Below, in pieces: positions 1 through 25,487 of a DNA stretch of 25,487 nucleotides (positions within the stretch are counted from its first letter, which is position 1; each line of letters opens with the position of its first letter). Made by a program: the position numbers and the translations under genes. Where the stretch lies: the IMG/VR virus record IMGVR_UViG_3300021960_000463, positions 1 to 25,487 of that record; one strand, written 5' to 3'. The notes beneath the pieces were generated by a model. It had not been told where the DNA came from, did not search any database, and was given only the letters and a program-made list of their open reading frames with translations. This DNA comes from a virus.

Positions 1-523
1 AAACAAGTTCTTTGGTGATATTATATTTAGTTTGCAATTTTTTGTCCTTTACAAGACACAAAACCTCTGCCTCACCAGGATGGAAGGACTCAAGCATGTT
101 GATGAACATCGTTTCTTTACGAAGTTTATTCATCGCATCATTACCACCCTTCACAAAGTTATAGAACTTATTCCATTCTTTGCGAATATTTGAAGATGGG
201 TTCTTATCTGCATCTTCTTTGGCTTGAATAGGAACTTCTCCTTCTGGAAGGACAGATTGAATGCTCTCATCAAAGTTCCAAATCAAAACGGATTTGATAA
301 AATTCTCGTTGTATTGTTGGAGAATTTCTACCTTTTTAGCGTTAGTTCTTTCTGCAGAAACGGCAGAAAAGATTTCATTAACATAAGAGTTCGAAGTTAG
401 TTCAATCTTTTCTGCTTTAGGTGCCGCAGGTTTACGGGTAGTAGTAGTTTTTTTAGCCGCAGGTTTAGAAGCTGCGGTTTTTCTTGTTCTACTATTCGTC
501 GTCGTCTTCTTCGTAGTCGTCAT
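1..523 (-). CDS. DUF6433-like phage protein, 3' end missing
   Basis: I read 174 residues from an ATG at 523 before the gene leaves the window at its left edge. The first 35 or so residues are low-complexity Lys/Thr/Ala/Pro (MTTTKKTTT, then AAKKTTTTRKPAAPKAEK), like a flexible basic linker. After this comes a folded-looking part containing NAKKVEILQQYNENF, LPEGEVPIQAKED, a conserved-looking basic stretch (KEWNKFYNFVKGG) and FINMLESFHPGEAEVLCLVKDKK. The pattern of 'KVxxLxxY', 'LPEG.PP'-like and 'MLExxHPxEAE' matches a T4-like phage family I believe is catalogued as DUF6433, function unknown. The start overlaps the end of the preceding gene by 32 bases. The family call is from memory and the exact start is less certain. 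Confidence 0.75.
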   Translation of the reverse strand, partial: MTTTKKTTTNSRTRKTAASKPAAKKTTTTRKPAAPKAEKIELTSNSYVNEIFSAVSAERTNAKKVEILQQYNENFIKSVLIWNFDESIQSVLPEGEVPIQAKEDADKNPSSNIRKEWNKFYNFVKGGNDAMNKLRKETMFINMLESFHPGEAEVLCLVKDKKLQTKYNITKELV

Positions 524-719
524 AACTGTTGTCAAATCGTACTGCAATTATTTCATCAGGAATAATATTTCCTTGTTCGTCAAACATTTCTGGATGAGCG
601 AATACCTGTTGCGGAGTGTTGAATACTATATGTTCTTTCCATAACCATCCAATTATACCACCAATCATCAAGAACATGATAGATACCATACAAAAGATGG
701 CAACTAAAGGTGCTGTCAT
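492..719 (-). CDS. Small single-pass membrane protein with acidic tail
   Basis: This 75-residue protein has one clear membrane segment at about residues 4-26 (LVAIFCMVSIMFLMIGGIIG), followed by a soluble part and an extremely acidic end (YDDYEEDDDE). The ATG at 719 is well supported by a Shine-Dalgarno sequence GGAGG seven bases upstream. The orientation of the segment and the acidic tail suggest an inner-membrane anchor with a cytoplasmic tail. Its last codons overlap the start of the DUF6433-like gene. Similar small membrane proteins sit beside that gene in cyanophages, as far as I recall. No function is assigned. Confidence 0.75.
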   Translation of the reverse strand: MTAPLVAIFCMVSIMFLMIGGIIGWLWKEHIVFNTPQQVFAHPEMFDEQGNIIPDEIIAVRFDNSYDDYEEDDDE

Positions 720-738
720 AGCCCTGCCTCCGAGAGAT

Positions 739-915
739 TTACTTCTTTTTTATATCAAATGAGAAGTTTAGATAAACGTGAATCTCTCGTCTGAAGAGAG
801 AAACCATCTTACCAAAACTAAATTGAAACGTTTTTGGTGCTTCAGGTTTTTCCCTCCTATTTCTTAATAATAATTCCACACCTCTATTTATGTGGAGTTC
901 CTTACCCCTATTCAC
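739..915 (-). CDS. Possible small basic protein, GTG start
   Basis: An open frame of 58 residues can start at a GTG whose last bases form a GTGA overlap with the stop of the glutaredoxin gene. That is the usual coupling style in this genome. The product is basic, and its second half (KMVSLFRREIHVYLNFSFDIKKK in two pieces) looks protein-like, with alternating beta-type residues ending in a Lys run. A longer ATG version would start at 963 but would overlap glutaredoxin by 52 bases, so I prefer the GTG. Against it, a late-promoter-like octamer and a small hairpin lie inside the frame, so the stretch could instead be a regulatory gap of about 190 bases. Confidence 0.45.
   Translation of the reverse strand: MNRGKELHINRGVELLLRNRREKPEAPKTFQFSFGKMVSLFRREIHVYLNFSFDIKKK
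885..892 (-). promoter_or_regulatory. Late-promoter-like octamer CATAAATA
   Basis: On the minus strand this reads CATAAATA, fitting the T4-like cyanophage late motif NATAAATA. It sits in the loop of a hairpin with stem TCCACA/TGTGGA. It lies about 165 bases upstream of the small membrane protein and DUF6433-like genes. The long distance and the overlap with a possible gene keep confidence modest. Confidence 0.4.
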
Positions 916-1157
916 AATTTTATAAGAGAAAGTTCTTTTAGATATTGAATAGTATCGGTACATCCACCTAAATGTCTGTCATCAACTATTACTTGAGGAA
1001 AAGTTGAACCATTACCAAACTTAGAATAAAATTCTTCTTTTGTAAAGTCTTTGTCCAAAACTTTCAAGTCATAAACTTGACCGCAAAGCTCCAAGACTGT
1101 TTTTACTTTATAACAGTAAGGACATTCTGGTTTGGAATAGACAATAAAATTCATCAC
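912..1157 (-). CDS. Glutaredoxin
   Basis: This 81-residue protein is a complete short glutaredoxin. It has a beta strand (NFIVYSK), the dithiol active site CPYC at residues 12-15, the cis-proline in TFPQVIVDD, and the glutathione-side GGCTDT motif near residues 64-69. Proteins of this type reduce ribonucleotide reductase and other disulfides using glutathione. T4-like cyanophages commonly carry one, probably to support nucleotide synthesis during infection. Two adjacent ATG codons could start it, and neither has a strong Shine-Dalgarno sequence. A sigma70-like promoter with a perfect TTGACA lies about 40 bases upstream. Confidence 0.93.
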   Translation of the reverse strand: MMNFIVYSKPECPYCYKVKTVLELCGQVYDLKVLDKDFTKEEFYSKFGNGSTFPQVIVDDRHLGGCTDTIQYLKELSLIKL

Positions 1158-1198
1158 TATATTCTACATTTGGTAATATTTAGAGTTTTGATTTAAGA

Positions 1199-1227
1199 AT
1201 GTTACATCAAAAACATAATAATGTCAA
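1199..1227 (-). promoter_or_regulatory. Sigma70-like promoter for glutaredoxin
   Basis: The minus strand has a perfect -35 box TTGACA (1222-1227), a 17-base spacer, and a weaker -10 box TAACAT (1199-1204, 4 of 6 matches). Transcription would begin about 35 bases before the glutaredoxin ATG. The -35 box lies inside the terminator hairpin of the upstream gene. Confidence 0.5.
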
Positions 1228-1237
1228 TTATTATGTT
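1209..1237 (-). terminator. Hairpin terminator after the 52-residue gene
   Basis: An 11-base perfect stem (AACATAATAAT paired with ATTATTATGTT) with a 4-base loop is followed on the minus strand by a run of five T. The loop holds the TGA stop codon of the gene at 1224-1382. The stem is AT-only apart from two pairs, so it would be a weak terminator. Confidence 0.55.
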
Positions 1238-1382
1238 GTTCTCTGAGTTTCCGAACCATTGCTTCAGCAAAATCTTGAAGCTTGTCCGGATGTATTGCAG
1301 AAATTCCGACTTCACTTACTGCAATAGTCATCGATTCAATTTCTTGATCCCGAAGTTTTTGGGTTTTTCGGTCGAAACTCAT
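1224..1382 (-). CDS. Small hypothetical phage protein, 52 aa
   Basis: The chosen ATG at 1382 gives 52 residues starting MSFDRKTQKLRDQEIE and ending MVRKLREQHNN. It has a textbook Shine-Dalgarno sequence AAGGAG six bases upstream, which a longer alternative starting at 1424 lacks. The protein is predicted mostly helical and charged, with no membrane segment and no motif I recognise. The stop codon sits in the loop of a terminator hairpin, which suggests the transcript ends here. Function unknown. Confidence 0.7.
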   Translation of the reverse strand: MSFDRKTQKLRDQEIESMTIAVSEVGISAIHPDKLQDFAEAMVRKLREQHNN

Positions 1383-1479
1383 AATGTCTCCTTGATTGTG
1401 ATGATATTCTAACACACAATCCAATACTATCTAGGATACTTAATGTTTTCTTCGGGATTGGTCTTAAAGTTTCTTTACT

Positions 1480-1953
1480 TTACTCATAATTATAAAGTTT
1501 CCACTCAGCTACATTAGTTTTCTGAAGATCAAAAATCATTTTGTTGATTGGTGCTCTTGGCTTCCTAACCAATTTCATTCCTGTTTGTTCTAATAACTTA
1601 TCACTCTTTTTGGTATTGCAACTAGAACAAGCAACAACTAAATTTTCCCATGTGTCTTTTCCTCCTTTTGATCTTGGAAGTACGTGATCAATAGTCAGTT
1701 TAGATTTTGAACCACAATATTGACAAGTATTATTATCTCGTTTGTAAATCATCGAACGAGATGGAGTGATATTCATAATCTTAGACAATGGAAGTTTTAC
1801 ATAATTTAAAAGTCTTATTACTCTACCAGAAAGGAACTGTGCCTTTTCTTTGAGTAACAAGACTACTGCTCTTTTCCAACTTGTAAAGTTTATTGGTTCA
1901 TAACTAGAATTTAAAACCAATACCGTTTGATGGGGTGTTATGGGAATATCCAT
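1480..1953 (-). CDS. HNH endonuclease, free-standing
   Basis: The product is 157 residues. Its C-terminal half is a canonical HNH nuclease domain: a zinc-binding CQYCG at about residues 78-82, TIDHVLPRSKGG carrying the first His of the catalytic motif, ENLVVACSSCN with the central Asn and second Cys pair, and the NTKKSDK segment. The N-terminal 65 residues (VLVLNSSYEPINFTSWKRAVVLL) resemble the N-terminal extension of the HNH family found in cyanobacteria and cyanophages. No split gene or intron is visible around it, so it is free-standing. It may be a homing-type nuclease or a packaging or repair nuclease; the sequence does not decide. Confidence 0.93.
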   Translation of the reverse strand: MDIPITPHQTVLVLNSSYEPINFTSWKRAVVLLLKEKAQFLSGRVIRLLNYVKLPLSKIMNITPSRSMIYKRDNNTCQYCGSKSKLTIDHVLPRSKGGKDTWENLVVACSSCNTKKSDKLLEQTGMKLVRKPRAPINKMIFDLQKTNVAEWKLYNYE

Positions 1954-1977
1954 AATTGGTCTAGGTACACATAGTAT

Positions 1978-2550
1978 CTATCTGACTTTCAGATTGAAAG
2001 ATAATATCATTCTGGGAATGTCACTATGATTTGGAGGAGCAAAGTGATGAATTGATGATGGGAAAAATATTAATGATCCCTCCTTTATATCGGATGGTTC
2101 ATGAATGAGTACAGTTCCGTCTAAAAAATTATTAAAAGGAGCTGTAAAATTTGTGGGTCTATGATAATTTTCGTCAAACTCTATAAAGCAAACTACACTA
2201 TATCCCGTAGCCCCATGATTATGAATTTCATGATGTTGTCCTTTAACAGAAGTTTCAAACCAAAAACCAGTTATATCATACTCTGTGAGTCCTAATCCCA
2301 GTACAAATTCTTTCAATTCTTCCCAGAATATTTCTTTTATTTTACCAGATTCCTGGGATATTTCATCGAATTGATCACTTTGAAAAAAATTTTTTCTATA
2401 GAAAAAATCTGTGTCTGGTTCATCTGATTTTCCTTTTCGAAAGGATTTATAGTCAATAAGATCTTTTAGTTTTTCTTTTTTAGTTTTCCAGTCTTTTACC
2501 TCTATATGAACAAGAGGAATATGAAACATTTGAACATATTGAGAGGTCAT
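1978..2550 (-). CDS. 2OG-Fe(II) oxygenase-like protein
   Basis: This 190-residue protein resembles the putative 2OG-Fe(II) oxygenase group typified by TIGR02466 / 2OG-FeII_Oxy_5. The metal site seems to be in HEIHNHGATGYSVVCFIEF (about residues 107-125). The distal histidine lies in FFPSSIHHFAPPN, and the 2-oxoglutarate-binding arginine in PRMILSFNLKV near the C-terminus. The spacing and the 'GSLIFFPS..H' strand fit the double-stranded beta helix. The first ligand pair reads HxH rather than the classic HxD, as in many of these phage proteins. It follows the 73-residue gene by a few bases. The substrate is unknown; peptide hydroxylation is one possibility. Confidence 0.75.
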   Translation of the reverse strand: MTSQYVQMFHIPLVHIEVKDWKTKKEKLKDLIDYKSFRKGKSDEPDTDFFYRKNFFQSDQFDEISQESGKIKEIFWEELKEFVLGLGLTEYDITGFWFETSVKGQHHEIHNHGATGYSVVCFIEFDENYHRPTNFTAPFNNFLDGTVLIHEPSDIKEGSLIFFPSSIHHFAPPNHSDIPRMILSFNLKVR

Positions 2551-2557
2551 TTTTTAA

Positions 2558-2779
2558 CTATGAACTAAAGGGGCCATAATTACCCCTACTGCCAGGATCC
2601 CTATCACTTAACATATCCATGATACCATCAAATGACTGGATGTGTTCTATATCCTGAATTAGTTTTGCAATTTGGGTACAAACCATTGGACGTTCCTGAC
2701 GTGCAGCATAAGCTAATGCATTACGGAGATTTGATTCTGCTTCTTTTAGACTTTCTTCAACAGATTCAGATAGTGCCAT
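2558..2779 (-). CDS. Small helical phage protein, 73 aa
   Basis: The ATG at 2779 overlaps the stop of the upstream gene as TAATG. The 73-residue protein begins with a charged amphipathic helix (SESVEESLKEAESNLRNAL) and continues helical up to the Asp/Ser-rich end SDRDPGSRGNYGPFSS. There is no signal peptide and no catalytic motif. Proteins like this are common in the small-gene runs of cyanophages, with no known role. Confidence 0.7.
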   Translation of the reverse strand: MALSESVEESLKEAESNLRNALAYAARQERPMVCTQIAKLIQDIEHIQSFDGIMDMLSDRDPGSRGNYGPFSS

Positions 2780-2973
2780 TAGTATTCAACGGGGGGACTG
2801 TTTTCACATTTTTCGTAGAAAATCCCGTTCTTGTAACAGGATTTTCCAGGTTCGTAGTATTTTACTACATTTGGTTTGGAATTGTCAATAACGCAATAAT
2901 CACCCTGGCCAGTAGTGACTCCTTCAAGACACAGTGATGCGACAAAGGGAGCTAGAAGTTTAAGAGTATACAT
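2779..2973 (-). CDS. Small exported-type Cys-containing protein, 64 aa
   Basis: I place the start at the ATG at 2973, where it forms a TGATG overlap with the upstream stop; an earlier GTG at 2979 is less likely. The first 17 residues (MYTLKLLAPFVASLCLEG) look like a short signal peptide or membrane anchor with a Cys near its end, which may mean a lipoprotein. Three more Cys residues follow (GDYCVID, KSCYKN, YEKCEN), suggesting disulfides outside the cytoplasm. A small secreted or periplasmic phage protein is the best reading. Function unknown. Confidence 0.65.
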   Translation of the reverse strand: MYTLKLLAPFVASLCLEGVTTGQGDYCVIDNSKPNVVKYYEPGKSCYKNGIFYEKCENSPPVEY

Positions 2974-3803
2974 CAACACTCATCCATTCGAAGAGGTTGG
3001 TTAACCTTACGCATTTCATAAGAACCATCACCACGATCAACCCACTCTATAGTGTCACCTTCTTTGAGGTTTGCCGCTTCCAGTAGATCGTCGGGGAATG
3101 TAATACAGTATTCATCTTCACCAGTGTCTTCATCTCTGACTTCTTCTACAGGAAGAGTCCAATGTTTGCGTTCAGATGTACTATATCCATCTGCTTTGAC
3201 TACAGTTTTCTCAAGGGATCCAGGACGGCGTTTGGTAACAGTCTTCCCACCATCAGGAGACTCATAAACCCAACCCTTTTCATACTTTAGACGGGTTGGA
3301 TCATTTCTAGAAACCTCAGCATCTAGTTCAGCACGTTTGGTATAATACTCTGCCTCACGCAGATTGTATTCACGACACTTCTCTTTATCATTTTCGGTTG
3401 CAGCAGCTTCACACATTGCGTCAAGTTCTTCTTCTGTGTATACAGCTTTTTCATGTTCTTCTGGATAATAATGTTCTTCCCAGAAATCATTCCAGTCTTT
3501 TTGGTTAGATTCAGTTACACGAGGAAACTTTGCACCTGCTGCATCATAATCCCAACCATCATAAGATTCATGTTCAAAATTAACTGAACGATGTCCTTTC
3601 AAAAGAGAGAGGAGTTCTGTGGTTTTATCAAGTTCCTTCTTATGATACTGAACAAGGTCATCTACACCCTTCACAATGGTGTCATAGATGTCTTGTGCAG
3701 TAAGATCCTCGCAAGTAACCGCATCGTGGATCCAGTTATCAAGTTGTTCAAGAGAATACTTCCTATAAGAAAAGTCACTACTGCGGGGGTTAGAAGATTC
3801 CAT
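2973..3803 (-). CDS. Hypothetical protein with AbrB-like C-terminal domain
   Basis: This is a 276-residue acidic protein with a good Shine-Dalgarno sequence (AGAGGA) just before the ATG. The N-terminal part is helical (LEQLDNWIHDAVTCEDLTAQ, then YHKKELDKTTELLSLLKGHR). The middle is rich in Glu, Asp and Tyr (WEEHYYPEEHEKAVYTEEEL). The last 50 residues contain YCITFPDDLLEAANLKEGD and TIEWVDRGDGSYEMRKV, the swapped-hairpin pattern of SpoVT/AbrB-type DNA-binding or antitoxin domains ('lP..l.e.lgl..GD.l.w'). The domain call is from pattern alone. A DNA-binding or regulatory role is possible, but the acidic body could also point to a structural or adaptor function. Confidence 0.7.
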   Translation of the reverse strand: MESSNPRSSDFSYRKYSLEQLDNWIHDAVTCEDLTAQDIYDTIVKGVDDLVQYHKKELDKTTELLSLLKGHRSVNFEHESYDGWDYDAAGAKFPRVTESNQKDWNDFWEEHYYPEEHEKAVYTEEELDAMCEAAATENDKEKCREYNLREAEYYTKRAELDAEVSRNDPTRLKYEKGWVYESPDGGKTVTKRRPGSLEKTVVKADGYSTSERKHWTLPVEEVRDEDTGEDEYCITFPDDLLEAANLKEGDTIEWVDRGDGSYEMRKVNQPLRMDEC

Positions 3804-3969
3804 GGTCCTCTTGCATCAATGCCTCTATACTAGTTCGGATCTGTTCATCTGTCAAGCCATTCATCCAATTCCAACGTTCGTCCTTTGGATCCCACTCAAA
3901 AGCAAAGGATCCATCTTTATTTTGGATGATGTTTAGTCCAGATGGATGTAGTTGTTTTCTTTCAGTCAT
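3790..3969 (-). CDS. Small hypothetical protein, 59 aa
   Basis: A 59-residue frame begins with an ATG directly after the TAA of the carbamoyltransferase gene and overlaps the start of the next gene by 14 bases. It fills a gap that would otherwise be empty. The product (starting MTERKQLHPSG, with SFAFEWDPKDERWNWMNGL and ending MQEDHGIF) is rich in Trp and looks like a compact beta then helix protein. The tight fit to its neighbours and the protein-like composition support it, although it has no Shine-Dalgarno sequence and would rely on translational coupling. Function unknown. Confidence 0.7.
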   Translation of the reverse strand: MTERKQLHPSGLNIIQNKDGSFAFEWDPKDERWNWMNGLTDEQIRTSIEALMQEDHGIF

Positions 3970-5598
3970 TTATCTATCAAGTAATTGTTGCGTTTCTTGA
4001 AACCAAAGATAGTCCAAAGACGAATTATTTAGAGTATCAAGTGCGTCTTTTGGAGTTTCTACCAAAGGTTCTCCAGCTAAGTTGAAACTTGTATTTAAAA
4101 GTATACCATGTCCAGACAATTTTTTAAACTCTTGAAGAAGTTCATACAAATAACCATCGGACACAGTTTGAATTCTACAAGTATTATCTACATGAGTAAC
4201 TCCTGGTATTATATCAGATTTCACTGGAAAACACATAGTCATATAAGGACTCTTTTTGATCTTACCCATATCAAAGTAAATGTTTGCGTCCTCTTCCAAG
4301 ACTATGCAAGCAAATGGTCTATACCACTCCCTCTTCTTAATTCTATTTACAATCTCTTTTGCATCTACATTTAATGCATTGAATAATATAGAACGATTTC
4401 CTAAAGCTCTTTGTCCAGATTCAGCGAGTCCTTTATATACTGCAACTGACTTATTTTCATTCAATAAATTTGCAATTTCTTTTACAGAAGTACGAACACC
4501 TTTGTATGATGAAATATCGTAACGTGATCCATGAGTAAAAGTATCTTTGATGGGTTTTGGTACTTTATCTTCTAGTTGGATATATGCATTCATTGCAGCA
4601 CCAATACTTATACCATTATCATTACATAAAGGTTCAAAATAAAATTCTACGTCCGGGAATCTTTGCACATAATATTGATTTGCGACAACATTCATACCAT
4701 AACCACCAGAAATACATACTCTTTTTATTCCGGTCCTCTTTACGCAACCTTCTATTAGATCACCAACTGCCTTTTGTGTTTGTTGTTGAACCTCATAACA
4801 AAAATCTGCATGTAACTTATGGTTATCCTTTTTTATCTCTTTAACTGGGTTAGTCAAAAAGTTTTGAACTTGTCTAGAAGAATTTTTAAAAAAGTTATTG
4901 TTAAGGGTGTTCTTTTTTAGGAATAAATTTTTAAATAAATCATTCGAAGATCCATAAGAAGAGAGACCCATAGCCTTTCCACAATCGTGTGGGGTGTTTC
5001 CTATCAATATCGCTGCAATATCATAAACAGATCCTATACCAAAAATATTCTTACATTGACAATTTAGTACATTTTCTTCTGGATTATCATTTGTAGTCCA
5101 CATCTCCAAAAACTTTTGTTTATTAAATTCTGGAGGTAATACATCTTTTATTAAGTTTTTATGAAGTACAATTTTTTTTCTACCATAAAAATAAAAAATA
5201 CTTTCAACCTCTAGTAAATTGTCTTTTACTCTCGATCCTGCACCATCAACTACTACAACTAAACTATCATCAAACTTACTATTATAAAAAGCAAGAGAAG
5301 CATGATTTAGATGATGATCTTGTTGCAATATTAATTTTACTTTGGGATTATATTCCTTACATGTTTCGTATAATGTTGTTATTAGTTGATCTGGATAATT
5401 AAAATTGGATACGCAAATTGCATTCAATTTCCTTTTCAGTTTTGAAGCCATACCAGAAACCAAATCAAGTATAACCTTATCGTCATCATCATGTTTTTTT
5501 CTAGTGAATCTTTCTACTAGAAAATATTTTTTCAGATGACCATCTTCTAAAAGACAAATAGAAGCATCATGACACAAATGAACACTAAGTATTAACAT
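3970..5598 (-). CDS. Carbamoyltransferase, NodU/CmcH family
   Basis: This 542-residue protein has the full two-domain layout of NodU/CmcH/TobZ-type O-carbamoyltransferases. The N-terminal Kae1-like part has CHDASICLLEDG (residues 9-20), the metal-binding DHHLNHASLAFY (94-105), VVVVDGAGSR, and later the GGYGMNVVANQ and NDNGISIGAAMNAY segments. The C-terminal YrdC-like part shows GQRALGNRSILF, REWYRPFACIV and GILLNTSFNLAGEPLVETP. The family transfers a carbamoyl group from carbamoyl phosphate (through carbamoyl-AMP) to a hydroxyl of a sugar or antibiotic. Some phage members are reported to carbamoylate hydroxymethylated bases in DNA. Here the glycosyltransferase neighbours favour a sugar acceptor. 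It is the last gene of the glycan cluster and overlaps the GT25 gene by 7 bases. Confidence 0.93.
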   Translation of the reverse strand: MLILSVHLCHDASICLLEDGHLKKYFLVERFTRKKHDDDDKVILDLVSGMASKLKRKLNAICVSNFNYPDQLITTLYETCKEYNPKVKLILQQDHHLNHASLAFYNSKFDDSLVVVVDGAGSRVKDNLLEVESIFYFYGRKKIVLHKNLIKDVLPPEFNKQKFLEMWTTNDNPEENVLNCQCKNIFGIGSVYDIAAILIGNTPHDCGKAMGLSSYGSSNDLFKNLFLKKNTLNNNFFKNSSRQVQNFLTNPVKEIKKDNHKLHADFCYEVQQQTQKAVGDLIEGCVKRTGIKRVCISGGYGMNVVANQYYVQRFPDVEFYFEPLCNDNGISIGAAMNAYIQLEDKVPKPIKDTFTHGSRYDISSYKGVRTSVKEIANLLNENKSVAVYKGLAESGQRALGNRSILFNALNVDAKEIVNRIKKREWYRPFACIVLEEDANIYFDMGKIKKSPYMTMCFPVKSDIIPGVTHVDNTCRIQTVSDGYLYELLQEFKKLSGHGILLNTSFNLAGEPLVETPKDALDTLNNSSLDYLWFQETQQLLDR

Positions 5599-6452
5599 TT
5601 TTCTAAAAATTCCTCTATATCCTCTAATCTTACTCTTAGGGACATTTTATCATCATTTGGTTTTCCATAAGTGAAAAACTCTTCAAGTGAAAATTTATGA
5701 TGATATTTTCTCCACCACTGTGTAATTAATTTAGTACATATCATATCTATTGGAGACATCTTATGATTATTCTGTTCATTATCTCCACCAAGACGAACGT
5801 TTAAATTAAAAAGAGGAAGAGAGTATGTAATTCCAATATCGAATAATACATCATCTTGTATGATGTGTTTTTTACTATATCTTCTATGATAGGAGTTATC
5901 GCAGAATGTCAATCTATACTTACCATCCCGATATAACATGTCTTTTAACTTTTTTGCATACGAACGATTGATGAGATAAGCCGCAGCAGATCCAGCATTC
6001 GTTCTTTTATGTAAGAACATGGGGAAAGTCAACCCATCTGTTTGATATCTAGGACAATAATATAATTGAACACATTCCCAGTTTTCTGGCAGATTATTCT
6101 CAACGTAATCCCAATCAAAATTCCAATATTTTATATTATCCAAACAAAGGTCATCCTCCATGAGGATACATGTTTCTGATGGATGTTCATCATACCAATT
6201 TATCACTGTTTCGATATTGTTTATTGCAACCGACATCAAAGACAAACATTCAAGAATTCCGTCTTCGACTATCATATCTTTCCATTCATCATACTTTGAG
6301 ACATGATATTTTGATGCAGGAACCCGACGAAAATTGGTTATGCCCCAATAATCAAATTGATCTTCCATCCACCTTTTTCGATCAGTGCGATGATCTAGGT
6401 TTATGTAATAAACCAAAGGAAAATTTTTTAACTTATTTTCCAGATCCATCAT
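5592..6452 (-). CDS. GT25-like glycosyltransferase, copy 1 (type A)
   Basis: This 286-residue protein fits the LPS glycosyltransferase family 25 pattern. The opening strand VYYINLDHRTDRKRWMEDQF holds the donor-binding 'INLD.R.DR' motif, and the acidic EDD of CILMEDDLCLD (about residue 97) is the likely metal-nucleotide site. LINRSYAKKL and a C-terminal SLEEFFTYGKPND follow. It is of the same type as the copy at 9323-10147 (shared SETC..EDDLC, YWNFDW and NWECVQL), but its last 15 residues match the copy at 8485-9348. It starts with an ATGA overlap behind the amidinotransferase. The acceptor may be a glycan or, as in some GT25 proteins, a hydroxylated amino acid. Confidence 0.85.
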   Translation of the reverse strand: MMDLENKLKNFPLVYYINLDHRTDRKRWMEDQFDYWGITNFRRVPASKYHVSKYDEWKDMIVEDGILECLSLMSVAINNIETVINWYDEHPSETCILMEDDLCLDNIKYWNFDWDYVENNLPENWECVQLYYCPRYQTDGLTFPMFLHKRTNAGSAAAYLINRSYAKKLKDMLYRDGKYRLTFCDNSYHRRYSKKHIIQDDVLFDIGITYSLPLFNLNVRLGGDNEQNNHKMSPIDMICTKLITQWWRKYHHKFSLEEFFTYGKPNDDKMSLRVRLEDIEEFLEKC

Positions 6453-7411
6453 TCTCTTTCAAGATCCAAAGTGACACAATGGAAAATACCACTCAGAGTT
6501 CTACCATGTCTCATAGGAAGCATTGCACACTCAATACCGTGTTTTTCCAGTTCTTTCCTAGTTGGTTCCTGATGTTCTTCTAAAGCAACTAAATTTGGGT
6601 TGACACTGAAAAGGTTCATATTCACCCATTCCGAAGCATGATTATATCCAGGATAATATCCAATATCTACTGGTTCTGGACACCACACTACATCCCACTT
6701 TCTAAAAGGTTCTGGTAAAACATCGACAGACTTGATTCTCTCAGGATTTAACAACATTAGTCCTTCACGGAGAAATGCAATCGTCGTATCTATATGCATG
6801 TAACTATAGACACCTTGAAGAAGATGCACTTTTGCACGGTCTTTGAGCATTTCTTGCAGTAAATTAGCTCCTGCAACATTTCCACTATTAGAGACAAGAT
6901 ACAAGATGTCGTCATTTGCACGAAGTACGTTGGCTGCATCAAAAGCAGGAGTAACTTCAGTAAGTGCAAGAGTGTCTTTATCGCCTACACACTCCTCATT
7001 ATACAGTCCCTCAACGTCCTTACAGGGAACAATAATCGTAGAGTCTAGTCTATCTATAATGGGTCGCCAGGCGTCTCTCCGACACTTTAGAGGCATCGGT
7101 GTAGCTACTGTTAGATCCTTATGTGTGAAAATAACGTCTCTTGGGCAGAAATTATAATAATCCGTGGGAGTTCTCTTTGGACGCACAACCTCTACATTTT
7201 CCCCAAGAAGAAAACTCACAAATTTTTCCAGATCTTCGTTGGCTTCGTCTATTACTTGTTTGGGGTATGGTCCAACAGGAACGTCTGAAACGTCTTTCCT
7301 GTCAGCATAGTTAATTGTGCGAACACTCAAGTCTACTTCAGGAACTGTTGCATAGTCCGCAACTCCCACTACTACTTTTTTTAATTTATCCCATTCATTC
7401 TGACTTTTCAT
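6449..7411 (-). CDS. Amidinotransferase (glycine/inosamine amidinotransferase family)
   Basis: This 320-residue protein contains every catalytic element of the amidinotransferase family: the Arg-Asp pair in CPRDVIF (Asp 92), the second Asp in PAFDAANV (158), the His in YMHIDTT (206) and the nucleophilic Cys in GIFHCVTLDLERE (312). These correspond to Asp170, Asp254, His303 and Cys407 of human glycine amidinotransferase. Members move an amidino group from arginine to an amine, giving guanidino compounds such as guanidinoacetate or N-amidino-scyllo-inosamine. It is shorter than the vertebrate enzyme and closer to the bacterial size. It is coupled by ATGA overlaps to a 2OG oxygenase upstream and a GT25 gene downstream. 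An amino sugar made by the nearby aminotransferase is a natural acceptor candidate (inference). Confidence 0.92.
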   Translation of the reverse strand: MKSQNEWDKLKKVVVGVADYATVPEVDLSVRTINYADRKDVSDVPVGPYPKQVIDEANEDLEKFVSFLLGENVEVVRPKRTPTDYYNFCPRDVIFTHKDLTVATPMPLKCRRDAWRPIIDRLDSTIIVPCKDVEGLYNEECVGDKDTLALTEVTPAFDAANVLRANDDILYLVSNSGNVAGANLLQEMLKDRAKVHLLQGVYSYMHIDTTIAFLREGLMLLNPERIKSVDVLPEPFRKWDVVWCPEPVDIGYYPGYNHASEWVNMNLFSVNPNLVALEEHQEPTRKELEKHGIECAMLPMRHGRTLSGIFHCVTLDLERE

Positions 7412-7908
7412 CGCACAATACCAGTAATTTGAACCGCATATCTATCAGTCATACTAAAATTATAAAAAGCGTGTTCATCATCATATCTCCAGTAAAAACA
7501 TTCACCAGCATTCCATTTACAATATGCAGTATCTTTAACCTGTAGGATTTGTCCAGGAGAACTATCCTCCAACATTACCATACACCTTATAACTTTCTTA
7601 GAATCGACTTTATTTAATTCTATGTACTTTCCATACAAATCGGTGTGAAGTGGCAAATACTGTCCAGGTTTAAAATAATTAACGGCAGCAGCAACGTTGT
7701 CCAAATCTGAGAAATGAGGAATAATATAATTTTCCACACAATTAGGCATAGGATTTGGCATCTGATATTTGTAAATAGACAGTTTCTGTTTACTGTGACC
7801 AGAATGCAAATATTTTCTTACTAGTTCCTCATCCTTATGTGTAGATAGAATATAGTCGAGACCATGAAATTCTCTTATGTCCCAATTTGGTCTTATGTGC
7901 GTGATCAT
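7408..7908 (-). CDS. 2OG-Fe(II) oxygenase-like protein (HTD type)
   Basis: I choose the ATG at 7908, which overlaps the previous stop as ATGA, giving 166 residues. An earlier ATG at 7956 would overlap the aminotransferase by 52 bases. The metal motif appears as YLPLHTDLYGKY (HxD), and the distal His and 2-oxoglutarate Arg in EHAFYNFSMTDRYAVQITG. The strand between (GQILQVKDTAYCKWNAGECFYW) fits the core jelly roll. The shape resembles aspartyl/asparaginyl-hydroxylase-like or small phage hydroxylases. It lies between the aminotransferase and amidinotransferase genes in the glycan cluster, so it may hydroxylate a cluster product or a fibre residue. Confidence 0.75.
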   Translation of the reverse strand: MITHIRPNWDIREFHGLDYILSTHKDEELVRKYLHSGHSKQKLSIYKYQMPNPMPNCVENYIIPHFSDLDNVAAAVNYFKPGQYLPLHTDLYGKYIELNKVDSKKVIRCMVMLEDSSPGQILQVKDTAYCKWNAGECFYWRYDDEHAFYNFSMTDRYAVQITGIVR

Positions 7909-8492
7909 TTGAATACAGACATCTCCTTTAACTCTGGGTAATCCCTGGCCGTCCATTTTTTTGCCGGAGATTTTTTTCGACTTTTTAGTAGCTCAATACC
8001 GATTTTCGCCACCTCTGGTGTCATGTAGTAATGATAACCGATACTAGTTATGTCTTGTTCAGCCCATGGACGAGAAAGATCACGACCATCATAAGACATC
8101 TTCTTTAACGCATCACGATCATCCTTATTTTGCAGGAGAATCATTCCACCACGACCAAGGTTCAAATGTTTCTTGAATTGAAAACTAAGACACATGAAGG
8201 TATTTGGAAGATATGAACCTTCTTCCCAAAGAACTGCAGCATCAATAATTGTACTGTTTCCGAGATGATAATAGTCAGACCACTCATCTTCTTTCCATTC
8301 CCAATTTAAACCAAGTTTCATACACGTCATTGGAACTGAAATATACGTTCTTGTTGGGATGGTAATATTATTATATCCAGTATATCTCAAACACAGTTCG
8401 ATAGCATGAGTACAACAGTCAGTAGCAACTGCATACGGAGAACCGAAGAACTCAGCAATTTGTGACTCAAATTCAGTAACGTACTCAAACAT
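7905..8492 (-). CDS. Short DegT/DnrJ/EryC1/StrS-type aminotransferase
   Basis: The ATG at 8492 gives 195 residues; a TTG at 8513 is the only longer choice. PLP-fold signatures of the sugar aminotransferase family are present: FFGSPYAVATDCCTHAIEL (N-terminal phosphate-binding region), IPTRTYISV, the Asp of STIIDAAVLW (Asp 84) that contacts the pyridine nitrogen, and the lysine of LSFQFKKHLNLGRGGM (Lys 108). YHYYMTPEVAKIGIELLKSR matches the 'NYRMTeiqAAiGl.QL..l..' segment. Full-length members have about 370 residues. This one stops right after that segment and so lacks the C-terminal domain. It may still make an amino sugar, need a partner, or be a remnant. The frame shows no internal damage. 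Confidence 0.85.
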   Translation of the reverse strand: MFEYVTEFESQIAEFFGSPYAVATDCCTHAIELCLRYTGYNNITIPTRTYISVPMTCMKLGLNWEWKEDEWSDYYHLGNSTIIDAAVLWEEGSYLPNTFMCLSFQFKKHLNLGRGGMILLQNKDDRDALKKMSYDGRDLSRPWAEQDITSIGYHYYMTPEVAKIGIELLKSRKKSPAKKWTARDYPELKEMSVFK

Positions 8493-9348
8493 CTTCCAGT
8501 TCCCTCGGAACAATTATTCTATCATTTGGTTTACCATAAGTAAAGAACTCTTCTAGAGTGTAATCATCTCTTAGTTCTGTCCACCACTTCATACAAGCTT
8601 TATAAGAAAACTCCAGGTCAACTCTTTCTTTTTTTCTATCAATATTTTGAGCCCAACTTCCGAGATTTTGATTGACAGAAATTAAGGGCATACAATAAGT
8701 CTTTCCGTTGTGACCAAGAAAATAATCTGTAGTGAAGTTGGGCATATTCAACCCAGCATAAGACCACTTATAATTGGAATGTTTTTGGGAAAGATCAAAC
8801 TTACCATCCTTGTAGTGGAGACTTATAATCTTCTCCGCATACCTTCTATTGATTAATGAAGCACCAGTATCATGACCGGATAAGATTGGATGTAGGAAAC
8901 ATGGCATGAGTTTTTCATTTTCAAAACTCATTTGAATACAATCCCAATCATAAGGAATATTATTCATCAAATATTCCCAATCAAAATGCCAGTATTCAAT
9001 GAAACTGAGATCGTAATCATCCTCCATGATGATTACATAAGGATCATTCGTAGTCTCTAACCAGTTTTTGATGTTTACTAAGTGAGCAAGAGTTATAGAC
9101 AGTTCTGCAATGTGCCAATTTTTTCTCTTGTATCCTTCTGGAAAAGGATTCAAAATAACTAAGTCTTTCCAATAGTCTTCATAAGTAGAGAGTTGATACT
9201 TTGACCCAGAGACCACAGTGTAGTCTTTGATTCCCCAATAATCATACTGAGTCTCAGCATATTCTCTTTTATCTGGCCTTTCATCAATGGTCGCAAGAAT
9301 GATTGGAGGAAGTCCTTTGAGTTTATTTTTTAGATTCATGAGTGACAT
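8485..9348 (-). CDS. GT25-like glycosyltransferase, copy 2 (type B)
   Basis: The product is 287 residues with the GT25 layout, but its first motif is altered: ILATIDERPDKREY replaces the usual YYLNLD.R.DR. The acidic site is intact (VIIMEDDYDLSFIEYWHFDW), followed by IPYDWDCIQMSF and LINRRYAEKI. These features pair it with the copy at 10131-10943. Its C-terminus TLEEFFTYGKPNDR instead matches the type A copy at 5592-6452, at the DNA level too, suggesting exchange between copies. Two in-frame ATG codons (9348 and 9339) could start it. The altered first strand might change donor use. Confidence 0.83.
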   Translation of the reverse strand: MSLMNLKNKLKGLPPIILATIDERPDKREYAETQYDYWGIKDYTVVSGSKYQLSTYEDYWKDLVILNPFPEGYKRKNWHIAELSITLAHLVNIKNWLETTNDPYVIIMEDDYDLSFIEYWHFDWEYLMNNIPYDWDCIQMSFENEKLMPCFLHPILSGHDTGASLINRRYAEKIISLHYKDGKFDLSQKHSNYKWSYAGLNMPNFTTDYFLGHNGKTYCMPLISVNQNLGSWAQNIDRKKERVDLEFSYKACMKWWTELRDDYTLEEFFTYGKPNDRIIVPRELEDV

Positions 9349-10147
9349 CCAGAATTAATTTCTTTCTCTTAGAGGAATTCAAGTAAAAGAGATCGTCCAA
9401 AGTATATTGTGAGGATTTTGTTTTCCACCAATCTAGAACCAATTTATCACAAGTTCTTGACATGACATTTACATTACCATTCCTAAGGCCATCACTTATG
9501 AAGTTGTAATTAGTAGTAAGTGTTGGAATTGAATAAGTCACTCCTATCTGATAGAGAACAAAGTCTACAGACTGATAGTGATACTCTGGCCAATTTTCAT
9601 TATATCCATAATTAGAATATAATTTGAATTTATTATCTATGTAATGAAGTTTGATTAGTTTTTCTGCATATGACCTATTGATCAGTACACATCCTGTAGA
9701 GTGATTATTATGTGTCCACTTGGAAAGATTCATCTTAATGAAGTTCTCACCAATAATGTGTAGCTGAACGCACTCCCAGTTGCAAGGTAAACTATCAACT
9801 AAAGTTTTCCAGTCAAAGTTCCAATACTCAACGGCATCAAAACACAAATCATCTTCGACTATCAGACAAGTCTCAGACTCATTGGAATTATACCAATCAA
9901 TTATACCATGAATCCTATCAACTAAAGTGGCAAGAAACCATACCTCAGTGCGAAGTCTATCTGTTATGACTCTTGACCTCCATTCTTCATAATTATCTAC
10001 AGAATATCTCGAAGAGTTAACTCTATGATAATTAGTTATCCCATAGTCAGAGAATTGTTTCTCTATATGTTCTCTCCGATCTATTCTGTTATCTAGATTA
10101 AAATAATATATTGGCGGAAGACCAACCAACTTAGTCTTCGTCATCAT
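9323..10147 (-). CDS. GT25-like glycosyltransferase, copy 3 (type A)
   Basis: This 274-residue GT25-like protein has YYFNLDNRIDRREH as the nucleotide-sugar strand and CLIVEDDLCFDAVEYWNFDW as the acidic site. NWECVQL and LINRSYAEKLIKLHY follow. It is closest in the window to the copy at 5592-6452. The C-terminus differs (TLDDLFYLNSSKRKK instead of the FFTYGKPND ending) and ends in a basic tail. It overlaps its neighbours on both sides by 17-26 bases, showing tight translational coupling. Substrate unknown. Confidence 0.84.
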   Translation of the reverse strand: MMTKTKLVGLPPIYYFNLDNRIDRREHIEKQFSDYGITNYHRVNSSRYSVDNYEEWRSRVITDRLRTEVWFLATLVDRIHGIIDWYNSNESETCLIVEDDLCFDAVEYWNFDWKTLVDSLPCNWECVQLHIIGENFIKMNLSKWTHNNHSTGCVLINRSYAEKLIKLHYIDNKFKLYSNYGYNENWPEYHYQSVDFVLYQIGVTYSIPTLTTNYNFISDGLRNGNVNVMSRTCDKLVLDWWKTKSSQYTLDDLFYLNSSKRKKLILDVTHESKK

Positions 10148-10943
10148 GATATGTTTTTACACGTTCTATCATTTTATAATCGTGTTCTTTACTATAAGAA
10201 AAGAAATCATCCAAAGTAAAATTATCTCTCTTGTTCTGCCACCAATCATAGTAGATATCTCTACAGAGAAAATGATGTTTCTTAGGTACTTTGTCTAGAT
10301 AAGGATTCTGAGTTATCAAAGGTATTTGATATGTTTTACCAAGAAAAGGAATATGTTCATCCAGTGAGACGACACGATATCCAGTGTCAAATGGATGAGG
10401 ACCATACTTTCTAATCAACATGTACTTGTCTTTAACATAGTGCAGATTGATCAACTTCTGAGCAAAATGTCTATTGATTAATATTGGCCCGTATCCAGTC
10501 CACCTATCTTTCGGGGACAAAAAGAACATAAGATAATGTTGAGATTCGAATCCTAATTGAACGCAATCCCAATCGTATGGGATTCTTTTCATCAGATATT
10601 CCCAGTCAAAGTGCCAATACTCTATCAGATTTAAATCGTAATCATCCTCAAAAAGGATCAGATGTTTTTCATCGGTAGTATCAAGCCAATGTTTAATGAT
10701 CTCAAGAGTAGACAGAGTGATTGCAGATATCAATCTCTGACCTCTTCTATTAATAGCTTGTGGAAAATGCAACTTGTCTTTCCAACTATCATAGTCATCA
10801 ACAAGGTACTTTGATCCGGAGAATCTTTTTACATTTGTAAGATTCCACTTATCAAATTGTTTTTCCATATATCTTCTTCTATCTACTTCTGAATCTAGAT
10901 TTAGATAGTAAATGCTTGGAATTCCCTTGAGTTTATCAGACAT
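10131..10943 (-). CDS. GT25-like glycosyltransferase, copy 4 (type B)
   Basis: This 270-residue protein starts with GIPSIYYLNLDSEVDRRRY and carries LILFEDDYDLNLIEYWHFDW at the metal site. IPYDWDCVQLGF and LINRHFAQKLINLHY follow. It matches copy 2 (8485-9348) over the EDDYDL to DWDC stretch almost residue for residue. The end reads TLDDFFSYSKEHD, then an acidic HDDED tail. It is the first GT25 gene of the run and starts within the last codons of the two-domain oxygenase gene. Confidence 0.84.
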   Translation of the reverse strand: MSDKLKGIPSIYYLNLDSEVDRRRYMEKQFDKWNLTNVKRFSGSKYLVDDYDSWKDKLHFPQAINRRGQRLISAITLSTLEIIKHWLDTTDEKHLILFEDDYDLNLIEYWHFDWEYLMKRIPYDWDCVQLGFESQHYLMFFLSPKDRWTGYGPILINRHFAQKLINLHYVKDKYMLIRKYGPHPFDTGYRVVSLDEHIPFLGKTYQIPLITQNPYLDKVPKKHHFLCRDIYYDWWQNKRDNFTLDDFFSYSKEHDYKMIERVKTYHDDED

Positions 10944-12123
10944 ACCAGGTGATAATAGAATAACGAGTTCCAGAAGTTACTGGTAAAATTTCATGAGGGA
11001 ACATAAAGTTTGAGGGGAACATCACGATAGATCCTTTACCACCTCTTATCATAATTTCTCTATCAAAAAATGCAAATTCACCACCCTCATAGTCATCATT
11101 GAGTAGGAAAGAACAACTTACAGATCTCTGTTGGGCTTTGAAAGAGTCGGTATGTTGAATATAAAATTGACCAGTTCTATATCTCAAAAGATCATATCCG
11201 GTGTCACTTTCCGAAGCAACTTCAGGAAATAATTTCCTATATTCATTTATTGCATTTGAAGCACAAATATAGAAATCATTATCTAATTGTCTTCTCACTT
11301 CTGGGTTCTGTTCGACTACCACTTCTTGTGAAATATTAACAATATCGCAATTTCTGATTTCGCTATTGGTATCACCATAACCTATGCTAGTAGGAGTCCA
11401 AAAAGAACACTCACGATATTCTTCTAGTATTCTATCACAGAGTTCTTCTGGAACAACATTTTCCAATGTGAAAATGTAATCTTCTAAACTTTTTTTACCA
11501 TTTGCAGAAGAAACTATTCTTTCTGGTTCTTTTTCTTCAGATACGGGTTCTTCCACAACTGATTTTTTTTCCTCTGGTTTAGTATTTTCTTGAAGTTTAT
11601 CGAAGTATGCATAAGAACAGTCTCCACGACTCCTAACGTAATGTAGGAATACCTGAGTGTAATATTCTCCACCATACTCTTCTCTCCAATGTGGGGCTTT
11701 CTTTCCCAGATAAACCATAGCTTCTCCAGGATTAAGATCCACCTTAACCTCTTCACCAGATGGAGTCTCGATCCATATTGGCCAAGTTTGGTCACCATGA
11801 AGATGGAGAGTCAGTGAAATTTCACAAGCATCCCTATCCGTATGTCTCGTTAAAACACTACCATTTTTATAAATTCTAGCGTAACTATAGGTAGGCAATA
11901 CAGTTTCACCAATTGCCTTGGAAACTTCTGGAGTCTTTTCGCAAAGCAATTCTAGAAAAGGAGTATAGTTATAAGTAGAAAAAGAGTTTGGAGCCTGAGG
12001 ATCTCCATCTATATTATTTTCCTTACAGTATTTTGTAAATTCAAAAGAAAGTTTTGAAGCCCTATCTTTTGAAATAAAGTCGTGAAGAATAATGTAGTTA
12101 TTGTCTTCTAAAGTTTTTTTCAT
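10936..12123 (-). CDS. Two-domain 2OG-Fe(II) oxygenase / prolyl-4-hydroxylase-like
   Basis: From the ATG at 12123 (a TTG at 12129 is less likely) the protein has 395 residues and two oxygenase domains. Domain 1 (about 1-175) shows RHTDRDACEISLTLHL (His94, Asp96) and APHWREEYGGEYYTQVFLHYV (His145). An acidic, Lys/Glu-rich linker follows (about 180-212). Domain 2 (213-395) is P4H-like, with QFYIQHTDSFK (His324, Asp326), MFPHEILPVTSGTRYSIITW (His377, Arg387) and SFLLNDDYEGGEFAF. The family uses 2-oxoglutarate and O2 to hydroxylate proline, lysine or sugars. Since some GT25 enzymes glycosylate hydroxylysine, a hydroxylate-then-glycosylate pathway on a protein is conceivable (inference). Confidence 0.87.
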   Translation of the reverse strand: MKKTLEDNNYIILHDFISKDRASKLSFEFTKYCKENNIDGDPQAPNSFSTYNYTPFLELLCEKTPEVSKAIGETVLPTYSYARIYKNGSVLTRHTDRDACEISLTLHLHGDQTWPIWIETPSGEEVKVDLNPGEAMVYLGKKAPHWREEYGGEYYTQVFLHYVRSRGDCSYAYFDKLQENTKPEEKKSVVEEPVSEEKEPERIVSSANGKKSLEDYIFTLENVVPEELCDRILEEYRECSFWTPTSIGYGDTNSEIRNCDIVNISQEVVVEQNPEVRRQLDNDFYICASNAINEYRKLFPEVASESDTGYDLLRYRTGQFYIQHTDSFKAQQRSVSCSFLLNDDYEGGEFAFFDREIMIRGGKGSIVMFPSNFMFPHEILPVTSGTRYSIITWYV

Positions 12124-12138
12124 AATCAAAAATCAGGT

Positions 12139-12594
12139 TCAAATTTCTTTCAAAAGTTCCTCAATGTCGTAGTAAAGATCTTCTTCTTCTTCACTTTCTT
12201 CGGTATCTTCTTCACCTTCTTCTTTTGGATTATATGCAAGGTGAGTTCTGTTAAAGTCAAGCATTGTTTCTTGCATTGCCGCGTCCAGTTCTTTCTGCAT
12301 TCTAGCGGCAGATTCTTCTTCGAGTCTTATGAACTCAAGTTCTTGATCACGTTTTTCTTGCCACTGACTAATAGCCTTTAAAAAAGAAACCACATTGTCT
12401 ATACCGAAACTAGTAATTGGAACTGGATGTGCAGGTCCAACAAACTCTACCTCGCCCTCTCCTGTTTCATCATCCCAATGAACAGCATGAATCTCTTTTC
12501 CATCAACATCTGGAATCCAAGATAGGTCAATATCAAAATAAGAGATACCGTCAACACCAACTACGTTGTCACTGGGAATTATATGCACTTTCAT
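12139..12594 (-). CDS. Possible tail-fibre assembly chaperone, 151 aa
   Basis: The N-terminus (MKVHIIPSDNVVGVDG, then SWIPDVDGKEIHAVHWDDETGEGEVEF) resembles the beta-rich opening of phage tail-assembly chaperone-like proteins, which often follow fibre genes. A long coiled-coil helix comes next (ISQWQEKRDQELEFIRLEEE up to about residue 110). The protein ends in a very acidic tail (EEGEEDTEESEEEEDLYYD). The ATG at 12594 has GGGAG upstream. Its place two genes after the fibre proteins supports the chaperone idea, but I have no firm family match. Confidence 0.6.
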   Translation of the reverse strand: MKVHIIPSDNVVGVDGISYFDIDLSWIPDVDGKEIHAVHWDDETGEGEVEFVGPAHPVPITSFGIDNVVSFLKAISQWQEKRDQELEFIRLEEESAARMQKELDAAMQETMLDFNRTHLAYNPKEEGEEDTEESEEEEDLYYDIEELLKEI

Positions 12595-12597
12595 ATC

Positions 12598-12951
12598 TTA
12601 TTCTCCCGATTTTGATTCTGGTAATGTGTTTGTGTTTGTACTAGTTAAGGAAGTTACGTTAACTGGCATTATGCCAGTTTGTTGAAGACCTTCAATATAT
12701 AGTTGTCTATTCTCATCATTCGATTTTACAACTTCATTTCTGAATGATTCAACGGCAGCTCCAGTCTGTCTCTGTTGTTGAGAATTTTCAATGGTTAACA
12801 TAGGCATCCAAGATACTGCACATCCCCAATGATCAACATCTTCTCCAGTGTTGGGATCCATTCCCCTAATGTGCATGTACCAAGAACATTTGTGTTCTAC
12901 ACAATCTTTCTTAATTAGAGGACAAAAATTTCCAGACTGATTCTTTTTCAT
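12598..12951 (-). CDS. Conserved phage protein with Cys cluster, 117 aa
   Basis: Near the N-terminus four cysteines are arranged as FCPLIKKDCVEHKCSWY and, later, HWGCAVSW, which could bind zinc or an Fe-S cluster. RQTGAAVESFRNEVVKSNDE forms a helix, and the C-terminal third is Thr/Ser-rich (VTSLTSTNTNT). I recall similar short proteins with the same 'NQSG.FCPLIK..C' opening near structural genes of marine phages. No enzyme function is evident. Confidence 0.75.
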   Translation of the reverse strand: MKKNQSGNFCPLIKKDCVEHKCSWYMHIRGMDPNTGEDVDHWGCAVSWMPMLTIENSQQQRQTGAAVESFRNEVVKSNDENRQLYIEGLQQTGIMPVNVTSLTSTNTNTLPESKSGE

Positions 12952-12956
12952 ATCTC

Positions 12957-12977
12957 AAAAATAATATTTTATATTAT
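12957..12977 (-). terminator. AT-rich hairpin after the fibre gene
   Basis: A 7-base stem (ATAATAT / ATATTAT) with a 3-base loop is followed on the minus strand by a T run, just after the stop of the fibre gene at 12986. The stem has no G or C, so it would be a weak terminator at best. It also overlaps a -10-like TATAAT. Confidence 0.35.
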
Positions 12978-13001
12978 AGAATAAATTAATTGAAACTGCA
13001 A
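12973..13001 (-). promoter_or_regulatory. Possible sigma70-like promoter
   Basis: A perfect -10 TATAAT (12973-12978) lies 17 bases from a poor -35 TTGCAG (12996-13001), ahead of the 117-residue gene. In such AT-rich DNA the -10 could occur by chance, so this is tentative. Confidence 0.35.
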
Positions 13002-13498
13002 ACAATAACATCCATGTACTGAAGTCTCATATCAAAAGATCCAGTAAAATTACAAGTTCCGGACCAAGGGTGATTGTGAGCTCCACCACCTCCAGTCGGG
13101 CCTGTATCTGGTGTAGAACGAGTCCAACCAGCGCCTGAACCTACATCACCACCACCAGGAGTCAACCTAGTAGCTGCATTTGGGTGAGTGTGTGATGCAA
13201 TTTGTGGGGCGGTTAAAGTATGATTACCAACACTACCAGTCATTGGTACACCTGGTTGTGATACTGGTCTAAGAGAAGTAGGAAATATAGTACTAAATGA
13301 TGATGAACCCCCAGTACCCCCACCAGTACCGCTGACTACTCGTAATGCTTTATTATTATTTGTAGTAGATTTAGTCCATCCAGTTGGAGCAGCTGCTTGG
13401 AAAAAAATACTTACAGAACTTTGCGGAATAATTCCATAATATGAATTTAGATTAGTACTATCACTAAATCTTACTCCAGATGCTGTTAAAGAAGCCAT
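12986..13498 (-). CDS. Tail-fibre/collar-type protein, copy 1 (HxH)
   Basis: This 170-residue Gly/Ser/Thr-rich protein has a short N-terminal 'SGVRFSDSTNLNS' segment, then a tail-collar-like opening (IFFQAAAPTGWTK, compare the 'APxGWL' motif of phage collar proteins). Two His-x-His sites follow (ASHTHPN near residue 103 and AHNHPWS near residue 142). In T4 short tail fibre gp12 such HxH sites bind iron on the trimer axis, so a trimeric metal-stabilised tip is likely. The end LQYMDVIVCSFN matches the adjacent paralogue. A late promoter octamer lies 35 bases upstream. It is probably a receptor-binding or decoration fibre. Confidence 0.85.
   Translation of the reverse strand: MASLTASGVRFSDSTNLNSYYGIIPQSSVSIFFQAAAPTGWTKSTTNNNKALRVVSGTGGGTGGSSSFSTIFPTSLRPVSQPGVPMTGSVGNHTLTAPQIASHTHPNAATRLTPGGGDVGSGAGWTRSTPDTGPTGGGGAHNHPWSGTCNFTGSFDMRLQYMDVIVCSFN
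13374..13405. repeat. 32-base direct repeat, copy in fibre 1
   Basis: These 32 bases are identical to 13978-14009 in the neighbouring fibre gene. They encode the shared QAAAPTGWTK region, and the identity is higher than elsewhere in the two genes. They mark a recent duplication or an exchange site. Confidence 0.8.
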
Positions 13499-13532
13499 GT
13501 TTTATATAATTTAAACGGAGGGGTTGTTGAAG

Positions 13533-13540
13533 TATTTATC
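13533..13540 (-). promoter_or_regulatory. Late promoter octamer GATAAATA
   Basis: On the minus strand this reads GATAAATA, matching the NATAAATA late motif. It lies 35 bases before the ATG of fibre copy 1 and overlaps the last codons of fibre copy 2. The position is typical for a T4-like late gene. Confidence 0.7.
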
Positions 13541-14105
13541 CATTGAAACTACAGACAAGAACATCCATATATTGAACACCCAAAGAAAAAGTTACACTTA
13601 TAGCTTTAGTTATACTAAGTGGATGGGTGTGATTTGTTGCTGGTGAAGCAGCGTTTCCTGTGACGGGTGAGGGAACATTTCTGGTCCATCCACCGGCTCT
13701 TCTAAGATCCCCACCATTCCATCCAGTAAACTGGCCAGCGGGATTGTACAGTGCTGGAACGGCAGCAACTACAAATCTACCAGGTTGTGGGTGTACGTGA
13801 GCGGGAAGATTTGGTGCAGTGAGTGGAGCCCCACCAGTGGCATTAGTTGTCTGAAGATTTCCAGCATATGCGAATGTTGGACTTAAAACTGTTGTGAATG
13901 GTTGAGTTCCGCCAGAACCACCACCACTAGTTCCACTTACAACTCTTAAAGCTTTATTGTTATGAGTAGTTTGTTTTGTCCATCCAGTTGGAGCAGCTGC
14001 TTGGAAAAACAGCATATCAGTTCCAGTAGGAATAATACCTCTTTTTGAATTTAGCGAAGTACCATCACTAAAATTTATTCCAGTTGATGTTAGTTTTGCT
14101 GCCAT
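13536..14105 (-). CDS. Tail-fibre/collar-type protein, copy 2 (HxH)
   Basis: This 189-residue paralogue of the downstream fibre gene has the same order of parts: 'SGINFSDGTSLNSKRG' opening, LFFQAAAPTGWTK, KALRVVSGT, a Gly-rich linker, LPAHVHPQP (about residue 100), NHTHPLS (about residue 163) and the ending VQYMDVLVCSFNG. The middle, between the two HxH sites, differs most in sequence and length, as expected for a receptor-binding loop region. It has its own late promoter (TATAAATA) and no clear Shine-Dalgarno sequence. It probably forms a metal-binding trimer on the tail or capsid. Confidence 0.85.
   Translation of the reverse strand: MAAKLTSTGINFSDGTSLNSKRGIIPTGTDMLFFQAAAPTGWTKQTTHNNKALRVVSGTSGGGSGGTQPFTTVLSPTFAYAGNLQTTNATGGAPLTAPNLPAHVHPQPGRFVVAAVPALYNPAGQFTGWNGGDLRRAGGWTRNVPSPVTGNAASPATNHTHPLSITKAISVTFSLGVQYMDVLVCSFNG
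13978..14009. repeat. 32-base direct repeat, copy in fibre 2
   Basis: Identical to 13374-13405, 604 bases away, in the same position of the paralogous gene. Confidence 0.8.
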
Positions 14106-14141
14106 AACTTATTTGGAGATATTAATCTTACACTTTTAGAA

Positions 14142-14149
14142 TATTTATA
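14142..14149 (-). promoter_or_regulatory. Late promoter octamer TATAAATA
   Basis: This is the exact T4 late consensus TATAAATA on the minus strand, about 37 bases upstream of the ATG of fibre copy 2, just after the stop of the preceding small gene. Confidence 0.8.
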
Positions 14150-14151
14150 AC

Positions 14152-14346
14152 TCAACACTCACCACCACATTCTCTATTTTGTTTCCAAGACTTACGAACT
14201 CGTTTCAGTTCTTTTAATTCTTCTTTAATTCTTTGATATGCAGTCTCACTATCAATTCTATCTGCCATTTCCATAGCAATGATTACATCGGTTCTTGTAC
14301 CAAAGTGTTTGAGGGCGGTCTCAAAACAATCTAGATCTTCATACAT
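14152..14346 (-). CDS. Small helical phage protein, 64 aa, Cys-rich end
   Basis: The ATG at 14346 overlaps the upstream stop; a TTG at 14373 would be longer but is unlikely. The 64 residues read as helix-rich (MYEDLDCFETALKHFG, then YQRIKEELKELKRVRKSW) and end in RECGGEC. The body resembles a small protein conserved in cyanophages. The Cys-Gly-Gly-Glu-Cys end is unusual and could bind metal or form a disulfide. Function unknown. Confidence 0.7.
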   Translation of the reverse strand: MYEDLDCFETALKHFGTRTDVIIAMEMADRIDSETAYQRIKEELKELKRVRKSWKQNRECGGEC

Positions 14347-14557
14347 CCCATTCAGTCCTAAACTTTTCAGCAATAATATCTATACGAGCATCAAGAGAGT
14401 TCCAACACTCATATAGTGCGTTAGATTGTGCCACATTTTCTTCCTCAAGAACTCGAACACGATCTTCTAGTTCTTGAATTTTTTTCTCTAGAACTTCAAT
14501 AGGAGTGGGTTCATTGATTCCCCACTTCTGAAAAAACCAATAAGGATTTTCTTTCAT
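14339..14557 (-). CDS. Small coiled-coil protein, 72 aa
   Basis: After a Trp/Phe-rich start (MKENPYWFFQKWGINE) the protein forms a clear heptad coiled coil (VLEKKIQELEDRVRVLEEEN and on to about residue 65). It probably oligomerises. It is coupled to its neighbours by an ATGA-type overlap at its start and an 8-base overlap at its end. No enzyme motif. Confidence 0.7.
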   Translation of the reverse strand: MKENPYWFFQKWGINEPTPIEVLEKKIQELEDRVRVLEEENVAQSNALYECWNSLDARIDIIAEKFRTEWDV

Positions 14558-14754
14558 AATACATTCACTGACTTCAAGTAATTTCTATAAGCCATAAATC
14601 TGCGGAGAGAAGGTTGTCCTGGAATAGGCCCTAGACTTTCGCAGATTTCACAGTAACATATCCAATCATGCCACGGAGTCGTCGGATCCAGTGCTGGATG
14701 TGTAGTCTGTTGTGTGTAGTTTTTCAAGGAGTCGAACAAGTTCTGGAGTTTCAT
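14554..14754 (-). CDS. Small hypothetical protein, or C-terminal half of a split gene
   Basis: An ATG at 14754 gives 66 residues ending with a compact, conserved-looking part: TTPWHDWICYCEICESLG and GQPSLRRFMAYRNYLKSV. The frame stays open back to a TTG at 14844, but that TTG lies in the -10 box of a promoter and cannot be in the transcript. The N-terminal 20 residues overlap the 50-residue gene in another frame. A single +1 shift would join that gene's WEWDETPELVRLLEKL part to this DWICYCEIC part into one protein of roughly 90 residues. It may therefore be a separate overlapping gene or the rear half of one gene. Confidence 0.6.
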   Translation of the reverse strand: MKLQNLFDSLKNYTQQTTHPALDPTTPWHDWICYCEICESLGPIPGQPSLRRFMAYRNYLKSVNVL

Positions 14755-14818
14755 CCCATTCCCATACCTGATTGTGTGTTGGATCTTTCTTTTCAAGAGT
14801 AAAAGTTCTTTTAGCCAT
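14666..14818 (-). CDS. Small hypothetical protein, or N-terminal half of a split gene
   Basis: The ATG at 14818 lies about 20 bases after the expected transcription start of a strong sigma70-like promoter. It opens 50 residues (MAKRTFTLEKKDPTHNQVWE, then WDETPELVRLLEKLHTT). That opening resembles a family I recall from cyanophages. The last 15 residues (DYTSSTGSDDSVA) look like out-of-frame read-through rather than protein. With the neighbouring frame this suggests a frameshift near 14690-14720, real or from sequencing. If intact, it is a small soluble acidic protein of unknown role. Confidence 0.6.
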   Translation of the reverse strand: MAKRTFTLEKKDPTHNQVWEWDETPELVRLLEKLHTTDYTSSTGSDDSVA

Positions 14819-14843
14819 AGTTCAATTCTATAAATCCATTCCA

Positions 14844-14872
14844 AGTATACTATGTATTTCAGTTTTTATCAA
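14844..14872 (-). promoter_or_regulatory. Sigma70-like promoter TTGATA-17-TATACT
   Basis: The -35 TTGATA (14867-14872) and -10 TATACT (14844-14849) are spaced by 17 bases. The -35 overlaps the stop codon of the radical SAM gene. It would start transcription near 14837, just ahead of the ATG at 14818. Confidence 0.7.
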
Positions 14873-16110
14873 GTCTTTGGTCTGACTTTAATAACATCCC
14901 AAATTCTTTGGAACTCTGGAAAGGTTTCAATAACATTCTCATTCCGTATCTTATCAAACCTTCTCATTGAATCTAAGAACTGAGGTAAAAGTTTTTGTTC
15001 TTGATACAGATCAATGTAAGTAAGAAGACTTTCATAAAAAACAATAGACCTCTTTGCCTTATTGGGAATTAAAAATTCTTTGATGTGTCTTCTTATATTT
15101 TCTTTTGCGGCTTCTTTTGTTTTTTTATCCAAAATCCAAACTGTTTGTTCTCTAGGAGTTTGCATGAAATTCAGGAAGAAGAAGTCAACATTCTTCATCA
15201 GTCCACTATTATAAAGGTATTGATGTAAGTCAGTTACTTCAAAAATATTCAGAGCTTGGACTGTGCAATCAAAATGAAGTTCATGAGTACGTTCTTTATG
15301 TTTGAATCTTTCTCTGAATTGTTCGGCATGAGAAACAAATCGGTCCCAATTGAATCCCTTTCGGATCAGTTCGCCCTTCTTACCCATACCGTCCACGCTG
15401 ATGTGGACTTGCAACTCTCTATTGAAGTTGTCCCACAGATCAAAGATATGTCTACCTTTATAAACAAGGTTACTGAAGTTACTGTTGTATGCTAGGACAA
15501 CATCATTGTTTCGTTTCAACTCAATGAGTTTGTCCATGATCTTCCAGTGTTCATCAATGATTAAGGACTCTCCACCAGAAAAATATAGACTATTAACCAT
15601 TCCAAGATAAGGTTCTACCTGTTCATAAGTCTTCTCAGCAGCATCCCACTTACCAGAAATCTTACCAAACTGTTCGAGTTCCCAACTAGAACTCGATGTC
15701 CAGTGACACATCCTACACTTGAAGTTACACTTACTACTTAACTTCAAGTCCCACCAGATAAACCCAGGTTCATTTACCGAAAAGTCATCGTTAGTTTCAT
15801 AGACAAACTTCTTATACAGATGAAATAGATCCCTGTTGAAATCCTGTCTGAGAGAACTCTTCCCTGCGGCTTGATTATTATAACAAACCTCACAACTCTT
15901 ATGAGGTGTTCCGTTTATCATACTCTCTCGGAATTTTTTGATGGGTTCATCATTCCAAATTTCCCAAAGAGATTTTTCTTTCACATGACCATATGTGTAC
16001 TCAGAAATACAACATGGTTTTACTTCACCATCCTGTCTAACATCCAGACACATCCAAGGAGCAACACAGAATACATCGTTATTCAAATCAATCTTCTTCT
16101 TATCGATCAT
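14869..16110 (-). CDS. Radical SAM protein with N-terminal twitch/SPASM-like domain, copy B
   Basis: From the ATG at 16110 (GTG at 16113 possible) the protein has 413 residues. The radical SAM cluster motif CxxxCxxC is in SSKCNFKCRMCHW (Cys 128, 132, 135), and YFSGGES (about 176-182) is the SAM-binding GGE. Ahead of it is a Cys-rich domain: CVAPWMCLDVRQDGEVKPCC (Cys 15, 21, 33, 34) and CEVC (73, 76), followed by SSLRQDFN. These are the hallmarks of an auxiliary Fe-S 'twitch/SPASM' module, here before rather than after the barrel. It overlaps its paralogue upstream. The substrate is unknown; related enzymes modify peptides or small molecules. Confidence 0.9.
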   Translation of the reverse strand: MIDKKKIDLNNDVFCVAPWMCLDVRQDGEVKPCCISEYTYGHVKEKSLWEIWNDEPIKKFRESMINGTPHKSCEVCYNNQAAGKSSLRQDFNRDLFHLYKKFVYETNDDFSVNEPGFIWWDLKLSSKCNFKCRMCHWTSSSSWELEQFGKISGKWDAAEKTYEQVEPYLGMVNSLYFSGGESLIIDEHWKIMDKLIELKRNNDVVLAYNSNFSNLVYKGRHIFDLWDNFNRELQVHISVDGMGKKGELIRKGFNWDRFVSHAEQFRERFKHKERTHELHFDCTVQALNIFEVTDLHQYLYNSGLMKNVDFFFLNFMQTPREQTVWILDKKTKEAAKENIRRHIKEFLIPNKAKRSIVFYESLLTYIDLYQEQKLLPQFLDSMRRFDKIRNENVIETFPEFQRIWDVIKVRPKT

Positions 16111-17389
16111 CACTCCAAATCCTCTCTAATTCTGGGAACACTTCTCTTGAGTTTTCATTCCTCAATACATCTAATGCAGACATGTATGATTTAAACTCTG
16201 GAATCAGGTGTTCTTTTCTCTCAGTAGAAAGCAATTTAAGAATAGACATGTATTGATTAATAGAAGCCTGGGCTTTTGCAGGAACAAGATAATTTTTAAT
16301 ATGATATTTAATTTTTTCTCCCAATAATTTTCTCGATTCCGAATCAAGAATCAAAACAGAAAGCATGTCTGGATTATGTAGAGTACATAACTCAAAATCA
16401 TCCCAATCAGTAATTATACCCCTAAGATAAAGTTCTTTTTGAGCATCCATGACATGGAAACAATTCAAAGCTTGTATCACAAAATTAATCTTTATCCTTT
16501 TGTTGGGAAATTTATTCCTAAACATTTTAAAGTTATCTAAAAACTTTTGCCAATCAAATCCTTTACGAATTATTTCTCCCCTTCTCTCCGTTCCATCAAA
16601 ACTTACTGAAATATTAAGCTTTGGAAATTGTTTCCAGAGGTGAAGAACATCATTGTCTTTATATTTCAAGGTACTAAAATTAGTGTTATAACAAATATCA
16701 ACTTTTTTATTTCTACCCTTCTCAATAAGTTTATTTAAAATTTTATAGTGGTGATCTGAAATTAAAGGTTCGCCGCCAGCAAAATATACATTCTCAACAA
16801 TATCATATAGAGGTTCAATATCTTCATGAACCATATCCACATCAATCTTTGGATACTCTCCTTCGATATTAAATTTCTTCCTCATTTCCTGATCCCAAGA
16901 ACTACTGTAACCAGGTCCACACATCCTACACCTAAAATTACAGACGTTATTTAATCTAAAATCCCAATAAACAAGATTGAACCTTTCGAAAGTTCCATCT
17001 TCCTTAGTCTCTTCGACATACTTATGGTGATCTATCCAAAACGAATTAAAGTCTTGTCTTGAAGAAATTTTTCCAATCTCTTCCTCTTTATAACATGAAG
17101 TACAGTAACTACACTCCTTACCCTCGATCATGTTTCTACGAAGTTCTCGCATTTTTTCATTGTTCCAAATTTCTTTAAGAGATGAATCTCTTAAAGAACC
17201 CATTCTGAAGTCTCTAGGATCTCCACTACATTCGGTAGAAACAATTTCCAAAGGTGACATCTCATTGTTTTCCTCTGGTTCTGGTTCGGACAAAGGCATC
17301 AAACAACATGGATAAACATCACCATTCGGTGCAATGTTCATATGAACCCATGGGGCCATGCAAAAAGTATTATTATTAGGTATAGTCAT
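16100..17389 (-). CDS. Radical SAM protein with N-terminal twitch/SPASM-like domain, copy A
   Basis: This 429-residue paralogue of the next gene has the same layout: CMAPWVHMNIAPNGDVYPCC at residues 10-29, a loop insert of about 30 residues (PEPEENNEMSPLEIVSTECS), then CSYCTSC (93-99), SSRQDF, the radical SAM CxxxCxxC in NNVCNFRCRMCG (150, 154, 157) and VYFAGGEPLI. Each copy conserves C-terminal INQYMSILKLL / VFYESLLTYID and FPELERIW / FPEFQRIW segments. It is tied to the DUF6356-like gene by an ATGA overlap and a strong GGAGG. Two different but related enzymes in a row suggest sequential or heterodimeric action. Confidence 0.9.
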   Translation of the reverse strand: MTIPNNNTFCMAPWVHMNIAPNGDVYPCCLMPLSEPEPEENNEMSPLEIVSTECSGDPRDFRMGSLRDSSLKEIWNNEKMRELRRNMIEGKECSYCTSCYKEEEIGKISSRQDFNSFWIDHHKYVEETKEDGTFERFNLVYWDFRLNNVCNFRCRMCGPGYSSSWDQEMRKKFNIEGEYPKIDVDMVHEDIEPLYDIVENVYFAGGEPLISDHHYKILNKLIEKGRNKKVDICYNTNFSTLKYKDNDVLHLWKQFPKLNISVSFDGTERRGEIIRKGFDWQKFLDNFKMFRNKFPNKRIKINFVIQALNCFHVMDAQKELYLRGIITDWDDFELCTLHNPDMLSVLILDSESRKLLGEKIKYHIKNYLVPAKAQASINQYMSILKLLSTERKEHLIPEFKSYMSALDVLRNENSREVFPELERIWSDDR

Positions 17390-17649
17390 TTGTTCCCCTC
17401 CTTCTTGGAGATATAGTCGGCATAGTCTTTATTAGGATGATCAACTAACCGTTCGTGATAAAAGTCAATGACTGTTTTAGCCGCAGTTCCTTGAAAGAAT
17501 GCTGGGATTATTCCATGTATTATACTAGAAACTCCAACAACAATCATCTTTGCACCAGCATAAGTGGCCCAAAATAAATGTCTAGTATAAGTTTCTTTAC
17601 TGGACTCTAAGTGTTTAGAACTTTCTTTTAGTAAATTTAATTTAGTCAT
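17386..17649 (-). CDS. DUF6356-like small membrane protein
   Basis: I use the ATG at 17649, which overlaps the ligase stop; a TTG at 17670 is the only longer choice. The 87 residues include KHLESSKETYTRHLFWATYAG (in two parts), the membrane region AKMIVVGVSSIIHGIIPAFF and GTAAKTVIDFYHERL. The 'H...Y..H...A...G..l...g..a.iHg..P..f...as' pattern matches DUF6356, a small bacterial membrane family of unknown function. Sitting between the AMP ligase and the radical SAM genes, it may anchor a modification complex or insert its product into the membrane (inference). Confidence 0.75.
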   Translation of the reverse strand: MTKLNLLKESSKHLESSKETYTRHLFWATYAGAKMIVVGVSSIIHGIIPAFFQGTAAKTVIDFYHERLVDHPNKDYADYISKKEGNK

Positions 17650-19156
17650 CTTGATATTCAAATCCTTCAAATATTTTTAGGTATTCATTCTTGTGTTCAA
17701 AAATAAAATCCGTTGTTCTGGATTTGGTTTCAACCTTAGATCTAAAGTAATCTCTAATTAATTGATTATCTAGTTTGATCCCGGTAAAAAACAAATTTGA
17801 ATCTAGAATTTCATACTTACTAATATGATGTCCCCAGTATATAGTCCCAATTTTAGCATTGATTTTTTCAACTAAAACATCTGGGTCTAAGTCAGTCTTC
17901 CATATCGCCAAATATATTTCATTTACTGCAGGATCATATACAAACTTTGCATCCAAGTATGGTTTGAGAACTTCTAATATTTTGTTATGAGTTTTTATGT
18001 CTACACTTTGTCCATTTATTCTAATAAGATCCGATCTACCATTGTGATAAAAACCCTCGGACTTAATTTCAAACTCATCATTCGTGCAAACTTTATAGTT
18101 ATACGTTGGTACATTAACTTCCAAAAGATTCTTATCTGTAAAAGAAATCTTATAGTAATCATCGAGAGGAGTAAATTTATTCTGAACAAAGTTTTCGTCA
18201 CTAGCATAGTTCAGAAATATTGGCCCACTAGTCTCAGAACTACCAAAGATACTCACAATATCTTTTATCTTTCCCTCTCTGACATAAGGTATCCACTCCT
18301 TCCTTATAGTGGATAGAGTATAGATTGTGGTTCTGGATGGCGGATCCTCATGATTGATATTGTCTAGGTAACCGTCGATATCATGGGTATATGCAATCAT
18401 GATGTGATCAAAAATATTTTCATTCCTCATGAAATATTTCTCATCATTAAATTCAGACCCATCTCCCCAGTAATTATAGATGTTTTTTACATCCTTAGAC
18501 ATCAAAGTTGGAATGAAATAAGTTGCTGGCCCACTACCATGACCTAAACACTTTTCATTTACAACATTCCCATAGAACATCTTAGAATTTCTTTGACACA
18601 AGTCATATAAGAATTCATGACTGTGTTCTATAATTTTTGGTGTTCCCGTAGTACCACTTGAAGTACATCTCATTGCAATTGACTTTGGATCAATCTGCAC
18701 TTCGCAATCAAGATACTTATTGGGTTGATGATAAACAATATCCTTATGATATATTGTATTCAAACAATGTTTGATAAGGATAGAGTATTTACTATTCGGT
18801 TGTTCCTCTAAAACATTATCTGGTTCGCAAATAAAATAATGTATAGGAGACAGTAATTGAGTTTTGGTAGCAGACTCTGGAGATACAACAGTCATACTAT
18901 AATCAATTATTGAAATTGATAGTCCCAACTCCAGACAAGCAAAGACACTTGCCATTTTATAAAGACAAGTGCCTGAGTATCCTATTAGAACTGTTTCTCC
19001 TTTTGTTATCTTATAGTTAGAAAGAAAGTAGTTTTTGATTTTATCTACTGTTCTTTCAAATTGTTTATATGAATACTTTACAAGACGGCCTTCTTGTGTA
19101 ATATCATAGAATGATATATCTTTATTAATAACGTTTCTATCAACTACCTTACTCAT
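17642..19156 (-). CDS. AMP-forming acyl/aryl-CoA synthetase-type ligase
   Basis: This 504-residue protein is an ANL-superfamily adenylating enzyme. It has the phosphate-binding loop TSSGTTGTPK (165-174), FGSSETSGP (304-312, the A5 motif), the hinge motif YHNGRSDLIRI (370-380) and a C-terminal catalytic-lysine region FTGIKLDNQ (Lys about 460). The family activates a carboxylate with ATP to an acyl-adenylate and passes it to CoA, a carrier protein or another nucleophile. No carrier-protein gene is visible nearby. It starts with an ATGA overlap behind a small membrane protein gene and begins the accessory cassette. Such a ligase is unusual in a cyanophage. Acyl, aryl or amino acid substrates are all possible. 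Confidence 0.9.
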   Translation of the reverse strand: MSKVVDRNVINKDISFYDITQEGRLVKYSYKQFERTVDKIKNYFLSNYKITKGETVLIGYSGTCLYKMASVFACLELGLSISIIDYSMTVVSPESATKTQLLSPIHYFICEPDNVLEEQPNSKYSILIKHCLNTIYHKDIVYHQPNKYLDCEVQIDPKSIAMRCTSSGTTGTPKIIEHSHEFLYDLCQRNSKMFYGNVVNEKCLGHGSGPATYFIPTLMSKDVKNIYNYWGDGSEFNDEKYFMRNENIFDHIMIAYTHDIDGYLDNINHEDPPSRTTIYTLSTIRKEWIPYVREGKIKDIVSIFGSSETSGPIFLNYASDENFVQNKFTPLDDYYKISFTDKNLLEVNVPTYNYKVCTNDEFEIKSEGFYHNGRSDLIRINGQSVDIKTHNKILEVLKPYLDAKFVYDPAVNEIYLAIWKTDLDPDVLVEKINAKIGTIYWGHHISKYEILDSNLFFTGIKLDNQLIRDYFRSKVETKSRTTDFIFEHKNEYLKIFEGFEYQDD

Positions 19157-19365
19157 ATAGATGAATTCATAAGTTCAATCTTTATTACTGGTTTATCATT
19201 CCAATGTCTTACTGCATTGGAAACAATAGCCACATTGGTAACCAAGTAAGAAATAAAAATAAGGGTGCGTATGCCAGCAATAATATCTGCTTCTCTATCA
19301 TTCTTTCCTTCCTTTGCTCCTAGTGCTTTTGCCCAAATTCTCCAGGCACTTTTTCTCTTACTCAT
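19153..19365 (-). CDS. Small membrane protein, 70 aa
   Basis: The ATG at 19365 forms a TAATG overlap with the previous stop. The 70-residue protein opens with a basic stretch (MSKRKSAWRIWAKALGAKEG) and has one membrane segment (about IRTLIFISYLVTNVAIVSNAV, residues 34-54). The opening resembles a small protein I know from several T4-like cyanophages. It probably spans the inner membrane once with its basic end inside. No function known. Confidence 0.75.
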   Translation of the reverse strand: MSKRKSAWRIWAKALGAKEGKNDREADIIAGIRTLIFISYLVTNVAIVSNAVRHWNDKPVIKIELMNSSI

Positions 19366-19637
19366 TAATATCTTTCTGGTATCTCGTTGTAACATTCGTC
19401 GGAGTATTTAGATGCTCTAGTCTTCACATACTCCAGTTCTTTCCAGTTTTCTGGATAACAAACAACGAGGCAATGAGTTTTTTCATGAAGAGAACAATGT
19501 TTAATGTTCTCATCATCTTTACACTTGACACCTATTTCAATAGTAATGTAAGAATCATCAACAAAATATACCCATCCCTCTAGATCTCTGGGTATGGTGT
19601 GCCAAATTACATAGTCATTGACCTTGGGTTTATACAT
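19365..19637 (-). CDS. Conserved cyanophage-type protein, SH3-like, 90 aa
   Basis: The opening MYKPKVNDYVIWHT, followed by DLEGWVYFVDDSYITIEIGVK, gives the pattern of a small beta-barrel (SH3/KOW-like) with a short Cys/His region after it (CKDDENIKHCSLHEKTHC). Proteins with this start are recurrent in cyanophage small-gene runs. A protein- or nucleic-acid-binding role is possible. It overlaps the next gene by one base at its stop. Confidence 0.75.
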   Translation of the reverse strand: MYKPKVNDYVIWHTIPRDLEGWVYFVDDSYITIEIGVKCKDDENIKHCSLHEKTHCLVVCYPENWKELEYVKTRASKYSDECYNEIPERY

Positions 19638-19645
19638 GATAAAGA

Positions 19646-19876
19646 TTACTCCCTTGGTTTGTGGTCCCTCATACCATCGTGATTCCCATCTCCAGGTAAC
19701 TTACCATAAGCAAGATACTCTACTGCCTGAAGAGATCCTACAAGACGATCCAAGTCTTTTTGGATCCTCACATACTCGTCGTAAGACTCCTGCAACTCTG
19801 CAGCTCTTGCGGTGAGTTGATTAGTTCTTTTAGTGAACCTTTCGATCAATTGTTCGTAGTTCTCTGTGGGTTTCAT
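19646..19876 (-). CDS. Small coiled-coil protein, 76 aa
   Basis: An ATGA overlap and a strong AGGAGGT five bases ahead fix the start at 19876. The protein is mostly one long helix with coiled-coil character (IERFTKRTNQLTARAAELQE, then RIQKDLDRLVGSLQAVEYL) and a polar end (DGNHDGMRDHKPRE). No catalytic motif; probably an adaptor or oligomer. Confidence 0.7.
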   Translation of the reverse strand: MKPTENYEQLIERFTKRTNQLTARAAELQESYDEYVRIQKDLDRLVGSLQAVEYLAYGKLPGDGNHDGMRDHKPRE

Positions 19877-20130
19877 AGTTTACCTCCTACTTTTCCATCG
19901 TTCATGATCCTACTCTCATGTCCGGACCACCCTTCCTGTCTACCTTTAAGATAGAAACGAGTACCACTAATGCACTGTTCTTCAGTCAACGCAGTTACCA
20001 ATTCTTCACCGTCCTTTGATGCACTATGCCACAAACCATATTTAGTTTTATAAACACGAAATGCATCATCAATCCACGTATATGTATCAATGATTGTTTC
20101 TTCTTGAGTCTCAGTGATTTGCTCTACCAT
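19873..20130 (-). CDS. Conserved cyanophage-type hypothetical protein, 85 aa
   Basis: The ATG at 20130 has GGAGG six bases ahead. The protein has an acidic N-terminus (MVEQITETQEETIID), then YTWIDDAFRVYKTKYGLWHS and EEQCISGTRFYLKGRQEGW, a compact beta-rich pattern. I recall near-identical proteins in other cyanophages. No known function. Confidence 0.75.
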   Translation of the reverse strand: MVEQITETQEETIIDTYTWIDDAFRVYKTKYGLWHSASKDGEELVTALTEEQCISGTRFYLKGRQEGWSGHESRIMNDGKVGGKL

Positions 20131-20461
20131 AGTCGTCCTCCAACCTCACAATGTCTTCTTCATTACAATAACCTCTTTGAACTTCTATAAAAGCAAGTCC
20201 ATATTCTCCAGCAGTGGCTCTGTGAATTCGTTTAACGGGAATATTAAATGTGTCACCAGTGCCGCATCTTGTTCTCTCTTCTCCATTGCTGATAATTCCA
20301 CTACCTTCAACAACAATCCAATGTTCATGTCGATGTTCATGATATTGGAGAGAAAAAGATTGTCGTGGATTTACAATAATTTTTTTTACTTTATAGGTTC
20401 CGTCTTTTGATTCGTAGATTAATTCGTATGAACCCCAAGGACGTTCTGTTACTTGATACAT
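20111..20461 (-). CDS. Cupin, mannose-6-phosphate isomerase type II-like
   Basis: This 116-residue protein matches the C-terminal cupin of ManC/GMP-type enzymes (MannoseP_isomer family). RPWGSYELI opens it, SLQYHEHRHEHWIVVEGSG (about 38-56) carries the three His and Glu metal ligands, GDTFNIPVKRIHRA has the last His, and VQRGYCNEEDIVRLEDDYGR is the signature ending. Stand-alone cupins of this kind isomerise mannose-6-phosphate / fructose-6-phosphate or bind sugar nucleotides. It could supply GDP-mannose-type precursors to the glycosyltransferases, though it lies in a different (early) transcription unit. Confidence 0.85.
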   Translation of the reverse strand: MYQVTERPWGSYELIYESKDGTYKVKKIIVNPRQSFSLQYHEHRHEHWIVVEGSGIISNGEERTRCGTGDTFNIPVKRIHRATAGEYGLAFIEVQRGYCNEEDIVRLEDDYGRANH

Positions 20462-20468
20462 TTAAAAG

Positions 20469-20690
20469 TTACAAGTGATTTGGACATTTAGTAGCAACAG
20501 TAGCAAGAGCTGCGACTTCAATACCCACAGAGTCCTTAATAACTTTCCTCACTTCATATCCTCCATATTTTTCATTAGCATAACTGTAGGCGAGAAGCAC
20601 AGATTTGAGAGTATCGTTCCCTTCGTCACGATACATACAAAACTCAGTTGCTATACTATTTAATAAAGTTATCAGAGTGAGTTCAATCAT
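20469..20690 (-). CDS. Small hypothetical protein, 73 aa
   Basis: It starts with an ATGA overlap behind the 47-residue gene. The 73 residues are helical (MIELTLITLLNSIATEFCMY, then SVLLAYSYANEKYGGYEVRK), ending in VAALATVATKCPNHL. There is no clear signal or membrane segment, though the N-terminus is fairly hydrophobic. Function unknown. Confidence 0.65.
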   Translation of the reverse strand: MIELTLITLLNSIATEFCMYRDEGNDTLKSVLLAYSYANEKYGGYEVRKVIKDSVGIEVAALATVATKCPNHL

Positions 20691-20830
20691 TTTTTAATAG
20701 TCAATTTGTAGTCTTTCTTTTTAAGTTTATGTTGTTTGATGAACTTATCTGCATGTTCCTCACATTCAAACCAACAGATTCGTTTGTCTTTTTTGTCCGT
20801 AAGATCAATTCGGTAAGGAAAAGATTCATG
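20687..20830 (-). CDS. Conserved small cyanophage-type protein, 47 aa
   Basis: The frame opens at an ATG at 20830 (a GTG at 20845 in the same frame would give a GTGA overlap) and fills an otherwise empty gap. The product begins MNLFPYRIDLTDKKDKRICW and continues FECEEHADKFIKQHKL with a Lys-rich end. 'RICWFECEEHxxxFIxxHKL' is a pattern I recognise from many T4-like cyanophages. It may bind a metal through its Cys and His residues. It is short enough to be missed by length cut-offs. Confidence 0.75.
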   Translation of the reverse strand, partial: HESFPYRIDLTDKKDKRICWFECEEHADKFIKQHKLKKKDYKLTIKK

Positions 20831-20840
20831 AGGAAACAGT

Positions 20841-21044
20841 TCACTCTCGGTCATTCAAATACGATTCAGAATAAGCATAAGGATACAACACGTCTAGGAT
20901 CTCGGCAAGTTCATCGTACATCTCACCGTAACATGGGACAGATTTTGGATGTCCCATCTGATACTTTCTTACCGCAGTATAAATTAATTTCCATTGATGA
21001 TGATTTAAATCATTCACCGAGGGTGTGGATGACTGGTTTTTCAT
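20841..21044 (-). CDS. Small hypothetical protein, 67 aa
   Basis: The protein reads MKNQSSTPSVNDLNHHQWKL, then IYTAVRKYQMGHPKS and ELAEILDVLYPYAYSESYL. The 'LxxHQWxLIYTAVRxYQ' helix is a feature of a small cyanophage family of unknown role. Its start overlaps the end of the larger cupin-like gene by 35 bases, in keeping with dense packing here. Confidence 0.7.
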   Translation of the reverse strand: MKNQSSTPSVNDLNHHQWKLIYTAVRKYQMGHPKSVPCYGEMYDELAEILDVLYPYAYSESYLNDRE

Positions 21045-21483
21045 GAGCTAGAATACTGTAAAGATTTTCATTTTGTGCTGCAGATACTGGAATAAATTCC
21101 GTATTCACATCAAACTGATCATCACGGATAGCTTGATTGATGACAATAGAACCTTCTGCACCAGAATAAGAACGATGAAAGGTCATCTTAGGAATCACCA
21201 GAGCACCAGAAGAACGATTAAGATGAACGATGTGATATGGATACCTCCACTCCGGATTCACCAGTTCAAATGTACGAAGACCAGACAGAACACGATTGTG
21301 ATCTACCTGGTGATAGTGAATATAAAATTGTTTTGCACCTACAATATCATCTGGAGGAGAGATTGCGGGTCCTGTGTGACATACAAGATCTTGAGCATTA
21401 GATCCGTCTACAGAGATATCGTAAAAAACTACCGCATCAGTCTCACGAAATACTCTGTGTTTCTTAAAAATTACTTCACTCAT
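21010..21483 (-). CDS. Cupin-like beta-sandwich protein, 157 aa
   Basis: The ATG at 21483 has GGGAG six bases ahead and forms TAATG with the upstream stop. The 157 residues are beta-rich, with KQFYIHYHQVDHNRVLSGLR (about 52-71) resembling the His-rich metal strand of cupins and sugar epimerases. FELVNPEWRYPYHIVHL, IPKMTFHRSYSGAEGS and VNTEFIPVS follow. WxcM/FdtA-like or dTDP-sugar epimerase-like cupins are the nearest idea, but the match is loose. A role in nucleotide-sugar or small-ligand handling is possible. Confidence 0.6.
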   Translation of the reverse strand: MSEVIFKKHRVFRETDAVVFYDISVDGSNAQDLVCHTGPAISPPDDIVGAKQFYIHYHQVDHNRVLSGLRTFELVNPEWRYPYHIVHLNRSSGALVIPKMTFHRSYSGAEGSIVINQAIRDDQFDVNTEFIPVSAAQNENLYSILAHEKPVIHTLGE

Positions 21484-21668
21484 TAGATACTCCCAGGAGA
21501 TGGTTTTTCAATTTCTTCAATAGCTGTATAGATCAATCTATTAAAACTATCAGCCATTACACGATAACCAGTACCAACATATAGTTGACCAAGGACTACA
21601 GACACAGTACATACACCCCAAAAGATGTAGTACCACTTTGATTTAACTTGATGATGTTTGTTTTTCAT
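21483..21668 (-). CDS. Small membrane protein, 61 aa
   Basis: A basic N-terminus (MKNKHHQVKSKWYY) precedes one membrane segment (IFWGVCTVSVVLGQLYVG, about residues 15-32) and a soluble end (RLIYTAIEEIEKPSPGSI). The charge pattern puts the N-terminus in the cytoplasm. It starts with an ATGA overlap. Similar one-pass proteins are common in cyanophages; function unknown. Confidence 0.7.
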   Translation of the reverse strand: MKNKHHQVKSKWYYIFWGVCTVSVVLGQLYVGTGYRVMADSFNRLIYTAIEEIEKPSPGSI

Positions 21669-21808
21669 TTGAATACAGCAGTTACGCCAATCACTTTAGC
21701 ATTTGGATTTCGAGCAAGAGCAACTTGTCTTGCTTCTTGATAGTCACGAGCAATCACTTCTTCTTTGAAGACTTTACCAGCGACGTAGAGTTGAACTTCG
21801 CATTTCAT
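21665..21808 (-). CDS. Conserved small cyanophage-type protein, 47 aa
   Basis: A complete 47-residue frame fits exactly between two ATGA overlaps, one with the upstream stop and one with the downstream start. This is strong evidence that it is translated. The product, MKCEVQLYVAGKVFKEEVIA then RDYQEARQVALARNPNAKVI, has a beta-hairpin followed by a helix. I recall a highly similar cyanophage protein family. Function unknown. Confidence 0.8.
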   Translation of the reverse strand: MKCEVQLYVAGKVFKEEVIARDYQEARQVALARNPNAKVIGVTAVFK

Positions 21809-21999
21809 TCTTGATACTTATTAAAATACTTTGGTTTGTCGGTATCAAACTCATAGAATTTGACATCTTTCATATTGAGACACATTAAAATTGTGTCGTG
21901 TTCCCGTTCTTCTCGTGGTGTACCACGATACAACCAACGGCGTTGATACGCACAACACCAGACACTAAAATAAATCTTGGACTTTTGGGATAAAGTCAT
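21805..21999 (-). CDS. Small hypothetical protein, 64 aa
   Basis: The protein reads MTLSQKSKIYFSVWCCAYQR, RWLYRGTPREEREHDTILM and VKFYEFDTDKPKYF. It is mixed alpha/beta and rich in Tyr and Trp, with a CC pair. ATGA-type overlaps on both sides show it belongs to the early operon that starts at the promoter near 22290. Function unknown. Confidence 0.7.
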   Translation of the reverse strand: MTLSQKSKIYFSVWCCAYQRRWLYRGTPREEREHDTILMCLNMKDVKFYEFDTDKPKYFNKYQE

Positions 22000-22241
22000 T
22001 AGAGTCTTTCAAAACAAACACTATTGAATTTGCCTTCTACTCCACGAAGAATGAGTTTAGTATGAGAAGATTTTACAATCATATGAAGAACGTAATAAAC
22101 TCCACCAGGAACCAAAAGATCATGAGGATCAGTATTATTTCCCCATGAAACTTGTTCTTTTGTACAGCCAACAAATTTCACGAAATCTCCTTCTTTAATG
22201 TCTCCATAAGAGAGGGTTGGGACTTTAAAATTCTTTTTCAT
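21999..22241 (-). CDS. Small beta-rich hypothetical protein, 80 aa
   Basis: This is the first gene after a sigma70-like promoter. The 80 residues (TLSYGDIKEGDFVKFVGCTK, DLLVPGGVYYVLHMIVKS, KLILRGVEGKFNSVCFERL) have the turn-rich pattern of a small SH3-like beta barrel. I see no catalytic motif. As the leading early gene it might help take over host functions, but this is only position-based inference. Confidence 0.7.
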   Translation of the reverse strand: MKKNFKVPTLSYGDIKEGDFVKFVGCTKEQVSWGNNTDPHDLLVPGGVYYVLHMIVKSSHTKLILRGVEGKFNSVCFERL

Positions 22242-22276
22242 TGATTATTAGAAAGTTCCAGATGAGTATTACCTAC

Positions 22277-22305
22277 ACTATAGACCCGCAAACGAAGAAA
22301 GTCAA
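22277..22305 (-). promoter_or_regulatory. Sigma70-like early promoter TTGACT-17-TATAGT
   Basis: The -35 TTGACT (22300-22305) and -10 TATAGT (22277-22282), each one mismatch from consensus, have an ideal 17-base spacer. Transcription would start near 22270, some 29 bases before the ATG at 22241, and would serve the small-gene operon. Confidence 0.8.
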
Positions 22306-22310
22306 GGGCG

Positions 22311-22973
22311 TTAGTCGGATTCGTTTGCAAAACCCAATCTTATATTTCCAGATATTGATATTCTGTATTGATCACTAGTATAGAAAGGATTAACTTGGTG
22401 ATGCAAATCCGAAGGAAAAAAGGCCATTTTCCATTCCCATTCTTTATCAACAGGCATTTGATAAAACGTAAGACCACCACCAGTTGAAGGATGACAAAAT
22501 GTAAAATGTGCAGTCTCATTTCCATTTGGATTATATCTTTGATATTCTCTTTCCATAGTGTATGGAATTTTTACCCAGATTACAAAAGAATAACATCCAA
22601 CATGTTTATGTAATGGATTAAAATCATATTTTTTTGCAAAATTTATCCATGCAGTATCAAGAACATATTTAAGACCACGATCTCTCATGTCCCTTGTTAA
22701 ATGAAAAGAATTTTGATTTACTCCTTCATAAAATTCTTTATTATAGTTTTCTGACAGATCTTCTACTAAGTATCTTAGATTTGGCCCAGGATCTATAAGA
22801 TATTCTTTGTCGAGATGTCCCTTTAAATCATAATCATAGTTCTCTAATTCTTTTTCATTAAAATTTAAAAGAAATTCTTTAATCTCATTTTTTACTGGAG
22901 TTGGGACATCAAGAAAAAGAAACCCGGGAATTTTAAACCAGTGTGCTGCATATCTATACTCAAAGTTTATCAT
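22311..22973 (-). CDS. 2OG-Fe(II) oxygenase-like protein, 220 aa
   Basis: The ATG at 22973 (a TTG at 22982 is less likely) gives 220 residues. The metal-site strand reads NPLHKHVGCYSFVIWVKIPY (about 121-140). Then come GGGLTFYQMP, the distal-His region FFPSDLHHQVNPFY, and the 2-oxoglutarate Arg in QYRISISGNIRL. This is the same HxH..S.V pattern as the protein at 1978-2550, but it is a different, longer protein with an extra N-terminal 100 residues. Such oxygenases are frequent in T4-like cyanophages. The target is unknown. Confidence 0.75.
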   Translation of the reverse strand: MINFEYRYAAHWFKIPGFLFLDVPTPVKNEIKEFLLNFNEKELENYDYDLKGHLDKEYLIDPGPNLRYLVEDLSENYNKEFYEGVNQNSFHLTRDMRDRGLKYVLDTAWINFAKKYDFNPLHKHVGCYSFVIWVKIPYTMEREYQRYNPNGNETAHFTFCHPSTGGGLTFYQMPVDKEWEWKMAFFPSDLHHQVNPFYTSDQYRISISGNIRLGFANESD

Positions 22974-23202
22974 TTTTATCAAATTCTTTTTGCAACTGTT
23001 TCGCTAATTTCATAGATCTTCTCCACATAAAATATCTAGCCCATGGAGTCTTTGGATTATGAATTAACCACCACTTCTTTTTAATATATTCGTTCTGTAC
23101 TATTTTAGTTACATAGTAGAAAGCTTTTGCAACACTTTCATCAGTAACTATAAAGTATCCAAATAAGGCAAATATAAAAAACAAGAAGTAGTAGTATTCC
23201 AT
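22960..23202 (-). CDS. Small membrane protein, 80 aa
   Basis: The N-terminus MEYYYFLFFIFALFGYFIV forms a membrane anchor. A basic, Trp-rich cytoplasmic part follows (NEYIKKKWWLIHNPKTPWAR, YFMWRRSMKLAKQLQKEF). The 'WWLIHNPKTPWAR' segment is one I recall from cyanophage small proteins. Its stop overlaps the start of the oxygenase gene. Function unknown. Confidence 0.75.
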   Translation of the reverse strand: MEYYYFLFFIFALFGYFIVTDESVAKAFYYVTKIVQNEYIKKKWWLIHNPKTPWARYFMWRRSMKLAKQLQKEFDKNDKL

Positions 23203-23203
23203 A

Positions 23204-23401
23204 CTATTGCCACCTTAAAGTATTCAAATACTTAAGAACATTTTCTCTCACATCCATTAGTTCATGAAAACACTTTTGATTATGAGCACACTGCCTAAGT
23301 GCAGGATCTGGTTTCAAAACTGATTCGATAAAAATATCCAATCCGCGATTCCATTTATCCTTTTTAGGTTCGCCATCATCAATCGTATACTGATCTTTCA
23401 T
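23204..23401 (-). CDS. Small hypothetical protein, 65 aa
   Basis: It is coupled by ATGA to the previous gene. The sequence (MKDQYTIDDGEPKKDKWNRG, LDIFIESVLKPDPALRQC, HELMDVRENVLKYL) is helical and soluble, with two Cys near residues 38 and 44. No motif recognised. Confidence 0.7.
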   Translation of the reverse strand: MKDQYTIDDGEPKKDKWNRGLDIFIESVLKPDPALRQCAHNQKCFHELMDVRENVLKYLNTLRWQ

Positions 23402-23607
23402 TCGTCTTCTCCATCGACGTATCCAGCAAATTCGAAATCTTCAATGTCACTTACAGGAACTTCGTGTTCATTAGCGACAAGATACCAATGTTCTCCATCT
23501 CTTTCCCCAAGATATTTCATTTGGTCTTCATCGAAGACATGTTCTCGCATTGCTGCTTGAATTTTCAAATGAATTAACTCGGATTTAGTGGGAACTTTCA
23601 TAGTCAT
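23398..23607 (-). CDS. Small acidic hypothetical protein, 69 aa
   Basis: The first gene behind the strong promoter at 23625-23652. It begins MTMKVPTKSELIHLKIQAAM (a second in-frame ATG lies two codons in) and ends in an acidic stretch (VSDIEDFEFAGYVDGEDE). It is soluble and mixed helix/strand, with no recognised motif. Position suggests early expression. Confidence 0.7.
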   Translation of the reverse strand: MTMKVPTKSELIHLKIQAAMREHVFDEDQMKYLGERDGEHWYLVANEHEVPVSDIEDFEFAGYVDGEDE

Positions 23608-23624
23608 GATTTGTACACATAACT

Positions 23625-23652
23625 ATTCTAATCTATTTAACTGAGTTGTCAA
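23625..23652 (-). promoter_or_regulatory. Sigma70-like early promoter TTGACA-16-TAGAAT
   Basis: A perfect -35 TTGACA (23647-23652), a 16-base spacer and a -10 TAGAAT (23625-23630, one mismatch) lie about 20 bases ahead of the ATG at 23607. It is the strongest host-type promoter in the window. Confidence 0.8.
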
Positions 23653-23664
23653 GAGTGTTAATAC

Positions 23665-24834
23665 TTAGATACTTCCAGAACTTTTAGAGTGTGTGAGGTA
23701 GTCAGATTGTCTTGCCTGTTGTTGTTTCTTAGTCCTCTTAGCGGGTGCAATATCACCAGCAACAACAGAAGGACGACCTGCTGACTTACCACCTCTAGGT
23801 CTCAACCCAACTTCCTGTTGTCTTGGATCTTTTAAACTAGAATCTTCCACTCCACTAGTGAAGACAGAATGGACTCTTCCTCGGTTTCCGTATTGAGCTT
23901 TACCAGTTATGGCTTCTTGTCCAGCAGCACGTTTAATTCCTGGGTAGTCCCTTTCAAGATCATTAATTCTACTGGAAACATCAGCAACTGTTGGTTTCTG
24001 ATCTTCAATTGACTTACCTCTAGTTGAATCCAATGCAGCACCAATATCAGAAGCTCTTGATTGGACATCACTTACTGCAGCACGACCCCTCTCTCTTGCT
24101 GCAAGTTTTTCTCTGGTCATTGCTGCTTGATAATCTTCAGGACTTTCATCTGGATTTTTTCTTCTGCGAGTCCATGGCATCATTCTTCTCGCAACTTCCT
24201 TACCTGCAGCAGTAAAAGTTGCAGCGGTCTGATCTCCACCAGCAGACATAGCTTGAGATCCAATTCCCTTTTTTTGACTTACTCCATGAACTTTCTTTGA
24301 GTCTCCTCTATTTCTTGCTACTCGTGGTCTAAATTCTAGATCTCTCCTTCCTTGTCCACCAGTGTTTCCAGTCCAATCTGGTTCAGCTTCAAGGTGTTCG
24401 GCTCCCTTTACTGTTCCTTGCCAACCCTGAGATGCGATACTTCTACCTGCACGACTAGCAACTTGTGCTAAAAATCCGGGAAGAGATTCTCTCTTCTGTT
24501 TATTATAATCATCTCTATGAGCATCAGTTTTTCCAGCCTTTCCAGAGAATCCTTCATCTGAAGCATTATCAAAATGCAAAGGATGACTTGGATCAGTTTG
24601 TGCAGCCTCTAATTCTCTTGAGGCAATCTGTCTTATTGTTTCATTATCACCAGCTGCAATAGCAGCTCTCATTTGTCTACCAAGTCTTCTTCTTTTATCA
24701 CCACTACCAACCAAGTAGTTATAAACATTGACTCCAGCATGTTCATCACTATAACTAGGAGCCTTCGCTTCAATAAGAATTGAAAGAATTTCAGTTATCT
24801 CTGCTTCTGTTATAAACTCTTTAAAGGTCTTCAT
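23665..24834 (-). CDS. Basic low-complexity virion-type protein with capsid-targeting-like N-terminus
   Basis: I start at the internal ATG at 24834. The longer frame reads backwards into the tRNA gene and is not real. The 389 residues open with MKTFKEFITEAEITEILSIL, close to the 'MKTYxEFIxEA' capsid-targeting sequences of T4 internal head proteins. They contain I/L-x-E sites (ITE, LIE) where a T4-type prohead protease could cut. The rest is disordered-looking and rich in Arg, Gly, Ala, Ser and Gln (RRLGRQMRAAI, PWTRRRKNPDE, SAGRPSVVAGD), with no enzyme motif. A late promoter sits 27 bases upstream. It is likely an internal or DNA-associated virion protein. Confidence 0.75.
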   Translation of the reverse strand: MKTFKEFITEAEITEILSILIEAKAPSYSDEHAGVNVYNYLVGSGDKRRRLGRQMRAAIAAGDNETIRQIASRELEAAQTDPSHPLHFDNASDEGFSGKAGKTDAHRDDYNKQKRESLPGFLAQVASRAGRSIASQGWQGTVKGAEHLEAEPDWTGNTGGQGRRDLEFRPRVARNRGDSKKVHGVSQKKGIGSQAMSAGGDQTAATFTAAGKEVARRMMPWTRRRKNPDESPEDYQAAMTREKLAARERGRAAVSDVQSRASDIGAALDSTRGKSIEDQKPTVADVSSRINDLERDYPGIKRAAGQEAITGKAQYGNRGRVHSVFTSGVEDSSLKDPRQQEVGLRPRGGKSAGRPSVVAGDIAPAKRTKKQQQARQSDYLTHSKSSGSI

Positions 24835-24860
24835 TATAGAAAACAACTCTGCATATTTTC

Positions 24861-24868
24861 TATTTATT
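24861..24868 (-). promoter_or_regulatory. Late promoter octamer AATAAATA
   Basis: It matches the late motif NATAAATA and lies between the tRNA 3' end and the ATG at 24834, the usual spacing for a T4-like late gene. Confidence 0.65.
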
Positions 24869-24872
24869 CTAA

Positions 24873-24945
24873 TGGAGAATAGCGGACTCGAACCGCTGAC
24901 ATCCTGCTTGCAAAGCAGGCGCTCTACCAACTGAGCTAATTCCCC
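24873..24945 (-). tRNA. tRNA-Ala (anticodon UGC)
   Basis: A 73-base cloverleaf folds on the minus strand. The acceptor stem is GGGGAAT/ATTCTCC with one G-U pair, the D-arm GCTC..GAGC, the anticodon stem CCTGC/GCAGG around loop TTTGCAA (anticodon TGC at 24910-24912), and the T-arm AGCGG TTCGAGT CCGCT. The discriminator base is A, and CCA is not encoded. It would decode GCA and other Ala codons, perhaps supplementing the host supply. The last codons and stop of the gene at 24936-25127 lie within its 5' ten bases. Confidence 0.95.
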
Positions 24946-25127
24946 TTGAGATAGTCTTTCTCGGTTTGATATGGAACTATTTCACCAGTGTAATGTTTGA
25001 TTCCTTCCTGAATGTCTGGAATCAACCACTGGTCAACCCGATAACAATATTGCCAGTTAACGGGTTGAATACAATTCATTATAACCACAGACCAGAATGC
25101 TGTCAAGTAGTTAATGATTGTATACAT
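24936..25127 (-). CDS. Small membrane-type protein ending inside the tRNA
   Basis: A TAATG overlap sets the start at 25127. The 63 residues open with a hydrophobic stretch (MYTIINYLTAFWSVVIMNCI), likely an anchor or signal, and end HYTGEIVPYQTEKDYLKGN. The TAG stop is made of bases 8-10 of the tRNA-Ala gene, so the mRNA and the tRNA share ten bases. RNase P cutting of a joint transcript would remove the end of the message, so the two products compete. Function unknown. Confidence 0.65.
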   Translation of the reverse strand: MYTIINYLTAFWSVVIMNCIQPVNWQYCYRVDQWLIPDIQEGIKHYTGEIVPYQTEKDYLKGN

Positions 25128-25447
25128 TATTTGTTAGAGATAAACTCCACTTCGGTTTTCCACTTAAAACCTGGAGTTTCCCAAGTTTGATTATTGTTAT
25201 AGATTCTATTATTATTTACCTCTTCTTCCTCAGTAATATCAGAGTCTTCAGAGGGAACATAATCTGCAAAAGTTTGACCATCATAAAGTTCGTCAAGTCT
25301 CAACTTACTTGGATAATGTTTTAGAAGAGCTCTTGCAGATAACCTGACTTTCTCAGGAACGTCTGCAATCTTTTCGGAGTTCATTAGGTCAATAAGAAAC
25401 TCTCTAGTAGCGAGAAGAGAGTTGTGTTCTTGTTGTGGCAAAGTCAT
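25127..25447 (-). CDS. BPSL0761-like small protein, 106 aa
   Basis: The N-terminal half (MTLPQQEHNSLLATREFLID, VPEKVRLSARALLKHYPSK) fits the pattern of the BPSL0761 family ('R..al..tREFL..L......P..vR..A..LLRHYP'), small helical bacterial proteins of unknown function also seen in phages. The second half is acidic (PSEDSDITEEEEVNNN) and then Trp-containing (TWETPGFKWKTEVEF). The family link is by pattern only. Confidence 0.7.
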   Translation of the reverse strand: MTLPQQEHNSLLATREFLIDLMNSEKIADVPEKVRLSARALLKHYPSKLRLDELYDGQTFADYVPSEDSDITEEEEVNNNRIYNNNQTWETPGFKWKTEVEFISNK

Positions 25448-25487
25448 AACTCATCTAGCATACTGCTCAATAATAAATAATACTTCA

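What the first reader, a model, noticed from the sequence alone, without database searches (positions are those of the whole stretch)
3970..12123. Phage glycan cluster with amidino, carbamoyl, amino and hydroxyl transfer in one operon
In one tight operon lie a two-domain hydroxylase, three GT25-like genes, a DegT-type aminotransferase, a second hydroxylase, an amidinotransferase with its full catalytic set, a fourth GT25 gene and a carbamoyltransferase. Amidino plus carbamoyl plus amino groups recall streptomycin- or nodulation-factor-like sugar decoration. A phage carrying a guanidino-sugar-like or hydroxy-amino acid glycan pathway would be notable.
Basis: partly seen in the sequence, partly recalled or inferred. 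Interest (0 to 1): 0.72.

Follow-up and report, generated by a model that had tools for sequence, protein, structure and literature searches.

The report
Phage guanidino-sugar glycan gene cassette
Many phages, marine cyanophages among them, carry a small linked set of genes that most likely makes an unusual sugar bearing an arginine-like (guanidino) group, and in phages like this one it sits next to tail-fibre genes and sugar-attaching enzymes, so it may decorate the virus particle.

Summary
All nine genes are present on one strand, joined by 4-26-base overlaps once likely starts are used. The amidinotransferase (AMT) is StrB-like, with catalytic Asp, His and Cys in 64 of 64 sequences. The aminotransferase is a miniature (about 195 aa) with an NDP-sugar-aminotransferase fold and invariant PLP residues.

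The conserved core is smaller than the operon: mini-DegT, a small 2OG oxygenase (HYD) and AMT. Both partners lie within 8 kb of AMT in 61 of 67 phage clusters, down to a lineage whose AMT is 36% identical to this one. Carbamoyltransferase (26 of 67) and GT25-like genes (44 of 67) are add-ons. Context is sugar-nucleotide: 49 of 91 mini-DegT clusters have a GDP-mannose-4,6-dehydratase-type gene instead of AMT and HYD; two AMT genes overlap such a gene; 25 of 67 AMT clusters have a nucleotide-sugar dehydrogenase relative.

Best reading: a viral guanidino-sugar pathway, here probably serving tail-fibre-type proteins. No step is shown biochemically; sugar, acceptor and target are inferred. Against: two AMT clusters show no sugar gene among scanned neighbours, and a bacterial relative sits in an amino-acid operon. 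I found no description of this cassette in the papers searched.

The parts
6449..7411 (-). Amidinotransferase (AMT), StrB-like, 320 aa; D158, H206, C312 catalytic by alignment
   Evidence: PDB 1bwd E 3.3e-57 over residues 4-319; profile E 2.5e-78; D158/H206/C312 in 64 of 64 rows
7408..7908 (-). HYD: small 2OG-Fe(II) oxygenase (ORF open from 7956; many homologues start at the ATG corresponding to 7908)
   Evidence: H104, D106, H162, R172 (ORF numbering) invariant in 22 of 22; AlphaFold pLDDT 89.6; 2OG oxygenase fold, VIA Z 14.4, rmsd 3.1 over 151 residues
7905..8492 (-). Mini-DegT aminotransferase, about 195 aa (ORF open from a TTG at 8513; likely ATG at 8492)
   Evidence: PF01041 E 4.3e-16; D91, S110, Q112, K115 in 61 of 61; model pLDDT 92; Foldseek best 3dr4 GDP-perosamine synthase E 9.7e-10; VIA Z 19.4, rmsd 3.1 over 192 residues to sugar transaminase 7b0d
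8485..9348 (-). GT25-like glycosyltransferase c
   Evidence: phrog_2835 E 1.1e-36; EDD motif aligned with its three paralogues; no Pfam match
9323..10147 (-). GT25-like glycosyltransferase b
   Evidence: phrog_2835 E 8e-37; PF01755 E 0.0044, below cut-off
10131..10943 (-). GT25-like glycosyltransferase a
   Evidence: phrog_2835 E 8.1e-34; PF01755 E 0.027, below cut-off
5592..6452 (-). GT25-like glycosyltransferase d
   Evidence: phrog_2835 E 1.5e-38; PF01755 E 0.05, below cut-off
3970..5598 (-). O-carbamoyltransferase (TobZ/NodU type), accessory
   Evidence: PF16861 E 2.9e-51, PF02543 E 1.5e-21; PDB 7xb6 E 3.4e-39, TobZ E 1.1e-38; near 26 of 67 AMT clusters
10936..12123 (-). OX2: two-domain 2OG oxygenase, C-terminal half prolyl-4-hydroxylase-like (PF13640)
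   Evidence: PF13640 E 1.6e-18; in the AMT cluster representatives 25 of 25 full-length copies are directly followed by a GT25-like gene
12986..13498 (-). Tail-fibre-type protein, candidate target of the glycan
   Evidence: 50% identical to S-SCSM1 'tail fiber protein (virion protein)'; a gene of this type lies within 3 kb upstream of OX2 in 21 of 22 cases with room
13536..14105 (-). Paralogue of the tail-fibre-type protein
   Evidence: shared sequence motif; its match is in 36 of 80 AMT-seeded loci
12139..12594 (-). Conserved hypothetical between tail genes and cassette
   Evidence: kept at this place in many loci
12598..12951 (-). Conserved hypothetical between tail genes and cassette
   Evidence: kept at this place in many loci

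Best explanation
The core is a phage pathway for a guanidino amino sugar. Inferred order: a nucleotide sugar is oxidised to a keto sugar; the mini-DegT aminotransferase puts an amino group on the keto carbon; AMT moves the amidino group of arginine onto that amine, giving a guanidino sugar (ornithine released). In the relatives without AMT the keto sugar would come from a GDP-mannose-4,6-dehydratase-type enzyme. In nearly all AMT loci that gene is absent and HYD stands in its place, often with a nucleotide-sugar dehydrogenase relative, so HYD probably takes part in making the keto sugar or in tailoring the product. In this cyanophage-type cluster the four GT25-like enzymes then place the sugar, most likely on tail-fibre-type proteins hydroxylated by OX2, and the carbamoyltransferase caps a hydroxyl. 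Shown by sequence or model: enzyme families, catalytic residues, linkage, sugar-nucleotide context. Inferred: the sugar, the acceptor, the order of steps, HYD's reaction and the virion target.
For: AMT: StrB-like, catalytic set complete. Mini-DegT: NDP-sugar aminotransferase fold, PLP residues invariant. Linkage: DegT and HYD both within 8 kb of AMT in 61 of 67 clusters by representative, 62 of 67 if any member counts. The same dehydrogenase, DegT, HYD, AMT order, with small genes between, occurs in a lineage (L296-L298) with AMT 36%, DegT 42% and HYD 27% identical to the window. Sugar context: of 91 mini-DegT clusters 49 have a GDP-mannose-4,6-dehydratase-type gene within 6 kb and neither AMT nor HYD, 38 have AMT and HYD and no such gene (unchanged when only dehydratase matches below E 1e-50 count). 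AMT overlaps such a gene by 4 bases in L037 and L038, after a 2OG oxygenase fusion nearest to NCBIfam's 'sporadic carbohydrate cluster' families and a WbuC-type cupin. An AMT 97.5% identical sits with mini-DegT and HYD in L035 and L115 but with mini-DegT and the dehydratase in L036. A nucleotide-sugar dehydrogenase relative is near AMT in 25 of 67 clusters and in 17 of 27 hand-picked divergent loci. Virion target: OX2 followed by GT25 in 25 of 25, tail-type gene upstream in 21 of 22; the S-SCSM1 relative of that tail gene is annotated as a virion protein.
Against: Two of the 67 clusters (L287 with L292; L289) have AMT with no DegT, HYD or sugar gene among the neighbours scanned (6 of L287's, 3 of L289's); L287 has a DNA polymerase B next door. 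A bacterial AMT relative, 41% identical (L168), lies by PALP and ornithine-cyclodeaminase-type genes and an adenylation protein, an amino-acid setting. The phage AMTs form their own clade, not with StrB. The dehydratase-linked mini-DegTs are largely one clade, so the dehydratase versus AMT/HYD split is about one switch, not many, and the loci were seeded from each branch. The dehydratases of L036-L038 score below NCBIfam's GMD cut-off (374-379 against 415 bits), the oxygenase fusion below its two cut-offs. L036 is a 6-kb contig, so a HYD outside it is possible. The window holds no keto-sugar maker that I recognised, and the complete S-SCSM2R genome has no convincing GDP-mannose dehydratase (best PF16363 E 3.5e-24). 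S-SCSM1 has OX2 beside its tail fibre genes but no annotated glycosyltransferase or triad there. S-SCSM2R's own cassette has no tail-type gene upstream. A 200-aa DegT lacks most of the usual C-terminal domain, so activity is not certain.
Confidence: 0.58

Rival explanations
1. Same guanidino-sugar chemistry, but the glycan goes onto the host envelope (O-antigen or capsule) to block other phages or grazers, not onto the virion.
For: Cyanophage glycan clusters have been read this way (PMC7824862, passages). S-SCSM2R has a separate LPS-like cluster with UGDH, epimerases and GTs. Only 30 of 67 AMT clusters show OX2 and 21 of 67 a tail-type gene within 8 kb, many on short contigs.
Against: In window-type loci the cassette runs on from tail-fibre-type genes and a protein-hydroxylase-like enzyme. 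No flippase or polymerase was recognised among the neighbours scanned; not all were scanned.
Confidence: 0.25
2. AMT acts on an amino acid (for instance a diamino acid) or on a peptide or protein side chain; the product is a guanidino amino acid or metabolite and the sugar genes are neighbours only.
For: The bacterial relative in L168 lies beside PALP and OCD genes that resemble diaminopropionate synthesis (naming recalled) and an adenylation protein; Campylobacter phage AMT lies among radical SAM genes without DegT or HYD; L287/L292 and L289 show no sugar genes among those scanned.
Against: No PALP or OCD gene turned up among the phage neighbours that I scanned with Pfam; the usual partner has an NDP-sugar aminotransferase fold; AMT overlaps a GDP-mannose-dehydratase-type gene in L037/L038.
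Confidence: 0.15
3. DNA hypermodification: carbamoyl, amidino and sugar groups are put on modified bases.
For: Phage carbamoyltransferases that act on 5-hydroxymethylcytosine exist (PMC8670742, passages).
Against: In that paper the co-occurrence of carbamoyltransferase with thymidylate synthase was found only in modified contigs, and in unmodified contigs carbamoyltransferases were flanked by genes such as glycosyltransferases. PF00303 is in 0 of 14 records tested, one a complete genome. Neighbours here are tail and sugar-nucleotide genes. The paper's three diagnostic residues could not be scored from the text I saw.
Confidence: 0.03
4. Mini-DegT is an inactive or regulatory remnant, and AMT serves arginine or creatine-type metabolism.
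For: The protein is about half the usual length; an ocean virus survey lists a creatine-pathway gene (PMC11360552, passages).
Against: D91, S110, Q112 and K115 are invariant across 61 rows, which a remnant would not be expected to keep; AMT is nearer to StrB than to glycine amidinotransferase (E 2.5e-78 against 1.8e-45); the triad is linked over very distant lineages.
Confidence: 0.05

Closest known systems
StrB / inosamine-phosphate amidinotransferase (streptomycin pathway), PDB 1bwd
   Same: Best solved relative, aligned nearly full length, same catalytic residues, about 39% identity; works with a DegT-family aminotransferase in its pathway (StsC, recalled)
   Different: Phage AMTs form a separate clade; no inositol-phosphate synthase (0 of 23); the aminotransferase is half-length; a 2OG oxygenase is the usual third partner
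GDP-perosamine synthase and other DegT NDP-sugar aminotransferases (ArnB, WbpE, DesI)
   Same: Fold and PLP residues; in one branch a GDP-mannose-4,6-dehydratase-type gene nearby, mostly next door
   Different: About 195 aa instead of about 365; shortened middle and most of the C-terminal domain gone; in the window's branch HYD and AMT instead of the dehydratase
Pseudomonas aeruginosa WbpA-WbpB-WbpE route to 2,3-diamino uronic acids (recalled)
   Same: Nucleotide-sugar 6-dehydrogenase, oxidation at a ring hydroxyl, DegT amination, nitrogen decoration
   Different: A 2OG oxygenase would stand where WbpB does and AMT where WbpD acetylates; the dehydrogenase relative has Tyr and Met at two Glu positions in 27 of 27 distinct copies
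TobZ/NodU carbamoyltransferases; phage 5hmC carbamoyltransferase (PMC8670742)
   Same: Both Pfam domains; HHxxHA, GQRALG and LNTSFN motifs
   Different: Thymidylate synthase PF00303 not found in 14 records; an accessory, near 26 of 67 clusters
Campylobacter Firehammervirus amidinotransferase cluster (CP220)
   Same: A phage amidinotransferase beside putative sugar transferases
   Different: 25% identity, radical SAM genes instead of DegT and HYD
Cyanophage glycan and secondary-metabolite clusters described for jumbo phages (PMC7824862)
   Same: Cyanophage sugar clusters; a second kind with carbamoyltransferases and 2OG oxygenases
   Different: The words amidino and aminotransferase do not occur in its main text

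Membership tests
StrB/AGAT amidinotransferases | Catalytic Asp-His-Cys set in a full-length enzyme | tested here: met
   D158, H206, C312 in 64 of 64; 1bwd aligned over residues 4-319
StrB (inosamine-phosphate type) | Groups with StrB in a tree | tested here: not met
   22 phage rows form a clade (95/89; bootstrap not fully settled); StrB lies among cellular rows
StrB (inosamine-phosphate type) | Inositol-derived substrate pathway in the same genome | tested here: not met
   PF07994 in 0 of 23 records, most of them fragments, one complete genome
StrB (inosamine-phosphate type) | Acts on scyllo-inosamine 4-phosphate | not testable with these tools
   needs an enzyme assay
DegT/DnrJ/EryC1/StrS aminotransferases | PLP lysine, aspartate and flanking motifs | tested here: met
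   D91, S110, Q112, K115 in 61 of 61; PF01041 59.5 bits against 19.8
DegT/DnrJ/EryC1/StrS aminotransferases | Full-length two-domain subunit of about 360 aa | tested here: not met
   about 195-235 aa in complete members
GDP-perosamine synthase | Linked GDP-mannose 4,6-dehydratase | tested here: not met
   such a gene in 49 of 91 mini-DegT clusters but in none of the 38 with AMT and HYD; none recognised in the window
2OG-Fe(II) oxygenases (HYD) | HxD...H iron triad and 2OG-binding Arg on a double-stranded beta-helix | tested here: met
   22 of 22; fold matches
Aspartyl/asparaginyl beta-hydroxylase PF05118 | Score above the curated cut-off | tested here: not met
   19 bits against 22.6
Glycosyltransferase family 25 PF01755 | Score above the curated cut-off | tested here: not met
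   13.9, 14.8 and 17.3 bits against 24 for three genes, none for the fourth; phrog_2835 strong for all four
Nodulation/TobZ-type carbamoyltransferase | Carbam_trans N and C domains with motifs | tested here: met
DNA 5hmC carbamoyltransferase | Linked thymidylate synthase/hydroxymethylase | tested here: not met
   PF00303 in 0 of 14 records
DNA 5hmC carbamoyltransferase | Diagnostic residues at TobZ W408, G421, R423 | tested here: inconclusive
   the passages seen do not say which letters mark the DNA-acting class

The most novel reading that the evidence does not exclude
A virus-specific guanidino-sugar pathway in which a half-size sugar aminotransferase is fed by a 2-oxoglutarate oxygenase acting as a sugar oxidase in place of an NAD dehydratase, and the product, a guanidino (perhaps uronic) sugar, gives phage tail fibres an arginine-like positive charge on a glycan attached through hydroxylated residues, in a collagen-like way.
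Probability: 0.25. Interest if true: 0.87.

Novelty: new variant of a known kind. Interest (0 to 1): 0.67.

Why it matters
If right, guanidino sugars, which I know chiefly from actinomycete antibiotics (recalled), are made by many phages (226 IMG/VR stretches encode an AMT relative), and the smallest DegT sugar aminotransferases known to me are viral. It gives a testable chemical function to genes that databases label 'glycine amidinotransferase', 'ferrochelatase' or 'unknown function', and it warns virus AMG surveys that list such genes under creatine or amino-acid metabolism. A positively charged glycan on tail fibres would bear directly on how cyanophages bind hosts. The dehydratase-linked and AMT-linked branches of one small aminotransferase family give a clean comparative system for substrate choice.

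Tried and rejected
Tried and given up or corrected: (1) I guessed that the 364-aa protein of L036-L038 was a full-length DegT with a ketoisomerase; Pfam gave nothing and NCBIfam showed (L036, L037) a 2OG oxygenase nearest TIGR04324 fused to a part nearest TIGR04323, both below their cut-offs, and a WbuC-type cupin above its cut-off in L037 and L038. (2) I first suspected that CP220 gp085 was a HYD because it overlaps the amidinotransferase by 4 bases; the HYD profile gives 0.8 bits. (3) One search showed a dehydrogenase cluster in 19 of 27 hand-picked divergent loci; on recount two of these (L033, L036) hold other proteins and the figure is 17 of 27; 19 is withdrawn. (4) Inositol route: PF07994 0 of 23. 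(5) DNA hypermodification: PF00303 0 of 14; the paper's diagnostic residues could not be scored. (6) Megablast of the cassette and blastn of 14869-19200 against phage records found nothing, so relatives were found through proteins. (7) The PDB search used a limit (1e-40) too strict to inform; one search found nothing. (8) The C-terminal part of the fused HYD stays unidentified: no Pfam match for L146 and L291, no PHROG match for L146. (9) Papers: searches found no description of this cassette; only PMC text under open licences is held and no preprints. For PMC11360552, PMC2853527, PMC8670742, PMC9602691, PMC7824862 and PMC8226683 I saw search passages only; PMC10452541 gave no passage for the words asked; others are listings. 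(10) Counts: 123 mini-DegT clusters at 90% identity were made and 32 dropped for less than 4 kb flank before the 91-cluster table. In one search all 67 AMT clusters are counted by one representative each; the six misses are L287, L289, L036, L037, L038 and L129. In L129 a HYD lies elsewhere on the same contig (L163), and two other members of L036's cluster (L035, L115) do have both partners. One of the 61 (L288) shows only the start of a mini-DegT at its contig-piece end. Loci were seeded by five viral scans; some searches were cut at the best 80 of 226, 354 and 402, searches gave 19 and 8, so the proportions depend on the seeds. Dehydratase and dehydrogenase genes in the tables were called by phmmer from a few members; only L130, L152, L036 and L037 (dehydratase) and L070, L143 and L150 (dehydrogenase) were checked with Pfam, and L036-L038 with NCBIfam.

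Full report
What is there. The window is a 25.5 kb virus record whose recognised genes lie on the minus strand. With the likely ATG starts (mini-DegT at 8492, HYD at 7908) the junctions DegT/HYD, HYD/AMT and AMT/GT are all 4-base overlaps, which suggests translational coupling. The nearest relative among the phage records searched is Synechococcus phage S-SCSM2R, 70.5% identical in AMT. It has the same gene set apart from the carbamoyltransferase, plus a radical SAM gene inside the operon and a gene annotated as a family 2 glycosyltransferase; its record already names the AMT 'inosamine amidinotransferase'.

The amidinotransferase. Its best solved relative is StrB, inosamine-phosphate amidinotransferase (1bwd, E 3.3e-57). 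A profile of 21 phage members scores StrB at 2.5e-78 and glycine amidinotransferase at 1.8e-45. D158, H206 and C312 are kept in 64 of 64 aligned sequences. PHROGs list the family as unknown function (phrog_25854). In a tree with 27 rows from bacterial genome contigs, the 22 phage rows (CP220 apart) form one clade, separate from StrB and from the bacterial rows (the bootstrap had not fully settled). It is therefore StrB-like but not a StrB by descent.

The aminotransferase. The 'DegT' gene is a miniature. Complete relatives are about 195-235 aa, and D91, S110, Q112 and K115, which align with PLP-binding positions, are invariant in 61 of 61. AlphaFold gives pLDDT 92 from 24 sequences. Foldseek's best solved match is GDP-perosamine synthase (3dr4, E 9.7e-10). 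VIA-align gives Z 19.4 with rmsd 3.1 over 192 residues to a sugar transaminase (7b0d), and the 50 rows shown are DegT-family enzymes, mostly sugar aminotransferases. So this looks like a compact, probably active, NDP-sugar aminotransferase.

HYD and OX2. HYD keeps HxD...H and an Arg in 22 of 22 and has the 2OG-oxygenase fold (Z 14.4, rmsd 3.1 over 151 residues). OX2 has a PF13640 C-terminal domain. Its N-terminal half belongs to families that PHROGs call 'ferrochelatase', although it reads to me like a second 2OG-oxygenase domain.

What is conserved. Five scans of IMG/VR plus S-SCSM2R gave 148 loci with an AMT of at least 280 aa, or 67 clusters at 95% identity. Mini-DegT and HYD both lie within 8 kb in 61 of the 67 by representative. 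The six exceptions are L287 and L289 (neither partner), L037 and L038 (dehydratase instead), L036 (mini-DegT plus dehydratase) and L129 (HYD elsewhere on the same contig). L036 is telling: its AMT is 97.5% identical to that of L035 and L115, which do have mini-DegT and HYD; but L036 is a 6-kb contig. Carbamoyltransferase is near 26 of 67, GT25-like genes near 44 and OX2 near 30. A very divergent lineage (L296-L298; AMT 36%, DegT 42%, HYD 27% identical to the window) still has dehydrogenase, mini-DegT, HYD and AMT in that order with small genes between. The cassette is thus old and kept as a unit.

Why a sugar. Among 91 mini-DegT clusters with at least 4 kb of flank (32 others dropped), 49 have a GDP-mannose-4,6-dehydratase-type gene within 6 kb and no AMT or HYD; 38 have AMT and HYD and no such gene; one has HYD and a dehydrogenase, one a dehydrogenase alone, two none. 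The split is unchanged when only dehydratase matches below E 1e-50 count. On the mini-DegT tree the dehydratase-linked members fall mostly in one clade, so this is about one switch rather than many. In L037 and L038 AMT overlaps a GDP-mannose-4,6-dehydratase-type gene by 4 bases; its best NCBIfam match is TIGR01472 (374-376 bits, cut-off 415), and it follows a WbuC-type cupin and (scanned in L037) a 2OG oxygenase fusion nearest the 'sporadic carbohydrate cluster' models. A nucleotide-sugar dehydrogenase relative is near AMT in 25 of 67 clusters. All 27 distinct copies, 24 of them in loci with AMT, keep the Thr, Lys, Asn and Cys that align with human UGDH T131, K220, N224 and C276, but have Tyr and Met at E161 and E165, and one lacks the Asp at D280, so the reaction may be altered. 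The sugar could be a guanidino uronic acid, by analogy with the WbpA/B/E route (recalled), but that is a guess.

Where the sugar may go. In the AMT cluster representatives every full-length OX2 (25 of 25) is directly followed by a GT25-like gene, and a tail-fibre-type gene lies upstream in 21 of 22 with room to see it, the exception being S-SCSM2R. The closest record for that tail gene, S-SCSM1 (50% identity), is annotated 'tail fiber protein (virion protein)'. S-SCSM1 has tail genes and OX2 but no annotated glycosyltransferase and no triad there, so the cassette looks like an optional insertion at a tail-fibre locus. Hydroxylation followed by GT25 transfer recalls collagen hydroxylysine glycosylation (recalled); this is an inference.

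Against. L287/L292 and L289 show AMT without any sugar gene among the neighbours scanned, L287 beside a DNA polymerase B. The bacterial AMT relative in L168 lies beside PALP and ornithine-cyclodeaminase-type genes and an adenylation protein, which points to an amino-acid acceptor there; L169, L171, L172 and L174 have genes of similar length in the same places but were not scanned. Campylobacter phage AMTs lie among radical SAM genes. The complete S-SCSM2R genome has no convincing GDP-mannose dehydratase, so its keto-sugar source is unknown. Activity of a half-length DegT is unproven.

Novelty. In the papers searched I found amidinotransferase genes mentioned in phages only in passing (Campylobacter phages, PMC2853527, passages; a table line in PMC8226683, passage), carbamoyltransferases in cyanophage clusters (PMC7824862, passages), and no description of this triad, of a mini-DegT, or of viral guanidino sugars. 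I rate it a new variant of a known kind: known enzyme families in a virus-specific, miniaturised combination with a likely new product.

Noticed in passing
L158:7354-8247 (S-SCSM2R 213353-214246); also L035:3-1160, L115:997-2244: A second, very remote amidinotransferase (297 aa) beside KdsA/KdsB-annotated genes and 2OG oxygenases in S-SCSM2R; besides S-SCSM2R itself only two phage records match it. ORFs matching it also lie upstream of the triad in L035 and L115.
   Followed up: partly
L150:10881-12113, L070:8960-10165 and 25 other distinct copies: Nucleotide-sugar dehydrogenase subfamily linked to mini-DegT/AMT, with Tyr and Met at the positions of human UGDH E161 and E165 in 27 of 27 distinct copies.
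   Followed up: partly
window 10936-12129; phrog_3531; NC_070962 gp124: The OX2 family is labelled 'ferrochelatase' in PHROGs and RefSeq although it looks like a 2OG oxygenase; probable misannotation.
   Followed up: partly
L146:9501-11336, L275:8977-10761, L291:8997-10718: HYD fused to a C-terminal part of about 400 aa, lying between AMT and a carbamoyltransferase. Pfam found nothing in L146 or L291, PHROGs nothing in L146; L275 was not scanned.
   Followed up: partly
L184: A contig filed under a Chloroflexi MAG carries a 2OG oxygenase, AMT, mini-DegT, carbamoyltransferase and a tryptophan-halogenase-like gene; possibly a phage contig.
   Followed up: partly
window 14869-19156: Two SPASM radical SAM proteins (the one at 16100-17389 matches NF033640, E 2.2e-108), a DUF6356 protein and an AMP-binding ligase in overlapping succession.
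   Followed up: no
window 20111-20461: Mannose-6-phosphate-isomerase-type cupin (PF01050 E 8.4e-27), a kind of gene reported from cyanophage S-SCSM1.
   Followed up: no
L168 (similar layout in L169, L171, L172, L174): Bacterial operon of PALP, OCD, AMT and a large adenylation-domain protein (Pfam run on L168 only); looks like a guanidino-amino-acid natural product cluster.
   Followed up: no
L119: The window-type cassette has several genes broken into short ORFs in this contig, AMT and carbamoyltransferase included; sequencing error or decay.
   Followed up: no

What the first reader, a model, noticed from the sequence alone, without database searches (positions are those of the whole stretch)
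14869..19156. AMP ligase, DUF6356 membrane protein and twin radical SAM enzymes in one coupled phage cassette
Four genes in a row overlap each other (ATGA or a few bases) and sit between runs of ordinary small cyanophage genes, as an acquired module would. The order is ligase (activates a carboxylate), membrane protein, radical SAM copy A, radical SAM copy B. I know phage radical SAM proteins with a twitch domain, but I do not recall this combination with an adenylating ligase and a DUF6356-like protein. It could be a pathway that makes and attaches a modified acyl, aryl or aminoacyl group, possibly at the membrane. Product and target are unknown.
Basis: partly seen in the sequence, partly recalled or inferred. 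Interest (0 to 1): 0.78.

Follow-up and report, generated by a model that had tools for sequence, protein, structure and literature searches.

The report
Swappable cyanophage acyl-ligase and radical-SAM cassette
Uncultured cyanophages carry a four-gene cassette that plugs into a fixed spot next to presumed tail genes: an acid-activating enzyme almost always paired with a small protein of unknown function, plus two radical enzymes; gene neighbours suggest it adds an unusual chemical group to surface sugars, but this is untested.

Summary
On the minus strand, an ANL adenylating ligase (17642-19156), a DUF6356 protein (17386-17670) and two N-twitch radical SAM enzymes (16100-17389, 14869-16113) overlap end to start and are under strong purifying selection. 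They are not one indivisible pathway. (1) Ligase+DUF6356 is a robust pair: 27 of 42 non-redundant ligases have DUF6356 nearby (26 adjacent; 27 of 30 in the core clade), in both gene orders; all 13 loci found with DUF6356 alone carried the ligase. (2) The radical SAM pair is a separate unit whose upstream partner is swapped between ligase+DUF6356 and a different 5-7-gene module (at least 4 changes on the tree). The cassette occupies a site that is 141-183 bp wide in close cassette-free relatives. The ligase has the ANL fold and every catalytic residue checked. Elsewhere ligase+DUF6356 abuts cupin, sugar-nucleotide dehydratase and DegT aminotransferase genes, or an amidinotransferase. Best reading: the ligase activates an organic acid that is put on an (amino)sugar of host or virion glycan, with radical SAM tailoring; a functional parallel is RfbL of O-antigen synthesis. 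Substrate, acceptor and DUF6356's role remain inferred. No cultured phage with it was found. New combination; moderate interest.

The parts
17642..19156 (-). ANL-family adenylating (AMP-forming) ligase, 504 aa
   Evidence: PF00501 over cut-off; AF2 model pLDDT 77.8 matches Acs, EntE, MenE over full length, E about 1e-16 to 1e-18; A3 G168/G171/K174, A4 H206, A7 D360, A10 K461 invariant in 20 aligned ANL proteins including E. coli EntE, MenE, FadD, Acs; A5 E308 and A8 R374 nearly invariant
17386..17670 (-). DUF6356 protein, 94 aa from TTG or 87 aa from ATG at 17649; one hydrophobic stretch at residues 32-60
   Evidence: PF19883 52.6 bits vs 24.4; conserved H, E, Y, R, N residues; hydropathy maximum 1.77 in 19-residue windows
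16100..17389 (-). N-twitch radical SAM enzyme B (rB), 429 aa
   Evidence: N_Twi_rSAM 362.9 bits vs 170; invariant CX3CX2C at C150/C154/C157 and N-terminal cysteines C10/C28/C29/C96/C99; AF2 model pLDDT 87 matches SkfB, BlsE, viperin, SuiB
14869..16113 (-). N-twitch radical SAM enzyme A (rA), 414 aa
   Evidence: N_Twi_rSAM 325.6 bits vs 170; same cysteine set; 39% identical to rB
19153..19395 (-). fixed left flank of the insertion site (80-aa ORF, u80)
   Evidence: also present next to the empty site in relatives
14554..14844 (-). fixed right flank of the insertion site (96-aa ORF, u96)
   Evidence: gap u80-u96 is 141-183 bp in close cassette-free relatives and 4.5 kb in L002 with the cassette
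13536..14105 (-). small presumed tail/virion gene (189 aa) downstream of the site; no family hit
   Evidence: syntenic in nearly all relatives; no Pfam or PHROG hit; in cultured S-SCSM1 tail-fibre genes lie upstream of the OXY397 homologue
3970..12129 (-). downstream glycan-type cluster: 2OG oxygenase fusion, glycosyltransferases, short DegT, hydroxylase-like, StrB1-like amidinotransferase, carbamoyltransferase; context, not part of the cassette
   Evidence: largely the same cluster in cultured Synechococcus phage S-SCSM2R, which gave no match to the ligase, DUF6356 or rB

Best explanation
The block is an accessory cassette made of two separable units inserted at a fixed site in the structural/glycan region of a cyanophage. 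The ligase activates a small carboxylic acid as an acyl-AMP (catalytic residues shown, substrate unknown). With its near-obligate partner DUF6356 it delivers the acyl group to an amino or hydroxyl group of a sugar in a surface glycan, either host lipopolysaccharide/O-antigen or virion glycan (inferred). The rA/rB pair carries out a radical oxidation, dehydration or epimerisation on the same sugar or acyl group before or after transfer (inferred), and can also work with a different module. The likely benefit is a changed cell surface (superinfection exclusion) or changed virion adsorption.
For: Ligase fold and catalytic residues. Ligase-DUF6356 pairing across ligases only about 31-38% identical, in both gene orders (reciprocal search). 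In the cupin group DUF6356-ligase is followed by cupin and sugar-nucleotide dehydratase, and in the longer contigs by an epimerase and a DegT aminotransferase (11 loci; Pfam 239.8 and 219.7 bits). In another group the neighbours are amidinotransferase, hydroxylase-like, UDP-sugar dehydrogenase-like and epimerase genes. The cassette's own site lies upstream of glycosyltransferase, carbamoyltransferase and amidinotransferase genes, and in another lineage the same site holds genes resembling KdsA/KdsB by sequence motif. A known parallel: RfbL, an ANL ligase in an O-antigen cluster (PMC12208996). Host-recognition clusters of marine myophages hold tail fibres, glycosyltransferases and rSAM cassettes (PMC7029224).
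Against: No acyltransferase or acyl carrier protein was found in or beside the cassette, so the transfer step has no identified enzyme unless DUF6356 does it. The downstream glycosyltransferase cluster is also present in relatives that lack the cassette, so it does not depend on it. No substrate can be read from the sequence. SPASM-type rSAMs often act on peptides (own knowledge).
Confidence: 0.45

Rival explanations
1. Protein or peptide modification: the two SPASM/twitch rSAMs modify a virion protein such as a tail fibre, and the ligase attaches an acyl or aminoacyl group to it.
For: SPASM domain in both rSAMs; nearest folds of rB include SkfB and SuiB peptide maturases; cassettes sit beside presumed tail genes, and at the alternative location beside a tail-fibre-family gene (L009).
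Against: No cassette-specific small precursor ORF: the empty site keeps u80 and u96, so the cassette is just these four genes. The sugar-nucleotide neighbourhoods of ligase-DUF6356 are not explained. Fold matches are weak (TM about 0.37).
Confidence: 0.2
2. Auxiliary metabolism: the ligase is a CoA ligase feeding host or phage metabolism during infection, with rSAMs making a cofactor or metabolite.
For: Fold matches include acyl-CoA synthetases; cyanophages are rich in metabolic genes (PMC3037559); a transaldolase-like gene adjoins the pair in one group.
Against: Constant adjacency to DUF6356, swapping against an unrelated module, and position in structural/glycan regions do not fit core metabolism. 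The ligase clade lacks the canonical A6 GYW/GYY segment seen in the aligned EntE, MenE and FadD.
Confidence: 0.13
3. Nucleotide or nucleic-acid chemistry (viperin-like chain terminators or hypermodified DNA).
For: rB has weak matches to viperin models (42.4 bits PADLOC, 49 bits NCBIfam); glycosyltransferases and carbamoyltransferases also occur in DNA-hypermodifying phages (own knowledge).
Against: Far below the viperin cut-off (49 vs 180 bits) while well above N_Twi_rSAM's; viperins lack the N-terminal twitch domain (own knowledge); no kinase or hydroxymethylation gene beside the cassette.
Confidence: 0.06
4. The grouping is chance.
For: The four genes separate into two units in several phages.
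Against: 27 of 42 ligases with DUF6356 nearby, 13 of 13 reciprocal, recurrent four-gene order in at least two genomic contexts.
Confidence: 0.02

Closest known systems
RfbL (WbeL), the O-antigen acid-activating ligase of Vibrio cholerae O1 (PMC12208996)
   Same: ANL ligase encoded within a surface-polysaccharide gene set and thought to activate a hydroxy acid for the polysaccharide
   Different: RfbL has a carrier protein candidate, RfbK; here no carrier was found and the constant partner is DUF6356; sequence relation to RfbL itself was not tested
N_Twi_rSAM, NF033640 (twitch domain-containing radical SAM protein)
   Same: both rSAMs are members well above cut-off, with N-terminal twitch/SPASM cysteines and CX3CX2C
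   Different: I know of no assigned reaction for the family; here it occurs as a fixed pair with an exchangeable upstream partner module
BtrN (butirosin 2-deoxy-scyllo-inosamine dehydrogenase)
   Same: twitch-type rSAM; the rSAM profile's N-terminal cysteine domain matches BtrN's C-terminal auxiliary-cluster domain, E about 1e-5
   Different: domain order is permuted; only the cluster-binding part matches; substrate unknown
Pelagimyophage host recognition cluster with radical SAM gene cassettes (PMC7029224)
   Same: variable structural-region island with tail fibres, glycosyltransferases and added rSAM gene cassettes
   Different: the passages read do not describe the ligase-DUF6356 pair, the swapping or the empty site; phage lineage differs
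DUF6356 (PF19883)
   Same: member above cut-off
   Different: family of unknown function; the only paper found mentions it once; here it gains a recurrent partner

Membership tests
ANL adenylating enzymes (PF00501) | Pfam AMP-binding match over curated cut-off | tested here: met
   44 bits vs 29.9
ANL adenylating enzymes (PF00501) | full ANL fold with N- and C-terminal domains | tested here: met
   model pLDDT 77.8; Foldseek hits to Acs, EntE, MenE over the full length, E about 1e-16 or better
ANL adenylating enzymes (PF00501) | catalytic motifs A3, A5 Glu, A7 Asp, A8 Arg, A10 Lys | tested here: met
   K174, D360, K461 invariant and E308, R374 nearly invariant in 20 sequences including four E. 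coli ANL enzymes
CoA ligases | A6 GYW/GYY segment and CoA thioesterification | tested here: inconclusive
   A6 segment is absent across the phage clade; activity cannot be tested here
N_Twi_rSAM (NF033640) | score above curated cut-off with CX3CX2C and N-terminal cysteines | tested here: met
   362.9 and 325.6 bits vs 170; invariant cysteines
Viperin (pVip) | score above curated cut-off | tested here: not met
   rB scores 49 bits vs 180 in NCBIfam
DUF6356 (PF19883) | score above curated cut-off | tested here: met
   52.6 bits vs 24.4
O-antigen acid ligase plus carrier systems (RfbL/RfbK-like) | cognate acyl carrier protein nearby | tested here: not met
   no PP-binding domain in the neighbouring window ORFs that were scanned
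RiPP rSAM maturase system | cassette-specific precursor peptide ORF | tested here: not met
   the cassette between u80 and u96 holds only the four genes
D-alanylation (Dlt) system | MBOAT DltB and carrier DltC with the ligase | tested here: not met
   no such domain among the cassette genes or the neighbouring window proteins scanned

The most novel reading that the evidence does not exclude
DUF6356 is the acyl acceptor or transferase that replaces a carrier protein. Together with a phage-specific ANL ligase clade it forms a minimal two-gene acylation system that phages plug into different glycan-modifying sets, here coupled to a pair of radical SAM enzymes with unprecedented chemistry on surface sugars.
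Probability: 0.25. Interest if true: 0.75.

Novelty: new variant of a known kind. Interest (0 to 1): 0.55.

Why it matters
It gives DUF6356, a family with almost no literature, a concrete and testable partner. It shows a phage ligase clade for which no relative was found among 50,697 phage records or in a pattern scan of a species-level genome collection (limited sensitivity). And it provides a natural experiment: close relatives with the cassette, with a different module, or with an empty site. If the glycan reading is right, cyanophages remodel host or virion sugars with radical and adenylate chemistry, which bears on receptor switching and superinfection exclusion in the ocean.

Tried and rejected
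Cultured phages: no tblastn match for ligase (window and L101 versions) or DUF6356; rB matches only two Vibrio phages at 25%. Cellular relatives: two genome contigs pattern scans found no relative of ligase or DUF6356; these patterns reach only fairly similar proteins, so absence from cells is not shown, and DUF6356 itself does occur in Caulobacter. Viperin, RiPP and Dlt memberships tested and rejected. Promoter and terminator scans uninformative (18 promoter-like sites vs 27.5 expected). Composition does not mark the cassette as foreign. The rSAM tree does not follow module type (6 changes each for modules A and B), which argues against a single fixed four-gene pathway. Sequence searches of the sulfotransferase-like, SGNH-like and ferritin-like genes of the other modules against Pfam/PDB were weak or negative, so those names rest on motif reading only.

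Full report
Check of the observation. The four ORFs exist at the stated coordinates on the minus strand and overlap end to start. Profile matches confirm ligase, DUF6356 and two SPASM/Radical_SAM proteins, and both rSAMs are members of N_Twi_rSAM. The window is a 25,487-base virus record. Its nearest cultured kin are Synechococcus phages, above all S-SCSM2R.

Selection and function. Against relatives at about 70-85% protein identity, dN is 0.10-0.21 while dS is near 1 or saturated for all four genes. The ligase keeps the A3, A4, A5, A7, A8 and A10 residues of ANL enzymes when aligned with E. coli EntE, MenE, FadD and Acs, and its model matches full-length ANL structures. Its clade lacks the A6 GYW/GYY segment. 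Both rSAMs keep CX3CX2C and the N-terminal cluster cysteines. The rSAM profile matches viperin over its core and BtrN over its auxiliary-cluster domain. The rB model matches SkfB, BlsE, viperin and SuiB only weakly. So all four look functional, but no reaction can be read off.

Two units, not one. Searches of viral contigs with three of the four genes and gene-order maps show that ligase and DUF6356 form a tight pair. Of 42 non-redundant ligases with sequence on both sides, 26 have DUF6356 next door and 27 within six genes. Among the 30 that score at least 300 bits the figure is 27, and in one of the other three (L113) a 105-aa ORF in the DUF6356 position resembles it by eye. The pair occurs in both orders. 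Searching with DUF6356 alone gave 13 loci, all with the ligase. The rSAM pair is a second unit. Upstream of it stands either ligase+DUF6356, sometimes with an SGNH-like and a sulfotransferase-like gene, or a wholly different module (P-loop, ferritin-like and small hydrophobic proteins), or a DUF6065-like gene. On a tree of 32 rows (31 rB proteins and an rA outgroup) the module type changes at least six times for each of modules A and B, and starred branches force at least four.

Insertion site. In close relatives without the cassette, u80 and u96 are 141-183 bp apart; in L002, with it, the gap is 4.5 kb. Ten distinct empty sites (flank genes differ in some), three distinct ligase+DUF6356+rB+rA sites, three distinct other-module sites, and one site with ligase+DUF6356 only (L015) were resolved. 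One 138.5-kb contig has this site empty and carries the cassette elsewhere, beside a tail-fibre-family gene (L146 and L009). The cassette is therefore an optional, mobile addition. GC content gives no sign of recent foreign origin.

What it probably does. Three neighbourhoods of ligase+DUF6356 point to sugars. In the cupin group it is followed by a cupin and a sugar-nucleotide dehydratase, with an epimerase and a DegT aminotransferase in the longer contigs. In the amidinotransferase group it sits with a homologue of the window's own StrB1-like amidinotransferase, a hydroxylase-like gene, and in L101 UDP-sugar dehydrogenase-like and epimerase genes. In the window it lies upstream of glycosyltransferase, short DegT, amidinotransferase and carbamoyltransferase genes. 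RfbL offers a precedent for an ANL ligase in an O-antigen cluster (PMC12208996). I therefore favour acylation of a surface or virion glycan, with radical SAM tailoring, at 0.45. Shown: fold, catalytic residues, pairing, swapping, mobile site. Inferred: acid substrate, sugar acceptor, role of DUF6356, rSAM reaction, benefit. The first rival is modification of a virion protein.

Novelty. rSAM cassettes in host-recognition regions are known (PMC7029224), N_Twi_rSAM is a named family, and acid ligases in O-antigen clusters are known. New here are the ligase-DUF6356 partnership, a ligase clade not found in cultured phages or in the genome-collection pattern scan (limited sensitivity), and the exchange of whole modules in front of one rSAM pair. 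I did not find the combination described in the papers searched, a library that lacks most subscription journals.

Noticed in passing
window 6449-7411: A StrB1-like inosamine-phosphate amidinotransferase (197 bits to 1BWD), in a cluster with glycosyltransferases, a short DegT, hydroxylase-like and carbamoyltransferase genes, reminiscent of aminoglycoside-type sugar decoration; much of the same cluster, annotated, is in cultured S-SCSM2R.
   Followed up: partly
window 7905-8513: A half-length DegT-type aminotransferase (202 aa) whose short length is shared by relatives (about 195 aa in S-SCSM2R), so probably not a broken gene.
   Followed up: partly
window 10936-12129: Fusion of an N-terminal domain that PHROGs calls ferrochelatase with a C-terminal 2OG-Fe(II) oxygenase, syntenic across the lineage.
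   Followed up: no
L062:2320-6992: Alternative module in front of the rSAM pair: P-loop proteins, a ferritin-like protein, a small hydrophobic protein, two GPQGSGNH-motif proteins of 206 and 215 aa; functions unresolved.
   Followed up: partly
L211:3203-8664: In another cyanophage lineage the same site holds genes that look like KdsB and KdsA (by motif), an amidinotransferase-like gene, another rSAM and a cupin.
   Followed up: partly
L066, L067, L071, L075, L076, L082: Phage contigs with arrays of several N-twitch rSAM genes, plus other rSAMs and SGNH-like genes.
   Followed up: no
L140:1489-1680: A second DUF6356 copy in the L103 contig, without a ligase beside it; DUF6356 also occurs in Caulobacter, so its role is not limited to this ligase.
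   Followed up: partly
L125:6365-10276: Two ligase paralogues in one phage, separated by one gene that reads like a periplasmic solute-binding protein.
   Followed up: no
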